Part shown: positions 1 to 64,000 of the stretch, piece after piece
How the letters are laid out: every line of letters starts with the position of its first letter
Numbering within the stretch: position 1 is the stretch's first letter
Source: Modestobacter sp. VKM Ac-2986
GTDB lineage: Bacteria; Actinomycetota; Actinomycetes; Mycobacteriales; Geodermatophilaceae
Assembly (NCBI RefSeq): GCF_026967795.1
Contig: NZ_JAPVBH010000001.1
Coordinates: 485,028 to 549,027, forward strand
Direction: 5' to 3'
DNA length: 64,000 nucleotides
Made by a program: the position numbers and the translations under genes
Notes under the pieces: generated by a model
Database searches by the model: none
Seen by the model: only the letters and a program-made list of their open reading frames with translations
What the model was told of the DNA's origin: nothing

Positions 1-90
1 CCTGGGGGCAGTGGACCTGGGGGCAGTGGACCTGGGGGCAGTGGACCTGGGGGCAGTGGACCCGGAGGCAGTGGACCCGGAGGCAGTCGA
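1..90. repeat. 15-bp tandem repeat array (six units)
   Basis: Six head-to-tail 15-bp units. Units 1-4 are identical (cctgggggcagtgga); unit 5 is cccggaggcagtgga and unit 6 ends in tcga, leading straight into the hairpin at 84-123. The array may continue left of the window. Fifteen bases keep frame, so it can be read as a repeated pentapeptide, but no convincing gene is seen. Copy number is probably variable between strains. Confidence 0.9.
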
Positions 91-123
91 GGGCTGCCCC
101 CAGGTGGGGGCAGCCCTCGACTG
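84..123. terminator. Perfect 18-bp hairpin, probable terminator
   Basis: Left arm 84-101 and right arm 106-123 are perfectly complementary over 18 bp with a 4-nt loop (aggt). There is no T-tract, as is usual for hairpin terminators in high-GC actinobacteria. It lies downstream of the leftward 80-aa gene ending at 201, so it could end that transcript, and it adjoins the 15-bp repeat array. Confidence 0.6.
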
Positions 124-130
124 TGCGCCG

Positions 131-226
131 GGTGTCCTCCCGCAGGCGGGTCAGCCCGTGGCCGGGCCGCCGGCCTGCCAGGTGTCCTCCCGCAGGCGGG
201 TCAGCTCGTGGCCGGGCCGCCGGCCT
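131..226. repeat. 46-bp direct duplication containing the end of a gene
   Basis: 131-176 and 181-226 are direct copies with one difference (c at 156, t at 206), spaced 50 bp apart. The right copy holds the stop codon and last codons of the leftward 80-aa gene; the left copy is a detached duplicate of that gene tail. Confidence 0.85.
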
Positions 227-443
227 CGGTGCCGGCCAGCTGGCGCAACAGGTCGTGGGCCCGCTTCGCGCGCTGGCTGTCCTGCTCCATCACCTCGCGG
301 AAGAACGAGGCGACGTCGTCCAGGCCGGCGTTCTCGGCGTCCCGGACGTACTGGCCGTAGTCGTGCCCGGCCTTGAGCGAGTGGTACTGCACGGAGATGA
401 GGTCGAACGTGACGTCGGCGAAGCCGGTCTCACCGGTGGCCAT
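201..443 (-). CDS. Small conserved helical protein, function unknown
   Basis: An 80-aa protein starting at ATG 443. It is mostly predicted helix, rich in charged residues in its second half (EVMEQDSQRAKRAHDLLRQL, about residues 50-69), with no signal peptide or membrane segment. I do not recognise a domain. It stands alone on the minus strand, with a small acidic protein gene upstream on the same strand. Its last codons are duplicated 50 bp downstream, and the 18-bp hairpin beyond that may terminate it. The reading frame is supported by codon structure and a plausible start; the role is unknown. Confidence 0.6.
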   Translation of the reverse strand: MATGETGFADVTFDLISVQYHSLKAGHDYGQYVRDAENAGLDDVASFFREVMEQDSQRAKRAHDLLRQLAGTEAGGPATS

Positions 444-548
444 GGGTGCTCCTCACGACAGGCGCCCACCGGGCCGGGGCTGGGCCTCCGGGCGCGTGTG
501 CCCGGTCACGTTCCCGCCGATCGCCGGGCGGAAACGGACCGGTCCGTC

Positions 549-785
549 TCAGGTCCGGTCGGCGGTCGGCGCCTCGCCGATCGCGCCGGCGAACCCGCCG
601 GTGACGTCCCCGCCGCCGGCCTCGTCGGCCTCGGTGCGCGAGCTGGCCAGCTCGTCCTCGCCGGTCGAGACCTCGTCGTCCTCCGTGGAGGCGAGGTCCT
701 CGCCCTCGCCCAGCGCGCCGGGGTCGGCCTGCAGGGTGCGGGGGTCGTTCAGCGGGTCCGGGGTGTCGGGGTCGGTGACGGTCAT
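549..785 (-). CDS. Small acidic protein, function unknown
   Basis: A 78-aa, strongly acidic protein starting at ATG 785 (MTVTDPDTPDPLNDPRTLQA). It is rich in Asp, Glu, Thr, Gly and Pro and nearly devoid of hydrophobic runs except a Gly/Ala stretch near residues 57-70, so it is probably disordered and cytosolic. A longer open frame extends upstream, but it overlaps the divergent SRPBCC gene and lacks sense there. It resembles in style the other tiny acidic proteins at 36.3-36.8 kb and 38.7 kb. No function can be assigned; such proteins are common and unstudied in these bacteria. Confidence 0.5.
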   Translation of the reverse strand: MTVTDPDTPDPLNDPRTLQADPGALGEGEDLASTEDDEVSTGEDELASSRTEADEAGGGDVTGGFAGAIGEAPTADRT

Positions 786-866
786 GGGCCGACGTTGCCC
801 GCGCCGGGCCCTGGCGAACCGCCCCGCCGGAGGCCAGGCTGGGGCACCCGGCACAGGAGGACGGCG

Positions 867-1358
867 ATGACAGGCGACGAGCGGACGGGTGAGGTCGACG
901 AGCTGGCCGAGGGGGTGCGGCTGCGGTTCCGGCGCCGGTGGCCGCTGCCGGTCGCCGACGTCTGGGCCGCGCTCACGGGGCCGGACCGGCTGCCCCGCTG
1001 GATCGGTACCTACGACGGGGTGCGGGAGCCGGGGGGCGCGGGCACCTTCACCATGACCCACGAGGAGCAGGTGGTGGGTGAGCCGCTGCGGGTCGTCGCG
1101 TGCGCCGCTCCGGTCCGGCTGGTGGTCGAGTGGGACACCGAGGGCGGCTGGCGGGTGGATCTCGACCTCGACCAGGAGGGCGACGAGGCGGTGCTGACGT
1201 TCACCCAGCTCTTCCCCCCGGGCACCGACGTCGTCGACTACGCACTCGGCTGGCACTGGTACCTGGACAAGCTGGACGCGGAGGTCGCCGGAGGCCCGGT
1301 GCCCCCGGCCTGGGAGGACTTCCTCGCCGAGGTCGGCCCGGCCTACGGGCGGGGCTGA
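867..1358 (+). CDS. SRPBCC-domain protein (AHSA1/START-like)
   Basis: A 163-aa protein starting at ATG 867, six bases after a clear AGGAGG at 855-860. It has the START/SRPBCC layout: an N-terminal strand and amphipathic helix (PVADVWAALTGPDRLPRWIG, about residues 28-47), a run of antiparallel strands, and a long C-terminal helix beginning near DYALGWHWYLDKL. The family binds hydrophobic ligands in a deep pocket and includes AHSA1-type co-chaperone relatives and polyketide cyclases. Nothing nearby shows the ligand. It converges on the reductase gene, with a two-tier hairpin between them. Confidence 0.8.
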   Translation: MTGDERTGEVDELAEGVRLRFRRRWPLPVADVWAALTGPDRLPRWIGTYDGVREPGGAGTFTMTHEEQVVGEPLRVVACAAPVRLVVEWDTEGGWRVDLDLDQEGDEAVLTFTQLFPPGTDVVDYALGWHWYLDKLDAEVAGGPVPPAWEDFLAEVGPAYGRG

Positions 1359-1367
1359 GCCGCCCCG

Positions 1368-1407
1368 CCGACCGTCGAGCCGCGCCGGAACGCGGCCCGA
1401 CGGTCGG
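1368..1407. terminator. Two-tier hairpin between convergent genes
   Basis: Outer stem 1368-1377 with 1398-1407 (ccgaccgtcg/cgacggtcgg) and inner stem 1379-1384 with 1391-1396 (gccgcg/cgcggc). It lies between the convergent SRPBCC and reductase genes and can serve both strands. Confidence 0.6.
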
Positions 1408-1416
1408 TCCGGTGGC

Positions 1417-2586
1417 TCAGGCCTGGGCGGCGGGCTGCTCGACCCGGACCGGGTCCGGCCCGGTCCACGGGCCGAGCCGCTCCATCAGCCGCTCGCGGGA
1501 GGCCAGCCGCGGGCCGGCCTGCACCGGGTAGGTGTCGTAGCCGCCGGTCAGCGCCCGGGCTGCGTGGACGGCGAAGTTCGGGTCGTCCTGCGCCTCGCGG
1601 GCGACGGCGACCAGGTCGGCCTGGCCGGTGGCCACGACCGCCTCGGCCTGCTGCGGGTCGACGACCAGGCCCACGGCCATGGTCGGGATGCCGGCCTGCT
1701 CGCGGATCGCCGCGGCGAAGGGCACCTGGTAGCCGTAGCCGAGCGGGTGCTCCCAGCCCCCGCCGATCCCGCCACCGGAGACGTCGATCGCGTCCACGCC
1801 CAGCGTCTTCAGCGCGCGGGCGAAGGCGATGGTGTCCGCCAGCGTCGTCCCCTCGGCCGTGGCGTCGACGGCGGAGACGCGCACGACCAGCGGCAGGTCC
1901 TCGGGCCACACCGCGCGGACGGCGGCCACGACCTCGAGCGGGAAGCGCATCCGGTTCTCCCGCGAGCCGCCGTACTCGTCGTCCCGGCGGTTGGTGAGCG
2001 GGGAGAGGAACTGGTTGAGCAGGTAGCCGTGGGCGGCGTGCACCTCGGCGACCTGGAAGCCGGCGGTGAGCGCGCGCCGGGCGGCGGCGACGAACGCCTC
2101 GCGGACGCCGGCCATCTCCTCGACGGTGAGCGGGTGCGGCGCGCTCCAGCCCTCGCCCATCGGCACGGCGCTGGCGGCCACCGGCGTCCACGGCTCGTCG
2201 CCGGGCCGGGCGTTCTCGGCGGTCACCTGACCGTTGCCGTCCCAGGGGCGCAGCGTGTTGGCCTTGCCGCCGGCGTGGGCGAGCTGGATCGCCGGCACGC
2301 TGCCGTGCGCGCGCAGGAAGGCCGCGATGCGGGCCAGGCCGGGGACCTGTCCGTCGTCCCACAGGCCGACGTCCCCGGGGCTGATCCGGCCGTCGGCGGT
2401 CACCCCGGTCGCCTCGACCATCACCAGCCCGAACCCGCCGAGGGCGAAGCGGCCCAGGTGCACCAGGTGGTAGTCGCCGACGACGCCGTCGGTGACGCAG
2501 TACTGGCACATCGGGGCGACCGCCAGGCGGTTGGGCAGGGTCACCCCGCGCAGGGTCAGGGGCTGGAGCAGCTGGGGAGTCGTCAC
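1417..2586 (-). CDS. NADH:flavin oxidoreductase, Old Yellow Enzyme family (YqjM-like)
   Basis: A 389-aa FMN-dependent TIM-barrel ene-reductase starting at GTG 2586. Family marks: the N-terminal PNRLAVAPMCQY motif with the Cys typical of the YqjM class, IQLAHAGGKA in the second strand region, VAEVHAAHGYLLNQFLSP carrying the substrate-binding His pair, EYGGSRENRMRFP, and the phosphate-binding region near AVGLVVDPQQAEAV. Such enzymes reduce activated alkenes with NAD(P)H; the physiological substrate is unknown. The frame stays open far upstream antisense to pckG, but homology begins at this GTG. It is divergent from pckG. Confidence 0.9.
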   Translation of the reverse strand: MTTPQLLQPLTLRGVTLPNRLAVAPMCQYCVTDGVVGDYHLVHLGRFALGGFGLVMVEATGVTADGRISPGDVGLWDDGQVPGLARIAAFLRAHGSVPAIQLAHAGGKANTLRPWDGNGQVTAENARPGDEPWTPVAASAVPMGEGWSAPHPLTVEEMAGVREAFVAAARRALTAGFQVAEVHAAHGYLLNQFLSPLTNRRDDEYGGSRENRMRFPLEVVAAVRAVWPEDLPLVVRVSAVDATAEGTTLADTIAFARALKTLGVDAIDVSGGGIGGGWEHPLGYGYQVPFAAAIREQAGIPTMAVGLVVDPQQAEAVVATGQADLVAVAREAQDDPNFAVHAARALTGGYDTYPVQAGPRLASRERLMERLGPWTGPDPVRVEQPAAQA

Positions 2587-2654
2587 GCCGGGGTGAACGG
2601 GCCGGCAGGTGCCGGGCTTCCCCGGGCGATGTGCGTCACATCCGACAAGACGTC

Positions 2655-2683
2655 CTGGACGTATGCACGTTCGTCGGTAGATT
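2655..2683 (+). promoter_or_regulatory. Candidate promoter of pckG
   Basis: A CTGGAC box (2655-2660), a 17-bp spacer and a TAGATT -10 box (2678-2683) lie 80 bp before the pckG start, in the divergent gap from the reductase gene. Sequence match only. Confidence 0.4.
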
Positions 2684-2763
2684 GACCCGATCCCCCGGCC
2701 GCAGCGTGGCGGCCGGGGGACCACCGCCGGTGCAAGTCGTGCTGCCGCCCCCCAGGAGACGCC

Positions 2764-4572
2764 GTGATGCCCGCCCTGACCGAAGCCCCCACCGCCCACG
2801 CCCGGCTGCGCGCCTGGGTCACCGAGGTCGCCGCGCTGACCACGCCGGACCAGGTGGTCTGGGTCGACGGCAGCGACGAGGAGTGGGACCGGCTCACGAC
2901 CCGACTCGTCGACGCCGGCACCTTCACCCGGCTGACGGCCACGCCGAACTCGTTCTCCTGCAACTCCGACCCCAGCGACGTCGCCCGGGTCGAGGACCGC
3001 ACCTTCATCTGCTCGGTCGACGAGGCCGACGCCGGGCCCACCAACAACTGGCGGGACCCGGGCGAGATGAAGGCGCTGATGACCGAGCTGTACTCCGGCT
3101 GCATGCGTGGCCGGACGATGTACGTCATCCCGTTCTGCATGGGCCCGGTCGAGGCCGCCGACCCGATGTTCGGCGTGGAGATCACCGACTCCGAGTACGT
3201 GGTGGTCTCGATGCGCGTGATGGCCCGCATCGGCACCCGGGTGCTGGAGGCGATGGGCACCGACGCCCGGTTCGTCCCGGCGCTGCACTCCCTGGGCGCG
3301 CCGCTGGAGCCCGGGCAGGCCGACGTCCCGTGGCCCTGCAGCGACACCAAGTACATCGTCCAGTTCCCCGAGGAGCGGGCCATCTGGTCCTATGGCTCCG
3401 GGTACGGCGGCAACGCCCTGCTGGGCAAGAAGTGCTACTCGCTGCGGATCGCCTCGGTGATGGCCCGGGACGAGGGCTGGCTGGCCGAGCACATGCTGAT
3501 CCTCAAGCTCACCAACCCGGAGGGCCGGACCCACTACGTGGCCGCAGCCTTCCCCAGCGCCTGCGGCAAGACGAACCTGGCCATGCTCGAGCCGACGATC
3601 CCCGGCTGGGAGGTGCAGACCCTCGGCGACGACATCGCCTGGATGCGCTTCGGCGAGGACGGCCGGCTCTACGCCCTCAACCCCGAGCACGGCCTGTTCG
3701 GCGTGGCCCCGGGCACCGGCTGGGACACCAACCCGAACGCGATGCGCACCATCGCCCACGGCAACTCCGTCTTCACCAACGTGGCCCGCACCGACGACGG
3801 CGACGTGTGGTGGGAGGGGATGACCGAGGAGCCGCCGGCGCACCTCACCGACTGGCGCGGCCGGGACTGGACGCCGGACTCCGGCGAGCTGTCCAGCCAC
3901 CCGAACAGCCGGTTCTGCACCCCGATCACCCAGTGCCCGGTGCTGGCGCCGGAGTACGACGACCCGCGGGGCGTGCCGATCTCGGCGATCCTGTTCGGTG
4001 GCCGCCGCAAGACCACCGTCCCGCTGGTCACCGAGTCCCGGGACTGGAACCACGGCGTCTTCATGGGCGCCACGCTGTCCTCGGAGACCACGGCGGCGGC
4101 CACCGGCGCCGTCGGCGTCGTCCGCCGCGACCCGTTCGCGATGCTGCCCTTCATCGGCTACCACGCCGGCGACTACGTGGGGCACTGGGTCGAGACCGGC
4201 AAGGCGCACGACGCCGCCCGGCTGCCGCGCATCTTCTACGTCAACTGGTTCCGCCGGGACGCCGACGGCGGCTTCCTGTGGCCGGGGTTCGGGGAGAACA
4301 GCCGGGTGCTCAAGTGGGTCGTCGAGCGCCTCGAGGGCACCGCGGCGGCCGAGGAGACCCCGATCGGGCATGTGCCCACCCCGGACTCCCTCGACGTGTC
4401 CGGGCTGGACCTCACCCGGGAGCAGGTGCAGCAGGCGCTCCGCGTGGACGCCGACGAGTGGCGGGCCGAGCTCCCGCAGATCGCCGAGTGGTTCGCCACC
4501 TTCGGCGAGAAGCTGCCCAGCGTGATGTCCGACGAGCTCGAGACGCTGCGCAGCCGCCTCGGAGCGGGGTGA
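2764..4572 (+). CDS. pckG: Phosphoenolpyruvate carboxykinase (GTP)
   Basis: A 602-aa enzyme, normal for GTP-dependent PEPCK, converting oxaloacetate and GTP to phosphoenolpyruvate, GDP and CO2 in gluconeogenesis. The P-loop FPSACGKTN (263-271) carries the reactive Cys267 of the GTP class, and MGPVEA and [11 protein letters not shown] of the substrate domain precede it. Starts GTG 2764 and ATG 2767 are adjacent; ATG 2767 sits better after the caggaga site at about 2753-2759. It is a single-gene unit, divergent from the reductase, with its own likely promoter. Confidence 0.97.
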
Positions 4573-4669
4573 GACGGGCGCCGTCCCCGCCGCCGTTCGT
4601 CCCGCGGGTCACAGTCCGTTCGGTTAGCGTGACGAGGCGTCCATCCCGCTGACGGAGGCCAGTCCGCCC

Positions 4670-5884
4670 GTGCCCAACCCGTACCTGCACGTGCTGCGGA
4701 CGCCGCACGCCCTGCCCATGGTGCTGGCGGCCTTCATCGGCCGGCTGCCGCTGTCGATGGTGGGCCTGGGCAGCGTGCTGCTGGTGCAGTCCGAGACCGG
4801 GTCCTACGGGCTGGGCGGGGCGGTCGCCGCGGCCGGTGCCGTCGCCGCGGCGATCTCCGGTCCGGTCGTGGGCCGGCTGGCCGACGCCAACGGCCAGCGG
4901 CGGGTGCTGCTGACGGTGCTGGCCGTCTTCGTGGTGTCGGGCGCCGGGTTCCTCGTCGCGGTGCGGGAGGGCTGGCCGCTGTGGACGGTCTTCGCCACCG
5001 CGGCGCTCACCGGGGCCAGCCTCCCGCCGGTCTCCTCGATGATCCGGGTGCGCTGGACCCACCTGCTGCGCGGCACACCCCGGCTGCCCACCGCGCTGGC
5101 CATGGAGTCCGTCGTCGACGAGTTCGTCTTCATCGTCGGCCCGGTCCTGGTCACCTTCCTGTCCACCACCGGGCACACGACCTCCGGCGTCGTCACCGCC
5201 TTCACGCTGGCCGCTGTCGGCACCCTGCTGTTCGTCGCCCAGCGGCGCACCGACCCGCCCCCGACCGAGCGCGAGCACCGCAGCGGCGCCTCGGCGATGC
5301 GGGTGCCGGGCCTGCGGGTGCTGTTCGTCGTCGGTGCCGCGGTCGGCGCCATCCTGGGCACGCTGGAGATCTCCCTCGTCGCCTTCGCCGACGAGGTCGG
5401 GTACCGCTCGCTGTCCGGCCTGCTCATCGCCGGCCTGGCCGCGGGGTCGATGGGCGCGGGCATCGCCTGGGGCACGGTGCACTGGCAGGTGCCGCTGCGG
5501 CACCGTCTGGTCGGCGTGCTGGTCGCGCTGACGGTGCTGACCGTGCCGCTGCTGTTCGCCACCGGCTACTGGCTGATGCTGCCGCTGGTCGTGATCGCCG
5601 GCATCGCCGTCTCCCCGGCCCTGATCAGCGCCTTCACCCTGGCCGAGGTGCTGGTGCCCCGCTCCGCGGTGACCGAGGCGTTCACCTGGATCGGCACCGC
5701 CCTCGCCCTCGGCGTCGCGGTCGGCGCCTCGGCCGCCGGGCAGACCGTGGACTCCGTCGGCGCCAACGCCAGCTTCGCCGTCGCCACGGTCGCCGCCGGG
5801 GTGGCCGCGGTCGCCGTCGGGCTGGGGCAGAAGGTGCTGCACGTCCCGGCCGAGCACGCCGCCACCCCGGCGCTGGCCCGGTGA
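4670..5884 (+). CDS. MFS transporter
   Basis: A 404-aa membrane protein with about 12 hydrophobic segments in two halves, as in the major facilitator superfamily. The charged motif GRLADANGQRR in the first cytoplasmic loop (about 66-76) matches MFS motif A. GTG 4670 follows an acggagg site. The substrate is unknown; small 400-residue members are usually drug or metabolite exporters. The stop overlaps the start of the S33 peptidase gene by 4 nt (GTGA), so translation is coupled, and a peptide or amino-acid-like substrate is possible but unproven. Confidence 0.85.
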   Translation: MPNPYLHVLRTPHALPMVLAAFIGRLPLSMVGLGSVLLVQSETGSYGLGGAVAAAGAVAAAISGPVVGRLADANGQRRVLLTVLAVFVVSGAGFLVAVREGWPLWTVFATAALTGASLPPVSSMIRVRWTHLLRGTPRLPTALAMESVVDEFVFIVGPVLVTFLSTTGHTTSGVVTAFTLAAVGTLLFVAQRRTDPPPTEREHRSGASAMRVPGLRVLFVVGAAVGAILGTLEISLVAFADEVGYRSLSGLLIAGLAAGSMGAGIAWGTVHWQVPLRHRLVGVLVALTVLTVPLLFATGYWLMLPLVVIAGIAVSPALISAFTLAEVLVPRSAVTEAFTWIGTALALGVAVGASAAGQTVDSVGANASFAVATVAAGVAAVAVGLGQKVLHVPAEHAATPALAR

Positions 5885-7134
5885 CCGGCTACGAGGTCCC
5901 CGGCGCCGTCGTCCGGGAGCACGAGGTCACGGTGCCGCTGCACTGGTCGGAGCCCGACGCCGGCACGACCACCGTCTTCGCCCGCGAGCTGGTCGCCCCC
6001 GACCGCCGGGACGACGACCTGCCGCTGCTGCTGTTCCTGCAGGGCGGCCCGGGCGGGAAGTCGCCCCGGCCCACCCGTGGCGGCTGGGTCGCCCGGGCGC
6101 TGCGCGACTTCCGGATGGTGCTGCTCGACCAGCGCGGCACCGGCCGCAGCTCCCGCGTCACCGGCCGCTCGATCAGCCGGTTCCCCGACCCCGCCGCCGC
6201 GGCCCGGCACCTGCTGGCCTTCCGTGCCGACTCGGTCGTCGCCGACGCCGAGCACCTGCGGACGACGGTCTACGGCGGCCGCCGCTGGACGACGCTGGGC
6301 CAGAGCTACGGCGGGTTCGTCACGCTGACCTACCTGTCGCAGGCGCCCGAGGGGCTGGAGCGCTGTCTGGTCACCGGTGGGCTGGCCGGCCTGCACGCCG
6401 ACGCCCGGGAGGTCTACCGCCGCACCTGGCCGCGGGTGGCGGCGAAGACCCGGCGGTTCCACGAGCGGTACCCCGCCGACGCCGCGCGGCTCGCCGCGGT
6501 GGCCGACCGGCTGGACGCCGCCCCGGTGCTGCTGCCCGACGGCGACCGGCTGACCGTGCGGCGCCTGCAGACCCTCGGTCACGCCCTCGGCACGCAGTCC
6601 GGGCCGGAGGAGCTGCACTGGCTGGTCGACGAGGCCCTCGACGAGGACGGGGAGCTCGCCGACGGCTTCCTCGACGAGGTCGCCCGGCGCACCTCCTACT
6701 GGGACAACCCGCTGTACATGACGCTGCAGGAGGTCATCTACGCCGGCGGGCCGGGCGCGACCGGCTGGGCCGCGGAGGCCGAGCGCCCGGTCGCGTTCGA
6801 CCCCTCGGTCCGGCCGCTGCCGTTCACCGGCGAGATGGTGTTCCCCTGGATGTTCGAGGAGATCGCGTCGCTGCGGGCGTTCGGCCCGGCGGCCCGGGCG
6901 CTCGCCGAGGTCGAGGAGTTCCCCGCCCTCTACGACCCGGTGCGGCTGGCGGCCAACGACGTCCCGGTCGACGCGGCGGTCTACCTCGACGACATGTACG
7001 TCGACGCCGGGCTGTCGCTGGAGACCGCGGAGGCGGTGGGCAACGTGCGCGCCTGGGTCACCAACGAGTTCGAGCACGACGGGCTGCGCACCGGCGACGT
7101 CCTCGACCGGCTGCTGACCATCCGCAGCCGGTGA
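5881..7134 (+). CDS. Alpha/beta-fold peptidase, S33 family (prolyl aminopeptidase-like)
   Basis: A 417-aa cytosolic hydrolase starting at GTG 5881, overlapping the transporter stop by 4 nt. LFLQGGPGGKSPRP (about residues 51-64) is the HGGPG-type oxyanion motif, DQRGTGRSS (about 83-91) is the strand-4 motif of proline iminopeptidases, and GQSYGGF (about 141-147) holds the nucleophile Ser. The C-terminal FEHDGLRTGD supplies the expected His region. The family removes N-terminal Pro or other residues from peptides. Its end overlaps the acVLRF1 gene by 4 nt, making a three-gene coupled operon. Confidence 0.88.
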   Translation: MTGYEVPGAVVREHEVTVPLHWSEPDAGTTTVFARELVAPDRRDDDLPLLLFLQGGPGGKSPRPTRGGWVARALRDFRMVLLDQRGTGRSSRVTGRSISRFPDPAAAARHLLAFRADSVVADAEHLRTTVYGGRRWTTLGQSYGGFVTLTYLSQAPEGLERCLVTGGLAGLHADAREVYRRTWPRVAAKTRRFHERYPADAARLAAVADRLDAAPVLLPDGDRLTVRRLQTLGHALGTQSGPEELHWLVDEALDEDGELADGFLDEVARRTSYWDNPLYMTLQEVIYAGGPGATGWAAEAERPVAFDPSVRPLPFTGEMVFPWMFEEIASLRAFGPAARALAEVEEFPALYDPVRLAANDVPVDAAVYLDDMYVDAGLSLETAEAVGNVRAWVTNEFEHDGLRTGDVLDRLLTIRSR

Positions 7135-7793
7135 CCCGTCCCCGGCCCGGTCCCGGCGGAGGACGGGTGCTCGGCGTCGTCCCGGAGCGGCTGGACCGGT
7201 GGCTGGACGGCGTGGCGCAGCGGCACGGGGCCTTCGACGTCCAGGTGGACGGCGCGGAGCTCGCGTTGACCTGCGCCGACACCACGACGGTGCGGCTGAC
7301 CGCCCCCTACGGCTGGACACCTGGCCCCGCCCCGCTCACCGACTTCCTCGCCGCCGCGCGGACGCCCCGGCGCACCGCGGTCCTGCTGGTCCGGCGCGGG
7401 CGGTGGGCGGTCGGGGTGTTCGACGGGGCGGAGCTGGTCGTGTCCAAGGTCGACGCCCGGCAGGTGCAGGGCCGCACGGCTGCCGGCGGCCAGTCGCAGC
7501 AGCGGTTCGCCCGACGCCGGGGCAACCAGGCCGACGCCGTGGTCAGCCACGCCGTCGACACCGCCGCGCGGGTGCTGCTGCCGCACGCCGCGGCCGCCGT
7601 GGGGCTGGCCTGCGGCGGGGACCGGGGGATGGTCGCCGAGGTGCTCAGCGACCCGCGGCTGCGCGCGTTGGCGGCCCTGCCCCCGCTGCCCGCGCTGGAC
7701 GTCGGCGAGCCCACCAAGGCGGTGCTGCTGGAGACCCCGGACCAGTTCCGCGCCGTCCGGGTGCACGTCGTCGAGCCCGCCGACCGCCCGTAG
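7131..7793 (+). CDS. acVLRF1 family peptidyl-tRNA hydrolase
   Basis: A 220-aa protein of the actinobacterial Vms1-like release factor 1 family. The diagnostic loop GGQSQQRFARRRGNQ (119-133) follows VSKVDARQVQGRTA, as in the eRF1-like catalytic domain of yeast Vms1 and ANKZF1, which release stalled nascent chains from tRNA. In bacteria the family is predicted to act in ribosome quality control. Here the loop begins GGQ, the release-factor tripeptide. It is coupled by GTGA overlap to an aminopeptidase, suggesting release followed by trimming of aborted peptides; that link is inference. Confidence 0.85.
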   Translation: MTRPRPGPGGGRVLGVVPERLDRWLDGVAQRHGAFDVQVDGAELALTCADTTTVRLTAPYGWTPGPAPLTDFLAAARTPRRTAVLLVRRGRWAVGVFDGAELVVSKVDARQVQGRTAAGGQSQQRFARRRGNQADAVVSHAVDTAARVLLPHAAAAVGLACGGDRGMVAEVLSDPRLRALAALPPLPALDVGEPTKAVLLETPDQFRAVRVHVVEPADRP

Positions 7794-7854
7794 CGGAGTC
7801 CCACCGCGCCGAGAACGCACCGCTGGGACTGCAGGAACGGGGTAGGGAGCGGTC

Positions 7855-8535
7855 ATGTCCACCTCCCGCGCGGCGGACGGCCGCCTCGACAGCCGCCCGC
7901 ACGACGTCCGCACCGCGGCGCCGCCCCCGCCCGGGGTGACCCGGCTCGACCTCGGGGCGGAGGTGCTGCTGGCCGTCCCGCCCGGCGACCCGGTGCCCCG
8001 CCCGCTGCTGGTGTTCCTGCACGGTGCCGGGGGCTCGGCCGCCGACGCGCTGGCCGCCGTCGGCGACCTGGCCACCGCCCGCGGGGCGCTGGTGCTCGCG
8101 CCGACCTCGGCCGCCGCCACCTGGGACCTCATCGCGGGCGGGCTGGGGCGGGACGTCGCCGTCCTGGACGCCGCGCTGGACGCGGTGTTCGCCGGCTGTG
8201 CGGTGAGCCGGGTGGCGCTCGGCGGCTTCTCCGACGGCGCCTCGTACGCCCTCAGCCTCGGCGTGGCCAACGGCGACCTGGCCGACGCCGTGCTGGCCTT
8301 CTCCCCGGGTTTCGTCGCGGCCCCGGGCCGGTTCGGGCGGCCGCACTTCTGGATCGGCCACGGCACCGACGACCGCGTGCTCCCGATCGACCGCTGCGGA
8401 CGCCGGGTCGCGGCACAGCTGCGGGACGACGGCTACGACGTCCGCTGGCACCCGTTCGACGGCGGCCACGTGGTCACCCCGGAGCTGGTCACCACGGCGC
8501 TGGACTGGTGGTCGGGCGGACGCGCCGCCGGCTGA
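7855..8535 (+). CDS. Phospholipase/carboxylesterase-like alpha/beta hydrolase
   Basis: A 226-aa serine hydrolase from ATG 7855. The oxyanion loop VFLHGAGGSA (about 51-60), nucleophile elbow GGFSDGASYA (about 121-130), acid region IGHGTDDRVLPID and C-terminal GGHVV with the catalytic His make a complete triad. It lacks a signal peptide. The family hydrolyses short esters or lysophospholipids and includes dienelactone hydrolase-like enzymes; the substrate cannot be read here. It follows the acVLRF1 gene by 61 nt and precedes the SDR gene. Confidence 0.85.
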   Translation: MSTSRAADGRLDSRPHDVRTAAPPPPGVTRLDLGAEVLLAVPPGDPVPRPLLVFLHGAGGSAADALAAVGDLATARGALVLAPTSAAATWDLIAGGLGRDVAVLDAALDAVFAGCAVSRVALGGFSDGASYALSLGVANGDLADAVLAFSPGFVAAPGRFGRPHFWIGHGTDDRVLPIDRCGRRVAAQLRDDGYDVRWHPFDGGHVVTPELVTTALDWWSGGRAAG

Positions 8536-8629
8536 GGTGTCGCCCACGGTGGTCCGGGGCAGCCAGTGGACGGTGCTCAGCACAGGCGCCCCGCTGCCGG
8601 CCCGGCCGGCGCGTCCTCAGGAGCTGCCC

Positions 8630-9646
8630 GTGTCCGTCCCCCTCCGTCCGATCGACCAGCAGGTCGTGGTGATCACCGGTGCCTCCAGCGGCATCGGGCT
8701 GGTCACCGCCCGCATGGCCGCCCAGCGTGGCGCTGCGGTCGTCGTGGCCGCCCGCAACGCCGACGCCCTCACCCAGCTGGTCGCGGAGGTCCGTGGCCAG
8801 GGTGGGCGGGCGGTGGCCGTGGTCGCCGACGTCGGCAGGCAGGAGGACGTCGCCCGGATCGCCGCCGCCGCGATCGCCGAGTTCGGCCGGTTCGACACCT
8901 GGGTGAACAACGCCGGCGTCTCGATCTTCGGGGAGATCCCGGAGGTCTCGATCGAGGACATGCACCGGGTCTTCGACACCGTCTACTGGGGCGTCGTGTA
9001 CGGCTGCCTCCAGGCGGTCGAGCACTACCGGGCCCGCGGGGAGGCCGGTGCGATCGTCAACGTCGGCAGCCTGTTCGGCGACCGCTCCACCCCGATCCAG
9101 TCGACCTACGCCAGCGCGAAGCACGCGGTGCACGGCTTCACCGATGCGCTGCGGGTGGAGCTGCGGCACGAGGGGGACCCGATCTCGGTCACGCTCGTCC
9201 ACCCGGGCCGCATCGACACCCCGTACAACGAGCACGCGCAGGCCTACACCGAGGCTCAGCCGGCGCACCGCGGGATGATCTACCCGCCGGAGGCGGTGGC
9301 CGAGGCGATCTTGGGGGCGGCTGCGCAGCCGGTCCGCGACGTCTACGTCGGCGCGCAGGCCAAGGCCGTGCAGCTCGCCGGTGCCCTGGTCCCGCGGACG
9401 GTCGACTGGATCATGTCCTGGTACATGTGGCCGACCCAGCTCGACCCGAACAGGGAGGCCGTCCCGCGCGCCGACAGCGCCCTCTGGCACGCCGGGTACG
9501 GCGGGCAGGAGCGCGGCTCCCACGTGGGCTGGCACCGGAAGGGCAGTTGGACGGTCGCCGCGACGCTGCACCCGGTGCGTGCGGTGACGGTCGGGGCGGC
9601 CACGACGGTGCTGGGGCTGCTGTCGCCGCGTCTGCTCCGCCGCTGA
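8630..9646 (+). CDS. Short-chain dehydrogenase/reductase
   Basis: A 338-aa SDR. The cofactor motif TGASSGIG (16-23), NNAG (93-96) and catalytic Ser147, Tyr160 and Lys164 (YASAK) are all present. The start at GTG 8630 is chosen because a caggag site lies 7 nt upstream and it sits just before the first SDR strand; the open frame begins at 8537. The roughly 80-residue C-terminal extension, with a hydrophobic end (VTVGAATTVLGLL), is typical of membrane-associated SDR relatives. It converges with the PRC-barrel gene across a strong hairpin. Confidence 0.88.
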   Translation: MSVPLRPIDQQVVVITGASSGIGLVTARMAAQRGAAVVVAARNADALTQLVAEVRGQGGRAVAVVADVGRQEDVARIAAAAIAEFGRFDTWVNNAGVSIFGEIPEVSIEDMHRVFDTVYWGVVYGCLQAVEHYRARGEAGAIVNVGSLFGDRSTPIQSTYASAKHAVHGFTDALRVELRHEGDPISVTLVHPGRIDTPYNEHAQAYTEAQPAHRGMIYPPEAVAEAILGAAAQPVRDVYVGAQAKAVQLAGALVPRTVDWIMSWYMWPTQLDPNREAVPRADSALWHAGYGGQERGSHVGWHRKGSWTVAATLHPVRAVTVGAATTVLGLLSPRLLRR

Positions 9647-9654
9647 CCCACCGG

Positions 9655-9688
9655 CTCTGAGGCCCGGCGTGGACGCCGGGCCTCAGAG
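9655..9688. terminator. Bidirectional hairpin terminator
   Basis: A perfect 15-16 bp stem (arms about 9655-9670 and 9673-9688) with a minimal loop lies between the convergent SDR and PRC-barrel genes. Confidence 0.75.
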
Positions 9689-9702
9689 CGGCCCGCCTCG
9701 GT

Positions 9703-10500
9703 TCAGACGGTGTCGGAGGTGGTCAGTTCGACGTGCTCGCGGCGCACCTGGTCGGTCACGACGGAGTCCTCGGTGACCCAGGACGTGGCCAGGCGCACCC
9801 GCTCGACCGGCACGCGCTGCATCGTGACCTGGGGCTCCTCGGTGTAGAGCGTCACCCAGCCGCTGGTGCTCGTCGACCGGTCGCTGCTGCGGACGTCGCC
9901 GTCGGGCAGGCCGCCGGTCGTGCCCCCGGTGTGCGCGGTGATCGGGAGGTGGTCGATCCGGGCGCGCTGCCGGGTCACGGTCACCGGGACCATGACCTCC
10001 TCGGTGAACTCCTCGATGCGCAGCACCGCCCGGGTCCACGGCTCCACGACCGTGTCGACCCGGATCTGCTCCTCCGACAGGGTCATGCCGGTGTCGTCGA
10101 GCGTGCCGACGGCGGTGCGCGGGAGGTCGTGGGCCGCGTGGTCGTCGACCAGCCCGGCGGACGTGCCCTGGGTCGACGTGCCGCGGTAGTGCTCCCGCAG
10201 CATCGTCTCCTCGGCCGGGGTGAGCCGGTCGGGCTGGGCGATCCGGGGCGCGGACTGCACCGCGTCGGCCGAGACGGTCAGCCGCAGCCGCCCGTCGGAC
10301 AGCTCGCTGCCCGTCACCGGCGCGATCACCGGCACCTCGTCGCTCTGCGGGGCAGCGTGCTGACCGCTGGTCAGACCCACCCACGTGGGCTGACCGGTCA
10401 CGTCGTCGAGGAAGACCGTGGTGATCGTGCCCACCGGCCGTCCGTTCCGGTCGTCTGCGGTGGCCCCGATGACTGGGGGCGGAGTCGGGTCACTGGCCAT
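9703..10500 (-). CDS. PRC-barrel / DUF2382 domain stress protein
   Basis: A 265-aa soluble protein from ATG 10500. Residues about 8-80 form a PRC-barrel (IGATADDRNGRPVGTITTVF...DEVPVIAP), and about 145-260 form a DUF2382 region with repeated strands ending in paired Glu/Arg motifs (RVDTVVEPWTRAVLRIEEF, VTMQRVPVERVRLAT). The pairing is common in radiation- and desiccation-tolerant actinobacteria and is linked by annotation to general stress responses. PRC barrels act in RNA processing and photosynthetic complexes elsewhere. No biochemical role is known for this combination. Confidence 0.85.
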   Translation of the reverse strand: MASDPTPPPVIGATADDRNGRPVGTITTVFLDDVTGQPTWVGLTSGQHAAPQSDEVPVIAPVTGSELSDGRLRLTVSADAVQSAPRIAQPDRLTPAEETMLREHYRGTSTQGTSAGLVDDHAAHDLPRTAVGTLDDTGMTLSEEQIRVDTVVEPWTRAVLRIEEFTEEVMVPVTVTRQRARIDHLPITAHTGGTTGGLPDGDVRSSDRSTSTSGWVTLYTEEPQVTMQRVPVERVRLATSWVTEDSVVTDQVRREHVELTTSDTV

Positions 10501-10600
10501 GCCTGTGATTGATCCGGAATCGCCCCGTCTACACATCGGACCGCGCGTCGGGCAGATGTCGGTTGAGCGACGGGGTGGGGCCGCGTAGCGTCCTCCGACC

Positions 10601-12667
10601 GTGTCTCCTCCCGCCGCACCCGAGACCACCGTCCCCGACCCCGTCCTCGCCGCCGAGCGCGCGCACCTGGCCCGCGCGGCCGTCTGCCTGGGCCAGATGC
10701 GCACCGCGGCGGTCTCGGTGACCGACGCCGGCGTCGACGCCTGGGCCTCCGAGCGCCTCGGTGCCGCCCGCGCCCAGCGGCTGCTCTCCCTGGCCGCCGA
10801 CCCCGGCGTGCCGGTCTTCTTCGGCCGCACCGACGGCACCGCCGAGGCCGGGCCGGACGGGGCGCCGGAGACCTTCCACATCGGCCGTCGGCACGTCCGG
10901 GACGACGCCGGCGACCCGGTGGTCATCGACTGGCGGGCGCCGATGAGCCGGCCGTTCTACCAGGCCAGCGCCGCCGACCCCCAGGGCGTGGCCCGCCGTC
11001 GCCGGTTCGGCTTCGCCGCCGGCGAGCTCACCAGCTACGAGGACGAGCGGCTGGCCGAGGGCGAGGACGACGGCGGTGGGGGACAGCTCCTGCGGGCGGA
11101 GATCGAGCGGCCCCGCAGCGGCCCGATGCGCGACATCGTCGCCACCATCCAGCCCGACCAGGACGACATCGTCCGGGCGCCGCTGACCGAGTCGATCTGC
11201 GTGCAGGGGGCGCCGGGCACCGGCAAGACCGCCGTCGGCCTGCACCGGGCGGCGTACCTGCTCTACACGCACGGCGACCAACTGGCCCGCACCGGCGTGC
11301 TCGTCGTCGGCCCGAACAAGGCGTTCCTGCGCTACATCGAGCAGGTGCTCCCCGCACTCGGGGAGGTGGAGGTCGACCAGGCCACCGTCGCCGACCTGAC
11401 CGCCCGGGTCACCGTCCGCGCGCAGGACGCACCCGACGTCGCCGTCCTCAAGGGCGACCCGCGGATGGCCGAGGTGCTGCGCCGGGCGCTGTGGGGCGGG
11501 ATCAGCAAGCCGGTGGACTCGGTGCAGGTCAGCCTGTCCGGCAAGAAGTACCGGATCGGTGAGGAGCGGCTCAAGCGCTTCGTCGACGACCTGCGCCGGG
11601 CCGGCACCAGCGGCGTCGACGAGGCCCAGCTGGTGCACTACGCCGCGGGCCGGGAACGGCTGGCGATGTCGCTGGCCGAGTACGCGCGCCGGCTCAAGGA
11701 GGCCGGCGGGGGCAGCCCCACCGACGCCGAGACCCGCCGCACCGCCCGCAGCGCCGAGGTCCGCGCCTTCTGTGACGCCGTCTGGCCCGCCGTGGACGCC
11801 GCCGGGCTGGTCGCGTCGCTGTTCACCGACCCCGAGGCGCTGGCCCGGGCCGCCCGCGGGGTGCTCACCGAGGAGGAGCAGGCGCTGCTGCGGTGGCCGG
11901 TGCTGCCCCGGTCGGTCAGGAGCGCGCGGTGGACCCTCGCCGACGCGGTGCTGGTCGACGAGGTCGCCGGGATGCTGGAGCGGACGCCGGGCTACGGGCA
12001 CGTGGTGGTCGACGAGGCCCAGGACCTCTCCCCGATGGAGTGCCGCGCGGTCGCCCGCCGGCTGGGCGCGGGGTCGCTGACGGTGCTCGGTGACCTGGCC
12101 CAGGCCACCAGTCCCTGGTCGGCGCAGGACTGGGCGCAGACGCTGGCCGCCCTGGGCCGTCCGGGGACCTCGGTGCGCCCGCTGACCCGCGGCTACCGGG
12201 TGCCCGGGGAGGTGCTCGACCTCGCCAACCGGCTGCTGCCGACGATCGCGCCGGGGCTGGGCGCGGCGACCGCCGTCCGCCGGGACCCCGGCGCGCTGCA
12301 GCTGCGCCCGGTCGGCACGCTGGCCGGGCCGCTGGCCGCGGTGGTGGCGGAGCTGGCGGCGACGGAGGGCTCGACCGGTGTGGTCTGCGCGGACGCCGCG
12401 GTGCCCGAGCTGGTGGCGATGCTGACCGCGGCCGGGCTGGACGTCGCCGCGCTGTCCGACGACGGGTCGGAGCCGGCCCGGGTCGCGGTGGTGCCGGCGA
12501 CGCTGGTCAAGGGCCTGGAGTTCGACCACGTGGTGGTGGTCGAGCCCGCCGCGATCGTGGCCGCCGAGCCGCGCGGGCTGCACCGGCTCTACGTCGTCCT
12601 CACCCGGGCGGTGAGCAGCCTCGTCGTCCTCCACCGCGAGCCGCTGCCCGACCAGCTCGCCGGCTGA
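10601..12667 (+). CDS. helR: HelR/HelD-like RNA polymerase-recycling ATPase (UvrD-like)
   Basis: A 688-aa UvrD/PcrA-like motor. A charged N-terminal arm (ERAHLARAAVCLGQMRTAAV) leads into VIDWRAPMSRPFY (109-121) typical of HelD proteins, Walker A GAPGTGKTA (203-211), Walker B VVVDEAQDLSPME and the C-terminal motif VVPATLVKGLEFDHVVVVEP. HelD and HelR bind stalled RNA polymerase and release it from DNA; HelR of Streptomyces also confers rifampicin tolerance. I saw no rifampicin-associated element upstream, so HelR rather than HelD rests on overall similarity. GTG 10601 start. Confidence 0.8.
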   Translation: MSPPAAPETTVPDPVLAAERAHLARAAVCLGQMRTAAVSVTDAGVDAWASERLGAARAQRLLSLAADPGVPVFFGRTDGTAEAGPDGAPETFHIGRRHVRDDAGDPVVIDWRAPMSRPFYQASAADPQGVARRRRFGFAAGELTSYEDERLAEGEDDGGGGQLLRAEIERPRSGPMRDIVATIQPDQDDIVRAPLTESICVQGAPGTGKTAVGLHRAAYLLYTHGDQLARTGVLVVGPNKAFLRYIEQVLPALGEVEVDQATVADLTARVTVRAQDAPDVAVLKGDPRMAEVLRRALWGGISKPVDSVQVSLSGKKYRIGEERLKRFVDDLRRAGTSGVDEAQLVHYAAGRERLAMSLAEYARRLKEAGGGSPTDAETRRTARSAEVRAFCDAVWPAVDAAGLVASLFTDPEALARAARGVLTEEEQALLRWPVLPRSVRSARWTLADAVLVDEVAGMLERTPGYGHVVVDEAQDLSPMECRAVARRLGAGSLTVLGDLAQATSPWSAQDWAQTLAALGRPGTSVRPLTRGYRVPGEVLDLANRLLPTIAPGLGAATAVRRDPGALQLRPVGTLAGPLAAVVAELAATEGSTGVVCADAAVPELVAMLTAAGLDVAALSDDGSEPARVAVVPATLVKGLEFDHVVVVEPAAIVAAEPRGLHRLYVVLTRAVSSLVVLHREPLPDQLAG

Positions 12668-12675
12668 GCGAGCCC

Positions 12676-13041
12676 GTGCGGACCGGAGCGGCCTGGGCCG
12701 TCGCGGTGTTGGCGTTCGTCCTGGAGCTGGTCGCGGTCGGGGTCCTGGCCTGGGGCGGGTACCGGCTGGGCGGCGGCGCGCTGCCCGGCGTCGTGCTGGC
12801 CGTGGCGCTGCCGGTGGCCGCGGGCGTGCTGTGGGCCCGGTTCGCGGCACCCCGGGCCGACCGCGCCTCGCCGGGCCGCCGGCTGGCCGTCCAGCTGCTC
12901 GTGCTCGGTGGTGCCGCGGTGCTGCTCGGCCGGCAGGGCTCCCCGCAGGCCGGAGCCCTGTTCGGCGGGCTGGTGGTGGTGCAGCTGCTGGCGGCGGCCG
13001 TGCTCCCCTCGGTGCACGCCGCGCGGGACCGGCGTCCCTAG
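12676..13041 (+). CDS. YrdB family membrane protein (DUF2568)
   Basis: A 121-aa integral membrane protein from GTG 12676, 8 nt after the motor gene. Four hydrophobic stretches (about 5-28, 36-54, 70-84 and 88-108) and the loop AAPRADR match the small YrdB family. No function is known. It is co-directional with the flanking genes and probably shares their transcript with the PPK2 gene 10 nt downstream. Confidence 0.7.
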   Translation: MRTGAAWAVAVLAFVLELVAVGVLAWGGYRLGGGALPGVVLAVALPVAAGVLWARFAAPRADRASPGRRLAVQLLVLGGAAVLLGRQGSPQAGALFGGLVVVQLLAAAVLPSVHAARDRRP

Positions 13042-13051
13042 GCTGGCGGGC

Positions 13052-13906
13052 ATGGCCCCCTCCCTGCGCGAGACGCTGCGTGCTCCTGCGGCCCCGGTCC
13101 GGCTGCGCGAGATCGACCCGCGGTCGACCCCGCTGGTGCCCGGGGACAAGGAGCACACCCGGGAGGTGGCCGCCGCCGAGGGACGCCGGCTGGCGGAGCT
13201 GCAGGAGCGGCTCTACGCCGAGGGCGTCACCGGCGGGCAGCGGCGGGTGCTGCTCGTCCTGCAGGGCATGGACACCAGCGGCAAGGGCGGCGTCGTCCGG
13301 CACGTCGTGGGCGCGGTCCAGCCGCAGGGCGTGGCGGTCACCGGGTTCGGTCGGCCGACGCCGGAGGAGCTGCGGCACGGGTTCCTCTGGCGCGTGCGGC
13401 GCGCCGTCCCCCGGCCCGGTCTGCTCGGCGTGTTCGACCGCTCGCACTACGAGGACGTGCTGGCCGGCCGGGTCCGGCAGCTGGCCCCGCCGCCGGTGAT
13501 CGAGCGGCGGTACCGGGAGATCGTGCGGTTCGAGCAGCACCTCGTCGACGACGGCGTGACCCTGGTCAAGGTGCTGCTGCACATCTCCCCGTGGGAGCAG
13601 AAGCAGCGACTGCTCGCCCGGCTCGACGACTCGGCCAAGCGCTGGAAGTTCGACCCCGCCGACCTCGACGACCGCGCCCTGTGGTCGGACTACCAGCGCG
13701 CGTACGAGACGGTCCTGGAGCGCACCAGCACCGACGCCGCGCCCTGGTACGTCGTGCCGGCCGACCGAAAGTGGTACCGCAACTGGGCCGTGGGCCGGCT
13801 GCTGCTGGACACCCTCACCGACCTGGACCCGCGGCTGCCCGAGCCCGGCTACGACGTCGCCGAGCAGCGCGACCGGCTGATCGAGGAGCACCCGCTCAGC
13901 GACTGA
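13052..13906 (+). CDS. ppk2: Polyphosphate kinase 2 (PPK2 family)
   Basis: A 284-aa cytosolic kinase, the usual length for PPK2, from ATG 13052. Walker A LQGMDTSGKGG (about 68-78), the lid/Walker B region GVFDRSHYEDVL and the conserved WEQKQRLLARLDD, WKFDPADLDDR and PADRKWYRNW blocks are present. PPK2 moves phosphate between polyphosphate and nucleotides, usually making ADP/ATP or GTP from the polymer. The subclass (NDP or NMP phosphorylating) is not decided here. Its 3' end overlaps the opposing YihY gene by 11 nt. Confidence 0.93.
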   Translation: MAPSLRETLRAPAAPVRLREIDPRSTPLVPGDKEHTREVAAAEGRRLAELQERLYAEGVTGGQRRVLLVLQGMDTSGKGGVVRHVVGAVQPQGVAVTGFGRPTPEELRHGFLWRVRRAVPRPGLLGVFDRSHYEDVLAGRVRQLAPPPVIERRYREIVRFEQHLVDDGVTLVKVLLHISPWEQKQRLLARLDDSAKRWKFDPADLDDRALWSDYQRAYETVLERTSTDAAPWYVVPADRKWYRNWAVGRLLLDTLTDLDPRLPEPGYDVAEQRDRLIEEHPLSD

Positions 13907-14732
13907 GCGCGGGCGCTCCCCGGCGCAGCCGCTCGTCGATCGCCTCGGTGAACAGCCACCCGCCGATCAGCACGAACTGCAGCAGGAACAGCCAGAAGCC
14001 GACGGCGACCACCCCGCCGACGACCGTGAGCCCGCCGAACGGTGCGCCCAGGTCCAGCGGCAGGGCCAGGAACAGCACGAAGCCCTGCAGGAAGCCCGAC
14101 AGCGAGCCGGCGGTGAACAGCGCGCCGACCACGACCGCCCGCCACCGCAGCCGCCCGGCCGCGACCACCCGGAACACCCACACCAGCGGCAGGGTGAGGG
14201 CGAACAGCACCGAGTAGTAGCCGGCCGCGAACCCGCCGAGGGACGCACTGAACCCCGGTGTGTCGGCGAGCCGGGCCAGCAGCCGCGCGACGAGCAGCAG
14301 CGGGTACAGCAGCAGCGGTGCGAGCACCAGCAGCGGCAGCGACGCCAGCCGGCCGCGCCAGGCGGTGAACCGGTCGTGCGCCGGGCTGAAGCGCAGCAGC
14401 GCCCGGCGCACCCCCTCGCCGTAGAGGGAGATGGGCAGCAGCGTGAGCACCGCACCGAGCAGGCTCAGCCCGGTGCCGGCCTCGGCGAGCCGGGCCACCG
14501 CGGTCGGGGCGCCCAGCTCGGCCGGCAGGACCGACGCCAGCTGCCCGGTGAGGGTGCGCACCTGGTCGGCGCCGGCGACCCAGCTGGTCAGGCCGAGCGA
14601 GAGGACGAGCGCCGGGACGACGGCGATCCCGGCGTAGAAGGTCAGCCCGGCGGCGATCAGCGCGGTGTCCCGGCCCCGCAGCCGGTCCCGCATCGTCACC
14701 AGCAGGCCGCGCGCCTCCTTCGCCACCTGCAC
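13896..14732 (-). CDS. YihY/BrkB family membrane protein
   Basis: A 278-aa integral membrane protein from GTG 14732 with about six transmembrane segments. The N-terminal signature ALIAAGLTFYAGIAVVPALVL (near residues 25-45) is the AAxxTYY/ALAFY-type motif of YihY/BrkB. Once called ribonuclease BN by mistake, the family is now only an uncharacterised membrane family. It overlaps the end of the PPK2 gene tail to tail. Upstream lies the leftward acetyltransferase pair. Confidence 0.85.
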   Translation of the reverse strand: MQVAKEARGLLVTMRDRLRGRDTALIAAGLTFYAGIAVVPALVLSLGLTSWVAGADQVRTLTGQLASVLPAELGAPTAVARLAEAGTGLSLLGAVLTLLPISLYGEGVRRALLRFSPAHDRFTAWRGRLASLPLLVLAPLLLYPLLLVARLLARLADTPGFSASLGGFAAGYYSVLFALTLPLVWVFRVVAAGRLRWRAVVVGALFTAGSLSGFLQGFVLFLALPLDLGAPFGGLTVVGGVVAVGFWLFLLQFVLIGGWLFTEAIDERLRRGAPALSR

Positions 14733-14780
14733 CCGCTCATGTGATCAGGTCCGGCCCGATCGCGCCCGGTCGGGGTCGCC

Positions 14781-15251
14781 TCAGGTCAGGGACCGGGCGA
14801 AGAACAGCGAGCCCACGGCGTCCTCGCCGAGGTAGTGACCGAAGGCGCCGACCGGGGAGTACCCGGCCGCGGTGTACAGCCCGATCGCCTCCGGCTGGCG
14901 GGGCCCGGTCTCCAGCCGCAGCGTGGTCCAGCCGCGGGACAGCGCCTCGGCCTCCAGCCCGGACAGGACCAGCCGGGAGATCCCCCGGCCCCGGGCGGCC
15001 GGGACGACGTACATCCGCTTCACCTCCGCCGCGCCGGGCTCCAGCGCCCGCAGCGCGCCGCAGCCGACCGGCGTCCCGTCGTCGTCCCGGACGACCAGGA
15101 CGACGGCGACGTCGTCGGCCGACGGGGGGACGCCCGGCTCGCCCTTGCCCTCGTACCGGGTGCGCAGTTCGTCCTGCTGGGCGGTGGTCAGCTGCTGGAC
15201 GACCGGGTCGTCCCAGGCGGCGGGGGAGAGGCTCGGCACGGCACCGATCAT
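14781..15251 (-). CDS. GNAT family N-acetyltransferase
   Basis: A 156-aa GNAT enzyme. Motif A, VKRMYVVPAARGRGISRLVL, carries the acetyl-CoA pyrophosphate loop RGRGIS (about 99-104), preceded by the strand VGCGALRALEPG, and motif B-like LYTAAGYSPVG follows. ATG 15251 overlaps the stop of the upstream 176-aa gene by 4 nt (ATGA), so the two are translated together. The acceptor is unknown; related enzymes acetylate amino acids, antibiotics or protein N termini. Confidence 0.85.
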   Translation of the reverse strand: MIGAVPSLSPAAWDDPVVQQLTTAQQDELRTRYEGKGEPGVPPSADDVAVVLVVRDDDGTPVGCGALRALEPGAAEVKRMYVVPAARGRGISRLVLSGLEAEALSRGWTTLRLETGPRQPEAIGLYTAAGYSPVGAFGHYLGEDAVGSLFFARSLT

Positions 15252-15778
15252 CGCGGGCGGGGCTGCACCTGCTGCAGCAGCCCCCAGACGAACTGCGCCC
15301 GCAGCCCGGGCAGGTGCACCTCCCAGCGGGAGGTGACGCCGGGGTCGACGCCCTGCGCGCCGGGCAGCACGGCCACGTCCCCGACCACGTGCTCCCAGAC
15401 CCGCAGTCCGTCCGGGGTGGCGGCGGGCACCGGGGAGCCGGCGGCGCGGACCAGCTGCTCGGTCAGGACCGGGCCCCGGTCCACCGAGACCACCTCCCAG
15501 CGCAGGTGCGGCCACAGCGGCAGCGGCCACCGGCGCACCGCGAGGGGCACGTCGCCGTAGCGGCGCTCCTCACACTCCTCGGGCGGACCCAGGACGGCGC
15601 TGTGCCACGACACGCCGGGGGACGAGTGCCGCAGGGCCTGCCAGCGGCGGTGCGCCTCACGGGCCTGCGCGCGGTCCGCGGACAGCCGGGGGAGCGCGTC
15701 GAGGACCAGGTCAGGTCGCGAGTCGGCCATCCGGCGCAGCAGCACGAGGCAGAACTCCCGCCGTCCCAGGCCGTGCAC
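15248..15778 (-). CDS. Conserved protein of unknown function
   Basis: A 176-aa soluble protein from GTG 15778 that I do not recognise. It is rich in Trp and Arg (RRWPLPLWPHLRWEVVSVDRG) and has alternating strand-like segments after an N-terminal helical part (REFCLVLLRRM). No signal peptide, membrane span or known catalytic motif is seen. It is translationally coupled to the downstream acetyltransferase, so it may share a substrate or act as its partner. Its promoter should lie in the divergent gap shared with the riboswitch. Confidence 0.55.
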   Translation of the reverse strand: MHGLGRREFCLVLLRRMADSRPDLVLDALPRLSADRAQAREAHRRWQALRHSSPGVSWHSAVLGPPEECEERRYGDVPLAVRRWPLPLWPHLRWEVVSVDRGPVLTEQLVRAAGSPVPAATPDGLRVWEHVVGDVAVLPGAQGVDPGVTSRWEVHLPGLRAQFVWGLLQQVQPRPR

Positions 15779-15853
15779 CCGGCGAGCCTGTCACGCTCGG
15801 TGAGCGTGTCCCAGCACACGCCAGGAGTTTCTCCACAAATTGCGTCCGACCGT

Positions 15854-15882
15854 TTGTCATCTCCTCGTCACACGCTTACGGT
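15854..15882 (+). promoter_or_regulatory. Candidate promoter of the NlpC/P60 gene
   Basis: TTGTCA (15854-15859), a 17-bp spacer and TACGGT (15877-15882) fit a housekeeping actinobacterial promoter. Transcription from here would begin just before the riboswitch. Confidence 0.5.
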
Positions 15883-15924
15883 GGGCGACGGTCCGGACGG
15901 GCACCTCAGCCCCCTCCCGGGGAG

Positions 15925-16105
15925 CGACCGCCTGGACCGCCGCCGAACCACAGCGGCCCGTGCAGCACTGCGGGCCAGTGGACCGGGGACCCACCGCAGC
16001 ACTGGGGTGAAGCTCCGCGCGACCCGTACGGGCCGTGTGGTGCCGGGCGTCTTCCCGCCCGAACCCGTCAGCTAACTCGGTAGGCGGCCAGTGGAAGAAA
16101 GGAAA
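15925..16105 (+). promoter_or_regulatory. Cyclic di-AMP riboswitch (ydaO/yuaA leader)
   Basis: The leader carries the conserved blocks of this riboswitch in order: ggaccggggaccca and ggggtgaagc (both near 15980-16012), then cgaacccgtcagctaac with tcggtaggcgg (about 16060-16087), ending in a purine-rich gtggaagaaagga. The last block also serves as the ribosome site for the gene at 16118. In actinobacteria the element controls cell-wall hydrolase genes: c-di-AMP binding turns expression off. Exact ends are estimated by eye. Confidence 0.85.
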
Positions 16106-16117
16106 AACCCGCCTCAC

Positions 16118-17338
16118 ATGGCGAGTTCGCTCAGCTCTGCCCGCCGCCGTTCCACGGCCGCCGTCCTGATCTCGCTGGCCGCTGCCGGTGTCGTCTCCCT
16201 CACCTCCCTTCCCGCGTGGGCCGCACCTGAAACGCCCACCACCTCCCAGGAGGCCGCGGCCCTCGTCGCCGCCCGGGGCAACGACCTCGAGGTCGTCACC
16301 GAGAAGGTCCACCAGGCCACCGACGCGCTGGCCGCGCAGCAGCAGGCCGCCGCACAGGCCGCCGCCGCCGTCGTCCAGGCCGACGCCGCGGTGGGCACCG
16401 CGCAGGACAAGGTCACCGAGGTGGCCCGCAGCGCCTACACCGGCGACCGGCTGGACACCCTGCAGGCCATGCTGACCAGCTCCTCCGCCGACGAGATGAT
16501 CGACCGCGTCGGCACGCTGGACACCATCGCCGACCACAACAACGAGGTCCTCGGGGCGGCCCAGCAGGCCACCCAGACCGCCGCCCAGGCCAAGGCCGCC
16601 GCCGACGCCGCGGCCGTCGCCGCGCAGGCGCAGGTCGAGGAGGTGGCCCGCAAGCAGGCCGACCTCGAGGCGCAGATCGCCGCCTACAAGGCCGACTTCG
16701 AGCGGCTGACCGCCGAGGAGCAGGAGCGGGCCCGCCGGCTCGCCGAGGAGCAGGCCGCCGCCGCTGCCGCGGCCGCCCGCGCCCAGCAGGCCGCCGCCGA
16801 GGCCGCTGCCGCCGAGCAGGCTGCTGCTGCTGCGACCTCCAGCGCGCCGGCCGAGCGCCGGGCGCCGGCTGCCTCCCGCGCCACCCGGTCCGCCGCCGCC
16901 CCGGCGCCCGCCGCCGCGTCCGCACCCGCGGCCGCCGCTGCTGCCCCGGCACCGGTCGCGGCCGCCGCGCCGGCCGGTGGTGGCAGTGGTTCCGGCCAGG
17001 CTGCCGTCGCCACCGCGATGGCCCAGCGTGGCAAGCCCTACGTGTGGGGCGGCAACGGCCCGGGCTCCTTCGACTGCTCCGGGCTGGTCAAGTACGCCTA
17101 CGCCGCCGCCGGGGTCAGCCTCCCGCGCAGCAGCAGCCAGCAGGCGGCGTCCGGTCGCGCGGTCTCCCGCGGCGACCTGCAGCCCGGCGACCTGATCGCC
17201 TTCGGCAGCCCCGTGTACCACATCGGCATCTACATCGGGAACGGCCAGATGGTCCACGCCCCGACGTCCGGTGACGTGGTCAAGGTCGCCCCCATCGACG
17301 CGGTGGGCGCCATCACCGCCATGCGCCGCGTCGGCTGA
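16118..17338 (+). CDS. NlpC/P60 family peptidoglycan endopeptidase (RipA-like)
   Basis: A 406-aa secreted cell-wall hydrolase. Residues 1-35 are a signal peptide ending LPAWA|AP. About 38-230 is a long Ala/Glu/Gln-rich coiled coil, then an Ala/Pro linker, then the NlpC/P60 domain from about 300 with Cys320 (DCSG), His368 (YHIG) and His380 (VHAP). It cuts peptidoglycan stem peptides, as RipA-type enzymes do in cell separation. ATG 16118 is preferred because the riboswitch and its purine-rich end occupy the earlier in-frame ATG. A hairpin follows. Confidence 0.93.
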   Translation: MASSLSSARRRSTAAVLISLAAAGVVSLTSLPAWAAPETPTTSQEAAALVAARGNDLEVVTEKVHQATDALAAQQQAAAQAAAAVVQADAAVGTAQDKVTEVARSAYTGDRLDTLQAMLTSSSADEMIDRVGTLDTIADHNNEVLGAAQQATQTAAQAKAAADAAAVAAQAQVEEVARKQADLEAQIAAYKADFERLTAEEQERARRLAEEQAAAAAAAARAQQAAAEAAAAEQAAAAATSSAPAERRAPAASRATRSAAAPAPAAASAPAAAAAAPAPVAAAAPAGGGSGSGQAAVATAMAQRGKPYVWGGNGPGSFDCSGLVKYAYAAAGVSLPRSSSQQAASGRAVSRGDLQPGDLIAFGSPVYHIGIYIGNGQMVHAPTSGDVVKVAPIDAVGAITAMRRVG

Positions 17339-17354
17339 CGCAGCCAGCACGACC

Positions 17355-17392
17355 CCGGTGCCCCGGCCGCCTCTCGGCGACCGGGGCACCGG
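17355..17392 (+). terminator. Hairpin after the NlpC/P60 gene
   Basis: Arms 17355-17366 and 17381-17392 (ccggtgccccgg/ccggggcaccgg) pair perfectly over 12 bp, 17 nt after the stop codon. Confidence 0.65.
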
Positions 17393-17459
17393 TGCGTCCG
17401 GGGCGCACAGGGAACCCGGGCAGGATGGGCACCACCGACCGCACGACCCGAGGAGTCCC

Positions 17460-17807
17460 GTGCCCGCCGCACTGACCGATCCGCGCACCGTCGCCCGCGT
17501 GTTCCGCGTCGTCGCCGTCGCCGAGGCGGTGACCTGGGTGCTCCTGCTGGCCGGGATGTTCGTGAAGTGGGTGCTCAAGACCTCCGAGGTCGGCGTCCAG
17601 CTGGCCGGGCCGGTGCACGGCGCGGTGTTCGTCGTCTACGTCGCGGTCGCCCTGCTGGCCTGGCGGGTGCTCCGCTGGACGCCGCAGACCGCCGTCCTGG
17701 CGCTGGCGGCCTCGGTGCCGCCGCTGTGCACCGTCTGGTTCGAGCGCTGGGCGCAGCGCACCGGCCGGCTGCCCGCGCAGGAGACCCGGACCCCCTCGGC
17801 TGGCTAG
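17460..17807 (+). CDS. DUF3817 family membrane protein
   Basis: A 115-aa membrane protein from GTG 17460, six bases after a gaggag site; the open frame runs further upstream into the terminator. It has the DUF3817 pattern: RVFRVVAVAEAVTWVLLLAGM, a short KWVLKT loop, GPVHGAVFVVYV and a third segment ending ERW. Function unknown; homologues sit near many unrelated genes. The beta-lactamase-fold hydrolase gene starts 9 nt downstream and is probably co-transcribed. Confidence 0.75.
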   Translation: MPAALTDPRTVARVFRVVAVAEAVTWVLLLAGMFVKWVLKTSEVGVQLAGPVHGAVFVVYVAVALLAWRVLRWTPQTAVLALAASVPPLCTVWFERWAQRTGRLPAQETRTPSAG

Positions 17808-17816
17808 CCTCCGCAC

Positions 17817-19148
17817 ATGGTCGAACCGGTGCTCCCGTCCACCGCCCGCACCCTGCTGGCCCGCACCGCGCGGGTGCAGCGCGACGGCCGGGCGCCCAGC
17901 CTGCTCGCCGGCGTCGTCCGGGACGGCGGACTGGCCTGGTCCACCGGGCGCGGTGACGTCGCCGAGCCGCACGACGACGTCCAGTACCGGCTCGGCTCGA
18001 TCAGCAAGACGGTCACCGCGCTGGTCGTGATGCGGTTGCGCGACGAGGGCCGGCTCGGGCTCGACGACCTCCTCGACCAGCACGTCCCCGGCACCCCGCT
18101 CGGCGACCGCACCGTCGGCCAGCTGCTGTCCCACCTGGCCGGGGCCGGGTCGGAGAGCCCCGGCGGCTGGTGGGAGCGGGTGCCCGGCGGCTCCCTGGAG
18201 GACCTGCGGCTGACCGGGGACGACGTCGTCCTCGGGGCCGCGCGGCGCTTCCACTACTCCAACCTCGGCTACGGCCTGCTCGGCGAGCTGGTCGCCCGGC
18301 ACCGGCAGCGCCCGTGGGAGGACGTCGTCCGGGACGAGGTGCTCAGCCCGCTGGGCATGACCCGGACGACGCCCCGGCCCAGCGGGCGGGCGGCGACGGG
18401 GGCGGCGGTGCACCCGTGGGCCGACGTGGTGCTGCCCGAGCCCGAGCACGACGCCGGGGTGATGGCCGCGGCCGGGCAGCTGTGGGCGACGCTGGCCGAC
18501 CTGGCCCGGCTCAGCGTCCTCCTGCTCGGGGACACCGGGGACGTGCTGTCACCGGCGACCCTGGAGGAGATGACGGTGCCCGCCGGCGTCGACCCCTCCG
18601 CCCCCGGCTGGTCGGCCTACGGCCTGGGCCTGCAGGTCCTCCGCGTCGACGGGCACGTCCTGGTCGGGCACGGCGGGTCGATGCCGGGCTTCCTCGCCGG
18701 GGTCTTCGTCGACCGGGTCGAGCAGGCCGGTGCGGTCACCCTGGCCAACACCACCAGCGGCCTCGACCCGCTGGTGCCCGGGCTGCTGGCCGATCTGCGC
18801 GCCGCCGAGCCGCGCGTGGTCGAGGCGTGGACGCCGTCGGCCCCGCCGCTGCCGCTGGACCTGCTCGGCGTCTGGTTCTGGGGTCCGGCACCGCACGTGC
18901 TGCGCGCCCAGGCCGGCGGTCTGCTGCACCTGGGCCCGTTGCCCGGCCGCGGCGGGCGGGCCAGCCGGTTCGCCCCGCGCCCGGACGGCACGTGGGTCGG
19001 GCTGGACGGCTACTACGCCGGGGAGACCCTGCGGATCGCCCCGGACCACCTCGACCTGGCCACCTTCGTGTTCACCCGCACGCCCTACGACCCCGAGGCG
19101 CCGGTGCCCGGAGGGGTGGACGAGGGCGGCTGGCAGCTGCTGTCATGA
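17817..19148 (+). CDS. Serine hydrolase of the beta-lactamase/penicillin-binding fold
   Basis: A 443-aa class C beta-lactamase-like hydrolase. The nucleophile motif SISK (about residues 61-64), the YSN triad in FHYSNLGYG and VGHGGSMPG as the third motif are intact. There is no signal peptide, so it is probably a cytosolic esterase or D-aminopeptidase relative and not an exported resistance enzyme. An extra C-terminal domain of about 110 residues follows the catalytic fold. Its end overlaps the racemase gene by 4 nt. Confidence 0.85.
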   Translation: MVEPVLPSTARTLLARTARVQRDGRAPSLLAGVVRDGGLAWSTGRGDVAEPHDDVQYRLGSISKTVTALVVMRLRDEGRLGLDDLLDQHVPGTPLGDRTVGQLLSHLAGAGSESPGGWWERVPGGSLEDLRLTGDDVVLGAARRFHYSNLGYGLLGELVARHRQRPWEDVVRDEVLSPLGMTRTTPRPSGRAATGAAVHPWADVVLPEPEHDAGVMAAAGQLWATLADLARLSVLLLGDTGDVLSPATLEEMTVPAGVDPSAPGWSAYGLGLQVLRVDGHVLVGHGGSMPGFLAGVFVDRVEQAGAVTLANTTSGLDPLVPGLLADLRAAEPRVVEAWTPSAPPLPLDLLGVWFWGPAPHVLRAQAGGLLHLGPLPGRGGRASRFAPRPDGTWVGLDGYYAGETLRIAPDHLDLATFVFTRTPYDPEAPVPGGVDEGGWQLLS

Positions 19149-19867
19149 CCGCCGTGGCCAGGCAGCGGGTGATCGGGATGCTCGGTGGGATGAGCTGGGA
19201 GTCCAGCGCCCAGTACTACCGGCTGGCCAACGAGCTGGTGCGCGAGCGGCTGGGCGGCCTGCACTCCGCCCGGTGCGTGCTCGCCTCGCTGGACTTCGCC
19301 GAGGTCGAGCGGCTGCAGGTCGCCGGTGAGTGGGCGCAGGCCGGTGACCTGCTGGCGGAGGCCGCCCGGGGGCTCGAGGCCGCCGGTGCCGAGCTGCTGC
19401 TCATCTGCACCAACACGATGCACAAGGTGGCCGACCAGGTGCAGGCCGCGGTGGGGATCCCGCTGCTGCACCTGGCCGACGCGACCGCGGACGCGGTGAC
19501 CGCCGCCGGTCTGGACACCGTCGGGCTGCTGGGCACCGCGTTCACGATGGAGCAGGACTTCTACCGCGACCGGCTGGCCGGGCACGGGCTGCGGGTCCTG
19601 GTCCCGCCGGCCGACGACCGGGCCGAGGTGCACCGGGTCATCTACGACGAGCTGTGCCTGGGCGTGGTCCGCGAGGAGTCACGGGAGGTCTACCGCGGGG
19701 TGGTCCGGCGGCTCGTCGAGGCCGGTGCCCAGGGCGTGGTCCTCGGCTGCACCGAGATCGAGCTGCTCGTCGGCGCGGCCGACAGCCCGGTCCCGGTCTT
19801 CCCCACCACCCGGCTGCACGTCGAGGCGGCGGTCACCGCGTCGCTGGCCGGTCAACCGGCGGGGTAG
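19145..19867 (+). CDS. Aspartate/glutamate racemase family protein
   Basis: A 240-aa cofactor-independent racemase. MLGGMSWESSAQYY at the N terminus and the two catalytic cysteines in ICTNTMH and VLGCTEIELL define the Asp/Glu racemase fold. The family interconverts L- and D-aspartate or related acids by a two-thiol proton relay. ATG 19145 overlaps the previous stop (ATGA). Coupling to a beta-lactamase-fold hydrolase suggests handling of D-amino acids or peptides containing them. The end overlaps the opposing flavoprotein gene by 16 nt. Confidence 0.9.
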   Translation: MTAVARQRVIGMLGGMSWESSAQYYRLANELVRERLGGLHSARCVLASLDFAEVERLQVAGEWAQAGDLLAEAARGLEAAGAELLLICTNTMHKVADQVQAAVGIPLLHLADATADAVTAAGLDTVGLLGTAFTMEQDFYRDRLAGHGLRVLVPPADDRAEVHRVIYDELCLGVVREESREVYRGVVRRLVEAGAQGVVLGCTEIELLVGAADSPVPVFPTTRLHVEAAVTASLAGQPAG

Positions 19868-20490
19868 AGGCCCTGCCGGTAGCTCTCGCCGTAGTACTGC
19901 TCGAGCTCGGCCAGCGGGGTCGCGGCGGCCTCCTGCGCGTGGGCGATACGGGCGCGGGAGGGCAGCTCCTCCGGGTGCCAGGTCGCCGGGTCCCACAGCT
20001 GCGAGCGCAGGAACGCCTTCGCGCAGTGGAAGAAGACCGACTCGATCTCCACCACCATCGCCAGCAGCGGCCGGCTGCCGCGGACCACCATCCGGTCCAG
20101 CAGGTCCGCGTCGCGCACCAGCCGGGCCCGGCCCTGCACCCGGAGGGTGTCGGTGCGCCCGGGCACCAGGTGGACCAGCCCCACGTGCGGGTTGGTCAGC
20201 ACGTTGCGGAACCCGTCGGCGCGGCGGTTCCCGGACCGCTCGGGCAGCGCGATCGTCCGGTCGTCGAGGACGACGGTGAACCCGGGCGGGTCGCCCTTCG
20301 GGGAGACGTCGCAGCTGCCGTCGGCGGCCGAGGTGGCCACCAGGCAGAACGGGGAGGCGGCCAGCCACTGCCGGTCGATCTCGTCCAGGCACGGACGGTC
20401 CTTGGTCGCGGCCCGCGGCGCCGGCTCGCCCAGCAGCTCGCGCAGCTCGGCCTCGGTGGTGATCTCGTCCACGCCGTCAGTCTCGCCCAT
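19852..20490 (-). CDS. Pyridoxamine 5'-phosphate oxidase-family flavoprotein (MSMEG_1061-like)
   Basis: A 212-aa split-barrel flavoprotein. The strand FCLVATSAADGSCDVSPKGD, LPERSGNRRADGFRNVL, the NPHVGLVHLVPG strand pair and FFHCAKAFLRSQLWDP near the C terminus match the MSMEG_1061 group of FMN-dependent PPOX-type proteins. FMN or F420 binding is expected; the substrate is unknown. ATG 20490 is the first start; a GTG shortly downstream is possible. It overlaps the racemase gene tail to tail. Confidence 0.82.
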   Translation of the reverse strand: MGETDGVDEITTEAELRELLGEPAPRAATKDRPCLDEIDRQWLAASPFCLVATSAADGSCDVSPKGDPPGFTVVLDDRTIALPERSGNRRADGFRNVLTNPHVGLVHLVPGRTDTLRVQGRARLVRDADLLDRMVVRGSRPLLAMVVEIESVFFHCAKAFLRSQLWDPATWHPEELPSRARIAHAQEAAATPLAELEQYYGESYRQGLYPAG

Positions 20491-20550
20491 CGGCCCCCCT
20501 GCAGGGCCCCGCCACGAGTGTGCGAGTGGTGGGGGGCAGGGGGTCCTCCG

Positions 20551-21069
20551 TCAGGGACGGTCGAAGGCGGCCAGGGTGGCGTGGGTGACGACGCCGTAGG
20601 CCGCGTGCGGGACGACGTCGCTGACCCAGTCGGTGGTCGACCAGGTGCGGGGGTCGGTGATGCCGAGGGCGGTCATCGGCCCGTTGGAGCCGAGGAGGAC
20701 GGTGAGCGTGCTCTGCAGCGTGCCGACCAGCAACATGGGCCGGAACCCCGCGGCCCGGGCCAGGCCGGCGAGCACCCCGGCGCCGATGCCGGCGGCCAGA
20801 CCGGTCAGCGGGCCGAGCCCCTGCACCCGGTTGGAGCGCGTCTCCTCGTCCCCGGGGACCTGCACGTGCACCTTCTCCGCGAGCGCCTCGACGGTCTGCT
20901 CCGGCGTGGAGCTGGTGCCCCGGCCGCGGAACGTCATGTCCAGGTAGGTGACCGCGTTGAGCGCCGTCGTCCCCGCGGCGCCGGCGGCCGCGCCGCGCAG
21001 CACCCAGCCCCACGTGCTGATGCCGCGCTTCCCCTTGCCGATGGTCCCGAGGACGGTCTGCTGAGCCAT
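20551..21069 (-). CDS. Uncharacterised membrane protein
   Basis: A 172-aa protein from ATG 21069 with Gly/Ala-rich hydrophobic segments near residues 22-42, 86-107 and 113-130 and a soluble loop between them (EQTVEALAEKVHVQVPGDEE). I recognise no domain. It sits between leftward genes for a flavoprotein and a secreted Cys-rich protein, without overlaps, so it may be a separate unit. Confidence 0.6.
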   Translation of the reverse strand: MAQQTVLGTIGKGKRGISTWGWVLRGAAAGAAGTTALNAVTYLDMTFRGRGTSSTPEQTVEALAEKVHVQVPGDEETRSNRVQGLGPLTGLAAGIGAGVLAGLARAAGFRPMLLVGTLQSTLTVLLGSNGPMTALGITDPRTWSTTDWVSDVVPHAAYGVVTHATLAAFDRP

Positions 21070-21112
21070 GACCGCCGCCTACCCGGGGCGTGGCGCCGGG
21101 CAAACGGTGCGG

Positions 21113-21739
21113 TCAGTCGCGGGTCAGGACCACGACGGTGAGCGCGCGGCGGTCGGCGCGCCGGCCCTCCCGCGCGGCGAGTCCCCCGACCAGCAGCGTG
21201 AGCGCGAGGAGGCCGCCGAGCAGGAGCAGGAAGGTGGTCGCGGACGGGTCCTCGTAGGTGCCGGCGGGCACGTCGAGCGTGCGGTCGGGAGGGTCGCCGC
21301 CGGCCAGCGCCTGCACGTCCGCGACCAGCTCGGCGTCGGCGGGTGCGGTGCCGCCGCACAGCGTCGCGGTCAGCCGCCCCTCCGGGCCCTCCGGCGGGTC
21401 GGTGGCGTGGACCAGGAACGGTCCGTCCCCGCTCAACGCGAGCCCGCAGGAGGCCGAGGAGTCGGCGGAGACCACCTCCTGCTGCGCGGACGCCGTCCCC
21501 TTGAGCAGGGTCTGCACGGCGAAGACGTGCACGGCCGGGGCCTCGCTGGTCCACGTCCCCGGCGCGGGCGGCAGCACCTCCCGGGACACGAGCGTGCCGG
21601 TGAAGACGACGTCGGCGCGCGCGACCTGCTCGGCCGTCGACGCCGGCACGCAGCTGCAGGCCCACGCCGCAGGGGCCACGACCCAGCCGGCGGTCAGCAG
21701 CACGAGGGCACCGAGCACGAGGACCACCAGGCGGCGCAC
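21113..21739 (-). CDS. Secreted, membrane-anchored protein with an ACSC (NTR/TIMP-like) start
   Basis: A 208-aa exported protein. GTG 21739 is chosen because a GGAGGAGG site lies 9 nt upstream; the longer open frame has no sense upstream. Residues 1-26 form a signal peptide ending just before ACSCVPAST (about 27-35), a Cys-x-Cys N terminus followed by EQVARADVVFTGTLV, the pattern of bacterial netrin/TIMP-like domains. Two further Cys occur (ASCGLAL, TLCGGT). A C-terminal membrane span (FLLLLGGLLALTLLVGGLAA) with a basic tail anchors it. The role is unknown. Confidence 0.72.
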   Translation of the reverse strand: MRRLVVLVLGALVLLTAGWVVAPAAWACSCVPASTAEQVARADVVFTGTLVSREVLPPAPGTWTSEAPAVHVFAVQTLLKGTASAQQEVVSADSSASCGLALSGDGPFLVHATDPPEGPEGRLTATLCGGTAPADAELVADVQALAGGDPPDRTLDVPAGTYEDPSATTFLLLLGGLLALTLLVGGLAAREGRRADRRALTVVVLTRD

Positions 21740-21818
21740 GCGGCGCAGCCTCCTCCTCCCGGGTGCGGTCGCGCCAGCACCTGCTGCGCGCCGGCGCGCG
21801 GCGGGGCAGGCTCGCGGG

Positions 21819-22070
21819 GTGGACGACGTCGACGGGGTGCTGGAGCGGACCATCGACGAGCTGCTCGACCAGCGCCGTCCGGGCACCACCATCTGCCCGT
21901 CGGAGGCCGCCCGGGCGGTCGACCCCGAGGGCTGGCGGGAGCTGATGCCCGCGGCGCGGGCGGCGGCGGGCCGGCTGGTGGCGGCCGGCCGGGCCGAGGT
22001 CACCCAGCGCGGCGAGGTGGTCGACGTCGCGACCGCCCACGGGCCGGTGCGGATCCGCCGGCCGCGCTGA
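21819..22070 (+). CDS. DUF3253 family protein
   Basis: An 83-aa soluble winged-helix-like protein from GTG 21819. The sequence LERTIDELLDQRRPGTTICP (about 8-27) followed by SEAARAV and a second helical half ending VTQRGEVVDV matches the small DUF3253 family, whose members are uncharacterised but look like nucleic-acid-binding folds. It is divergent from the secreted protein gene and converges with the Lrp regulator gene 5 nt away. Confidence 0.75.
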   Translation: MDDVDGVLERTIDELLDQRRPGTTICPSEAARAVDPEGWRELMPAARAAAGRLVAAGRAEVTQRGEVVDVATAHGPVRIRRPR

Positions 22071-22075
22071 GGGGG

Positions 22076-22564
22076 TCAGTCCCCGGCGCGGGCGGTGTCG
22101 GCGGCGCGTTCCAGCAGCGGGGTCATCCGGTGGTCGACGAACCGGCGCATCGCGAGGTTCGTGTCGGTGCGCTGGACGCCGGGGACGGCCAGCACCTGCT
22201 CGGTGATCCGCCACAGGTCGTCGGCGTCGACGGCCACCACCTGCACCAGCAGGTCCATGACCCCGGACAGCCCGACCACCTCGAGCACCTCGGGGATGGC
22301 GGCCAGGGACGCGGCGACGTCGTCGAGGCCGCGCTGGACCACCTGCACCGTGATGTAGGCACCGAGCCGGTAGCCCAGCGCCTCGGGGCGGACCCGGCGC
22401 TCGAAGGGGTCCAGGACGCCGGCGGACTCCAGCCGGGCCAGCCGGGCCTGCACCGTGTTGCGGGCCAGGCCCAGCCGCTGGGCGAGGGCCAGCACCGTGG
22501 ACCGCGGGTCCTCGGACAGGGCGAGGACGAGCCGTGCGTCGGTGGCGTCCAGCCGGGCGGTCAC
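22076..22564 (-). CDS. Lrp/AsnC family transcriptional regulator
   Basis: A 162-aa regulator from GTG 22564. The N-terminal helix-turn-helix begins LDATDARLVLALSEDPRSTV and contains LAQRLGLARNTVQARLARLE (about 25-44). The C-terminal RAM ligand-binding domain follows (YITVQVVQRGLDDVAASLAA ... VVGLSGVMDLLVQVVA). Lrp-type proteins sense amino acids. It is divergent from the 2-oxoacid dehydrogenase operon, as BkdR-type regulators are from branched-chain oxidation genes, so control of that operon by branched-chain amino acids is likely. Confidence 0.9.
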   Translation of the reverse strand: MTARLDATDARLVLALSEDPRSTVLALAQRLGLARNTVQARLARLESAGVLDPFERRVRPEALGYRLGAYITVQVVQRGLDDVAASLAAIPEVLEVVGLSGVMDLLVQVVAVDADDLWRITEQVLAVPGVQRTDTNLAMRRFVDHRMTPLLERAADTARAGD

Positions 22565-22607
22565 GTTGCTCAGTCTGACATGCGTGGACGTCCTAGTAAG
22601 GCCGCGA

Positions 22608-22636
22608 TGCGCACCACAGGGCACGGTGGTTGCGCA
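22608..22636. promoter_or_regulatory. Candidate Lrp operator dyad
   Basis: tgcgcaccac (22608-22617) faces gtggttgcgca (22626-22636), a dyad with one inserted base, in the gap between the divergent Lrp and dehydrogenase genes. A second related dyad, gcaccac and gcggtgc, lies at 22692-22711. Shared GCACCAC half-sites suggest two regulator sites. Confidence 0.45.
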
Positions 22637-22770
22637 GAACGACCAGTCGATGATCTCCTGATGGACGGTCGGCGTGCCAGAATGGTGAGCTGCACCACAA
22701 CCAGTGCGGTGCCGGTCCCAGCCACAGGACATCCGGCGTCCCTGGCGCGAGACGGCGAGGAGAGACCCCT

Positions 22771-23904
22771 GTGAGCGTGCTGTCCCGGACCACGGAGCTG
22801 GTCGACCCGGTACCGGGGGACGGTGCCCCCCACCTCCCCGCCCAGCCCGACCTGGTGCAGCTGCTGACCCCCGAGGGCGAGCGGGTCGAGCACCCCGACT
22901 ACGCCCTGGACGTCTCCGCCGAGGAGCTGCGCGCCCTCTACCGCGACCTCGTCCTGGTGCGCCGCTGGGACGTCGAGGCGACCGCGCTGCAGCGGCAGGG
23001 CGAGCTGGGGCTGTGGGCCTCGCTTCAGGGCCAGGAGGCCGCCCAGGTCGGGGCCGGCCGGGCGATGGCCGCTGGGGACATGGCCTTCCCGACCTACCGC
23101 GAGCACGGGGTCGCCTGGACCCGCGAGGTCGACCCGCTGCACGTGATCAGCATGTTCCGCGGCGTCGACCAGGGCGGCTGGGACCCGGTGGCGACCGGCT
23201 TCAACCTCTACACCGTGGTGATCGGGGCGCAGACCCTGCACGCCACCGGCTACGCGATGGGCCTGCAGCGCGACGGCGCGGACGCCGCGGCGCTGGCCTT
23301 CCTCGGTGACGGCGCCACCAGCCAGGGCGAGGTCAACGAGGCGATGATCTGGGCGGCCACCTTCGCCGCGCCCGTCGTCTTCTTCTGCCAGAACAACCAG
23401 TACGCCATCAGCGCGCCGATCGAGCGACAGTCCCGGGTGCCGCTGTACCAGCGGGCGTCGGGCTTCGGCTTCCCCGGCGTCCGGGTCGACGGCAACGACG
23501 TCCTCGCCGTCCTGGCCGTGACCCGGGCCGCGCTCGCCGCCGCCCGCGAGGGGTCGGGCCCCACCTTCATCGAGGCGTTCACCTACCGGATGGGCGCGCA
23601 CACCACCTCCGACGACCCGAGCCGCTACCGGCTGGCCGGCGAGCTGGAGGAATGGGCGCTGCGCGACCCGATCGCCCGGCTCAAGGCGCACCTGTCGCGC
23701 ACCGGCGTCGCCGACCGCGACTTCTTCGACGCCGTGGACGCCGAGGGCGACGAGCTGGCCGTGCGGATCCGCACCGGCACCCGGGGGATGCCCGAGCCCG
23801 CCGGCACGGAGATCTTCGACCACGTCTACGCCGAGACCACGCCCGAGCTCGCGCAGCAGCGCGCCGAGTTCGTGGCGTACCACGCCTCGTTCGAGGAGGC
23901 CTGA
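22771..23904 (+). CDS. 2-oxoacid dehydrogenase E1 component, alpha subunit
   Basis: A 377-aa thiamine-diphosphate subunit from GTG 22771 after a gaggag site. The cofactor motif GDGATSQGEVNEAMIWAA through FFCQNNQYA (GDG to N) is intact, and FTYRMGAHTTSDDPSRYR is the phosphorylation-loop region of the family. With the beta subunit it decarboxylates a 2-oxo acid and loads the acyl group on E2 lipoyl arms. Substrate may be pyruvate or branched-chain oxo acids; the divergent Lrp gene favours branched chain. First gene of the operon. Confidence 0.93.
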   Translation: MSVLSRTTELVDPVPGDGAPHLPAQPDLVQLLTPEGERVEHPDYALDVSAEELRALYRDLVLVRRWDVEATALQRQGELGLWASLQGQEAAQVGAGRAMAAGDMAFPTYREHGVAWTREVDPLHVISMFRGVDQGGWDPVATGFNLYTVVIGAQTLHATGYAMGLQRDGADAAALAFLGDGATSQGEVNEAMIWAATFAAPVVFFCQNNQYAISAPIERQSRVPLYQRASGFGFPGVRVDGNDVLAVLAVTRAALAAAREGSGPTFIEAFTYRMGAHTTSDDPSRYRLAGELEEWALRDPIARLKAHLSRTGVADRDFFDAVDAEGDELAVRIRTGTRGMPEPAGTEIFDHVYAETTPELAQQRAEFVAYHASFEEA

Positions 23905-23905
23905 C

Positions 23906-24883
23906 ATGGCCGACACGACCACCCTCGGCAAGGCGCTCAACCTCGGCCTGCGCCGCGCCATGGAGGACGACGCCAAGGTCGTGCTCATGGGCGAGGACAT
24001 CGGTCGCCTCGGCGGGGTCTTCCGGATCACCGACGGCCTGCAGAAGGACTTCGGCGAACAGCGCGTGGTCGACACCCCGCTGGGCGAGGCCGGGATCCTC
24101 GGCACCGCCGTGGGGCTGGCCATGCGCGGCTACCGGCCGGTCTGCGAGATCCAGTTCGACGGGTTCGTCTTCCCCGCCTACAACCAGATCGTCACCCAGG
24201 TGGCCAAGCTGCACGCCCGCTCGCGGGGCCGGCTGCCGATGCCGATCGTCATCCGCATCCCCTTCGGCGGCGGCATCGGCGCGGTCGAGCACCACAGCGA
24301 GAGCCCGGAGGCCTACTTCGCGCACACCGCGGGCCTCAAGGTCGTCGCGGTCAGCACCCCGGCCGACGCCTACTGGGGCATCCAGCAGGCCATCGCCCAC
24401 CCCGACCCGGTCGTCTTCCTCGAGCCCAAGCGGCGGTACTGGGAGAAGGGCGTCGTCGACCCCGACGCCACGCCCGGCCCGCTGTTCGGCTCCCGGGTCG
24501 TCCGCGGCGGCGACGACGTCACCGTGCTGGCCTACGGCCCCATGGTGAAGACGGCGCTGCAGGCCGCCGAGGTCGCCGCCGGTGAGGGCAGGTCGCTGGA
24601 GGTCGTCGACCTGCACGCGCTCTCTCCGCTGGACCTGGACCCGGTGTACGACTCCGTCCGACGCACCGGCCGCTGCGTCGTGGTGCACGAGGCGCCGGTG
24701 ACCCTGGGCCTGGGCGCGGAGATCGCCGCCCGGGTGACCGAGGCCTGCTTCCACTCCCTGGAGGCGCCGGTGCTGCGCGTCGGCGGGTACGACACCCCGT
24801 ACCCGCCGGCCAAGCTGGAGGAGGACTACCTCCCCGACCTCGACCGCGTCCTCGACGCCGTCGACCGATCGCTGGGGTTCTGA
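23906..24883 (+). CDS. 2-oxoacid dehydrogenase E1 component, beta subunit
   Basis: A 325-aa E1-beta protein, normal length, 1 nt after the alpha gene. VVLMGEDIGRLGGVFRIT carries the thiamine-activating Glu, DTPLGEAGILGTAVGLAMRG and QIVTQVAKLHARSRG follow, and the C-terminal transketolase domain has LEVVDLHALSPLD. It completes the E1 heterotetramer with the upstream gene. Its stop shares one base with the E2 start (TGATG), so the set is tightly coupled. Confidence 0.94.
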   Translation: MADTTTLGKALNLGLRRAMEDDAKVVLMGEDIGRLGGVFRITDGLQKDFGEQRVVDTPLGEAGILGTAVGLAMRGYRPVCEIQFDGFVFPAYNQIVTQVAKLHARSRGRLPMPIVIRIPFGGGIGAVEHHSESPEAYFAHTAGLKVVAVSTPADAYWGIQQAIAHPDPVVFLEPKRRYWEKGVVDPDATPGPLFGSRVVRGGDDVTVLAYGPMVKTALQAAEVAAGEGRSLEVVDLHALSPLDLDPVYDSVRRTGRCVVVHEAPVTLGLGAEIAARVTEACFHSLEAPVLRVGGYDTPYPPAKLEEDYLPDLDRVLDAVDRSLGF

Positions 24884-26298
24884 TGGCCGACCTGCGCCAG
24901 TTCGCCCTGCCCGACATCGGTGAGGGGCTCACCGAGGGCGACATCCTCACCTGGCTGGTCGCGGTGGGCGACACCGTCACGGTCAACCAGCCGCTGTGCG
25001 AGGTCGAGACGGCCAAGGCCGCCGTCGAGCTGCCCAGCCCCTACGCCGGCACCGTGACCGACCTGCTCTTCGAGGCCGGGACGACGGTCGACGTCGGCGC
25101 GCCGATCATCACCATCGACGTCGGTGGGGAGGGTGGGGGCAGCCGAGCTGGCGACGCTCCGGCTCCTCCGGAGCGCACCGCCGTCCTGGTCGGCTACGGG
25201 CCGCGCACCACCGAGGCGACCCGCCGTCCGCGCCGGTCGGCGACCCCGCAGGTGCTCCCGGAGGCCGACTACGGCAGCGGCACCGAGCGTCCGCCACTGC
25301 TCACCAGCGCGCCCGACGTGACGGTCAAGCCGGTCCGCCACGGCGGCCTGGAGGCCGGGCGGGCCGCCGAGGCGCGCGCCACCGTCGCCGACACCCAGGC
25401 CGCCGCGCCGACCTCGACGGTGCCGGGCTCGGGTCCGCTGCGCCCGCTGGCCAAGCCGCCGGTGCGCAAGTACGCCCGGGACGTCGGGGTGGACCTGGCC
25501 ACGGTCACCGGCACCGGTCCGGGCGGGGTGATCACCCGCGCCGACGTGGACGCCGTCCGTGCGCCGGCCGGCGCCGCCGCGGGGCGCACCGAGGTCGCGC
25601 CGGACGAGACGCGGATCCCGGTCCGGGGCGTGCGGAAGCACACCGCCGCGGCCATGGTGGCCAGCGCGTTCACCGCGCCGCACGTCACCGAGTTCCTCAC
25701 CGTCGACGTCACCCGCACGATGAAGCTGCGGCAGCGGCTGATGGCCCGTCCCGAGCTCGCCGGGGTCAAGGTCAGCCCGCTGCTGTTCGTGGCCAAGGCG
25801 CTGCTGCTGGCCGCGAGGCGGCACCCGATGGTGAACAGCTCCTGGGACGAGGCGGCGCAGGAGATCGTGGTGAAGCACCGGGTCAACCTGGGCATCGCCG
25901 CGGCCACCCCGCGCGGGCTGGTCGTGCCCAACGTCAAGGACGCCGGTGCGCTCACCCTGCCCGAGCTGGCCACGGCGCTCGCGGACCTGACCGCCACCGC
26001 GCGGGCCGGCCGCACCACGCCCGCCGACATGAGCGGCGGCACGATCACGATCACCAACGTGGGCGTCTTCGGCGTCGACACCGGCACGCCGCTGCTCAAC
26101 CCCGGCGAGTCGGCGATCCTGGCCTTCGGCGCGGTCCGCGCGATGCCCTGGGTGCACAAGGGCAGGGTCGTGCCGCGGCAGGTGACCACGCTCGCGCTGT
26201 CCTTCGACCACCGCGTCATCGACGGCGAGCTGGGCTCGCGGTTCCTCGCCGACGTCGGCGCCCTGCTGCACGACCCGGGCACTGCTCTTACGTTCTGA
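24883..26298 (+). CDS. Dihydrolipoamide acyltransferase (E2) of the 2-oxoacid dehydrogenase complex
   Basis: A 471-aa E2 with one lipoyl domain (1-80, attachment Lys45 in EVETAKAAVE), a peripheral subunit-binding domain (about 187-220, VRKYARDVGVDLATVTGTG) and a C-terminal catalytic domain ending in the HxxxDG motif FDHRVIDGE (His443). It forms the core that takes acyl groups from E1 to coenzyme A. No E3 dihydrolipoamide dehydrogenase gene lies here, so the complex must use one encoded elsewhere. Confidence 0.95.
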   Translation: MADLRQFALPDIGEGLTEGDILTWLVAVGDTVTVNQPLCEVETAKAAVELPSPYAGTVTDLLFEAGTTVDVGAPIITIDVGGEGGGSRAGDAPAPPERTAVLVGYGPRTTEATRRPRRSATPQVLPEADYGSGTERPPLLTSAPDVTVKPVRHGGLEAGRAAEARATVADTQAAAPTSTVPGSGPLRPLAKPPVRKYARDVGVDLATVTGTGPGGVITRADVDAVRAPAGAAAGRTEVAPDETRIPVRGVRKHTAAAMVASAFTAPHVTEFLTVDVTRTMKLRQRLMARPELAGVKVSPLLFVAKALLLAARRHPMVNSSWDEAAQEIVVKHRVNLGIAAATPRGLVVPNVKDAGALTLPELATALADLTATARAGRTTPADMSGGTITITNVGVFGVDTGTPLLNPGESAILAFGAVRAMPWVHKGRVVPRQVTTLALSFDHRVIDGELGSRFLADVGALLHDPGTALTF

Positions 26299-26300
26299 CC

Positions 26301-27482
26301 ATGCAGACCCAGCTGGCGCCCCTGCTCGCGTTCGCCGCCCGCTCGGCGGTGCCCGGTGGCTTCGGCTGGCTGGGGGACGACGGCGAGCTGCTCGACCGCC
26401 CGGTCGAGACCTGGATCAGCACGCGGATGACGCACGTCTTCGCGCTGGGGTCGCTGCTGGGCCACCCCGGCGCCACCGGGCTCGCCGCGCACGGCGTCGC
26501 CGCGCTGCGCACCGGCCCGCTGCACGACGCCGAGCACGGCGGTTGGCGGTCGAGCACCGGCGACGACACCAAGGCCGCCTACGTGCACGCGTTCGTCGTG
26601 CTGGCCGGTGCGACCGCGACCGCGGCCGGCGTCGAGGGCGGGCGGGCGCTGCTCGACGAGGCGCTGGCCGTCTGGGAGGGCCGGTTCTGGGACGACGAGC
26701 AGGGCCTGGCCCGGGAGTCCTTCGACCGCACCTGGGCGGTCGGCGAGGACTACCGCGGCGCCAACGCCAACATGCACGGCGTCGAGGCGATGCTGGCCGC
26801 GGCCGACGCGCTGGCCCCCACCGACCCCGGCACGGCGGCCCGGCTGCGCACGCACACCCTGCGCGCGACCGAGCGGGTCGTGCACGGCTGGACCCGCGAG
26901 CGGGACTGGCGGCTGCCGGAGCACTTCACGCGCGACTGGGAGCCGCTGCCGGACCTCAACCGGGACCGCCCCGCCGACCCGTTCCGGCCCTACGGCGTCA
27001 CCGTCGGGCACCAGTTCGAGTGGTCGCGGCTGTGCCTGCACCTGGCGGCCGCGCTGGGGGAGCACGCCCCGGGCTGGCTGACCGCCGACGCCGACCGGCT
27101 CTTCGTCGCCGCCGCCGAGCGCGGCTGGGCCGCCGACGGGCACGAGGGCTTCCCGTACACGCTGGACTGGGACGACGCCCCGGTGGTGGGCGCCCGGATG
27201 CACTGGGTGCTCTGCGAGGCCGTCGCCGCCGCGGCCGTGCGGTACGCGGTGACCGGCGACCCGCGGACGGCGACGCTGCAGCGCACCTGGGCGGAGCTGG
27301 GCGACCGGCTGTTCCTGGACCCCTCGACCGGCAGCTGGCACCACGAGCTGACCCCCACCGGCGAGGTCGGCTCCGGCACCTGGACCGGTCAGCCCGACGC
27401 CTACCACCTGGCGCAGATGCTGTTGCTGCCCGGCCTGCCGGTGCGGGGGAGCCTCGCCGCCGCCCTGCTCGCGGCACGCTGA
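26301..27482 (+). CDS. AGE family sugar epimerase/isomerase
   Basis: A 393-aa (alpha/alpha)6-barrel protein of the N-acylglucosamine 2-epimerase family, from ATG 26301. Conserved blocks: RMTHVFALGSLLG, YVHAFVVLAGATA, NANMHGVEAMLAAADAL, GHQFEWSRLCLHL with the catalytic His region, and the final WHHELTPTGEV and GQPDAYHL. Members interconvert glucose and mannose, or sulfoquinovose epimers. It starts 2 nt after the E2 stop, so it is the last gene of that operon although no metabolic link is evident. A strong hairpin follows. Confidence 0.88.
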   Translation: MQTQLAPLLAFAARSAVPGGFGWLGDDGELLDRPVETWISTRMTHVFALGSLLGHPGATGLAAHGVAALRTGPLHDAEHGGWRSSTGDDTKAAYVHAFVVLAGATATAAGVEGGRALLDEALAVWEGRFWDDEQGLARESFDRTWAVGEDYRGANANMHGVEAMLAAADALAPTDPGTAARLRTHTLRATERVVHGWTRERDWRLPEHFTRDWEPLPDLNRDRPADPFRPYGVTVGHQFEWSRLCLHLAAALGEHAPGWLTADADRLFVAAAERGWAADGHEGFPYTLDWDDAPVVGARMHWVLCEAVAAAAVRYAVTGDPRTATLQRTWAELGDRLFLDPSTGSWHHELTPTGEVGSGTWTGQPDAYHLAQMLLLPGLPVRGSLAAALLAAR

Positions 27483-27554
27483 GCGGACCGCCCACCGTCC
27501 GGAGGTGCTGGGATCGGCCCGCTGGAGCCCGGCGCGGGGCTGACCCGACAGACG

Positions 27555-27593
27555 ACGACGGCGCCCGTCCTCGTGGAGGACGGGCGCCGTCGT
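27555..27593. terminator. 18-bp hairpin terminator
   Basis: Arms 27555-27572 and 27576-27593 are perfectly complementary over 18 bp with a 3-nt loop, between the rightward epimerase gene and the leftward ptsH gene, so it can act on both strands. Confidence 0.75.
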
Positions 27594-27651
27594 GCGCACC
27601 CCGCCGGTCCGGTGGCCGCTCCCGAGAGGGCGGCGTGGACGGGGCCCGAGG

Positions 27652-27912
27652 TCAGTCGGCGTCGAGGTCGCTGGCCACCATGTCGGCGATCTTGGACAGC
27701 ACGGCCTCGTCGTCGGAGCTGACCACGACGTCGGTGCCCTGCTTGGCGCCGAGCGTCATGATCATCAGGGGCGAGCCGGCGTCGACCGGGTTGCCGCCGG
27801 GGGTCGCCAGCGTCACGGGCACCCCGGACTGGCCGACGGCCTCGGCGATCAGTGCGGCCGGGCGGGCGTGCAGACCGACGGCGGAGCCGACGGTCACGGT
27901 CTTCGAGGGCAT
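27652..27912 (-). CDS. ptsH: Phosphocarrier protein HPr
   Basis: An 86-aa HPr, normal length, carrying phosphate from enzyme I to the fructose EIIA domain. His15 lies in GLHARPA, and Ser47 in AGSPLMIM occupies the regulatory serine position. It is the last gene of the leftward fru operon, 42 nt after fruA, and ends before the shared hairpin. Single-domain HPr beside FruA is the usual actinobacterial arrangement. Confidence 0.97.
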   Translation of the reverse strand: MPSKTVTVGSAVGLHARPAALIAEAVGQSGVPVTLATPGGNPVDAGSPLMIMTLGAKQGTDVVVSSDDEAVLSKIADMVASDLDAD

Positions 27913-27954
27913 CGGTGCCTGCTTTCTGGAGAGGGCGAGCTGACGATCATCGTC

Positions 27955-30096
27955 TCAGGAAGCGGTGCGGGCGGCAGCCCCGGCAGTGCGCGCGGGGGCT
28001 GCACCGCCGGCCATGGCCTCCTCCGACGCGGCACCCGGGGTGCTGCCGGACGGTCGGCCGATGCCCTTGGCCACCGTGACGGCCAGCCCACCGACGATCG
28101 CGCCGATCAGCACGGCGAGCAGGAACAACCAGAAGCTGTTCATCGCGAAGAAGACGAAGACGCCGCCGTGCGGGGCGCGCAGCTCGGTGCCGAAGGCCCC
28201 GATGAGCGCTCCCGTGGTGGCACCGCCCAGCATCATCGAGGGGATGACCCGCAGCGGGTCGGCGGCGGCGAAGGGGATGGCGCCCTCGGAGATGAACGAG
28301 GCGCCGAGCAACCACGCGGCCTTGCCCTGGTCCCGCTCGGCCGGGGTGTACAGCCGGGACCGGACCGCGGTGGACATCGCCATGGCCAGCGGCGGGACCA
28401 TCCCCGCACCCATCACCATGGCCATGATCTGCAGGTTCGCCGGTGTCGGGTCGGCGACGCCGATGCCGGTGGTGGCGAAGACGTAGGCGGCCTTGTTCAC
28501 CGGGCCACCGAGGTCGAAGCACATCATCAGGCCCAGGATCAACCCGAGCACGATGATCGAGCTGCCGGTGAGCCCGGTGAGGAAGTTGCCCAGCCCGGTC
28601 AGTGCGGCGGCCAGCGGCCGGCCCAGCACGACCAGCATCAGGCCGCTGGAGATGAGCGTGGCGAGCAGCGGGATGATCACCACCGGCTGCAGCCCGCGGG
28701 CGAACGCCGGCAGTGCCCAGCCGGCGATCCACTTCGCGGCGAAGCCCGCGATGATGCCGCCGACCACGCCGCCCAGGAAGCCGGCCCCGACGGTCAGCGA
28801 CACCGCACCCACGACGAAGCCGGGGACGATGCCCGGCCGGTCGGCGATGGCGTAGGCGATGTAGCCGGCCAGTGCGGGCACCAGGAAGCCGAACGCGGCC
28901 TGGCCGAGCACGGTGCACAGCGCACCCAGATAGCCCCAGAAGCCGTCGTTGAGCCCCTCGAGCGGAGCGGTGGTGGGCAGGTCGAAGAAGGTGTTGTTGA
29001 GCGCCCAGTTCAGCGCGAAGCTCTGTGCGCCGTCGGTGCTCGGGTCGGGGTTGACGATCTGGTAGCCGCCGAAGAGGAAGCCCAGGGCGATCAACAGTCC
29101 GCCGGCGGCGACGAACGGGATCATGTAGCTGACCCCGGTGAGCAGCCAGCGGCGGACCTCCGAGCCGGCACCGGGGCGGTCACCGGTGTCGGCCGCCCGT
29201 CCGCCGTCGCCGGCCGCACCCGGCACCCGCCGGGCGTCCGGGTCGTCGGCCGCCGCGAGCGCCTCGCGGATCATCACCTCGGGCTCGTTCATCGCGCGCT
29301 TGGTGCCCGACTGCACCAGGGGCTTCCCGGCGAACCGGTCCCGGTCCCGGACGCCCACGTCGACGGCGAAGATGACCGCGCCGGCCCGGCTGATCACGCC
29401 GGGGTCCAGCGGGGTGGAGCCCGACGAGCCCTGCGTCTCCACCTGCAGGTCGACGCCCATCTCCTTCGCCGCGGCGGCCAGCTTGTCGGCGGCCATGTAG
29501 GTGTGCGCGATCCCGGTCGGGCAGGCGCTGACCGCGACCAGGCTGCGGGTGTTCCCGGTGCCCGTCGCGGCCGGCGGGGTGGCGCCGGACGTCGTCGCGG
29601 TGGCGCCGGCCCCGGCCCCGACCCCGGCCGCGGTGGGCGCGGGAGCGGGGGAGACCACGTCCTGCACCAGGTCGACCACCTCGCCCGCGGTGCGGGCCGC
29701 CCGCAGCGAGGCGACGAACTCCGGCCGGACGAGGGCCCGCGCCAGGGCGGTGAGCAGGGTGAGGTGGTCGGCGTCGCCGTGCTCGGGGGCGGCGATCAGG
29801 AAGACCAGGTCCGCCGGCCCGTCGGGTGCGCCGAAGCCGACCGGCGGCGCGAGCCGGGCGAAGGCCAGCGAGGCCTGCGTGACCGCCGCCGACCGGCAGT
29901 GCGGGATGGCGATGCCCCCGGCCAGCCCGGTGGGCGCCTTCGCCTCCCGGGCCAGCGCGTCCTGGGCCAGGGCGTCGGCGCCGGTGGCCCGGCCGGCCCC
30001 GGCGACGAGTGCGGCCAGCCGGTGCACCACCGCGGTCTTGTCGGTGCCCAGGTCGGCGTCGAGCGCCACCAGGTCGGTCGTGATGAGCGTGGACAT
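27955..30096 (-). CDS. fruA: PTS fructose transporter subunit EIIABC
   Basis: A 713-aa fused permease that imports fructose and phosphorylates it to fructose 1-phosphate. EIIA occupies about 1-150 with phospho-His66 (GGIAIPHCRS); a Gly/Ala/Thr/Pro linker follows; EIIB begins near 183 with phospho-Cys192 (VSACPTGIAHTYMAADKL); EIIC fills about 330-690 with many membrane spans (SYMIPFVAAGGLLIALGFL). It sits between fruK and ptsH in one operon and is probably repressed by the adjacent DeoR regulator. Confidence 0.97.
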   Translation of the reverse strand: MSTLITTDLVALDADLGTDKTAVVHRLAALVAGAGRATGADALAQDALAREAKAPTGLAGGIAIPHCRSAAVTQASLAFARLAPPVGFGAPDGPADLVFLIAAPEHGDADHLTLLTALARALVRPEFVASLRAARTAGEVVDLVQDVVSPAPAPTAAGVGAGAGATATTSGATPPAATGTGNTRSLVAVSACPTGIAHTYMAADKLAAAAKEMGVDLQVETQGSSGSTPLDPGVISRAGAVIFAVDVGVRDRDRFAGKPLVQSGTKRAMNEPEVMIREALAAADDPDARRVPGAAGDGGRAADTGDRPGAGSEVRRWLLTGVSYMIPFVAAGGLLIALGFLFGGYQIVNPDPSTDGAQSFALNWALNNTFFDLPTTAPLEGLNDGFWGYLGALCTVLGQAAFGFLVPALAGYIAYAIADRPGIVPGFVVGAVSLTVGAGFLGGVVGGIIAGFAAKWIAGWALPAFARGLQPVVIIPLLATLISSGLMLVVLGRPLAAALTGLGNFLTGLTGSSIIVLGLILGLMMCFDLGGPVNKAAYVFATTGIGVADPTPANLQIMAMVMGAGMVPPLAMAMSTAVRSRLYTPAERDQGKAAWLLGASFISEGAIPFAAADPLRVIPSMMLGGATTGALIGAFGTELRAPHGGVFVFFAMNSFWLFLLAVLIGAIVGGLAVTVAKGIGRPSGSTPGAASEEAMAGGAAPARTAGAAARTAS

Positions 30097-30166
30097 CGGA
30101 TGTGACCCCCGGTAGCTCGGCGCTGAGCTGGTGGACAGGACGTGCTGGACCGAGTGTGCTCCCGGC

Positions 30167-31132
30167 TCAGGCAGTCGGCTGGACAGAGACGGCGCTGGGA
30201 TCGGCCTGGTCGGGGCGCGGGACGGCGGAGCCGGGCAGCCCCGCGGCGGCCGACCCGTAGGCGACCGCGGTGGCCAGCCGCTGCTCCGGTGCAGCGCCGG
30301 CCAGGTCGGCGAGCACGTAGCCGGCGAGGCTGGAGTCCCCGGCCCCGACCGTGCTGCGCACCGTCGTCGGTGGCGGCGCGGCCGACCAGCACCCGGCGGC
30401 GGTGGACAGCATCGCGCCGTCGGCGCCGAGGGTGAGCAGGACCTCGGCGACCCCGCGGCGGTGCAGGTCGTCGACGGCGGCCCGGACGGCGCCGGGGTCG
30501 GCGAGCAGCGCGGCCTCGGTGGTGCCGGCCAGCTGCGCCAGCTCCTCGGTGTTCGGCTTCACCAGGTCCGGGGCCGCCTCGGGCCCGGCCGCCATCAGCG
30601 CGAGCAGCGGGGCCTCGGAGGTGTCCACCGCGATCCGGACGCCGGTGGCCCGCAGCTGGCGCACCAGCTGGGCGTACCAGTCGACCGGGGTGCCCTTGGG
30701 CAGCGAGCCGGACAGCGCCACCCAGCGTGCGGTGCCGGCGGCGGCGGTCAACAACGAGCCCAGCGCCGTGCGGACGTCGTCGTCCAGGGCGGCGCCGGGC
30801 TCGTTGAGCTTGGTGGTGGTGCCGTCGGGCTCGGTGAGCGTGTAGTTGGTGCGCACCGGCGAGGGCACCGGGACGACGGCCGGGGGCAGCCCGATCGCGG
30901 TGAGCTCCCGCACGAACGGGTCGTCGGTCGCCGCCGGCAGCACGGCCAGGACGTCGACGCCGGCCGCGGCCACGGCGCGGGCCACGTTGACGCCCTTGCC
31001 GCCGGGCTCGGTGGTGCTGGCCGCGAGCCGGGCGACGCCGCCCCGGTGCAGGGGGCCGGGCAGGGTCAGCGTGCGGTCGAGGCTCGGGTTGGCGGTCAGC
31101 GTGACCACCTGCGGGCCGGAGGAGGTCGTCAT
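30167..31132 (-). CDS. fruK: 1-phosphofructokinase
   Basis: A 321-aa PfkB-family kinase from ATG 31132, overlapping the regulator stop by 4 nt. It turns fructose 1-phosphate into fructose 1,6-bisphosphate. TLTANPSLDRTLTLP opens the fold, EPGGKGVNVARAV is PfkB signature 1, and STVGAGDSSLAGYVLADL carries the GAGD catalytic Asp of signature 2. The frame remains open upstream, but within the regulator gene. It links FruA's product to glycolysis. Confidence 0.95.
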   Translation of the reverse strand: MTTSSGPQVVTLTANPSLDRTLTLPGPLHRGGVARLAASTTEPGGKGVNVARAVAAAGVDVLAVLPAATDDPFVRELTAIGLPPAVVPVPSPVRTNYTLTEPDGTTTKLNEPGAALDDDVRTALGSLLTAAAGTARWVALSGSLPKGTPVDWYAQLVRQLRATGVRIAVDTSEAPLLALMAAGPEAAPDLVKPNTEELAQLAGTTEAALLADPGAVRAAVDDLHRRGVAEVLLTLGADGAMLSTAAGCWSAAPPPTTVRSTVGAGDSSLAGYVLADLAGAAPEQRLATAVAYGSAAAGLPGSAVPRPDQADPSAVSVQPTA

Positions 31133-31902
31133 GCCTGCAGCACCTCGATCCCCTGCGCCTCGAGGTCGGCGACCAGGGAGGGGTCGGCCTCGTCGTCGGT
31201 GACCAGCACGTCGACCTCCTCCAGCCCGGCGAACCGCACCAGGTGCTCGCGGCCGAGCTTGCTGCTGTCGGCCAGGACGACCACCCGCTGGCCGGCCCGG
31301 GCCATGGCCCGCTTGACCGAGGCCTCGGCCTCGTCGGGGGTGGAGCAGCCGTGCTGGGCGCTGATCCCGTTGGTGCCCAGGAAGACCACGTCGGCGCGCA
31401 GGTCGGCGAGCGCGTGGACGGTGGACTCGCCGACCGCGGACTGGGTGACGCCGCGGACCCGGCCGCCGAGCAGGTGCAGGGTGATGCCGGCCACCCCGGC
31501 CAGCCGCGCGCCGATCGGCACCGAGTTGGTGACGGCGAGCAGGTCGCGGTCGCCGGGCAGCACCTCGGCCAGCGCGGCGGTGGTGCTGCCGCCGTCCAGG
31601 ACCAGGCTGCCGTGCCCGCCGGGGACGAACTGCAGCGCGCACGCCGCGATCCGGCGCTTGGCGTCGGTGCGGGTGTTGCGGCGCTCGCCCAGGCCGGGCT
31701 CGACGACGGTCAGCGCGCCGACGGGGACCGCGCCACCGTGCACGCGGCGGAGCATGCCCACCTGCTCGAGGACGGCGAGGTCCCGGCGCACCGTCTCGGT
31801 GGTCACCCCGAAGCGCTCGGCGACCGCGGTGACCGCGACCCGCCCGCGCTGGGTGACCAGCCCGACGATGGCCTGCTGGCGTTCCTCTGCGTACACGGAC
31901 AC
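31129..31902 (-). CDS. fruR: DeoR family repressor of the fructose operon
   Basis: A 257-aa regulator from GTG 31902; the open frame continues upstream, but this start gives the usual DeoR length and begins VSVYAEERQQAI. The helix-turn-helix RVAVTAVAERFGVTTETVRR spans about 19-38. The C-terminal sugar-phosphate sensor has GSLVLDGGSTTAALAEVL and FLGTNGISAQHG. It heads the fruR-fruK-fruA-ptsH transcript and likely responds to fructose 1-phosphate, autoregulating the operon and perhaps the divergent ptsI. Confidence 0.92.
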   Translation of the reverse strand: MSVYAEERQQAIVGLVTQRGRVAVTAVAERFGVTTETVRRDLAVLEQVGMLRRVHGGAVPVGALTVVEPGLGERRNTRTDAKRRIAACALQFVPGGHGSLVLDGGSTTAALAEVLPGDRDLLAVTNSVPIGARLAGVAGITLHLLGGRVRGVTQSAVGESTVHALADLRADVVFLGTNGISAQHGCSTPDEAEASVKRAMARAGQRVVVLADSSKLGREHLVRFAGLEEVDVLVTDDEADPSLVADLEAQGIEVLQA

Positions 31903-32002
31903 CTTCCCGGGTGGTGTGGTGATGAGGTCGGCTGGTGGGATGGGCGGCGGACGCGTGCCCGGGACATGCCCGATCATGTGGTCTTGAGGCTGGTTGTCCG
32001 TT

Positions 32003-32031
32003 GTTTTATCTGCGATCAATTGACAAGTCAA
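32003..32031 (-). promoter_or_regulatory. Candidate promoter of the fruRKA-ptsH operon
   Basis: On the minus strand, TTGACT (32026-32031), a 17-bp spacer and TAAAAC (32003-32008). This AT-rich patch around gatcaattgacaagtcaa stands out in the 233-bp divergent gap to ptsI and probably also holds the repressor sites. Confidence 0.45.
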
Positions 32032-32135
32032 GACTTGCACGTGAGCCTGGTCACCAGCAGGCCCGGGGGTGCACCGGGAGCGTGTCCCGCCGCGGCAGCC
32101 CGCCCCGTGGCCCCTACTCGAACGCGAGGTCCTCG

Positions 32136-33848
32136 ATGTCGTCCCTCTCCTCCACCGCGACCGCCGGGCCGGTGCTCGGTGGCCCGACCGTACTGAGCGG
32201 CACCCCGGTGGTCCCCGGTGTCGCCTTCGGCCCGGTCGTGCGCCCCGTCGGCACCGTCGAGCTGCCGGCCGCGCCCGGGCCCGAGGTGGCGGAGGCCGAC
32301 CGTCCCGCCGAGCGGGACCGGTTCAGCGCGGCGGCCGGGGCGGTCGCGGAGCGGCTGGCCGAGCGGGCCGCCGCCGCCACCGGGGTGAGCGCCGAGGTCC
32401 TCAACACCACCGCCCAGCTGGCCCGCGACCGCGGCCTGCTGTCGACCGTCGAGCAGCGGATCCTCACCGGGGCCACCGCCGAGGTCGCCACCGTGGGCGC
32501 GGCCGAGCAGTTCGTCGAGCTGTTCTCCGGGCTGGGCGGCGTCATGGCCGAGCGGGCCACCGACGTGCGGGACATCCGCGACCGCATCGTGGCCGAGCTG
32601 ACCGGCCAGGGGGAGCCGGGGGTGCCCTCGCCGGAGACGCCGTCGGTCCTGCTGGCCGACGACCTGGCCCCCGCCGACACCGCCGGGCTCGACCCCACCC
32701 GGATCATCGCGCTGGCCACCCGCTTCGGCGGGGCCACCAGCCACACGGCCATCATCGCCCGCCAGCTCGGACTCCCCTGCGTCGTGGCGGTCGTCGGCCT
32801 GGACGACGTCCCGGAGGGCGCGCTGGTGCTGGTCGACGGCGACCACGGCACCGTCACCGTCGACCCCGACCCCGACGAGGCGCAGCAGCAGGTGGCGGCC
32901 GCGCAGACCGCCGCGCTCGCACTGGCCGGGTACCGCGGTCCGGGCGCGACCCGCGACGGCCACCCGGTGCAGGTGCTGGCCAACGTCCAGGACGGCGCCG
33001 GGGCGCGTGCCGCCGCCGCGGCGGCGGGCGAGGGGGTCGGGCTGCTGCGCACCGAGCTCGCGTTCTTCGGCCGCACCGAGGAGCCCTCGGCGCCCGACCA
33101 GGTGGAGATCTACTCCGGGGTCTTCGCCGCCTTCCCCGACGGCAAGGTCGTGGTGCGCACGCTGGACGCCGGCTCGGACAAGCCGCTGCCGTTCGCCACC
33201 CCGCCGGACGAGGCCAACCCGGCGCTGGGCGTGCGCGGGCTGCGCACCTCCCGTCGCGACCCCGGCATGCTCGTCCGGCAGCTCGACGCGATCGCGCAGG
33301 CCGCGCAGGAGACCGGGTCCAGCCCGTGGGTCATGGCGCCGATGGTCGCCACCGTGACCGAGGCCGCGGAGTTCGCCGCCCAGGTGCGCGAGCGCGGGCT
33401 CAAGCCCGGGGTCATGGTCGAGGTGCCCTCCGTCGCGGTGCTCGCCGACCGGTTCCTCGAGCACCTGGACTTCCTGTCCATCGGGACCAACGACCTCTCG
33501 CAGTACACGCTGGCCGCCGACCGGCTCAGCGCCGACCTGGCCGACCTCACCGACCCCTGGCAGCCGGCCCTGCTGGCGCTCGTGGCGGCCACCGCCGCCG
33601 CCGGGCAGCGGGTGGGCAAGCCGGTCGGCGTCTGCGGCGAGGCCGCGGCGGACCCGCTGCTGGCCTGCGTGCTGGTGGGCATGGGGATCAGCTCGCTGTC
33701 CTGCGCCACGCCCTCGATCGCCGGGGTCGGTGCCCGGCTCGCCACCGTGGACCTGGCCGCCTGCCAGCGTGCCGCCGAGGCCGCGCTGGCCGCGGCCGAC
33801 CCGCAGTCCGCACGGACCGCGGCCCGGGAGGCGCTCGCCGAGTCCTGA
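32136..33848 (+). CDS. ptsI: PTS enzyme I (phosphoenolpyruvate-protein phosphotransferase)
   Basis: A 570-aa enzyme I, normal length, from ATG 32136. It takes phosphate from PEP on His203 in FGGATSHTAIIARQLGLPC and passes it to HPr. The C-terminal PEP barrel has GVGLLRTELAFFGR, RTLDAGSDKPLPF, SIGTNDLSQYTLAADR and catalytic Cys in VGVCGEAAADP. It is divergent from the fru operon, so all general and fructose-specific PTS parts lie together, suggesting fructose may be a main PTS substrate here. Confidence 0.96.
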   Translation: MSSLSSTATAGPVLGGPTVLSGTPVVPGVAFGPVVRPVGTVELPAAPGPEVAEADRPAERDRFSAAAGAVAERLAERAAAATGVSAEVLNTTAQLARDRGLLSTVEQRILTGATAEVATVGAAEQFVELFSGLGGVMAERATDVRDIRDRIVAELTGQGEPGVPSPETPSVLLADDLAPADTAGLDPTRIIALATRFGGATSHTAIIARQLGLPCVVAVVGLDDVPEGALVLVDGDHGTVTVDPDPDEAQQQVAAAQTAALALAGYRGPGATRDGHPVQVLANVQDGAGARAAAAAAGEGVGLLRTELAFFGRTEEPSAPDQVEIYSGVFAAFPDGKVVVRTLDAGSDKPLPFATPPDEANPALGVRGLRTSRRDPGMLVRQLDAIAQAAQETGSSPWVMAPMVATVTEAAEFAAQVRERGLKPGVMVEVPSVAVLADRFLEHLDFLSIGTNDLSQYTLAADRLSADLADLTDPWQPALLALVAATAAAGQRVGKPVGVCGEAAADPLLACVLVGMGISSLSCATPSIAGVGARLATVDLAACQRAAEAALAAADPQSARTAAREALAES

Positions 33849-33902
33849 GCCCGCCACCGCCGGCGCTGTGTCGCTGGCCACCCTGGGTCGGGTCCGCTCG
33901 AG

Positions 33903-33944
33903 ACGAGAGCCCCGCCGGTCGATGGAGACCGGCGGGGCTCTCGT
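33903..33944 (+). terminator. 18-bp hairpin after ptsI
   Basis: Arms 33903-33920 and 33927-33944 (acgagagccccgccggtc and its complement) pair perfectly with a 6-nt loop, 55 nt past the ptsI stop. Confidence 0.75.
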
Positions 33945-34076
33945 GCGTCCACCGGGTGACGGGCCGGCTGTGCAGGTGTCGTGCGGATGACGGATCCATG
34001 GCGCTTCACTCCTCGGGGTGATCGATCCGTCGGCCACTTCAGCGACACGCCCTTCGATCCGTTGGAATAGAAGCCG

Positions 34077-34105
34077 TTGTGCCTGCTTTAATACAGGCGT
34101 AACAA
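34077..34105 (+). promoter_or_regulatory. Candidate promoter of the 51-aa gene
   Basis: TTGTGC (34077-34082), a 17-bp spacer and TAACAA (34100-34105) lie 32 nt before the small gene. The patch ctttaatacaggcgtaacaacc is unusually AT-rich for this window; an alternative -10 is TAATAC at 34089-34094. Confidence 0.4.
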
Positions 34106-34136
34106 CCACTCGGGACCACCGGAAGAAGGCAGTGAC

Positions 34137-34292
34137 ATGAGCAGCGTGACCACCAGCTGGCGTCAGCGTCGGCAGGCGTCGCGTACGCGCCGCGCCCTGG
34201 CCCAGGCCGTCGCACGCACGAGCAGCCCCGCGATGCGGGACGAGCTGCTGACCATGGCGAACAGCACCCAGTTCACCAACATCCTGCGCTGA
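34137..34292 (+). CDS. Small basic protein, 51 aa, function unknown
   Basis: A 51-aa protein from ATG 34137 with a purine-rich site (gaagaaggcag) before it. It begins MSSVTTSWRQRRQASRTRRA, very basic and helical, followed by PAMRDELLTMANS. It resembles the many annotated small basic proteins of this family of actinobacteria that begin with a TSWRQ-type motif and end in a DEL-type helix; no function is known. It is a monocistronic gene with its own AT-rich promoter and hairpin terminator, suggesting strong expression. Nucleic-acid binding is a guess from charge. Confidence 0.65.
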   Translation: MSSVTTSWRQRRQASRTRRALAQAVARTSSPAMRDELLTMANSTQFTNILR

Positions 34293-34335
34293 ACGCCGTC
34301 GCCCTCCCCTGAGGGCGAGCACAGGTACGCACTGT

Positions 34336-34365
34336 GACCCCGGACTCCCAGCGGGAGCCGGGGTC
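34336..34365 (+). terminator. Hairpin after the 51-aa gene
   Basis: gaccccgg-a-ctccc pairs with gggagccggggtc: a 13-bp stem with one bulged A and a 3-nt loop, followed by tcctctgctg. The following 180 bp up to the phosphatase gene hold a weaker hairpin (34449-34457 with 34470-34478) and no gene. Confidence 0.65.
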
Positions 34366-34547
34366 CTCTGCTGTCCGGGCCCTGCCGCGCGCCCGTCGCG
34401 CCGGCCGCGCCCGCCCCTGCCGTGGCCCGCTCGTGCGGTCTTCCCCCCGCTCCTGCGTCCTCGTAGCTGCGCAGGAGCGCGCGCAACACCGCAAGAGCCG
34501 GCCGGACGAGGCGGACGTCGGTGGAGCGGGCGCTGCCGGCGGTGGGG

Positions 34548-35372
34548 TCAGCGGAGACGGGCGCGGAGCGCGGCCTGGTCGTCGGGGCCGAAGCCGTGCT
34601 GCTCGAGCCAGCCCAGCGGACCGCCCCACCGCTGGTCGACCAGCTCCAGCACCCGGCGCATCGTCTCCGCCCGCGGGGTGTGCTGCTCGACGGGGCGGGC
34701 CATGTCCTCGGCGTAGGTGTCGGTGGCGGCCAGCCGGGCCACCACCCCGTCGATGACCTCGGCGGTCAGCGCGTAGTCGGCGACGATCGTCTCGTGGTCC
34801 ACCCCGGCCACCGCCAGGGCCAGCGCGCAGACGACGCCGGTGCGGTCCTTGCCGGCGGCGCAGTGCACGACCGCCGCGCCGGGGCCACCGGTGGCCAGCG
34901 ACCGCAGCGCGCCCACCACCTGGTCGGTGCCGTCGGTGAGGTAGCCGAGGTAGGACCGGACGGCGGGCGGCTCGGCCTCGTCGCCGGGGCCCACCTGGCG
35001 CGGCAGCACCGACTCGCCCCAGCCGGCGGGCAGCTGCGCCCGCAGCTCCTCGTCGTCGAGCTCGGCGGCGAACACGTCGGTGCGGTGCCCACGCTCGGGC
35101 AGCAGTCCGAAGTGGCGGTGGGTCACCGCGGCGACGTCCCGCAGCGGGCCACGGCCCTCCAGCAGGATCTCCGCGGTGGTGCGCAGGTCGACCACCTCGG
35201 TGACGCCGACCTCCGCCACCAGCCGGTGCACGTCGGCGGGGCTGAGGTCCTGCAGGTTGTCGCTGCGCAGCACCTGCCCGGACGCCGTCGTCCCGCCGTC
35301 GGTGGTGGGCAGGCCGCCCAGGTCGCGGGTGTTGGCCGTGCCGTCCAGGTGCAGCCAGCGGTCGGTGCTCAC
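34548..35372 (-). CDS. Tyrosine-protein phosphatase (lipid/dual-specificity PTP family)
   Basis: A 274-aa phosphatase from GTG 35372. The P-loop HCAAGKDRTG (170-179) provides the nucleophile Cys171 and phosphate-binding Arg177; NTRDLGG (14-20) and VVDLRTTAEI are family marks shared with MptpB-like phosphatases. The Lys in the P-loop is typical of enzymes acting on phosphoinositides as well as phosphotyrosine. It has no signal peptide. The next leftward gene upstream is a conserved unknown, 18 nt away, likely the same transcript. Confidence 0.9.
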   Translation of the reverse strand: MSTDRWLHLDGTANTRDLGGLPTTDGGTTASGQVLRSDNLQDLSPADVHRLVAEVGVTEVVDLRTTAEILLEGRGPLRDVAAVTHRHFGLLPERGHRTDVFAAELDDEELRAQLPAGWGESVLPRQVGPGDEAEPPAVRSYLGYLTDGTDQVVGALRSLATGGPGAAVVHCAAGKDRTGVVCALALAVAGVDHETIVADYALTAEVIDGVVARLAATDTYAEDMARPVEQHTPRAETMRRVLELVDQRWGGPLGWLEQHGFGPDDQAALRARLR

Positions 35373-35390
35373 GCTCCCGACCGTAGGGCC

Positions 35391-36302
35391 TCAGCCGGCG
35401 TCGAGCAGGTCGCGGCAGACGGCCAGCAGCCGCTCCCGCAGGACCGCGCCGCGGGCGGCGAAGCCGCGCTGGGCCGCGACGTAGGCAGCCTTGCCCTCCG
35501 GCGTCTCCACGGCGACGGGGGCGTACCCGTGGGCGGAGAGGTCGTAGGGGGAGGCCCGCATGTCCAGCTCGCGGACGTCGGCGGCCAGGGCGAAGCAGTC
35601 GGCCAGCAGCTCGCCGGGGGTGGCCGGGCTGAGCTTGTAGGCCCACTTGTAGAGGTCCATCGTGGCGTGCAGGCAGCCAGGCTGCTCCAGCTCCTGCTGG
35701 GTCTCCCGAGTGGGCCGCAGCGCGTTGCGCGGCACGCCGGCCCGGGTGAAGAAGCGGAACGCGTCGATGTGGCTGCACTGCACCTTGTGCGCCTCGACCA
35801 CGGCGTCGGTGCCGTCCTGGCCCAGCCGCAGCGGCAGCTCGTGGCGCACGTCGCCGGGCTCGGGGCGGTAGAGCATCGCCCACTCGTGCATGCCGAAGCA
35901 GCCGAACTGCCCGGCCCGGCTCGCGGTGGCGCCCAGCAGGCCCTCGACCCAGCCCGCCGCGGCCCGCCGCTTGGCCAGGAACGCCGGCAGGTCCACCCCG
36001 ACACCGGGGACGACGCCGCCGTCCCCGGTGCGGACGTCGACCTCTGCGTACAGCGGCCAGGTCAGCCGCTCGCGGGCGGCCTCGCCCAGCAGGACGGTGC
36101 CCACGCCGGGGTGCCAGCGCCGCAGCCGGCCGGGCGACTCGGAGTAGTAGGTGAAGAGGAAGTCCAGCACCGGGTGGGCGACCCCGGTACGGCGGCGCTC
36201 CTGGTGCGGGAGGACCCAGGTGTCCATCCGCTGCTGGTACGCGGCCTCCCGCGCCGTCCACTCCGCCTCGGCCAGGGCCGTCGGGGCAGCGGTCAGCAGC
36301 AC
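35391..36302 (-). CDS. Conserved actinobacterial protein of unknown function
   Basis: A 303-aa soluble protein from GTG 36302. Homologues in actinobacteria are often labelled 3-methyladenine DNA glycosylase, but I see no glycosylase motif to support that. Notable blocks are HPVLDFLFTYYSESPGRLRRWHPG, GCFGMHEWAMLYRP, HKVQCSHIDAFRFFT and QQELEQPGCLHATMDLYKWA, which look like a metal- or cofactor-binding site rich in His, Cys and Glu. It is probably co-transcribed with the phosphatase. Confidence 0.7.
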   Translation of the reverse strand: MLLTAAPTALAEAEWTAREAAYQQRMDTWVLPHQERRRTGVAHPVLDFLFTYYSESPGRLRRWHPGVGTVLLGEAARERLTWPLYAEVDVRTGDGGVVPGVGVDLPAFLAKRRAAAGWVEGLLGATASRAGQFGCFGMHEWAMLYRPEPGDVRHELPLRLGQDGTDAVVEAHKVQCSHIDAFRFFTRAGVPRNALRPTRETQQELEQPGCLHATMDLYKWAYKLSPATPGELLADCFALAADVRELDMRASPYDLSAHGYAPVAVETPEGKAAYVAAQRGFAARGAVLRERLLAVCRDLLDAG

Positions 36303-36335
36303 CCGACGAGCCTAACCGGGGGAGGGGGTCCTTCC

Positions 36336-36527
36336 TCAGCCCGCGGAGTTGCCGGGGCGGGTGACGTCGTCGTCGCGCTGCGCCTCGTCGTCGGTGACCA
36401 GGACGGTGTCCTGCTCGCCGCCGTCGGGCCGGTCCTCGCCGGGCGTGCCGTCGATCATGTTCCCCTCGGACGGCGTGTTCCCGTCGTCGAGGGGCTCTCC
36501 GTAGCCGGTGCCGCTGCCTTCGGTCAT
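36336..36527 (-). CDS. Small acidic protein, 63 aa
   Basis: A 63-aa, Asp/Glu/Gly-rich protein from ATG 36527, after a gaggagcg site. It reads MTEGSGTGYGEPLDDGNTPS and ends DDDVTRPGNSAG, with no hydrophobic core, so it is probably disordered. It is the second of a run of leftward small acidic genes here. No domain is recognised; roles as osmotic or desiccation-related disordered proteins are possible but unsupported. Confidence 0.5.
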   Translation of the reverse strand: MTEGSGTGYGEPLDDGNTPSEGNMIDGTPGEDRPDGGEQDTVLVTDDEAQRDDDVTRPGNSAG

Positions 36528-36546
36528 GGTCGCTCCTCCTGGTGGG

Positions 36547-36762
36547 TCAGTGGTCGAGCGAGTTGGCGGCGCGCTCGTCGAGCTCGGGCTGCGCCGACGT
36601 CCGGGCCGGCTGGTCGCCGGAGGCCTCGTCGCGCTCGATCGCCTCGTCGGCGGTGAGCGGGACGTCGCTGAAAGAGTCGGTGCCGCTGTCGCCGTTGTCC
36701 CCGGTGCCCGAGGCGGTCAGGATGTCCTGCTGGATGCGGCCGCTGCCGCCGGTCTCGGTCAT
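36547..36762 (-). CDS. Small acidic protein, 71 aa
   Basis: A 71-aa protein from ATG 36762, chosen because a GAGGAGAG site precedes it; an in-frame ATG lies 60 nt upstream. It starts MTETGGSGRIQQDILTASGT and contains FSDVPLTADEAIERDEASGD. It is acidic and probably largely disordered, with one short helix. It lies 19 nt before the next small acidic gene, making a likely two-gene unit. Function unknown. Confidence 0.5.
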   Translation of the reverse strand: MTETGGSGRIQQDILTASGTGDNGDSGTDSFSDVPLTADEAIERDEASGDQPARTSAQPELDERAANSLDH

Positions 36763-36832
36763 GGCGCTCTCCTCGCGGTGGACGTCGTCGTCCGTGCCTT
36801 GCCCGGGGAGGGGGCGGGCCATGCGTCGGCGG

Positions 36833-37252
36833 TCAGTCCAGGGCGGGGCCGGCCTCGTGGGCGGGGTGGCCGACGGTGCGCTCGCGCTGCTTCATCCGCG
36901 CCTCCAGCACGTGCCGGTCGCCGCCGGAGAGCTGGTCGCGGGCCTGCTGGTCGGCAGCGCGGAAGGCGGACCAGTAGCCGGCGTCGAAGTCCTCCACGAC
37001 CTGGAAGGTCCACCGGTCGGCGATCACGTTGCGGCCGACGAGGTCACGGTCCAGTTGGTCGGCGAGCTCGGTCTCCCCCGTGGCGCGGAACCCCTCGACG
37101 GCCTCCTGCAGCAGCCGGTCGGCCTTGCCGGTGAGCTGGTGGAACCCGTACAGCAGACCGCGGGCCTGCTCGACGGTCTCCAGGGCCTCCGACAGCTTGC
37201 CGAGGGCGGAGACGACGTCGTCGTCGAGGTCGGGGCGGGAGCGGTCGGTCAC
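36833..37252 (-). CDS. Conserved helical protein, 139 aa
   Basis: A 139-aa, mostly helical cytosolic protein from GTG 37252. The pattern VSALGKLSEALETVEQARGL, FHQLTGKADRLLQEAVEGFR and TFQVVEDFDAGYWSAFRAAD recurs in annotated actinobacterial proteins without assigned function. The regular heptads suggest a helical bundle or oligomer. Leftward, between the TetR gene and the small acidic genes; 79 nt separate it from the former. Confidence 0.6.
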   Translation of the reverse strand: MTDRSRPDLDDDVVSALGKLSEALETVEQARGLLYGFHQLTGKADRLLQEAVEGFRATGETELADQLDRDLVGRNVIADRWTFQVVEDFDAGYWSAFRAADQQARDQLSGGDRHVLEARMKQRERTVGHPAHEAGPALD

Positions 37253-37331
37253 GTGCCCATCGTGGGGGCAGCACCGCCGTCATGCCCGTCGGCCCCACGG
37301 CGAGCGCGGGTGGTGGGGGCAGCGGGGTCCG

Positions 37332-37961
37332 TCAGGAGCGGCCGGCGACGGCGTCGTCGACGAGCCGCTCGGCGAGCCGGCGGCCGTGCGCAGCCGGGCC
37401 GTCGGGGCCCAGCAGCCCGCCGGAGAGCTGCATGCCGTCGATGACCAGGTGCACCTGGGCGGCGAGGTCCTCGGCGGCGTCGGGCACCAGCTCACCGGCC
37501 AGCGCGAGCAGCCGCATGTGCAGCTCGTACTTGTAGTCGGCGGCCGCGCTGCGGGCCGGGTGCTGCGGGTCGTCGTACTCGCTGCTGACGTTGGTGAAGG
37601 GGCAGCCGCGGAAGCCGGCGCGGGTGACGTCCCGCTCGACGGCGTCGACCACCGACAGCAGCGCGGCGCGGGGGTCGTCCTGCAGCCGGATCAGCTCGGC
37701 GTCGATGGCCGACAGCACGGTCGCCGCCTTGCGCGAGAGGTAGGCGCCGACCAGGTCGTCCTTGCTCTTGAAGAGCCGGTAGACGGTCATCTTGCCCAGC
37801 CCGGTCTCCCGGACGAGCTCGTCCATGCCGACGCTGCGTGAGCTGCGGGCGGAGAACAGACGCTCGGCGGTGTCCAGGACGATCTCCTGGCGCTCGGCGC
37901 GCGAACGGCGGGCCGGGGCGGCGTCCTCGGTGAGGTGCAGAGGCAGTGCGGCGGCAGTCAC
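37332..37961 (-). CDS. TetR/AcrR family transcriptional regulator
   Basis: A 209-aa repressor from GTG 37961. The N-terminal DNA-binding domain runs from about 22 to 68: RQEIVLDTAERLFSARSS, then MDELVRETGLGKMTVYRLFK with the recognition helix, then SKDDLVGAYL. The ligand domain contains FRGCPFTNVSSEYDDPQHPA, a motif seen in TetR proteins of the C-terminal 33-like group. No obvious target gene is adjacent; it may regulate itself or the leftward small genes. Confidence 0.9.
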   Translation of the reverse strand: MTAAALPLHLTEDAAPARRSRAERQEIVLDTAERLFSARSSRSVGMDELVRETGLGKMTVYRLFKSKDDLVGAYLSRKAATVLSAIDAELIRLQDDPRAALLSVVDAVERDVTRAGFRGCPFTNVSSEYDDPQHPARSAAADYKYELHMRLLALAGELVPDAAEDLAAQVHLVIDGMQLSGGLLGPDGPAAHGRRLAERLVDDAVAGRS

Positions 37962-38162
37962 GCAGGCGATCGTGCAGCACCTCGTGACGGAGGGGTTCGC
38001 GGCACGCCGACGTGTCGGACCGACTGCGCACCGTCACCGGTACAGGTGGTGTGACCTGGGGTTTCAGGTGTTCCGTGGGGCGGGTGGGACGGTCCGGCGA
38101 CCTGTCCCGGGCCACCGTGCGGAGGGGGCCACGGTGGCCGTGGGGCCGGCCGGACGGGTGGG

Positions 38163-38288
38163 TCAGGCGCGACGCGTGCGGCGGGGGTTGGCCAGCATCC
38201 GCGACACCGCACCCGCCGTGGGCTGCTCGGCCTCGACCGGGCGGCTGGTGGTGTCGTCGTTCGGCCGGTTGTCCTGGTCCTGTGGCAT
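38163..38288 (-). CDS. Tiny hydrophilic protein, 41 aa
   Basis: A 41-aa reading frame from ATG 38288 with a GGTGGAG site 6 nt upstream. It reads MPQDQDNRPNDDTTSRPVEA and ends SRMLANPRRTRRA: an acidic polar front and a strongly basic tail. The clear ribosome site and sensible codons support it, though no homology was tested. Stands alone on the minus strand about 200 bp upstream of the TetR gene. Confidence 0.45.
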   Translation of the reverse strand: MPQDQDNRPNDDTTSRPVEAEQPTAGAVSRMLANPRRTRRA

Positions 38289-38462
38289 GGGCTCCACCTT
38301 TCCCGCTCGTCACCGTGAGCGATACCGCTCCGGGCTCCCGGACCCCATCGGGTGATGAGACGTCTATCACGAATCATCTGGAGCGGACAGCCGGAGCAGG
38401 GGGAGGCCGCCGACCGGGGCCGCACGCTCGCCCTCGGGCCGGCCGCGTGGGACGGTGCAGCG

Positions 38463-38738
38463 GTGACCACACCCGGCCCGGACCAGCGACCGGCCGCCGG
38501 CCGCGCCGTCGACCCGGCGCGGCTCCCCGTCGTCGGGCGGCCCGGACCCCGGCGGACGTCGGTGCGGCCGCCGACCGCCCCGCCGCGCCGCGCCGCGCAC
38601 CCGCCGGCACCGGACCCGGCAGGTCCCGCCGTGCCGGAGCCGGCAACGTACGAGCCGCCGGCGCCGGAGCCGACGACCCCGGGGCCGGCGTCACCGACGG
38701 CGGCCCCGGCGGGGGAACGGGACGTCAGACGCCGCTGA
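38463..38738 (+). CDS. Possible Pro/Ala-rich protein (doubtful)
   Basis: An open frame of 91 codons from GTG 38463 in a stretch of about 430 bp with no firm gene. It is almost entirely Pro, Ala, Arg, Thr and Gly, as expected from random GC-rich DNA, and lacks a clear ribosome site. An earlier start near 38352 adds rare codons. Its end overlaps the opposing 56-aa gene by 14 nt. Recorded to account for this stretch, where I see nothing better. Confidence 0.2.
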   Translation: MTTPGPDQRPAAGRAVDPARLPVVGRPGPRRTSVRPPTAPPRRAAHPPAPDPAGPAVPEPATYEPPAPEPTTPGPASPTAAPAGERDVRRR

Positions 38739-38895
38739 TCCGGTTCTCGGGGTCGACCCCCTCGGTGGCGGCCTCGGCGCCCTCGGCGGGCTGACCCGGG
38801 TGCGGGGTGCGCCCGGTCTCGGTGACGTCGTCCGACGTCGGCTGGCCCTCGGCGGGCTCCTCGGGGTGCGGGGTACGTCCTGTGGTCTCGGTCAT
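38725..38895 (-). CDS. Small protein with internal GRTPHP repeat, 56 aa
   Basis: A 56-aa protein from ATG 38895, preceded by a GGAGG site (caggagggcgcac on the minus strand). It contains a tandem internal repeat: TETTGRTPHPEEPAEGQ (2-18) and TETGRTPHPGQPAEGAE (25-41), followed by an acidic end (VDPENRISGV). It is hydrophilic and probably disordered. The protein-level repeat argues for a real gene. Upstream on the same strand lies the ribokinase gene, 37 nt away, so they may share a transcript. Confidence 0.55.
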   Translation of the reverse strand: MTETTGRTPHPEEPAEGQPTSDDVTETGRTPHPGQPAEGAEAATEGVDPENRISGV

Positions 38896-38932
38896 GTGCG
38901 CCCTCCTGCCCCGGGCCGCCGACCGGCAACCA

Positions 38933-39853
38933 TCAGCTGACCGGAACCGCCTGCGGGGTCCGGGACAGCAGCGCACGGACCGCGTCGTCGTCGGGCAGCG
39001 CGCCGCGGGCGCCGGGGCCGGTGGTCGACAGCGCGGCCGCGGTGACCGCGTAGCGCACCGCGTCGGGCAGGGGGAGGCCGCGGTCGAGTGCGCTGCTCAG
39101 CGCACCGCAGAAGCAGTCGCCGGCGCCGGTGGTGTCGACCGGGGTGACCGGCGGCGGGGCCTGCAGCAGCGGCAGCCCGTCGCCGGTGACGACCAGCGCA
39201 CCCCGCGCGCCCAGGGTGACCACCACCGACGGCGCCAGCCCCCGGGCGAGGTCGGCCACATCGGCCGGGGTGCGTGCGCCGGGCTCGGCGCCGGCCAGCC
39301 GGACCAGCTCGTGCTCGTTGGGCACCAGGACGTCGACCCGGGCCAGCAGCTCGGCGGGCAGCGGCTGGGGCGGGGCGGGGTTGAGCACCACGGTGCCCCG
39401 GGTCGCGACGGCTGCGGCCTGCACGGTGGCCATCGGGACCTCCAGCTGCAGCAGCAGCACGCCGGCCCGGTGCACCGACTCGACGTCGACGTCGGTGGCG
39501 GTGAGCCGGGCGTTGGCCCCGGGCACCACCACGATCAGGTTCTCGCCCCCGGCGGCCTCCACCGGGATGGTCGCCGTCCCGGTCGGGACGCCGTCGGTGC
39601 GCTGCACCCGGCCCACGTTGACCCCGGACTCGGCCAGCGCGGCCAGCTGCCGGCCCGCCGCGGGGTCGGCGCCCACCCGGCCGACCATGTGCACGCCTGC
39701 GCCCAGTCGGCCGGCCGCGGCGGCCTGGTTGGCGCCCTTGCCGCCGGGCAGCACGGCCACGGCCGAGCCCACCACGGTCTCGCCCCGCCCGGGCAGGCGG
39801 TCGACGGTCACCACGACGTCCTCGTTGAGGCTGCCGACCACGGTCACGGACAC
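38933..39853 (-). CDS. rbsK: Ribokinase
   Basis: A 306-aa PfkB-family sugar kinase from GTG 39853. VVGSLNEDVVVTVDRLPGRG opens the ribokinase fold with the ribose-binding Asn/Asp, LPGGKGANQAAAAGRLG is signature 1, and VTPVDTTGAGDCFCGALSSA is signature 2 with catalytic Asp in GAGD. It phosphorylates ribose, or another pentose or nucleoside, at O5. No ribose transporter is adjacent; the ribose-type ABC system at 45-47.8 kb is the nearest. Confidence 0.93.
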   Translation of the reverse strand: MSVTVVGSLNEDVVVTVDRLPGRGETVVGSAVAVLPGGKGANQAAAAGRLGAGVHMVGRVGADPAAGRQLAALAESGVNVGRVQRTDGVPTGTATIPVEAAGGENLIVVVPGANARLTATDVDVESVHRAGVLLLQLEVPMATVQAAAVATRGTVVLNPAPPQPLPAELLARVDVLVPNEHELVRLAGAEPGARTPADVADLARGLAPSVVVTLGARGALVVTGDGLPLLQAPPPVTPVDTTGAGDCFCGALSSALDRGLPLPDAVRYAVTAAALSTTGPGARGALPDDDAVRALLSRTPQAVPVS

Positions 39854-39887
39854 GGGGGCCTCCTGGTGATCACCACGGGCGCGGAGC

Positions 39888-40457
39888 CTACGGGCGCACC
39901 GCAGCGTCCCCGGCAGGGTCCGGGGTGGGGCCCAGGCGGCGCTGCCGGAACGGCAGCACGTACCAGAGCACGACGCCGAAGACCGCCACGACCACGGCGC
40001 CGGCCACCGCCGACGGCCGGCCCAGCGCCACGTCGAGCACGAGCAGCGTGGCGCTGGTGATCGCCAGCAGGAGCAGTGCCAGCCCGGTGAGCAGCAGCCG
40101 GTCGGCCACCGCGACCAGGGCGGCCTTCTGCTGACGCCGGAACACCAGGCGGTGGAAGGACACCGGCGCGATGAGGGTCAGCGTGGCCAGCGCCGTCGAC
40201 AGCAGGGTGACCGTGTAGACGGTGAGCCCGACGTCGTCGAGTCGGTCGAAGCGGGCCTGGAACGGCAGGGTCAGCAGGAAGGCGAACAGCAGCTGGACGC
40301 CGGTGAAGGCCACCCGCAGCTCCTGCAGCAGCTCGCCGAGGTTGCGGTCGAGCACCTGGTCGGGGCTCTCGCCCCGGCGCTCGGCGGTGCGCTGCACCAG
40401 CTCGCCGTCCAGGCGGCCGTGCGGCACGCGGCCCCCGGCCGCCGGTTTCCCGAGCAT
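39888..40457 (-). CDS. DUF6328 family membrane protein
   Basis: A 189-aa membrane protein. ATG 40457 is preferred over the one at 40496. A helical soluble front (NLGELLQELRVAFTGVQLLF) passes into four membrane spans (about 58-78, 90-112, 126-147 and 153-172) and a short polar tail. The N-terminal ELRVAFTGVQ(L/V)LFAFLL pattern is that of DUF6328. No function is known. It is divergent from the DUF3140 gene. Confidence 0.72.
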   Translation of the reverse strand: MLGKPAAGGRVPHGRLDGELVQRTAERRGESPDQVLDRNLGELLQELRVAFTGVQLLFAFLLTLPFQARFDRLDDVGLTVYTVTLLSTALATLTLIAPVSFHRLVFRRQQKAALVAVADRLLLTGLALLLLAITSATLLVLDVALGRPSAVAGAVVVAVFGVVLWYVLPFRQRRLGPTPDPAGDAAVRP

Positions 40458-40507
40458 GCCCCCGCGGTACCCGGGGACCACACGGCCAGACACCACGGAG
40501 GACGGAC

Positions 40508-40855
40508 ATGTCCGGAGCGGACACAGACAGCGACACGATCCGGCGCGAGTTCGGCGAGGCGGTGAACATGACCGCCGGTGAGCTGGAGAAGTGGCTGGCC
40601 ACCGAGGAGTCGCAGTCGGTCGGGCAGAAGAAGGACGGCGCGTCGGAGTCCACCGGCCACGAGTCCGGGCGCCGCATCGTCGAGCTGCTGCACACCAAGA
40701 AGGCCGACCTCAGCGACGACGACCTGGCGCACATGCGCAAGGTGCACGGCTACGTGCAGCGGCACCTGGCCCAGGAGCCCGAGCACGAGGACGTCGAGAC
40801 CTCGAAGTGGCGGTACAGCCTCATGAACTGGGGCCACGACCCGCTGAAGAAGTAG
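40508..40855 (+). CDS. DUF3140 family protein
   Basis: A 115-aa soluble protein from ATG 40508 after an acggaggac site. EFGEAVNMTAGELEKWLATE, then SESTGHESGRRIVELLHTKK, then YVQRHLAQEP and SKWRYSLMNWGHDPLKK match DUF3140 along its length. The family is often annotated as DNA-binding, without proof, and occurs also in fungi. It precedes the methyltransferase/type III PKS pair by 10 nt, so it may belong to their transcript. Confidence 0.85.
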   Translation: MSGADTDSDTIRREFGEAVNMTAGELEKWLATEESQSVGQKKDGASESTGHESGRRIVELLHTKKADLSDDDLAHMRKVHGYVQRHLAQEPEHEDVETSKWRYSLMNWGHDPLKK

Positions 40856-40865
40856 CGTCCGCCGG

Positions 40866-41603
40866 GTGCGCCCCAACGACCCCGCCCAGTACGACCAGCT
40901 GGCCGACCAGTGGTGGGAGCCGACGGGCGGCTTCGCGATGCTGCACTGGATCGCCGCCTCCCGTGCCGAGCACGTCCCCCCGGCCCGGCCGGGGGCGCTG
41001 CTGGTCGACCTGGCCTGCGGGGGCGGGCTGATGGCCCCGCACGTGGCCCGGCTCGGCTACCGGCACGTCGGGGTCGACATCGGGCTGGCCGGCCTGTGCA
41101 CCGCCCGCGAGCACGGGGTGACCGTCGTGCGCGGGTCGGTGCTCGCCGTCCCGCTCGCCGACGGGTGCGCCGACGTCGTCACCGCCGGGGAGATCCTGGA
41201 GCACGTCGAGGACCCCGGCCAGGTGCTGGCCGAGTGCGCCCGGCTGCTGCGGCCCGGTGGGGTGCTGGTGATCGACTCGATCGCCGGCACGCGGCTGGCC
41301 GGGGTGGTCGCGGTGACGATCGCCGAGCGGATGCCCGGTGGGCCGCCGCCGGGCATCCACGACCCGGCGCTGTTCGTCGACCGGCGCGAGCTGCTGGCCG
41401 CCGCCGACCGGGCCGGGCTCGACCTGCGGCTGGTGGGGCTGCGCCCCTCCGTGCGGGACCTGGTGGGCTGGCGGCGCGGCCGGCGCGACGTCGTCCGCAT
41501 GCGGCCCATGTCCTACACCGGGGTCCTGTTCGCCGGCTACGGCACCAGGCGGGGCACGACCGAGCGGCACACCTCCGGCCCCGCACGTACGGTCGGGCCA
41601 TGA
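40866..41603 (+). CDS. Class I SAM-dependent methyltransferase
   Basis: A 245-aa UbiG-like methyltransferase from GTG 40866. Motif I LLVDLACGGGLMAP (about 45-58), the acidic end of strand 2 (VGVDIG) and AGEILEHVEDPGQVLAECAR followed by LRPGGVLVID are all present. LADQWWEPTGGFAMLHWI near the start resembles quinone-biosynthesis O-methyltransferases. The end overlaps the type III PKS start by 4 nt (ATGA), so it probably methylates the phenolic or pyrone product of that enzyme. Confidence 0.88.
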   Translation: MRPNDPAQYDQLADQWWEPTGGFAMLHWIAASRAEHVPPARPGALLVDLACGGGLMAPHVARLGYRHVGVDIGLAGLCTAREHGVTVVRGSVLAVPLADGCADVVTAGEILEHVEDPGQVLAECARLLRPGGVLVIDSIAGTRLAGVVAVTIAERMPGGPPPGIHDPALFVDRRELLAAADRAGLDLRLVGLRPSVRDLVGWRRGRRDVVRMRPMSYTGVLFAGYGTRRGTTERHTSGPARTVGP

Positions 41604-42628
41604 GCGCAGCGGTGATCACCGGCGCGGGGCACGCGCTCCCGGCCGTCTACCAGCAGCGTGACGTCTGGGACGACTTCTTCGCCGCGCAGTACGACGGCGT
41701 GCGCGCGGCCGAGCGCGTCTTCATGGCCGCCGGCGTCACGAGCCGGCACGCGGTGGCCTACCCGGGCGACGAGGACCTGACCCAGTGGGGCACCGGGGCC
41801 CGGATGGAGCGCTACATCACCGAGGCGGTGCCGCTGGGCAAGCAGGCCGTCGCCGGCGCGCTGGACGGCGCGGGTCTCGCGCCGGGCGACGTCGGGCTGT
41901 TCGCCGTCGCCACCTGCACCGGCTACGCCACCCCGGGCCTGGACATCCGGCTGGCCAGCGACCTGGGCATGTCCCTGGACACGCAGCGGCTGCTGGTCGG
42001 GCACATGGGCTGCTACGCCGCCCTCCCCGGGCTCGGTGCGGTCGGTGACTTCGTGACCGCCCGGTCGCGGCCCGCGGTGCTGCTGTGCCTGGAGCTCACC
42101 AGCCTGCACGTGCAGCCCGCGCTGCCGGAGCTGGAGCAGGTCGTGACGCACTCGCTGTTCAGCGACGCCTCCGCCGCGGTCGTCATCGAGCCCGGTGCCG
42201 GGCGCGGACGCCGGATCGCGGCCACCGTCGCCCGCACCGACCCGGCCACCGCCGACCACATGACCTGGGACGTCACCGACCTGGGCTTCCTGATGGGGCT
42301 CTCGCCGCGGGTCCCCGACGTGCTGGGCCGGCACGTCGGTGGCGTGGTGGAGGAGCTGCTGGCCACCGCGGGTCTGCGGATCGAGGACGTCGCCGGCTGG
42401 GCCGTGCACCCGGGCGGGCCGCGCATCCTCGACGTCGTCCGGGACACCCTCGGCCTGGCCGAGGACCAGATGGGCGCCTCGCGCCGGGTGCTGGCCCGGC
42501 ACGGCAACTGCTCCTCGGCGACGGTGCTGCTGGTCCTGGAGGAGCTGGGGGACGTCGACGGCCCGGTCGTCGCGCTGGCCTTCGGGCCCGGCCTGACGCT
42601 GTACGCCACCCTCCTGCTGCCCGCCTGA
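41600..42628 (+). CDS. Type III polyketide synthase (chalcone/stilbene synthase-like)
   Basis: A 342-aa synthase from ATG 41600 with the full catalytic triad: Cys138 in GHMGCYAALPG, His270 in AVHPGGPRIL and Asn303 in RHGNCSSATV. The gatekeeper region near CTGYATPGLDIRL is also clear. Such enzymes extend an acyl-CoA starter with malonyl-CoA to alkylresorcinols, alkylpyrones or tetrahydroxynaphthalene. Coupled to a methyltransferase it makes a minimal two-gene pathway for a methylated aromatic lipid or quinone; product unknown. Confidence 0.93.
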   Translation: MSAAVITGAGHALPAVYQQRDVWDDFFAAQYDGVRAAERVFMAAGVTSRHAVAYPGDEDLTQWGTGARMERYITEAVPLGKQAVAGALDGAGLAPGDVGLFAVATCTGYATPGLDIRLASDLGMSLDTQRLLVGHMGCYAALPGLGAVGDFVTARSRPAVLLCLELTSLHVQPALPELEQVVTHSLFSDASAAVVIEPGAGRGRRIAATVARTDPATADHMTWDVTDLGFLMGLSPRVPDVLGRHVGGVVEELLATAGLRIEDVAGWAVHPGGPRILDVVRDTLGLAEDQMGASRRVLARHGNCSSATVLLVLEELGDVDGPVVALAFGPGLTLYATLLLPA

Positions 42629-42759
42629 ACTCACAGGTCCGGCCCGGGCGCGCGCCGGGGTGATCAGGGGCACACTCGGGCCCACATGCCCTCCGGCGCA
42701 TGCACCCGCCGGGTGAGTTCCCCGGCCCGGCGGCGTTCCCAGGACAGAGGAGCTCACAG

Positions 42760-43986
42760 ATGGCTGGCAACAGAGGCGTTGCGTACATCGAGCCGGGCAA
42801 GGTCGAGGTCCACGAGACCGACTACCCGAAACTGGAACTGCTGGACGGCCCGGGCGTCAACCCGGCGAACGTGGGCCGCAAGCTCAACCACGGCGTGATC
42901 CTCAAGGTGGTCACCACCAACATCTGCGGCAGCGACCAGCACATGGTCCGTGGCCGCACGACGGCGCCGCCGAACCTGGTGCTGGGCCACGAGATCCTCG
43001 GCGAGGTCGTCGAGAAGGGCCCCGACGTCGAGTTCATCGAGGTCGGGGACATCTGCTCCGTGCCGTTCAACATCGCCTGCGGGCGCTGTCGCAACTGCAA
43101 GGAGGGCAAGACCGGCATCTGCCTGAACGTGAACCCGGCCCGTCCCGGCGCCGCCTACGGCTACGTGGACATGGGCGGCTGGGTCGGTGGGCAGGCCGAG
43201 TACGTCACGGTGCCCTACGCCGACTGGAACCTTCTGAAGTTCCCCGACCGGGACCAGGCCCTGGAGAAGGTGCTGGACCTGACGATGCTGTCGGACATCT
43301 TCCCGACCGGCTTCCACGGCGCGGTCACCGCGGGCGTGAAGCCCGGGTCGACGGTCTACATCGCCGGCGCCGGCCCCGTCGGGCTCGCCGCGGCGGTCGG
43401 CGCCCAGCTGCTGGGTGCCGCGGTGGTCATCGTGTCCGACCTCAACGAGGACCGGCTGGCCCAGGCCCGCAGCTTCGGCTGCGAGACCGTCGACGTGTCC
43501 AAGGGCGCCCCGCAGGACCAGATCGAGCAGATCCTGGGTGTGCCCGAGGTCGATGCGGCGGTCGACGCGGTGGGCTTCGAGGCGCGCGGGCACGGCGAGG
43601 GCGCGGGCAAGGAGGCCCCGGCGACGGTGCTGAACTCGCTGATGGAGATCACCGCCGCCGGTGGGTCGATCGGCATCCCCGGGCTCTACGTCACCGGTGA
43701 CCCGGGTGGCATCGACGAGGCGGCCAAGGTCGGTGCGCTGTCGCTGTCGCTGGGCACCGGGTGGGCCAAGTCGATCTCGTTCACGACCGGCCAGTGCCCG
43801 GTGATGCGCTACAACCGGCAGCTGATGATGGCGATCCTGCACGACAAGGTGCAGATCGCTAAGGCGGTCAACGCCACCACCATCTCGCTGGACGAGGCGC
43901 CGCAGGGCTACGCCGAGTTCGACTCCGGCGCGGCCAAGAAGTACGTCATCGACCCGCACGGGATGGTCCCCAAGAAGGCAGCCTGA
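42760..43986 (+). CDS. fdhA: Glutathione-independent formaldehyde dehydrogenase (FdhA-like)
   Basis: A 408-aa zinc dehydrogenase from ATG 42760, 7 nt after agaggag. The catalytic zinc site has Cys56 (ICGSDQH) and His77-Glu78 (LGHEILG); the structural zinc uses Cys107, Cys110, Cys113 and Cys121. YIAGAGPVGLAAAVGAQLLG binds NAD. The sequence follows the Pseudomonas putida type, which keeps NAD tightly bound and oxidises or dismutates formaldehyde. It is a single-gene unit ended by a hairpin, probably for detoxification of one-carbon aldehydes. Confidence 0.93.
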   Translation: MAGNRGVAYIEPGKVEVHETDYPKLELLDGPGVNPANVGRKLNHGVILKVVTTNICGSDQHMVRGRTTAPPNLVLGHEILGEVVEKGPDVEFIEVGDICSVPFNIACGRCRNCKEGKTGICLNVNPARPGAAYGYVDMGGWVGGQAEYVTVPYADWNLLKFPDRDQALEKVLDLTMLSDIFPTGFHGAVTAGVKPGSTVYIAGAGPVGLAAAVGAQLLGAAVVIVSDLNEDRLAQARSFGCETVDVSKGAPQDQIEQILGVPEVDAAVDAVGFEARGHGEGAGKEAPATVLNSLMEITAAGGSIGIPGLYVTGDPGGIDEAAKVGALSLSLGTGWAKSISFTTGQCPVMRYNRQLMMAILHDKVQIAKAVNATTISLDEAPQGYAEFDSGAAKKYVIDPHGMVPKKAA

Positions 43987-43992
43987 ACGACT

Positions 43993-44030
43993 CGCGCCGT
44001 CCACGTGCCTCGCGGTGCGTGGACGGCGCG
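43993..44030. terminator. Hairpin after the formaldehyde dehydrogenase gene
   Basis: Arms 43993-44005 and 44018-44030 (cgcgccgtccacg and its complement) pair over 13 bp, between the convergent dehydrogenase and acetyltransferase genes. Confidence 0.7.
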
Positions 44031-44100
44031 GCCCGGCGTCAGTGCCGGGGCGTGCCCGGGCTCGTTCACGGCCAGCAGGGTCCTCGCTCGGGCGGGCGGC

Positions 44101-44646
44101 TCACCAGAGCTCGCCGCGCCGCCAGTCGCAGACCAGCCGGCCGGTGGTGTCCAGCCCTGCCGGTGTCGCCGGGGTGGACAGCACGAACACCTCCTCGTCC
44201 GGGGTCGGGACGACGCCGTCCGGGGTGAGCGCGGCCAGCGGACCGGGCCACGGCGTCCAGCCCCGCGCCGCGTAGAGCCCGCGGCCGTCCTCGCTGGCCG
44301 ACAGCGCGCCGAGTTCGTGGCCGCCGGTCACCAGTCGCTCGACCTCGGCCATCACCGCGTTGCCCACCCCGCGGCGGCGCAGCGCGGCAGCGGTGGCGAC
44401 CGCCTCGACGAACCCGGTGCGCAGGGTGTGCCCGCCGGTGACGAGCTGCCGCTGGACGACCGCGGCGTGCCCGGCCAGCTCGCCGTCGACGGTGGCCAGC
44501 ACGTGCACCCCGCCGAGGGCGTGCGCCCAGGACTCGTCGCCGAACCGGCCGCCGTAGGCCTCGACCAGGAAGCGGCGCAGGGTCGCCCGCTCGGTGACGC
44601 CGAGGTCGGCCGTCGGCAGGGACCGCACGGTGGGGAGGGAGCTCAC
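44101..44646 (-). CDS. Aminoglycoside 2'-N-acetyltransferase-like GNAT protein, AAC(2')-I family
   Basis: A 181-aa GNAT enzyme, the length of mycobacterial AAC(2')-Ic. GTG 44646 is chosen for that match. The family pattern runs the full length: WAHALGGVHVLATVDGELAG, HAAVVQRQLVTGG, TGFVEAVATAAALRRRGVGN (acetyl-CoA loop), LGALSASEDGRGLYAARGW and the C-terminal LDTTGRLVCDWRRGELW. Mycobacterial relatives acetylate the 2'-amine of aminoglycosides but are chromosomal and housekeeping in origin. Whether this one gives resistance is unknown. Confidence 0.88.
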   Translation of the reverse strand: MSSLPTVRSLPTADLGVTERATLRRFLVEAYGGRFGDESWAHALGGVHVLATVDGELAGHAAVVQRQLVTGGHTLRTGFVEAVATAAALRRRGVGNAVMAEVERLVTGGHELGALSASEDGRGLYAARGWTPWPGPLAALTPDGVVPTPDEEVFVLSTPATPAGLDTTGRLVCDWRRGELW

Positions 44647-44969
44647 CGGACCACCCTCGCCCACGGTCGCCCGTGCCGCAGCCCGGCTCCGACGGCGTCC
44701 TGACCTGCGACGTCGGGCGGTGCGCCGACCGTGCGGACCCGTGGGCCCCGCGTCGTCCGGGTGGGCCGTCCCACTGTGTGGACCCTCGGGCGGAGGCGTT
44801 CGGTTGTCTACGACATACTTCTGCCGACCGGTGCGGAGCCGGGTGCTCGGCGCTGCCCGGGCGTCCCCAGCCGCTACGGTCGGCTGACCGGTGCCACCCC
44901 GAGCACGTACCTCGCCCTGCCTGGAGGCCCCTCCGTGACACCGCCCCATCGTCCCCACGCGCTCTCCGC
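44647..44969. promoter_or_regulatory. Divergent control region without genes
   Basis: A 323-bp gap between the leftward AAC(2')-like gene and the rightward sugar ABC operon. It holds a short dyad tgtc-tac-gaca at 44805-44815 in the only AT-richer patch (ggttgtctacgacatactt), a plausible promoter or operator site. No riboswitch or gene is seen. Confidence 0.3.
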
Positions 44970-45746
44970 ATGAGCATCGTCCTCGAGGCCCGCGGCGTGG
45001 TGAAGTCCTTCGGCCACGTCGACGTCCTGCGCGAGGTCGACTTCACCGCCCGCGCGGGCCAGGTCACCGCGCTGATCGGCGACAACGGTGCCGGCAAGAG
45101 CACGCTGATCAAGATCCTGTCGGGGGCTCTGCAGCGCGACGGCGGCGAGGTGCTGATCGACGGGAAGCCGGTGCACATGGCCTCCCCCACCCGCGCCCGC
45201 GAGCTCGGCATCGAGACCGTCTACCAGGACCTGGCGCTCGCCCCCGAGCTCGGGCCGGCCGAGAACGCCTTCGCCGGACGGGAGCTGCTGCGCCCGGGCC
45301 TGGCCGGCCGCCTCGGGATGCTGGACAAGAAGACGATGCGGGCCCGCGCCGAAGAGGCGTTCACCTCCATGGGCACCGACGTCAAGGACCTCGACGCACC
45401 CGTCGGGGCACTCTCGGGCGGTCAGCGCCAAAGCGTGGCGATCTGCCGCGCGGTCATGTGGGCCAAGCGGGTGGTGATCATGGACGAGCCCACCGCCGCG
45501 CTCGGCGTGCGCCAGACCGGCAAGGTCATCGAGCTCGTGCGCCGCGTGGCGAGCACCGGCGTCGCCGTCGTCCTGATCACCCACAACATGCCCGAGGTGC
45601 TCGAGGCCGCCGACAGCGTCCAGGTGCTCCGCCTGGGCCGGCGGGTCGCCGACCTCGAGGCCAGGACGGCCACCGTCGAGCAGCTCGTCGGCGCCATGAC
45701 CGGCGCGCTGGACGTGCGGGACGAGACCCTGGGAGACCACCAGTGA
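44970..45746 (+). CDS. Sugar ABC transporter ATP-binding protein (FrcA-like)
   Basis: A 258-aa single-domain ATPase from ATG 44970. Walker A GDNGAGKST (38-46), Q-loop YQDLAL, signature LSGGQRQ (148-154), Walker B VVIMDEP and His switch ITHN are intact. Unlike the tandem RbsA type it has one ATPase domain, as in the fructose-type FrcA group of the CUT2 family. It powers the permease whose gene overlaps its stop by 4 nt. Confidence 0.93.
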   Translation: MSIVLEARGVVKSFGHVDVLREVDFTARAGQVTALIGDNGAGKSTLIKILSGALQRDGGEVLIDGKPVHMASPTRARELGIETVYQDLALAPELGPAENAFAGRELLRPGLAGRLGMLDKKTMRARAEEAFTSMGTDVKDLDAPVGALSGGQRQSVAICRAVMWAKRVVIMDEPTAALGVRQTGKVIELVRRVASTGVAVVLITHNMPEVLEAADSVQVLRLGRRVADLEARTATVEQLVGAMTGALDVRDETLGDHQ

Positions 45747-46771
45747 CCGCCATCGACCCGGCCAAGGCCCCGGACGCCGCGCGCACCGGCACCACCGCGA
45801 AGGGCCGGCGCGGGCGGCGGCTCCTCAACTCCTCGCCCGCCTACATGACCGCCGTCCTGCTGGTCCTGGTGCTGGTGTTCTCCTTCGCCGCGCCCGACTC
45901 CTTCCCTACGCCGGTGACGCTGCGCAACGTGCTCACCGACATGGCCGTGCTGCTGGTCATGGCCGTCGGCGCGACCTTCGTGCTGGTCGCCGCCGGGTTC
46001 GACATCTCCATCGGCTCGGTGCTCGTGTTCTCCGGCGTGTGCGCCGCCAAGGTCATGGAGTCCCAGGGCGGTGACGGCGCGGGCACCGTGCTGCTCGGCG
46101 CGATCACCGCGCTGCTCGCCGGTGCCGCGTGGGGCGCGATCAACGGGCTGGTGATCTCCAAGCTCAAGGTGCCCGCCCTGATCACCACGCTGGGCTCCAT
46201 GGGCGCGGCCCTGGGTGCGGCACTCCTGATCAGCAACGGCACCGACGTGCGCACCGTGCCCAAGGCGATGATCAGCGTCGCCACCGACCGCCCCCTGGGC
46301 GTCAGCTGGCTGGTGTGGGTCGCCGCGCTGGTCGCGCTGATCGGCGGGTTCGTGCTGTCCCAGACCCGGTTCGGGCGGCACACCCAGCTCATCGGCAGCA
46401 ACGAGGAGTCCGCCCGGCGGGCCGGCGTCGACGTCGACCGGCACACCTTCTGGCTCTACACGCTCAACGGCATGCTGGCCGGGCTGGCCGGGCTGCTGTC
46501 CCTGACCCGTTTCGCCACCACCACGATCAGCGGGCACACCAGCGACGGGCTCGAGGTCATCACCGGCGTCGTCCTGGGTGGCACCAGCCTCTTCGGCGGG
46601 GTCGGCACGGTGATCGGCACGGTGATCGGCATGGCCATCCCGACCGTGCTCAACAACGGCTTCATCCAGCTCAACGTCCAGCCGTTCTGGCAGGAGGTCG
46701 CCATCGGCATCGTCCTGGTGGTGGCCGTCTACCTCGACCAGCTCAAGCGCCGCCGGCGCAACCAGGCCTGA
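45743..46771 (+). CDS. Sugar ABC transporter permease, CUT2 (ribose/fructose) type
   Basis: A 342-aa permease from GTG 45743, overlapping the ATPase stop. About eight to ten membrane spans follow a 35-residue cytosolic start. The CUT2 signature VLVAAGFDISIGSVLVFSG (about 76-94) and the coupling-loop region IGSNEESARRAGVDVDRHTF are present, with GVVLGGTSLFGGVGTVIGT near the end. It pairs with the FrcA-like ATPase and the downstream lipoprotein binding protein. Confidence 0.93.
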   Translation: MTAIDPAKAPDAARTGTTAKGRRGRRLLNSSPAYMTAVLLVLVLVFSFAAPDSFPTPVTLRNVLTDMAVLLVMAVGATFVLVAAGFDISIGSVLVFSGVCAAKVMESQGGDGAGTVLLGAITALLAGAAWGAINGLVISKLKVPALITTLGSMGAALGAALLISNGTDVRTVPKAMISVATDRPLGVSWLVWVAALVALIGGFVLSQTRFGRHTQLIGSNEESARRAGVDVDRHTFWLYTLNGMLAGLAGLLSLTRFATTTISGHTSDGLEVITGVVLGGTSLFGGVGTVIGTVIGMAIPTVLNNGFIQLNVQPFWQEVAIGIVLVVAVYLDQLKRRRRNQA

Positions 46772-46809
46772 CCTCCCCGCACGTCCCCCTTCGAACAACT
46801 GGAGCCCCC

Positions 46810-47796
46810 GTGCACCGCACTCCCATGGCCGCCGTCCTCGCCGCGTCCGCGCTCGTCCTCGCCGCCTGTGGTGGTGGCGGGGAGGAGACCGGCGCCGCCG
46901 CCGGAGACGGTGGCGGCGAGGCCCTGTCCGTCGTCTACGTGCCCGGCCTGACCGGCAACCCCTTCTACAGCACCGTCGGCTGCGGCGGTCGCGACCGCGC
47001 GGCCGAGCTCGGCGTCGACTTCAGCGTCCAGGGCTCGCCGACCTTCGACGTGGCCGCGCAGACCTCGGTGGTCAACGCCATCGTCGCCAACGCCCCGGAC
47101 GCGCTGATGATCTCGGTGACCGACGCGACCGCGATGGCCGTGCCGCTGACCGAGGCCAAGGACGCCGGCGTCGACATCATCACCATCGACGGCGACCTCG
47201 AGGACACCTCGATCGGCAGCGCGAACATCCAGTCCGACAACCTCGAGGGCGGGCGGCTCGCCGCGGAGAACCTCGGCAAGCTGCTCAACGGCCAGGGCGA
47301 GGTGCTGGCGATCAACCAGACGCCGGGCAACCCGATCGGCGAGCTGCGCGAGCAGGGCTTCGCGGAGGGCCTCAAGGCCTTCCCGGGCATCACCTACCTC
47401 GGCGTGCAGTACGACGAGAACGCCACCGCCACCGCGGCCTCCATCGCCTCCGGTGCGGCCTCGTCGAACCCGAACCTCAAGGGCATCTACACGATGGCCA
47501 CCAACAGCACCGAGGGCGCGATCACCGGTGTGCGCGAGGCCGGTCGCACCGGCGACGTGAAGGTCGTCGGCTACGACACCTCCGAGCCGATCATCCAGGC
47601 GCTGGAGGACGGCGCCGTCGACGGCATCGTCGTGCAGTACCCGTACCGCGAGGGCGCCCTGGGCGTCGACGCCGCGGTGGCCCTGTCCAAGGACGAGGAG
47701 GTCGAGCGCAACCAGACGGTGCCGTTCGTCTTCGCGACCCCGGAGAACGTCGCGACCCCCGAGGTCCAGGAGTACCTCTACAAGGTCGACTGCTGA
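46810..47796 (+). CDS. Sugar ABC transporter substrate-binding lipoprotein
   Basis: A 328-aa periplasmic-binding-fold lipoprotein from GTG 46810, after ctggag. The signal peptide ends in the lipobox LVLAAC (about residue 20), followed by a Gly/Glu linker. The ribose-binding fold shows VVYVPGLTGNPFY, NAPDALMISVTDATA, DIITIDGDLEDTS and VVGYDTSEPIIQALEDG. It captures a sugar for the upstream permease; ribose, fructose or another small sugar are options. The GH13 enzyme gene starts 1 nt after it. Confidence 0.93.
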   Translation: MHRTPMAAVLAASALVLAACGGGGEETGAAAGDGGGEALSVVYVPGLTGNPFYSTVGCGGRDRAAELGVDFSVQGSPTFDVAAQTSVVNAIVANAPDALMISVTDATAMAVPLTEAKDAGVDIITIDGDLEDTSIGSANIQSDNLEGGRLAAENLGKLLNGQGEVLAINQTPGNPIGELREQGFAEGLKAFPGITYLGVQYDENATATAASIASGAASSNPNLKGIYTMATNSTEGAITGVREAGRTGDVKVVGYDTSEPIIQALEDGAVDGIVVQYPYREGALGVDAAVALSKDEEVERNQTVPFVFATPENVATPEVQEYLYKVDC

Positions 47797-47797
47797 C

Positions 47798-49444
47798 GTG
47801 TCGTCGTCGACCCCTGCCCCCTGGTGGCGGACCGCAGCGGTCTACCAGGTCCTGCCCCGCAGCTTCGCGGACGGGGGCGGGGACGGGGTCGGCGACCTCG
47901 CCGGGCTGCGCGCCCGGCTGCCGTACCTGGCCGAGCTCGGCGTCGACGCGGTCTGGGTGACCCCCTGGTACCCCTCGCCGATGGTCGACAACGGCTACGA
48001 CGTGGCCGACTACCGGGACGTCGACGCCGTGCTGGGCGGGCTCGGGCAGGCCGAGGCGTTCGTCCAGGAGGCGCACGCGCTCGGCCTGCGGGTGCTGGTG
48101 GACATCGTCCCGAACCACACCTCCGACGCCCACGCCTGGTTCCGGGCCGCGCTGGCCGGCGACGCCCGGGCGCGGGCCCGGTACCTGTTCCGGCCGGGCC
48201 GGGGGGAGGGCGGTGCGCTGCCGCCCAACGACTGGGAGAGCTGCTTCGGCGGGCCGTCGTGGACCCGCACCACGGACGCCGACGGCCGGCCGGGGGAGTG
48301 GTACCTGCACTCCTTCGCCCCCGAGCAACCCGACCTCGACTGGCGCAACCCCGAGGTCCGCGCCGAGTTCGTCGACGTCCTGCGGTTCTGGTTCGACCGC
48401 GGCGTCGACGGCTTCCGGGTCGACGTCGCCCACGGGCTGGTCAAGGAGGCCGGCCTGCCCGACGCCCTGGGCAGGGACCGGCGCACCGAGGAGCACCCGG
48501 GCTGGGACCAGGACGAGGTGCACGAGGTCTACCGGGAGTGGCGCGAGGTCGCGGACTCCTACGACCCGCCGCGGGTCTTCGTGGCCGAGGCGTGGGTGGC
48601 TCGGCCCGAGCGGCTGCCGCTGTACCTGCGGTCCGACGAGCTGCACATGGCCTTCGAGTTCGAGCCGCTGCACGTGACCTGGCGGGAGGGGCCGTGGCGC
48701 CGGGTCGTCGAGCGCGGGCTGGCCACCGCCGCGCTCACCGGTGCCCCGAGCGCCTGGGCGCTGACCAACCACGACGTGGTCCGGCAGGTGACCCGCTACG
48801 CCCGCACCCAGTGGCCCGAGCGCGGGTCCAACGAGTCCGAGCGGGCCCGCTGGGGCACCGAGGAGCCCGACCTCGCGCTGGGCCGGACCCGGGCGCGGGC
48901 GGCCGCCCTGCTCACCACGGCGCTCCCCGGGCTGGTCTACGTCTACGAGGGGGAGGAGCTCGGCCTCGAGGAGGTCGAGGACATCCCCACCGAGCGCCGG
49001 CTCGACCCGATCCACACCCGTTCCGGCGGCCGGGACCCCGGCCGCGACGGGTCCCGCGTGCCGCTGCCCTGGTCGGGGGACCGGCCGCCGTACGGCTTCT
49101 CCCCGCCTGGTGCCCCCGAGCCCTGGCTGCCGCAGCCGCCGGGCTGGGGACCGCTCACCGCGGCCGCGCAGGAGCAGGACCCGGACTCGACGCTGGCGCT
49201 CTACCGCTGTGCCCTCGGCCTGCGCCACGAGCTGATGGCCGGGCCGCTGGTGTGGCACGAGGCCCCCGACGGCGTGCTCGCCTTCGCCCGGGGGACGACG
49301 GTCGTGTGGGTGAACTTCGGCCCGGACGACGTGCCGCTGCCGGCCGGGCGGCGCGTCGTGCTCGCCTCCGGTCCCGCGCCGGACGGCGTCCTGCCGGTCG
49401 ACACCGCCGCCTGGCTCGTGCCCGACGAGGAGGGCTCCCGATGA
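47798..49444 (+). CDS. GH13 alpha-glucosidase-like glycoside hydrolase
   Basis: A 548-aa cytosolic GH13 enzyme from GTG 47798. The (beta/alpha)8 motifs are DIVPNHTS (102-109), GFRVDVAHG with nucleophile Asp209, VFVAEAW with acid/base Glu264, and LTNHDVVRQ with Asp326. Domain B contains LPPNDWESCFGGPSW, characteristic of alpha-glucosidase/oligo-glucosidase members. It hydrolyses or transglycosylates alpha-glucosides, and its coupling with the importer suggests the transported compound is an alpha-glucoside or is released from one. Confidence 0.93.
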   Translation: MSSSTPAPWWRTAAVYQVLPRSFADGGGDGVGDLAGLRARLPYLAELGVDAVWVTPWYPSPMVDNGYDVADYRDVDAVLGGLGQAEAFVQEAHALGLRVLVDIVPNHTSDAHAWFRAALAGDARARARYLFRPGRGEGGALPPNDWESCFGGPSWTRTTDADGRPGEWYLHSFAPEQPDLDWRNPEVRAEFVDVLRFWFDRGVDGFRVDVAHGLVKEAGLPDALGRDRRTEEHPGWDQDEVHEVYREWREVADSYDPPRVFVAEAWVARPERLPLYLRSDELHMAFEFEPLHVTWREGPWRRVVERGLATAALTGAPSAWALTNHDVVRQVTRYARTQWPERGSNESERARWGTEEPDLALGRTRARAAALLTTALPGLVYVYEGEELGLEEVEDIPTERRLDPIHTRSGGRDPGRDGSRVPLPWSGDRPPYGFSPPGAPEPWLPQPPGWGPLTAAAQEQDPDSTLALYRCALGLRHELMAGPLVWHEAPDGVLAFARGTTVVWVNFGPDDVPLPAGRRVVLASGPAPDGVLPVDTAAWLVPDEEGSR

Positions 49445-50508
49445 GGGTCGTGTGGAACTCGTTCAACGGCCGGTACTCCGACAACCCGCGCGCGCTGTAC
49501 GAGGCGCTGCGGGCGCGCGGGGGCGGCGAGGAGCACGTGTGGCTCGCCGACCCGCGGCACGCCGCGGCCTTCCCCGCCGACGCGGTGACCGTGCCGATCG
49601 GGACCCCGGCCGCCGTGGCGGCGCTGGAGTCCGCCGACGTCCTGGTGGCCAACACGCACATCCAGCTCGACGAGTGGCGCAAGCCGCCCGGTGCGCGGTA
49701 CCTGCAGACCTGGCACGGCACGCCGTTGAAGCGGATCCACCGCGACGCCACCTCGGTGCCCCCGGACGACGTGATGGCCGTCCTCGACGATGACATCGCC
49801 CGCTGGGACTGGCTGGTCACCCCGGGCGGCGAGGGGACCCGGCTGCTGCGCTCGGCCTTCGGGTACACCGGTGCGCTCCTGGAGATCGGCTACCCGCGCA
49901 ACGACGTCCTGCTCGCCCCCGACCGGGACGCGCACCGGGCACGGGTGCGGGCGGCGCTCGGCATCACCGAGGGCACGACCGCGGTCCTCTATGCCCCCAC
50001 CTACCGGGACGACGAGGCGGCGCCGGGCGCCGAGGCCTCGCTCGGGCTGGACGTCGCGGCGCTGGCCGGGCGGCTCGGCGACGACGCCGTCCTGCTGCTG
50101 CGGCTGCACCACTACATGGGGCACCAGCAGCGGCCGGCCAGCAGTGGGCGGGTGCGCGACGTGTCCGGGCACCCGGACATCGCCGAGCTGTACCTGGCCG
50201 CCGACGTGCTGGTCACCGACTACTCGTCGTCGATGTTCGACTTCGCGGTGACGGGCAAGCCGATCGTGCTGTTCACCTACGACCTGGAGCACTACGAGGG
50301 CCGGCTCCGTGGCTTCACCTTCGACCTGCGCACCGGCGCGCCCGGGCCGGTCGTGCTCGACCAGGGTTCGCTGACCGAGGTGCTGCTCGACCTGCCGGGC
50401 GTGGCTGCGGCACACGCGGACGACCACGCGCGCTTCGTCGCACGCTGGTGCGCGCTGGAGGACGGGCACGCCAGCGAGCGGGTGGTCGAAGCGGTCTGGC
50501 CCGGCTGA
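49441..50508 (+). CDS. CDP-glycerol glycerophosphotransferase family protein (TagB/TagF-like)
   Basis: A 355-aa glycosyltransferase-B-fold protein from ATG 49441, overlapping the glucosidase stop by 4 nt. YLQTWHGTPLKRIHRDA (about 77-93), YPRNDVLL, AVLYAPTYRDDE and LVTDYSSSMFDFA are the signature blocks of CDP-glycerol:poly(glycerophosphate) glycerophosphotransferases. In wall teichoic acid synthesis these extend glycerol- or ribitol-phosphate chains. Finding it in a sugar-uptake operon is unusual; it might make a glycosylated phosphodiester polymer or compatible solute. It has no membrane span. Confidence 0.88.
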   Translation: MRVVWNSFNGRYSDNPRALYEALRARGGGEEHVWLADPRHAAAFPADAVTVPIGTPAAVAALESADVLVANTHIQLDEWRKPPGARYLQTWHGTPLKRIHRDATSVPPDDVMAVLDDDIARWDWLVTPGGEGTRLLRSAFGYTGALLEIGYPRNDVLLAPDRDAHRARVRAALGITEGTTAVLYAPTYRDDEAAPGAEASLGLDVAALAGRLGDDAVLLLRLHHYMGHQQRPASSGRVRDVSGHPDIAELYLAADVLVTDYSSSMFDFAVTGKPIVLFTYDLEHYEGRLRGFTFDLRTGAPGPVVLDQGSLTEVLLDLPGVAAAHADDHARFVARWCALEDGHASERVVEAVWPG

Positions 50509-50569
50509 GACCGGCCGGCTCTCCGCCCCGCGGCCTCCGCGCCGGCATCGGGTCCGTCGACCGCCCGTC

Positions 50570-51346
50570 TCACATCGCGCCGCTGACCGCCTGTGCTGCG
50601 GCCATCACCGCGGTGGCGAACTGCTCCTGTCTGGGCACGACCCGGTACGTCGGCCCGGAGATGCACATCGCGGCGATGGGTGACCCCTCGGAGTCCACGA
50701 TCGGGGCGGCGAACCGTGTGACCCCGTCGTTGGCGTCGAACCCGGCCCAGCCGCGGTCGCGGGCCTCGTCGAGCTCGCTCATGATCCGGTCGATGTCGGC
50801 GTCCGAGAGCTGCACGTCCCCACCGGCGGAGGAGAGCTCGAGCGCGTGGTGGCGCGCCTCCCGGTCGAGCAGGCACAGGGCGGCCCGGCCGGCGGCGGTC
50901 TCGTGCACGAGCCGCTGCGTCGTGGACAGGGTCGAGCGCACGACCTGGGAGGAGGGGATGTAGTCGACGAACACCATGTACCCGCCGTCGAGCACGGCGA
51001 GGTGCACCTCCTCGTCGAACTTCTCGTGCAGCGCCTCCAGGTGTGGCCGGGCGACCGCCAGCAGGTCCTCGATGTCGGAGTAGCCGACCGAGAGCTGGCT
51101 GAGCCGGGCGGTCAGCCGGTAGCGCCGGTAGCCGTCCTGCCGTAGGTAGCCGGCGTCCCGCAGGATCGACAGGATCCGAGAGGCCGTGGACTTCTCCAGG
51201 CCGGTGTCCAGGGACACCTCGGTCACGCTCACGCCCCGCCGGCTGCCGGACCGGGCGACCGACTCGAGCACGGCCAGACCCCTGAGCAGCATGTTCGCCG
51301 TCTGCGGGCCGGGCTTCTCGTTGTCCGCGACTTCGAGTGCTGTCAC
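50570..51346 (-). CDS. IclR family transcriptional regulator
   Basis: A 258-aa regulator from GTG 51346. The winged helix-turn-helix runs ANMLLRGLAVLESVARSG, VTEVSLDTGLEKSTASRILS (about 41-60) and LRQDGYRRYRLT; the effector domain has EEVHLAVLDGGYMVFVDYIP and GRAALCLLD. It is divergent from the reductase-kinase-transporter-dehydratase genes, with a perfect dyad between them that overlaps its own promoter region. It probably represses both directions until a pathway metabolite binds. Confidence 0.93.
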   Translation of the reverse strand: MTALEVADNEKPGPQTANMLLRGLAVLESVARSGSRRGVSVTEVSLDTGLEKSTASRILSILRDAGYLRQDGYRRYRLTARLSQLSVGYSDIEDLLAVARPHLEALHEKFDEEVHLAVLDGGYMVFVDYIPSSQVVRSTLSTTQRLVHETAAGRAALCLLDREARHHALELSSAGGDVQLSDADIDRIMSELDEARDRGWAGFDANDGVTRFAAPIVDSEGSPIAAMCISGPTYRVVPRQEQFATAVMAAAQAVSGAM

Positions 51347-51371
51347 GAGTCCTCCGCTCGAACGGACGTGA

Positions 51372-51401
51372 TTGACACCACCGAGGAGGCGTCGCTACGG
51401 T
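51372..51401 (+). promoter_or_regulatory. Candidate promoter for the aldo/keto reductase gene
   Basis: TTGACA (51372-51377), an 18-bp spacer and TACGGT (51396-51401). The IclR-type dyad begins 22 bp after the -10 box, placing it downstream of the start site. On the other strand TAGATT at 51405-51410 is a candidate -10 for the regulator gene. Confidence 0.5.
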
Positions 51402-51423
51402 CCGAATCTACCAGACGGGACGG

Positions 51424-51442
51424 TGTTGCATGCGATGCAACA
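51424..51442. promoter_or_regulatory. Perfect dyad, candidate IclR operator 1
   Basis: tgttgcat-gcg-atgcaaca, a perfect 8-3-8 inverted repeat between the divergent IclR and reductase genes. It would cover the -35 zone of the IclR promoter on the minus strand and lie just past the reductase start site, fitting dual repression. The same half-sites recur at 54196-54212. Confidence 0.7.
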
Positions 51443-51491
51443 TCTCGTCGGGGGACAGCGCCGTCCACCTACCTCGGGGAGCACCTCTCCT

Positions 51492-52382
51492 ATGTCCATC
51501 AACGTCACACCCGACACCTCTGCGCCGGTCGGCGCGGCGGACCCCACGACGGTCGCGCTCGCCGACGGCCGGTCCATCCCCAGGGTGGGGCTGGGCGTGC
51601 TGCGCGTCGCCTCCGACGATGCCGCAGCCTCCGTGCGGTCTGCCCTCGAGGCCGGTTACCGGTCCATCGACACGGCCGCCGTCTACGGCAACGAGGAGGG
51701 GGTGGGGCGGGGGATCCGCGAGTCGGGGGTCGACCGGGAGGACGTCTTCCTCACCACGAAGGTCTGGAACACCGACCACGGCTACGAGGAGACGCTCGCG
51801 GCCTTCGACAAGAGCGTCACCCGGCTCGGCGTCGACCACGTGGACCTGTACCTCGTCCACTGGCCGATGGCCCACCTCGGCCGGATCCAGGACACCTGGC
51901 GTGCGCTGTCGGAGATCAAGCGGCAGGGCCGGGCGCGGTCGATCGGGGTGTCGAACTTCCTGGTCAAGCACCTGGAGCTGCTCCGTGCCGAGTTCGACGA
52001 GCAGCCGGTGCTCAACCAGATCGAGCTGCACCCCTGGATGCAGCAGCACGAACTGCGCGCCTACCACCAGGCGCACGCCATCGTCACCGAGGCCTGGAGC
52101 CCGCTCGGGCAGGGGAAGCTGCTGGACGAGCCGGTGCTCGCCGAGATCGGCGTCCGGCACGGCAAGAGCCCGGCCCAGGTCGTCCTGCGCTGGCACCTGG
52201 ACCTGGGCCACGTGGTGATCCCCAAGTCCTCGAACCCCGACCGCATCCGGCAGAACCTCGACGTCCTGGACTTCACGCTGACCGAGGACGAGCACGCGCG
52301 GCTGGCGGCGATGAACCGGGACCACCGCATCGGGACCCATCCGGACACGCCGCCCACCAACGGCCTCCCCGCCGGCCACTGA
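51492..52382 (+). CDS. Aldo/keto reductase
   Basis: A 296-aa NADPH-dependent reductase from ATG 51492. The catalytic tetrad is visible: Asp in SIDTAAVYGNEE with Tyr four residues on, Lys in FLTTKVW, His in LYLVHWPMAH. SIGVSNFLVKHLE and the cofactor motif VVIPKSSNPDRIRQNL complete the AKR family pattern. The open frame extends upstream through the operator, so this ATG is the sensible start. It would reduce or oxidise a sugar or sugar-derived carbonyl in the pathway encoded downstream. Confidence 0.92.
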   Translation: MSINVTPDTSAPVGAADPTTVALADGRSIPRVGLGVLRVASDDAAASVRSALEAGYRSIDTAAVYGNEEGVGRGIRESGVDREDVFLTTKVWNTDHGYEETLAAFDKSVTRLGVDHVDLYLVHWPMAHLGRIQDTWRALSEIKRQGRARSIGVSNFLVKHLELLRAEFDEQPVLNQIELHPWMQQHELRAYHQAHAIVTEAWSPLGQGKLLDEPVLAEIGVRHGKSPAQVVLRWHLDLGHVVIPKSSNPDRIRQNLDVLDFTLTEDEHARLAAMNRDHRIGTHPDTPPTNGLPAGH

Positions 52383-52413
52383 CCGGCCCGTGCGCAGAGA
52401 CCGAGGAGTGGAC

Positions 52414-52467
52414 ATGGACGAGCAGGCAGAGCTGCACGACGCTGCGGCCACCGGGAGTGGGCGATGA
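52414..52467 (+). CDS. Possible 17-aa leader or remnant peptide coupled to the kinase gene
   Basis: ATG 52414, after a good ccgaggag site, opens a 17-codon frame (MDEQAELHDAAATGSGR) whose stop overlaps the kinase start as ATGA. It could be a translational-coupling leader, or the last trace of a deleted gene between reductase and kinase. No homology can be judged at this length. Confidence 0.35.
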   Translation: MDEQAELHDAAATGSGR

Positions 52468-54182
52468 CGCGACTGGTCAATGAGCCGGTGGAGTTCGCCG
52501 CCCAGGCTCTCAGCGGCTTCGCCGGAGCGCACCCCGACCACGTGCTCGCGGTGCCCGGCGGGGTGGTCCGCGCCGGTGAGCCGGCCCGCGGGCAGGTGGC
52601 GATCGTGCTGGGGGGCGGGTCCGGGCACTTCCCTGCCTTCGCGGGGTGGATCGGGCCGGGCCTGGGGCACGGGGCCGCCTGCGGCAACGTGTTCGCGTCC
52701 CCGGCGGAGACGCAGGTGCTCTCCGTCGCCAGGGCCGCGGAGTCGGGTGGGGGCGTGCTGTTCCTCCCCATCAACTACGCCGGCGACATCCTGCACTTCG
52801 GTGCCGCGCGGGACGTGCTGGACGCCGACGGGGTGCCGGCCCGCATGGTGGCCGTCACCGACGACATCGCCTCAGGTGGCGACGGCGAGCACGCGCAGCG
52901 GCGTGGCATCGCCGGCAGCTTCCTGGTGGTCAAGGTGGTCGGTGCGGCCGCCGAGCGCGGCTGTTCGCTGGACGAGGTCGAGCGGATCGCCCGCCGGGCC
53001 AACGAGGCGACACGCTCGTTCGGGGTCGCCTTCTCCGGGTGCACCCTGCCCGGGGCCGACCGTCCGCTCTTCGAGGTGCCCGCCGGGCAGGTGGCGGTGG
53101 GCCTGGGGATCCACGGCGAGCCGGGCATCGCCCAGCGCCCGCTCGGCTCGGCCGACGAGGTCGCGGACCTGGTGGTGGACGGGTTGTTCGACGAGCGCCC
53201 GCCCGAGGCGGGGCGGCGGGTCGCCGTCCTGGTCAACGGCCTCGGTGCCACGAAGTACGACGAGCTCCACGTGGTCTTCGCCCGCGTCGCGGTACGGCTG
53301 GAGCAGGCGGGGATGGTCCTCGTCGCGCCGGTCGTCGGTGAACTGGTCACCAGTCTGGACATGGCCGGTCTCTCGGTGTCGCTGATGTACCTCGACGACG
53401 AGCTCGAGTCGGGCTGGCTGGCCGGTGCGGACACGCCGGCGTTCTCCCGTGGGCCCGCTGCTGCCGCTGCTCCCCGCCGGGTGCTGCAGCCGCAGGAGTC
53501 GCCGGCGGGGTCGGTGTCGGCAGGGTCGCCGGCGTCCCACGCGGTGGCGGTCCGGTTGGTCGGGGCGCTGGCCGGCGCCCGGGCAGCGGTGCTGGCGGAG
53601 GAGTCGGCCCTCGGTGAGCTCGACGCAGTCGCCGGCGACGGGGACCACGGTGCCGGGATGGCCCGGGGGATCACCGCTGCGCTGCGTGCCGCACAGGACG
53701 CGGTGGCTGCCGGCGCCGGCGCCGGCAGCGTGCTCGCCGTGGCGGGCCAGGCGTGGTCCGACGTCGGTGGCGGGACCTCCGGCGCGCTCTGGGGGGCTGC
53801 GCTGCGGGAGGCGGGGCAGGTCGTGGGCGACGAACGTCTGCTCGGCGGGCCGGACCTGCTGGCCGCGGTGGCGGCGTTCCGCGAGTCCGTCCAGGCCCGG
53901 GGCGGAGCGCGCCCGGGTGACAAGACCATGGTCGATGCGCTCGTGCCCTTCGCCGAGGCGCTGCAGGCGGCCGTCGCCGGCGACGCGCCGATGACCGCTG
54001 CCTGGGACGCCGCTGCGACCGCCGCCGATCACGGCGCCAGGAGGACGGCCGGCTACCCGGCCCGGCTGGGGCGTGCGCGTACGCACGGCGCCAGCTCGGT
54101 CGGGACGAGCGACCCGGGTGCCGTCTCGTTCGCCCTGGTCGTCCGCGCTGTCGCGGACGTCCTCGCGGCATCGCCGGAATAG
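52464..54182 (+). CDS. Dihydroxyacetone-kinase family protein, fused DhaK-DhaL (erythrulose kinase-like)
   Basis: A 572-aa ATP-dependent ketose kinase. The DhaK domain (1-330) has LGGGSGHFPAFAGWIG, INYAGDILHFGAARDVL and His217 in GIHGEPG, which binds the substrate carbonyl covalently. A 30-residue linker leads to DhaL (about 360-570) with the ADP-Mg motif AGDGDHGAGMARG (Asp392, Asp394) and VGGGTSGALWG. The variant NYAGDILHFG, instead of the NYTGDxxNF of true DHA kinases, is shared with tetrulose kinases such as erythrulose kinases. Start overlaps the 17-codon frame. Confidence 0.9.
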   Translation: MTRLVNEPVEFAAQALSGFAGAHPDHVLAVPGGVVRAGEPARGQVAIVLGGGSGHFPAFAGWIGPGLGHGAACGNVFASPAETQVLSVARAAESGGGVLFLPINYAGDILHFGAARDVLDADGVPARMVAVTDDIASGGDGEHAQRRGIAGSFLVVKVVGAAAERGCSLDEVERIARRANEATRSFGVAFSGCTLPGADRPLFEVPAGQVAVGLGIHGEPGIAQRPLGSADEVADLVVDGLFDERPPEAGRRVAVLVNGLGATKYDELHVVFARVAVRLEQAGMVLVAPVVGELVTSLDMAGLSVSLMYLDDELESGWLAGADTPAFSRGPAAAAAPRRVLQPQESPAGSVSAGSPASHAVAVRLVGALAGARAAVLAEESALGELDAVAGDGDHGAGMARGITAALRAAQDAVAAGAGAGSVLAVAGQAWSDVGGGTSGALWGAALREAGQVVGDERLLGGPDLLAAVAAFRESVQARGGARPGDKTMVDALVPFAEALQAAVAGDAPMTAAWDAAATAADHGARRTAGYPARLGRARTHGASSVGTSDPGAVSFALVVRAVADVLAASPE

Positions 54183-54195
54183 CGCGTCTCACTAC

Positions 54196-54212
54196 ATGCA
54201 ACGCCGTTGCAC
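54196..54212. promoter_or_regulatory. Candidate IclR operator 2
   Basis: atgcaac-gcc-gttgcac: the half-sites of operator 1 in everted orientation, one mismatch, with the same 3-bp spacer length. It covers the -35 zone of the extended -10 promoter just downstream. Confidence 0.6.
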
Positions 54213-54216
54213 ACGG

Positions 54217-54225
54217 TGATACAGT
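54217..54225 (+). promoter_or_regulatory. Extended -10 promoter of the peptide-type ABC operon
   Basis: TGA-TACAGT is an extended -10 element with no good -35 box, 125 nt before the binding-protein gene. Operator 2 occupies the -35 position, so bound regulator would block polymerase. Confidence 0.45.
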
Positions 54226-54349
54226 TCACATCACGAGGGACGCCGCGAGAGCCCGAGCGACGCCTCGGGCGCAGACCCCACCGCGCACGGTTCGACCACA
54301 CACACTGCCCACTCGGCGCTCTCACGGCGCCGCCGGAAAGAGGACGAGG

Positions 54350-55909
54350 ATGAAGTCAACGACGAGTTCATCACCGCTGAACCGAGCCCTTCGTGGCGTC
54401 GGAGCAGCCGTGTCGGCGGGGTTGCTGATGATGACGGCAGCCTGTGGCGGGGGCGCAGGCGCGGACGCCGCGGGGGCGCCGAGCACGGTGTCGATCGGTT
54501 ACGCCTACGCGCCCGAGACGTTCGACCCCATGTACGCCAACGCCGGGGCCCAGGTCAGCGCACACATGCACGCGATCTACGGCGCCCTCATCGAGCGCGA
54601 CGCCCAGGGTGTCGAACGCCCCGGCATGGCCGAGTCGTGGGAGTGGGAGGACGCCCAGACGCTGCGTTTCGACCTCCGGCCCGGCGTGAAGTTCACCGAT
54701 GGCGAGGACTACGACGCCGAGGCGGTCAAGAAGTGGCTCGACTACGGCCGCACGGCCGAGGACACGCCCTACAGCAACCTCGACGCCATCGAGAACGTGG
54801 TGGTCGTCGACCCGCTGACGGTCCGGCTGGAGCTCAGTCGCCCCGACCCGCGCCTGACCAAGTTCTTCGTCGGGCACATGGGGGCGGTGCCCAGCCCCGC
54901 GGCACTGGACTCCGGTGACCTCGGCATCCACCCGGTCGGTGCCGGCCCCTACACGCTGGACGAGGGGCGGACGACCACCGACAACACGTACACGTACGTG
55001 AAGAACCCCGACTACTGGGACGCAGCCCGCTTCGACCACGACGAGCTGGTCATCAAGATCTACACCGACGCGAACGCCATGTACAACGCGCTGGTCTCCG
55101 GTCAGGTCGACGTCGGGTACGGCAACGGCAGCAACTTCGCCGCCGCCCAGTCGACGGACCTCGAGGTCTTCTCCCAGCCGCAGAACGCCAACGGGATCGC
55201 GCTGTACGACCTCGCGGGCGCCAACGTCCCCGCCCTGGCCAGCAAGGAGGTCCGGCAGGCCCTGAACTGGGCCGTCGACCGGAAGACCATCATCGACACG
55301 GTCTTCCAGGGCCAGGGGACGCCGAGCGCGCTCGCCTTCACCCCGGGCAGTGGCCCGGGCTACGACGAGTCCCTCCTGGACCACTACGGCTACGACCCGG
55401 CGAAGGCCAAGAGCCTGCTCGCCCAGGGTGGCTACCCCGACGGGTTCTCCTTCTCGGCCGTCACGCTGTCGAAGGACCAGCCGATGGCCGAGGCCGTCGC
55501 CGGCTACCTGGGTGAGGTCGGCGTCCAGATGGAGCTCATCGTCCGGCCCCCGGGCGAGACGGCCAACACCGACATCGGCAAGTACGACGCGGCAGCGGTC
55601 GCGCTCGGTCTGGCGGACTCCTTCGCGACGCCGCCCAACCTCTGGCTCGGCCCGGCGACCGCCAACAACCAGCGCGGCTTCGAGGCACCGGAGATCCGGG
55701 CGCTCTACGACAAGGCCGTCATGACCACCGGCGAGGAGCAGGCGGCGCTGATGGACGACATCGCCGCCGCGGCCGTCGAGGGCGCGTACAGCGTGCAGGT
55801 GGGCTACGTGAACTCCCTGACCTACTACGACCCGGACAAGGTCACCAACATCATGGTGCTCCCGGGACACGGTGGTCCGTACATCCTCGAGGGCCTCGAC
55901 AAGCCCTGA
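54350..55909 (+). CDS. Peptide/opine-type ABC transporter substrate-binding lipoprotein (family 5)
   Basis: A 519-aa SBP family 5 lipoprotein from ATG 54350 after aggacgagg. The signal peptide ends in lipobox MTAAC (Cys about 32). The fold shows YAPETFDPMYANAGAQV, ALIERDAQGVERPGMAESWE, LRPGVKFTDGEDYDAEAVKK and VGAGPYTLDEG, the standard DppA/OppA landmarks. Family members bind peptides, nickel, or oligosaccharides and sugar acids; in this gene neighbourhood a sugar-derived ligand is likelier than a peptide. Confidence 0.93.
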   Translation: MKSTTSSSPLNRALRGVGAAVSAGLLMMTAACGGGAGADAAGAPSTVSIGYAYAPETFDPMYANAGAQVSAHMHAIYGALIERDAQGVERPGMAESWEWEDAQTLRFDLRPGVKFTDGEDYDAEAVKKWLDYGRTAEDTPYSNLDAIENVVVVDPLTVRLELSRPDPRLTKFFVGHMGAVPSPAALDSGDLGIHPVGAGPYTLDEGRTTTDNTYTYVKNPDYWDAARFDHDELVIKIYTDANAMYNALVSGQVDVGYGNGSNFAAAQSTDLEVFSQPQNANGIALYDLAGANVPALASKEVRQALNWAVDRKTIIDTVFQGQGTPSALAFTPGSGPGYDESLLDHYGYDPAKAKSLLAQGGYPDGFSFSAVTLSKDQPMAEAVAGYLGEVGVQMELIVRPPGETANTDIGKYDAAAVALGLADSFATPPNLWLGPATANNQRGFEAPEIRALYDKAVMTTGEEQAALMDDIAAAAVEGAYSVQVGYVNSLTYYDPDKVTNIMVLPGHGGPYILEGLDKP

Positions 55910-55987
55910 CCGCTCACGGCACGAGGTGTCGGCGGCTCCCGCCAGGTGGCGGGGCCGCCGGCACCTCCCGCACAGGATCGAGCCCTC

Positions 55988-56923
55988 ATGCGGTACCTGC
56001 TCACGCGGCTGGCCTACGCCCTCCCCATGTTGTTCGGGGTGTCGTCCCTGGCCTTCCTGCTGCTCAACCTGCTCCCCAACGACATCGCCCAGATCAAGGC
56101 CGGCGAGGACGCCACGCCGCAGCGGATCGCCGAGATCCGGGCCGGCCTCGGGCTCGACCGGCCGGTGCTGGAGCGCTACTGGGACTGGCTCAGCTCCGTG
56201 CTCCGCGGTGACCTGGGCGAGTCCTGGCACAACGGGCAGCAGGTGGTCGACGGCATCCTCGCCACGGCGCCGGTGACCCTGTCCATGGTCGTGCTGTCCC
56301 TGCTGCTGTCGCTCCTGGTGGGGGTGCCGATCGGGGTCGTGGCCGCAGTCCGCGGAGGAGTGCTGGACCGTGTCCTGGTCAGTTCGGCGGTCGTCGCACT
56401 TGCCGTGCCGAACTTCTGGCTCGCGCTGCTCATGGTGTACGTCTTCGCACTCAGCCTCGGCATCGTCCCCGCGACCGGCTACGTGCCCCTGGACGTCGAC
56501 CCCGGGCAGTGGGTGCTCCACCTGGTGCTGCCGGTCATCGCCGTCGCGTCGGTGGCGGTCTCCGCGATCGCCCGGCAGACGCGCTCGGCGATGCTGGAGA
56601 ACCTCGACCGGGACTACGTGCGCACGCTGCGGGCCACCGGCATCGGCGAGTGGTCGGTCGTCTACAAGCACGCGCTCAAGAACGCCGGCGTCCCGATCCT
56701 CACGACGCTGGGCATCCAGTTCGTCAACCTCTCCGGCGGCTCGATCATCGTCGAACAGGTCTTCGCCGTCCCCGGCCTGGGCCAGTACACGATGACCGCG
56801 CTCGCCCGCAACGACGTCCCGGTCGTGCTCGGCGTGCTCGTCGTGACCGCGATCGCCGTCGTCCTCATCAACCTCGTGGTCGACCTGTTGAACTCGGCCG
56901 TCAACCCGAAGGTGCGCGCATGA
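55988..56923 (+). CDS. ABC transporter permease, DppB type
   Basis: A 311-aa permease from ATG 55988 with the DppB layout: an N-terminal span (RYLLTRLAYALPMLFGVSSL), a periplasmic loop, GDLGESWHNGQQV, and five further spans. The ATPase-coupling EAA loop is YVRTLRATGIGEWSVVYKHALKNA (about 216-239). It pairs with the permease half of the downstream fused protein; the genes overlap by 4 nt (ATGA). Confidence 0.94.
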   Translation: MRYLLTRLAYALPMLFGVSSLAFLLLNLLPNDIAQIKAGEDATPQRIAEIRAGLGLDRPVLERYWDWLSSVLRGDLGESWHNGQQVVDGILATAPVTLSMVVLSLLLSLLVGVPIGVVAAVRGGVLDRVLVSSAVVALAVPNFWLALLMVYVFALSLGIVPATGYVPLDVDPGQWVLHLVLPVIAVASVAVSAIARQTRSAMLENLDRDYVRTLRATGIGEWSVVYKHALKNAGVPILTTLGIQFVNLSGGSIIVEQVFAVPGLGQYTMTALARNDVPVVLGVLVVTAIAVVLINLVVDLLNSAVNPKVRA

Positions 56924-58911
56924 GCATCGAGCTCGCCACCGAGACCGCCGGGGGACCCGGCGACACCTCGCCCGTGCCGGTCCGCCACCGCTCGCACGCG
57001 GTCGCGCGGCTGCTCCGCCGGCCAGGGGCGGTGCTGTGCCTGAGCTGGGTCGTCCTGGTCTTCGTCGCCAGCTGCGTCTTCCGGCTCCTCGACCTCGGTC
57101 GGCCGCTGGAGCAGAAGCTCATCGACTCGTACCAGTCGCCCAGCGGTGACCACCTGTTGGGCACGGACATGCTCGGTCGCGACGTGCTCGCCCGGCTGCT
57201 CTACGGCGGCTGGGAGACCCTGGCCGGGGCGGCCGTCGCGGTGGCCATCGCCATCGTGCTGGGCACGGTGCTCGGCCTGGCCGCGGGCTACGTCGGCCGG
57301 GCGGTCGACACGGTCGTCAACTGGCTGCAGGACATCCTGATCACCCTGCCGACCATCCTCGTGCTGCTCGCGGTGGCCACCGTGCTGGGCAACAACGTCT
57401 GGGCCGCCATGATCGTGCTGGGCGTGCTGATGTCAGCGACGTTCATCCGGCTGGTGCGCGCCTCGACCCTCGCCGTGCGGGAGGAGCTCTACGTCGACGC
57501 GGCGAAGGTCGCCGGCCTGTCGACCGCCCGCATCCTCGCGCGGCACGTGCTGCCCAACGCCATGGCACCGGTGCTCATCCAGGGCTCCGCTGCCCTGGGC
57601 GCGGCCCTCGTCGTCCAGGCGGGGCTCGGCTTCCTCGGCCTCGGTGCGCCACCGCCGGTCCCCAGCTGGGGCGGGATGATCGCCGAGGCCGCCAACGCCA
57701 TGAGCATCCAGCCATGGCTGCTCGTCCCGTCCGGCGGGATGATCATCCTCACGGTCCTGGCACTCAACCTGCTGGGCGACTACCTGCGCGACGAGCTGTA
57801 CGCCTCCCGGACGACGTCCCCCGAGCACGCCCGCCGGCGTCCGGCTCGGGGCCCCCAGCAGGCTCCGGTGGGGGTCCCCGAGGCCGGGCCCGACGCGCTG
57901 GTCGCGGTCCGCGACCTGACGGTGTCCTTCCCGGTCGGCGACCGGCTCGTGCCCGTCGTCAGCGGGATCTCGTTCACCGTGCGTCGCGGCGAGGTCGTCG
58001 GGCTGGTGGGGGAGTCCGGCTGCGGCAAGACGATGACCGGCCTGTCGCTCATCGGGCTCGTCCCCGAGCCGGGCGTCGTCACCGGCCGGATGCAGGTGGC
58101 CGGGCACGCGGTGGACGCCGGCCCGCGCTCGTTCCGTGGCCTGCGCGGCACCAGGATCGCGCTCATCTCCCAGGAGCCCATGGTCGCCCTCGACCCGTCG
58201 TTCACGGTGGGCAGCCTGCTCACCGAGGCGCTGCGGTCGCACGGCCGCAACCGGGCCGACGCCCGCACCCGGGCCCGGGAACTCCTGGAGCTGGTGGGCA
58301 TCCCGCGGATCGAGGACGTGCTGCGGTCCTATCCGCACCAGCTGTCGGGGGGCATGGCGCAACGCGTCGCGATCGCGCTGGCCATCAGCGGTGACCCGGA
58401 GCTGCTCATCGCCGACGAACCGACCACGGCGCTGGACGTCACGGTCCAGGCCGAGATCCTCGACCTGCTGCGTGACCTGCAGCAGCGGCTCGGCATGGGC
58501 CTGCTCCTCATCACCCACGACCTCGGGGTCGTGGCCGACATCTGCACGCGGGTGATCGTCATGTACGCCGGTGAGATCGTCGAGGAGGCGCCGGTCGGCC
58601 AGCTGTTCGACCAGCCGCGGATGCCCTACACCCGGGCGCTGATGGCCTCGACGCCCGTGCTGGACGTGGTGCAGGAGCTGCACGGGATCCCGGGCACGGT
58701 GCCGTTGCCGGCGGCCTGGCCCGACCACTGCCGGTTCGCCGCCCGGTGCGACCTCGTCGTCGATCGTTGCCGCAGCGGGCCGGTGCCCCTCGAACCGGTG
58801 GCTGTCGGCCACGAGGTCCGGTGCGTCCGGTCCGCCGAGCTCGCGCTGACACCGGCCACCGTGTCGCTCGAGACGCCGGCCGTGCGCCGCCAGCCGGTGG
58901 GTGGTCGGTGA
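56920..58911 (+). CDS. Fused ABC permease-ATPase (DppC-DppD type)
   Basis: A 663-aa natural fusion. Residues 1-295 form a DppC permease: a first span near 38-56, [20 protein letters not shown] (81-100), five more spans and an EAA loop at 191-213. About 30 residues of Arg/Pro/Ser-rich linker follow. Residues 327-650 form a DppD ATPase with Walker A GESGCGKT (364-371), signature LSGGMAQR, Walker B LLIADEP and the C-terminal Cys motif [16 protein letters not shown]. Usually these are two proteins. No frameshift or stop separates them. Confidence 0.93.
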
Positions 58912-60002
58912 TGGCCCACCAGGCGGTCGAGGGTCTCCCGGGCACCGACCGGGCGGGCGCCCCCGCGGCGCTCCTGCAGATCGAGGACCTCGCGGTCGAC
59001 TACCGGCTGCGCGGCCGGCGGACCTTCCGTGCCATCGACGGGGTGAGCGTGTCGGTGCAGCCCGGGGAGACGGTCGGGCTCGTCGGCGAGTCCGGCTCCG
59101 GCAAGTCGACCATCGGACGGGCGGTGCTCGGGCTGGCCAAGACGGCTGCCGGCTCGATCGAGTTCCAGGGCCACGAGATCAGCGGGCTGTCCCGTCGACG
59201 CCGGGCCGCCCTCGCCGGTGACCTGCAGGTCGTCTTCCAGGACCCGTACAGCTCGCTGAACCCGGCCCTGACCATCGGGCAGATCCTGCGCGAGCCCCTG
59301 CAGGTGCGCAGGAAGCTCTCCGCCCGGGAGGCCCAGGCGGTGGTGGTCGACCTGCTGACGCGCGTCGCGCTCCCGGCGGACGCGGCCGACCGCTACCCGG
59401 GTTCCTTCTCGGGTGGTCAGCGGCAGCGGATCGCCATCGCCCGGGCCCTGTCGGTGGGCGCCCGGCTCATCGTGTGCGACGAGAGCGTCAGTGCCCTGGA
59501 CGTCTCCACCCAGGCGCAGGTCCTCGCCCTCCTGCAGCGGTTGCAGGCCGAGCTCGGGGTCGCGTACCTGTTCATCTCCCACGACATCGCGGTGGTGCAG
59601 CACCTGTCCGACCGGGTGGTGGTGCTCTACCGGGGCCGGGTCATGGAGCAGGGACCGGCGGACCGGGTGTGCTCCACCCCGCTGCACCCCTACACCCGGC
59701 TGCTCCTGGACGCCGCTCCGGTCCCGCACCCGGAGCTGCAGCGGCGCAAGCGGGAGGCGCGGCTGGCCACGGCGGCCGCCGTGCCGACCGCGGTCGCCGC
59801 AGCCGGCGCGACCGGGTCGGTACCGGTCACCGCGGACGCTTGCCCCTTCGCCGCGCGGTGCCCGTTCGCCGAACAGGTCTGCACCCAGCGGCGGCCGGCC
59901 CTGACCGGCATGGCGGGTGTGCAGGTCCAGTGCCATCTGTACGACGAGACCTCCGGGCACACGCGTGCCGGGACGGTCGACCCGGCCATCGGCATCCGAT
60001 GA
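58911..60002 (+). CDS. ABC transporter ATP-binding protein, DppF type
   Basis: A 363-aa ATPase from ATG 58911, sharing one base with the previous stop (TGATG). Walker A GESGSGKST (59-67), QVVFQDPYSSLNP as Q-loop, SFSGGQRQRIAIARAL, Walker B LIVCDES and FISHD are intact. The C-terminal oligopeptide-transporter region ends in the Cys motif ACPFAARCPFAEQVC. It forms the heterodimeric motor with the ATPase half of the fused protein. Confidence 0.94.
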   Translation: MAHQAVEGLPGTDRAGAPAALLQIEDLAVDYRLRGRRTFRAIDGVSVSVQPGETVGLVGESGSGKSTIGRAVLGLAKTAAGSIEFQGHEISGLSRRRRAALAGDLQVVFQDPYSSLNPALTIGQILREPLQVRRKLSAREAQAVVVDLLTRVALPADAADRYPGSFSGGQRQRIAIARALSVGARLIVCDESVSALDVSTQAQVLALLQRLQAELGVAYLFISHDIAVVQHLSDRVVVLYRGRVMEQGPADRVCSTPLHPYTRLLLDAAPVPHPELQRRKREARLATAAAVPTAVAAAGATGSVPVTADACPFAARCPFAEQVCTQRRPALTGMAGVQVQCHLYDETSGHTRAGTVDPAIGIR

Positions 60003-60058
60003 CGGGGACGGAGCCGGTCGCCACCGTGTCGACCGGATCGACGGAGGGAGAACAGACG

Positions 60059-60883
60059 ATGCGCATCGAGCCGGAGGCCTCACTGCTGGAGGCGATGACA
60101 CCCGAGTGGACCGGTGAGCGCTTCGCCAACGGGCGGCCCCGGGTGGGCGACGACCTGCTCGACCGGCTCCGCGGGATCACCGTCGAGCAGGCCTGGAAGC
60201 CGCTCAAGCACGCCGGGTACCACCACCAGTTCGTCGGTGGCTGGCAGGAGACCAACCCGGGCAAGGCCTTCGTCGGCCGGGCGGTCACCGCACAGTTCCT
60301 GCCCTACCGGCCCGACTTCGACGCCGTGGTGCTGGACGCCGGTCGGCGTGAGCAGCGATCGGGTGGCGCGGTCGTCAAGCAGAACTGGTGGGTCGTGGAG
60401 AGCCTCGAGCACGGCGACGTCATGGTCGTGGACATGTTCGGCAAGATCGAGCACGGCACCTTCATCGGTGACAACCTGGCGACCGCGGTCGCCACTCGGA
60501 CCGGGACCGGTGCCGTCATCCAGGGCGGCATCCGGGACGCCCAGGGCATCGCCGAGATGTCCTCGATCAACATCCTCCACCAGGGGTCGCACCCCACCGG
60601 GATCGGTGACGTCACGATCGCGGGCCTCAACACCCCGATCCGCCTCGGCGGCGTGACCGTGCTCCCCGGGGACGTCGTGCTCGCCACCCCCGCCGGGGTC
60701 AGCATCATCCCCCCGCACCTCGCCGAGGCGGTCGCCGTCCACAGCGAGGACACCCAGCAGCGCGACGTCTTCGGCAAGTCCCGTCTGGCCGAGCGGGTCT
60801 ACACCAGCGCCGACATCGACGTCCCGGAGTGGGGCCCGGAGGTCCAGGCGGACTTCGAGCAGTGGTGCCTCGCCCGCCAGTGA
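60059..60883 (+). CDS. RraA family protein (4-hydroxy-4-methyl-2-oxoglutarate aldolase/decarboxylase fold)
   Basis: A 274-aa RraA-fold protein. ATG 60059 is preferred for its GGAGGGAG site 8 nt upstream; ATG 59999, overlapping the previous gene, is the alternative. GDNLATAVATRTGTGAVIQG then GIRD (Arg159, Asp160) form the metal/oxoacid site of class II pyruvate aldolases of the HMG/CHA type. It is longer than plain RraA (about 160 aa). Beside an acid-sugar dehydratase it likely cleaves or decarboxylates a 2-oxo acid, or is a related sugar-acid lyase. Confidence 0.85.
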   Translation: MRIEPEASLLEAMTPEWTGERFANGRPRVGDDLLDRLRGITVEQAWKPLKHAGYHHQFVGGWQETNPGKAFVGRAVTAQFLPYRPDFDAVVLDAGRREQRSGGAVVKQNWWVVESLEHGDVMVVDMFGKIEHGTFIGDNLATAVATRTGTGAVIQGGIRDAQGIAEMSSINILHQGSHPTGIGDVTIAGLNTPIRLGGVTVLPGDVVLATPAGVSIIPPHLAEAVAVHSEDTQQRDVFGKSRLAERVYTSADIDVPEWGPEVQADFEQWCLARQ

Positions 60884-60926
60884 CCCTTCCTGCCCCGAAG
60901 CCGCCCACGATCCAGACGAGGACACA

Positions 60927-62216
60927 GTGACCACCGAGACCGGATTCGAGAACCGCATCAACACCCGCAGTCGGTCCAGCGACCTGCGGATCACCGACCT
61001 GCGGGTCGCCAAGCTCGAGGGTGTGCCCATGCGGCACACGATCATCCGCATCGACACCAACCAGGGGATCAGCGGCTGGGGGGAGGCCCGCGACCAGTCC
61101 AGCGTCAACTACGTGCTCATGCTCAAGAGCCGCCTGCTCGGGGAGAACCCGTGCAACATCGAGAAGGTCTTCCGCAAGATCCGGCAGTTCGGGGGCCCCG
61201 GTCGCCAGGGCGGGGGCGTCTCCGGCGTCGAGATGGCCCTGCTCGACCTGGCGGGCAAGGCCTACGACGTCCCGGCCTGGCTCCTGGCGGGAGGCAAGTA
61301 CCGCGACCGGATCCTGGTGTACGCCGACACCGAGGAGCAGCGCGACCCGGAGGCGATGGGCGCCAAGTTGCTGGCGCGTGAGCAGCAGGGCTTCAAGATG
61401 CTCAAGATGGACATCGGGCTGTCCATGCTCTGGGACGTGCCGGGTGCGGTCATCGCGCCGCCCCGCGAACGCACGCGCCGACCGAAGGACCTGCCGTTCA
61501 CGATGCACCCCTTCACCGGGACGCACATCACCAAGATCGGCGTCGACCACATCGCCGACTACGTGCGCCGGGTGCGTGACGTCGTCGGCTACGAACTCCC
61601 CATCGCCGCCGACCACTTCGGCTACATGGACGTCGACTCCTGCATCCGGCTCGCCCGGGCGCTCGAGCCCTACGCACTGGAGTGGCTGGAGGACCTCATC
61701 CCCTGGCAGTTCACCCAGCAGTGGCGCCAGTTGACCGAGTCCATCGCCACGCCGACCTGCACCGGCGAGGACATCTACCTCGCCGAGGGCTTCAAGCCCC
61801 TCCTCGACGCCCAGGCGATCCGCATCGCCCACCCCGACCCCGCATCGGCCGGCGGCATCATGGAGACCAAGCGCATCGGGGACCTGGCCCAGCCGTACGG
61901 GATCCCGATGGCCCTGCACCTGGCGGCGACACCGATCGCCACCATGGCCAGCGTGGCGATCGGCGCGTCGACGGAGAACTTCCTCGCGCTGGAGTTCCAC
62001 GCCGCCGACGTCGGCGACTGGGCCAGCCTGGTGACCGGCCTGCCGGAGACGATCATCGAGGACGGCTACATCACGGTGCCCGACGGCCCCGGCCTCGGTT
62101 TCGAGGGCATCAACGAGGAGGCGTTCCGCGCCCGGCTCGACGCCAGCGATCCGCTCTTCTTCTCCGAGACCGCGCACTGGGACTCGGAGTGGAGCTACGA
62201 CCGGCCGTGGGGATGA
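60927..62216 (+). CDS. Enolase-superfamily dehydratase (mandelate racemase/muconate lactonizing type)
   Basis: A 429-aa enzyme from GTG 60927. An N-terminal capping domain (1-125) precedes the barrel, with Lys160 in KMLKMDIG, metal ligands Asp229 (IAADHFG), Glu255 (EWLEDL) and Glu281 (TGEDIY), and base His331 (MALHLAATPIA). A long 180-205 loop (PPRERTRRPKDLPF) is unusual and may shape the substrate site. The group dehydrates sugar acids to 2-keto-3-deoxy acids; the acid is not predictable here. Last gene of the regulon. Confidence 0.88.
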   Translation: MTTETGFENRINTRSRSSDLRITDLRVAKLEGVPMRHTIIRIDTNQGISGWGEARDQSSVNYVLMLKSRLLGENPCNIEKVFRKIRQFGGPGRQGGGVSGVEMALLDLAGKAYDVPAWLLAGGKYRDRILVYADTEEQRDPEAMGAKLLAREQQGFKMLKMDIGLSMLWDVPGAVIAPPRERTRRPKDLPFTMHPFTGTHITKIGVDHIADYVRRVRDVVGYELPIAADHFGYMDVDSCIRLARALEPYALEWLEDLIPWQFTQQWRQLTESIATPTCTGEDIYLAEGFKPLLDAQAIRIAHPDPASAGGIMETKRIGDLAQPYGIPMALHLAATPIATMASVAIGASTENFLALEFHAADVGDWASLVTGLPETIIEDGYITVPDGPGLGFEGINEEAFRARLDASDPLFFSETAHWDSEWSYDRPWG

Positions 62217-62224
62217 GCTGACCC

Positions 62225-62266
62225 GCTCGGCCCCGCGGCGGCGCTCATCGCCGGCCGGGGCCGAGC
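62225..62266 (+). terminator. Branched hairpin after the dehydratase gene
   Basis: gctcggccccg (62225-62235) pairs with cggggccgagc (62256-62266), with an inner stem 62236-62240/62249-62253, right after the last gene of the sugar regulon. Confidence 0.65.
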
Positions 62267-62283
62267 GCTCGGCATGAGCTCCG

Positions 62284-62329
62284 TGGAGCGGGTGACGAGA
62301 ATCGAACTCGCACTGTCAGCTTGGGAAGC
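62284..62329 (-). other. Displaced 3' half of tRNA-Gly(CCC): integration-site scar (attL)
   Basis: On the minus strand this reads from the anticodon loop to the encoded CCA: gcttcccaagc (anticodon CCC), a variable region, the T arm gcgagttcgattctcgt, acceptor strand cacccgc, T and CCA (62284-62286). Nothing resembling a tRNA 5' half follows beyond 62330; the anticodon stem breaks at the third pair. This is the chromosomal 3' fragment left when an element integrated in the gene. It is not a working tRNA. Confidence 0.85.
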
Positions 62330-62378
62330 AGCGTGTTCATCCTGCGGCTCGTCTGTGTCCTTGCTGGTCAGCAACGAG

Positions 62379-62412
62379 ACAGGGCCCCGGACCTAGTCGT
62401 CCGGGGCCCTGT
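62379..62412 (-). terminator. Hairpin after the integrase gene
   Basis: acagggccccgga (62379-62391) pairs with tccggggccctgt (62400-62412), a 13-bp stem and 8-nt loop, 15 nt past the integrase stop and between it and the att scar. Confidence 0.65.
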
Positions 62413-62431
62413 GTGTCACTTGTGTGTCACT
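62410..62431. repeat. 11-bp tandem repeat at the integrase stop
   Basis: tgtgtgtcact occurs twice head to tail (62410-62420, 62421-62431), spanning the end of the integrase gene and touching its terminator. It may be an integrase arm site or a by-product of the element's end. Confidence 0.6.
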
Positions 62432-63590
62432 GCGCCCGGGTGCCGATCGGGGTCACCGTGCCGCTGGTGGTCGCCGTCAGCAGCATCGCGGAGATCTTCG
62501 CGGCCAGCGCGGTGTCCCGGTCGGCGGTGGAGCGCTGGTAGCGCAGCGCAGCGTCCGGGGAGCTGTGCCCCAGTCGGATCATCAGCTCCTTGAGCGTGCC
62601 GCCCGCCAGCCCAGCCATCGTGGCTGCGGTGGCCCGGGTGTCGTGGAAGGTCACGCCGGTGATGCCAGCGGCGGCGAGCGCCGGGCCCCAGACCTTCTTG
62701 TGCCAGTTGCCGTTGTTGAGCGCGCCGCCCTTGGGGCCGGTGAACACCAACGCGTCCGGCTCCGGGCCGACGTAGGTGTTCAGGTGCTCGACCAGCACCG
62801 GCATGACATGCGGCGGTACAGCCACCTCCCGGTGCGATGCCCGGGACTTGGTCCTGCCGACCACCCTGCCCTCCCCGGGCACCTGCGCGGCGGCCTGGTG
62901 GACGAGGACGCGACCGTGCAGCAGGTCGACGTGGCGGCGCTGGAGCGCGCCCAGCTCGCCGAACCGCAGCCCGACGTGGGCGCCGATCACGGCGACGGCC
63001 CGCCAGCGGGGCTCCATCGCGGCCAGGATGCGCGCCAGGTCCGGCAGTGAGATCGGCGGGCGCTCCCGGCGGGGCTCCTCCCCGGCGCCACGGATCACGC
63101 ACGGGTTGACCTTGACCAGGTCGTCCTCGACGGCGGTGGCGAGCGCGGCTCGGAGCAGCCGGTAGCACTTGGCGGCGGTGGACCGGCCGGGTCCATCCTG
63201 CCCGGTCATCGCCTCGTGCCACCGGCGCACGCGCTCCTTGGTGAGGTGGCGCAGCTCGACGTGCCCTAGCGCCGGGCCGATGTGCTTGCTGAGCTGGTGG
63301 CAGTACAGGGCGGCGGTCCGAGGGGCCAGCGGCTCGCCACGGACCGTGCGGTGGGTGATCCACGACGCCAGGTAGGCGTCCAGGCGGACGGCCCCGGCCC
63401 GGGGGTCCACGTAGTCGCCACGGGACAGGTCGGCCTGGGCCCGCGCCAGGGCCTGGACAGCCTGGGTCTTGGTGGCGAAGGTGCGAGACCGGACCTTGCC
63501 ATCGTTGTCCCGGTAGCGGATGCGCCACCGGCCCGACGGGAGCTGCTCGATCGAGCCGAAATCGCGGCGCTTGTTGGTCTTGCTGGTCAT
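62427..63590 (-). CDS. int: Site-specific tyrosine integrase
   Basis: A 387-aa phage/ICE-type integrase. An arm-binding N domain (FGSIEQLPSGRWRIRYRDND) and a SAM-like core-binding domain (about 65-165) precede the catalytic domain with Arg209 (VGLRFGE), Lys about 248, His316 and Arg319 (HDTR), His342 (LGHSS) and nucleophile Tyr351. ATG 63590 is preferred; a GTG 45 nt upstream is possible. It points toward the tRNA-Gly scar about 100 bp away, the normal place for the integrase of a tRNA-targeting element. Confidence 0.93.
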   Translation of the reverse strand: MTSKTNKRRDFGSIEQLPSGRWRIRYRDNDGKVRSRTFATKTQAVQALARAQADLSRGDYVDPRAGAVRLDAYLASWITHRTVRGEPLAPRTAALYCHQLSKHIGPALGHVELRHLTKERVRRWHEAMTGQDGPGRSTAAKCYRLLRAALATAVEDDLVKVNPCVIRGAGEEPRRERPPISLPDLARILAAMEPRWRAVAVIGAHVGLRFGELGALQRRHVDLLHGRVLVHQAAAQVPGEGRVVGRTKSRASHREVAVPPHVMPVLVEHLNTYVGPEPDALVFTGPKGGALNNGNWHKKVWGPALAAAGITGVTFHDTRATAATMAGLAGGTLKELMIRLGHSSPDAALRYQRSTADRDTALAAKISAMLLTATTSGTVTPIGTRAQ

Positions 63591-63612
63591 CGCGGTGTCC
63601 CTGGAGTTGAGG

Positions 63613-63625
63613 AAGCTGACAGTGC
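63613..63625 (-). repeat. att-related short repeat near the integrase
   Basis: aagctgacagtgc here is the exact reverse complement of gcactgtcagctt at 62310-62322 inside the tRNA scar, and cactgtcag recurs directly at 63708-63716. The three copies flank the integrase gene. They may be integrase arm sites or traces of earlier recombination. The 239-bp gap up to the next gene holds these and no gene I can support. Confidence 0.5.
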
Positions 63626-63829
63626 CTCTACGCACTCCGGAGCACCGGCGACAACCTGCGTGTGGCCGGAGAAGGTTGAACCTGCGTGCGCTGCTGCGCT
63701 AGGGGCTCACTGTCAGACCGCCGCCCGGCCCACCGACGGTGTCCACCGGCTCCCCGGATCGCGGCATACCAGCCGGCCCCGCATCTCGATCAAGCGCAGG
63801 ACCCCCACCGGCCCGGCCGAGGTCCTGAG

Positions 63830-64000
63830 CTACTCCTGATACTCCGGGTCGATCCACGGCCGGACGGCCAGGGCTACGGCCTCGTACATCCGGCTCAGCT
63901 CGGTGAAGTTGAGGTCTCGGCCTTTGTGGTCGCGGAAGACCACGGTGAGGGGCCAGTTCAGCTTGACCAAGAACTCGTCAGGCGCGGGACCCACGAACCG
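63830..64000 (-). CDS. Partial protein of the integrated element (cut by window edge)
   Basis: The last 56 codons of a leftward gene, open to the window end and stopping at TAG 63832-63830. The visible part reads ...LVKLNWPLTVVFRDHKGRDL and NFTELSRMYEAVALAVRPWI, ending DPEYQE. It uses codons such as TTG, AAA, CGA, GTA and TAT that are rarer elsewhere in the window, fitting a foreign gene. I do not recognise it. Cargo or replication functions of an integrative plasmid or prophage are possible. Confidence 0.6.
   Translation of the reverse strand, partial: RFVGPAPDEFLVKLNWPLTVVFRDHKGRDLNFTELSRMYEAVALAVRPWIDPEYQE

Follow-up and report, generated by a model that had tools for sequence, protein, structure and literature searches.

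What is the function of an operon that combines an aldo-keto reductase, a DhaK-DhaL kinase, a Dpp-type importer, an RraA-like protein and an MR/MLE-type dehydratase behind a divergent IclR gene? This gene set had been proposed in a first-pass annotation of a 64,000-nucleotide stretch of Modestobacter sp. VKM Ac-2986, here called the window. Pfam and NCBIfam profile searches confirmed the gene families, and the proposed limits of the set, 50570 and 62216, coincide with gene ends. Gene calling followed a simple open reading frame rule rather than a trained gene finder. Only the IclR gene is on the minus strand; the other eight all lie on the plus strand, with intergenic gaps of at most 167 bases.

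50519..62283, strand not applicable: inserted segment holding the operon, missing from the sister site (alignment to genome G094)
50570..51346, minus strand: IclR-family regulator, divergent from the operon (PF01614 and PF09339 above cut-off; no NCBIfam cut-off reached)
51424..51442, strand not applicable: candidate IclR operator, perfect palindrome TGTTGCAT-GCG-ATGCAACA
51492..52382, plus strand: aldo-keto reductase, nearest models 2,5-diketogluconate reductase (PF00248; DkgA model 315.8 bits against a cut-off of 425; closest solved relative 3o0k)
52464..54182, plus strand: DhaK-DhaL fusion kinase of the DAK family (NF011049 above cut-off; Dak1 and Dak2; both GIHGEPG, with His217, and GDGDHG present)
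54350..55909, plus strand: family-5 solute-binding protein, SBP_bac_5 (PF00496), lipoprotein-like N-terminus containing LLMMTAACGGG
55988..56923, plus strand: Dpp/Opp-type permease B (PF00528, PF19300)
56920..58911, plus strand: permease C-ATPase D fusion, a single 663-aa frame (PF00528 at 115-290, PF00005 at 348-503)
58911..60002, plus strand: second ABC ATPase, DppF-like (PF00005, PF08352)
60059..60883, plus strand: RraA-like protein, candidate class II aldolase or decarboxylase (PF03737)
60927..62216, plus strand: MR/MLE-type dehydratase with an Asp229-His230 motif (PF13378 and PF02746 above cut-off; model pLDDT 87.3)
62217..62273, plus strand: strong hairpin just downstream of the dehydratase gene, without a T run, possibly marking where the transcript ends (-49 kcal/mol for 62210-62285)
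62284..62329, minus strand: attachment-site remnant, 46 bases copied from the 3' part of tRNA-Gly(ccc), whose intact gene lies at window-equivalent 67761-67834

The palindrome between the IclR and reductase genes is the only such site in the 4.19-Mb genome in a scan allowing up to two mismatches, and is likely, from its sequence and uniqueness, to be the operator. A scan of 51300-51560 found no sigma-70-like promoter; a terminator-like match in this interval was disregarded as it falls inside the IclR gene. The hairpin at 62210-62285 has a z score of -2.59, with 2 of 200 shuffles equally low.

Probable insertion of the operon next to a tRNA-Gly site

The operon fills the interval from about 50519 to 62283, flanked by a conserved gene on one side and the tRNA-Gly site on the other. 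In the sister genome G094, the conserved flank gene lies directly beside the tRNA-Gly end, leaving an empty site: the alignment ends at 50518 and restarts 9 bases on, within the tRNA-Gly repeat. Furthermore, the dehydratase is present in only one of 112 genomes of the family. Given the empty sister site and this rarity, the operon was probably acquired horizontally. The tRNA-Gly repeat pair brackets an adjacent integrase element and not the operon, and no 11-base piece of this repeat was found in direct orientation in 50401-50800, to the left of the operon. Composition was dropped as proof of transfer: the G+C content of the operon (0.69-0.77) is similar to that of its flank and is therefore uninformative.

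A distinct subgroup of MR/MLE dehydratases

The dehydratase scores well above the Pfam cut-offs (PF13378, 155.0 against 29.4; PF02746, 34.7 against 22) and below those of all 10 NCBIfam models listed. The equivalog or subfamily models that it misses include those for galactonate, ManD, gluconate/galactonate, arabinonate, rhamnonate and talarate/galactarate dehydratases; the best, galactonate dehydratase PRK14017, gives 187.4 bits against a cut-off of 311. Among solved structures the nearest is 2qq6, at 29% identity and with no named function. The first-pass annotation had held that close, tested orthologues of the dehydratase or kinase, with a known substrate and in an identical gene order, would speak against its reading; no tested orthologue surfaced, either from the NCBIfam cut-offs (none of 10 reached by the dehydratase) or from the solved structures.

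In GalD/ManD-type dehydratases the first metal ligand sits in an Asp-x-His motif, which the window enzyme lacks. Instead, an Asp-His motif is found in all 39 subgroup dehydratases (38 relatives plus the window; 36/36 in one set and 3/3 further), whereas 15 of 16 neighbouring paralogues from the same loci, read by eye, have Asp-x-His. The subgroup motif also differs from that of the five solved relatives compared. The dehydratase therefore belongs to a distinct subgroup. All 19 aligned dehydratases share residues D229, H230, E255, E281, D304 and H331, which in the predicted model lie in or within 3 residues of barrel strands; we take D229, E255, E281, D304 and H331 to be the three acidic metal ligands and the His-Asp pair of the superfamily. 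A loop at 180-205, previously singled out as unusual, did not prove to be so: its length and sequence vary strongly across the family and residues 181-195 have a pLDDT below 50, so that it says little about the substrate.

This departure from both paralogues and solved relatives would also fit a cycloisomerase or epimerase acting on an anhydro or lactone sugar acid, since the superfamily includes such enzymes. The 3,6-anhydro-D-galactonate cycloisomerase 5olc is among the structural matches, and lactonase-family genes are found near relatives of the dehydratase. However, 5olc ranks only 21st, at 24% identity, and the first 20 matches of the fold search with the dehydratase model are all titled MR/MLE-like or (putative) dehydratase. 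We give this reading little probability and retain that of a dehydratase.

Matches to a Tat pattern were called in 14 of 36 dehydratases (15 before L019, judged spurious, was dropped), and three further proteins were read by eye. The twin-arginine-like export signals occur in dehydratases of Bacteroidota and Acidobacteriota.

Linkage of the dehydratase to an RraA-like protein

We compared 38 loci carrying relatives of the dehydratase: 26 from one named scan, one plasmid locus selected from the 20 listed out of 1039 records, and 11 from other relatives. Searches at the order, class and phylum levels drew evenly from these groups and did not cover them whole. The loci, 3.7 to 29 kb long, are not independent, since their lengths are unequal and several come from closely related organisms. 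An RraA-family gene is found in 26 of them and in none of the other 12 within the stretch covered; 14 hold close RraA relatives (at least 150 bits). In 8 loci (four of Chloroflexota, one of Acidobacteriota and three of relatives of the host), the RraA gene lies directly upstream of the dehydratase, on the same strand and within 200 bases. The host genome has only two RraA-family genes. This linkage supports the earlier suggestion that the two proteins act together, and the dehydratase-RraA pair is the supported core of the operon; it is widespread and apparently uncharacterised.

Neighbours were clustered by single linkage in 35 of the 38 loci, with only representatives identified. UxuA-type proteins occur in 7 of the 35 loci and the lactonase family in 6 (one or two representatives identified in each case). 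Three PfkB neighbours picked for testing scored best, below cut-off, with KDG/KDGal-kinase models. The presence of such sugar-acid families (UxuA, lactonase, KDG-kinase-like) near the relatives lends weight to the view that the window holds a locally regulated catabolic operon of the sugar-acid type. Another neighbour cluster, C5, was considered as a uronate dehydrogenase and kept as "epimerase family", none of its 9 solved-structure matches at E 1e-8 being so named. An IclR homologue was found in one of the 38 loci (L046, 25%), several contigs being short.

The RraA-like protein (274 residues) has an Arg159-Asp160 pair that is invariant in 15 of 15 sequences and aligns with the Arg-Asp of 3noj, in which Arg-123 is essential and Asp-124 binds the metal (PMC5065237). 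One alternative is that the protein is an aldolase of the HMG/CHA type acting on a ring-cleavage product, in the catabolism of aromatic or lignin-fragment side chains. Adjacent RraA-family and UxuA genes have been proposed for such a product in Paenibacillus (PMC12673573), and the top NCBIfam score of the window's IclR protein is the PcaR family. Nonetheless, this reading is highly improbable: the RraA-like protein falls far below the HMG/CHA aldolase cut-offs (TIGR02798, 63.8 of 304.5 bits; NF006731, 67.2 of 179), as does the regulator for PcaR (125.1 bits against 284.75), and the operon has no ring-cleavage or demethylation gene.

A stronger case can be made from FlDet, the sole tested case among the matches listed of an RraA-family protein acting on a keto-deoxy sugar acid. 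FlDet is a dehydratase/decarboxylase that converts 2-keto-3-deoxy-D-glucarate to alpha-ketoglutaric semialdehyde and did not act on KDG (PMC8563752). Were the window protein to act likewise, the MR/MLE enzyme would make a keto-deoxy-hexarate, and the reductase and kinase would form a separate C3 branch. Yet no semialdehyde dehydrogenase was found among the operon proteins by Pfam or NCBIfam, and FlDet has 237 residues against 274, so that we regard this alternative as unlikely.

The kinase, reductase and transporter

Beyond the core pair, reductase, kinase and binding-protein homologues were found in none of the 38 loci at E 1e-5 (several contigs being short), and we rejected the idea of a conserved whole operon. 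Five Chloroflexota loci (L007-L009, L020 and L031) encode homologues of the Dpp/Opp-type permease and ATPase (24-44%). Among 107 other genomes of the family, kinase homologues (E 1e-100) are present in 2, in a different context, and binding-protein homologues (E 1e-60), 33-36% identical, in 12. Solved relatives of the binding protein carry peptides, opines, haem or metals.

The kinase scores above the cut-off of NF011049, the general model for the DAK subfamily (PRK14479; 687.7 bits against 492), and has the PF02733 and PF02734 domains. It is about 50-51% identical, over its full length, to the kinases of clusters L065, L101 and L102, which adjoin RpiB- and TPI-like genes; we take such clusters with a DAK-family kinase to have a tetrulose or tetritol role. 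This likeness favours the first-pass scheme, in which a longer sugar acid or glycoside yields a C4 aldehyde that a tetrulose-type kinase turns into erythrulose phosphate. In Mycolicibacterium, erythritol and threitol are converted to erythrulose, then to erythrulose 4-phosphate and finally to erythrose 4-phosphate (PMC12780249). However, when placed in a tree together with 10 relatives from plasmids or the family, built without L103 (no usable gene called) and without a biochemically tested kinase, the window kinase forms a long branch and falls outside the well-supported clade of L065, L101 and L102. It joins only L100, which lacks annotation, and does so weakly (67/83), a placement flagged as a possible long-branch artefact. 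Unlike those clusters, the operon has no RpiB- or TPI-like isomerase among its proteins by Pfam and NCBIfam. The "tetrulose-type" label is not supported, nor is the end of that scheme, and the operon has no glycosidase. Kinases of the DhaK type bind their substrate at its carbonyl, so that a sugar, once reduced to a polyol, would be lost to the kinase; reduction ahead of phosphorylation is therefore chemically awkward as well as unsupported. We judge this scheme improbable.

A proposed sugar-acid pathway

We tentatively favour, at somewhat less than an even chance, an acquired, IclR-controlled operon that degrades a single sugar acid, from aldonate through keto-deoxy acid to pyruvate and a C3 aldehyde, and on to triose phosphate. 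The Dpp-type transporter would import a saccharide bearing a uronate or keto acid, whose carbonyl the reductase would convert to an alcohol, giving an aldonate. The dehydratase, judging from its family and its conserved metal and catalytic residues, would remove water to form a 2-keto-3-deoxy acid. The RraA-like protein, given its Arg-Asp pair and linkage, may be a metal-dependent class II lyase that cleaves this acid, releasing pyruvate together with a short aldehyde, which would be glyceraldehyde if the keto-deoxy acid has six carbons. The DhaK-DhaL kinase would then convert the aldehyde, or dihydroxyacetone, to triose phosphate, a product for which the operon needs no isomerase. IclR would repress from the unique palindrome until the sugar acid or an intermediate binds it.

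The computed parts of this scheme are the gene content, the absence from the sister site, the unique palindrome, the dehydratase-RraA linkage and the dehydratase subgroup. Because the reductase, kinase and binding protein lack homologues in the 38 loci, the full scheme is one that we infer. Against it, L-glyceraldehyde, if it is the product, would not feed glycolysis directly once phosphorylated. Other clusters place a KDG-kinase-like protein, and not a triose kinase, near the dehydratase-RraA pair, and the dehydratase/decarboxylase activity of FlDet on a keto-deoxy sugar acid likewise runs counter to a lyase. Also counting against the scheme are the 12 loci where no RraA-family gene was found in the stretch covered, the single IclR homologue, and the ligands carried by the solved relatives of the binding protein.

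RraA-family proteins are common, and in species that lack aromatic clusters their role has been called unknown (PMC5065237); that they repeatedly accompany one dehydratase subgroup makes this role directly testable. If true, the proposal would equip non-phosphorylative pathways with a family of lyases for sugar acids and identify the plant or algal sugar acid consumed in soils, rumen and sea. Confirmation of the full operon would reveal a sugar-acid route passed around as a single regulated block.

Comparison with known systems

No paper on the present gene set or the dehydratase subgroup was found in the open-licence literature, among the matches listed. Galactonate dehydratase is the best-scoring named model, but the window enzyme is below its cut-off and has Asp-His, not Asp-x-His. 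The RraA-like protein shares an aligned catalytic Arg-Asp with the aromatic-pathway enzyme (PMC5065237) but is far below the family cut-offs. FlDet belongs to the RraA family and acts on a 2-keto-3-deoxy sugar acid, as the window protein may, but its context is flavobacterial alginate (PMC8563752).

The enzyme classes of fungal D-galacturonate catabolism are a reductase, an enolase-superfamily dehydratase and an aldolase not known to be of the RraA family, in an order like that proposed here. In that pathway (GaaA-GaaB-GaaC-GaaD), L-galactonate is converted to a 2-keto-3-deoxy acid and then to pyruvate and L-glyceraldehyde (PMC5488244). The fungal route ends in glycerol through a second reductase, whereas the window has a DAK-type kinase instead and, unlike the fungal pathway, forms one bacterial operon with an importer and an IclR regulator. 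We put forward, about as tentatively as the pathway itself, that an Asp-His dehydratase feeding an RraA lyase may constitute a route undescribed in the literature searched, present in six named phyla besides that of the host, with RraA proteins as general sugar-acid lyases and, given the export signals in Bacteroidota and Acidobacteriota, part of the route possibly running outside the cytoplasm; the window would add a reductase and a DhaK-DhaL kinase, so that the operon would parallel in a bacterium what fungi do with galacturonate.

Organization of the operon

The IclR-led gene cluster is a real, locally regulated catabolic operon, with a core, the dehydratase-RraA pair, that is widespread and apparently uncharacterised. 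Pfam and NCBIfam searches recovered the gene set of the first-pass annotation, an IclR-family gene divergent from eight same-strand genes, with matching gene ends. That annotation correctly named the kind of system, a sugar-acid-type catabolic operon. It had also found no known pathway to match; likewise, our literature search, with subscription papers mostly outside its coverage, gave no recognised description of the operon. The eight genes encode, in order, an aldo-keto reductase, a DhaK-DhaL fusion, a family-5 binding protein, a permease, a permease-ATPase fusion, an ATPase, an RraA-like protein and an MR/MLE-type dehydratase. Intergenic gaps do not exceed 167 bases, two gene pairs overlap, and a strong hairpin lies 3' of the last gene. 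At 56920-58911, the Dpp-type permease and ATPase form a single fused reading frame (Pfam).

Features of the operon and its right flank (window numbering)
50570-51346, - strand: IclR-family gene
51424-51442: perfect 8-3-8 palindrome, candidate operator, within the 145-base IclR-reductase gap
60927-62216, + strand: dehydratase gene
62284-62329: 46-base copy of the 3' part of tRNA-Gly(ccc)
62284-64000 and L095 (a retrieved stretch) 1-6862: tyrosine integrase element, ~5.4 kb, between the tRNA-Gly 3' repeat and the intact tRNA-Gly
67761-67834: intact tRNA-Gly

The operon lies in a tRNA-Gly insertion hot spot

Homologues of the dehydratase (E 1e-60) and of the RraA-like gene (E 1e-40) were found in 1/112 and 1/108 family genomes, respectively, in each case the window's own. 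Homologues of the operon's left-hand neighbour occur in 22 of 23 genus genomes, own included; close ones are confined to the sister genomes G094 (89%) and G091 (84%). The G094 alignment ends at base 50518 and picks up 9 bases later within the 3' end of tRNA-Gly(ccc). At this junction the window carries, in order, the operon, the 46-base tRNA 3' copy, the integrase element and the intact tRNA-Gly. Furthermore, G091 bears a different island of ~14 kb, with an integrase-like gene (as read), at the same tRNA-Gly, which is therefore an insertion hot spot, of which the operon occupies about 50519-62283. The attachment repeats enclose the integrase element rather than the operon, and a search for one, in direct orientation, along the left edge of the operon found none. 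The operon was probably acquired; loss from the relatives is the less likely alternative.

A single candidate operator

No palindrome as perfect as the 8-3-8 candidate operator occurred in 100 shuffled versions of the window. Allowing up to 2 mismatches, it is a single site in the 4.19-Mb genome, the rows for both strands being the same site. Among 98 loci scanned (7-base arms, no mismatch), it was present in L061 and L075 only, both from the host's own genome. A single genomic site fits a local regulator with one target, and we infer that the IclR protein would bind there.

The dehydratase belongs to a widespread family

The dehydratase scored above the cut-off of MR/MLE Pfam families and below it in all ten NCBIfam models among the matches listed. 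Its closest solved relative by sequence (180 bits) and by fold (29% identity) is 2qq6, which carries no named function. A scan across named genomes yielded 26 relatives with 44-57% identity, titled Chloroflexota, Acidobacteriota, Clostridia, Kiritimatiellae and Bacteroidota, and the matches listed include Rhizobium plasmids (~50%). Among 397, 394 and 396 genomes sampled from the host's order, class and phylum, respectively, relatives occur in 7 (65-68%), 4 (49-61%) and 1 (61%; same genome as one class match) besides the host. The relatives reach six named phyla besides the host's.

A His directly follows the first metal ligand (Asp-His) in 36/36 dehydratases, window included, and in 3/3 more. 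Fifteen of 16 neighbouring paralogues have Asp-x-His (by eye), the remaining one Asp-Cys-Gly; the His is also one position further on in all five solved relatives with alignments (5 of 141 matched). D229, H230, E255, E281, D304 and H331 are invariant in 19 aligned members; in an AlphaFold2 model (mean pLDDT 87.3), each is located on a barrel strand or at most three residues from one. The loop at 180-205, previously called unusual, lost that standing, as residues 181-195 have pLDDT under 50 in a stretch that is highly variable across the family. Locus L020 carries three consecutive MR/MLE genes (members 8, 9 and 10 of cluster C0), two of the Asp-x-His type.

Near the dehydratase-RraA pair, 35 relative loci encode UxuA-type, epimerase-family and SDR proteins (7/35 each) and lactonase-family proteins (6/35), identities being taken from representatives of each cluster. 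Three selected PfkB proteins (from L046, L072 and L073) scored highest with models of kinases for 2-keto-3-deoxygluconate-type acids (KDG/KDGal), each below cut-off. These neighbours support the dehydratase chemistry without pointing to one particular substrate. Five Chloroflexota loci hold Dpp/Opp-type permease and ATPase homologues (24-44%), so the transporter class is partly common, though no binding-protein homologue was found there. The L072-L074 cluster comprises a taurine/sulfonate-type permease (tested in L073), a KDG-kinase-like protein (tested in L072 and L073), a distant RraA-family protein and an exported-looking dehydratase.

The dehydratase N-terminus is twin-arginine-like in 14/35 loci (regex; one further match discarded), all titled Bacteroidota or Acidobacteriota, and in three more from the host's class (by eye); the window dehydratase has no such start. 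The loci concerned are L010, L012, L014, L016, L021-L030 and L072-L074. The UxuA-type neighbour in L073 likewise begins in this way, and together these starts hint at sugar-acid dehydration outside the cytoplasm in the relatives bearing them.

Proposed order of the pathway

Homologues of the reductase, kinase and binding protein occurred in 0/38 relative loci, within the stretches examined, and an IclR homologue in 1/38; the shared operon is thus the ground for placing the first three proteins in the pathway. The kinase carries the DhaK His and DhaL metal motif and exceeds the cut-off of the general DAK model (NCBIfam). Among the 11 kinases compared in a tree, it forms a long branch whose weakly supported partner (67/83) is a plasmid kinase from Arthrobacter that lacks annotation; the kinases adjoining RpiB/TPI-like genes form a supported clade that does not include it. 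Since Pfam and NCBIfam revealed no such isomerase genes in the operon either, the earlier label "tetrulose-type" is not supported. A DhaK-DhaL homologue in L062 (G029:C9:33867-35585) has one TGA codon inside the aligned stretch.

DhaK-type kinases hold the carbonyl of their substrate, which argues against the earlier final steps of reduction then phosphorylation and suggests that reduction precedes dehydration and that phosphorylation follows the lyase step. In the proposed order, the reductase would be followed by the dehydratase, the RraA-like lyase and the DhaK-DhaL kinase, and a six-carbon acid would yield pyruvate and glyceraldehyde, then triose phosphate. Only the D series enters glycolysis directly, so stereochemistry matters.

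The RraA-like partner

RraA-family genes were detected in 26/38 relative loci (tblastn, E 1e-5), 14/38 having one close to the window protein (at least 150 bits); the stretches examined in the other 12/38 contained none. In 8/38 the gene lies directly upstream of the dehydratase, on the same strand and within 200 bases, as in the window (four Chloroflexota, one Acidobacteriota and three relatives of the host). The 38 loci are not mutually independent; for scale, two RraA-family genes were counted in the whole 4.19-Mb host genome. L040 and L042-L045 have an RraA-family gene of a second type (27-30% identical) on the opposite strand just beyond the dehydratase; it adjoins (by eye) GntR, a sugar ABC transporter and a second MR/MLE enzyme with Asp-x-His.

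All 15 of 15 aligned window-type proteins share the catalytic Arg-Asp, which aligns with that of HMG/CHA aldolase, an RraA-fold class II aldolase in which Arg-123 is reported to be essential and Asp-124 to be metal-binding (PMC5065237). FlDet, an RraA-family enzyme tested on a keto-deoxy sugar acid, is reported to be a dehydratase/decarboxylase and to be inactive on KDG (PMC8563752). By analogy with these two enzymes, the RraA-like protein may catalyse either cleavage, as its HMG/CHA-like residues suggest, or decarboxylation, for which FlDet provides the precedent.
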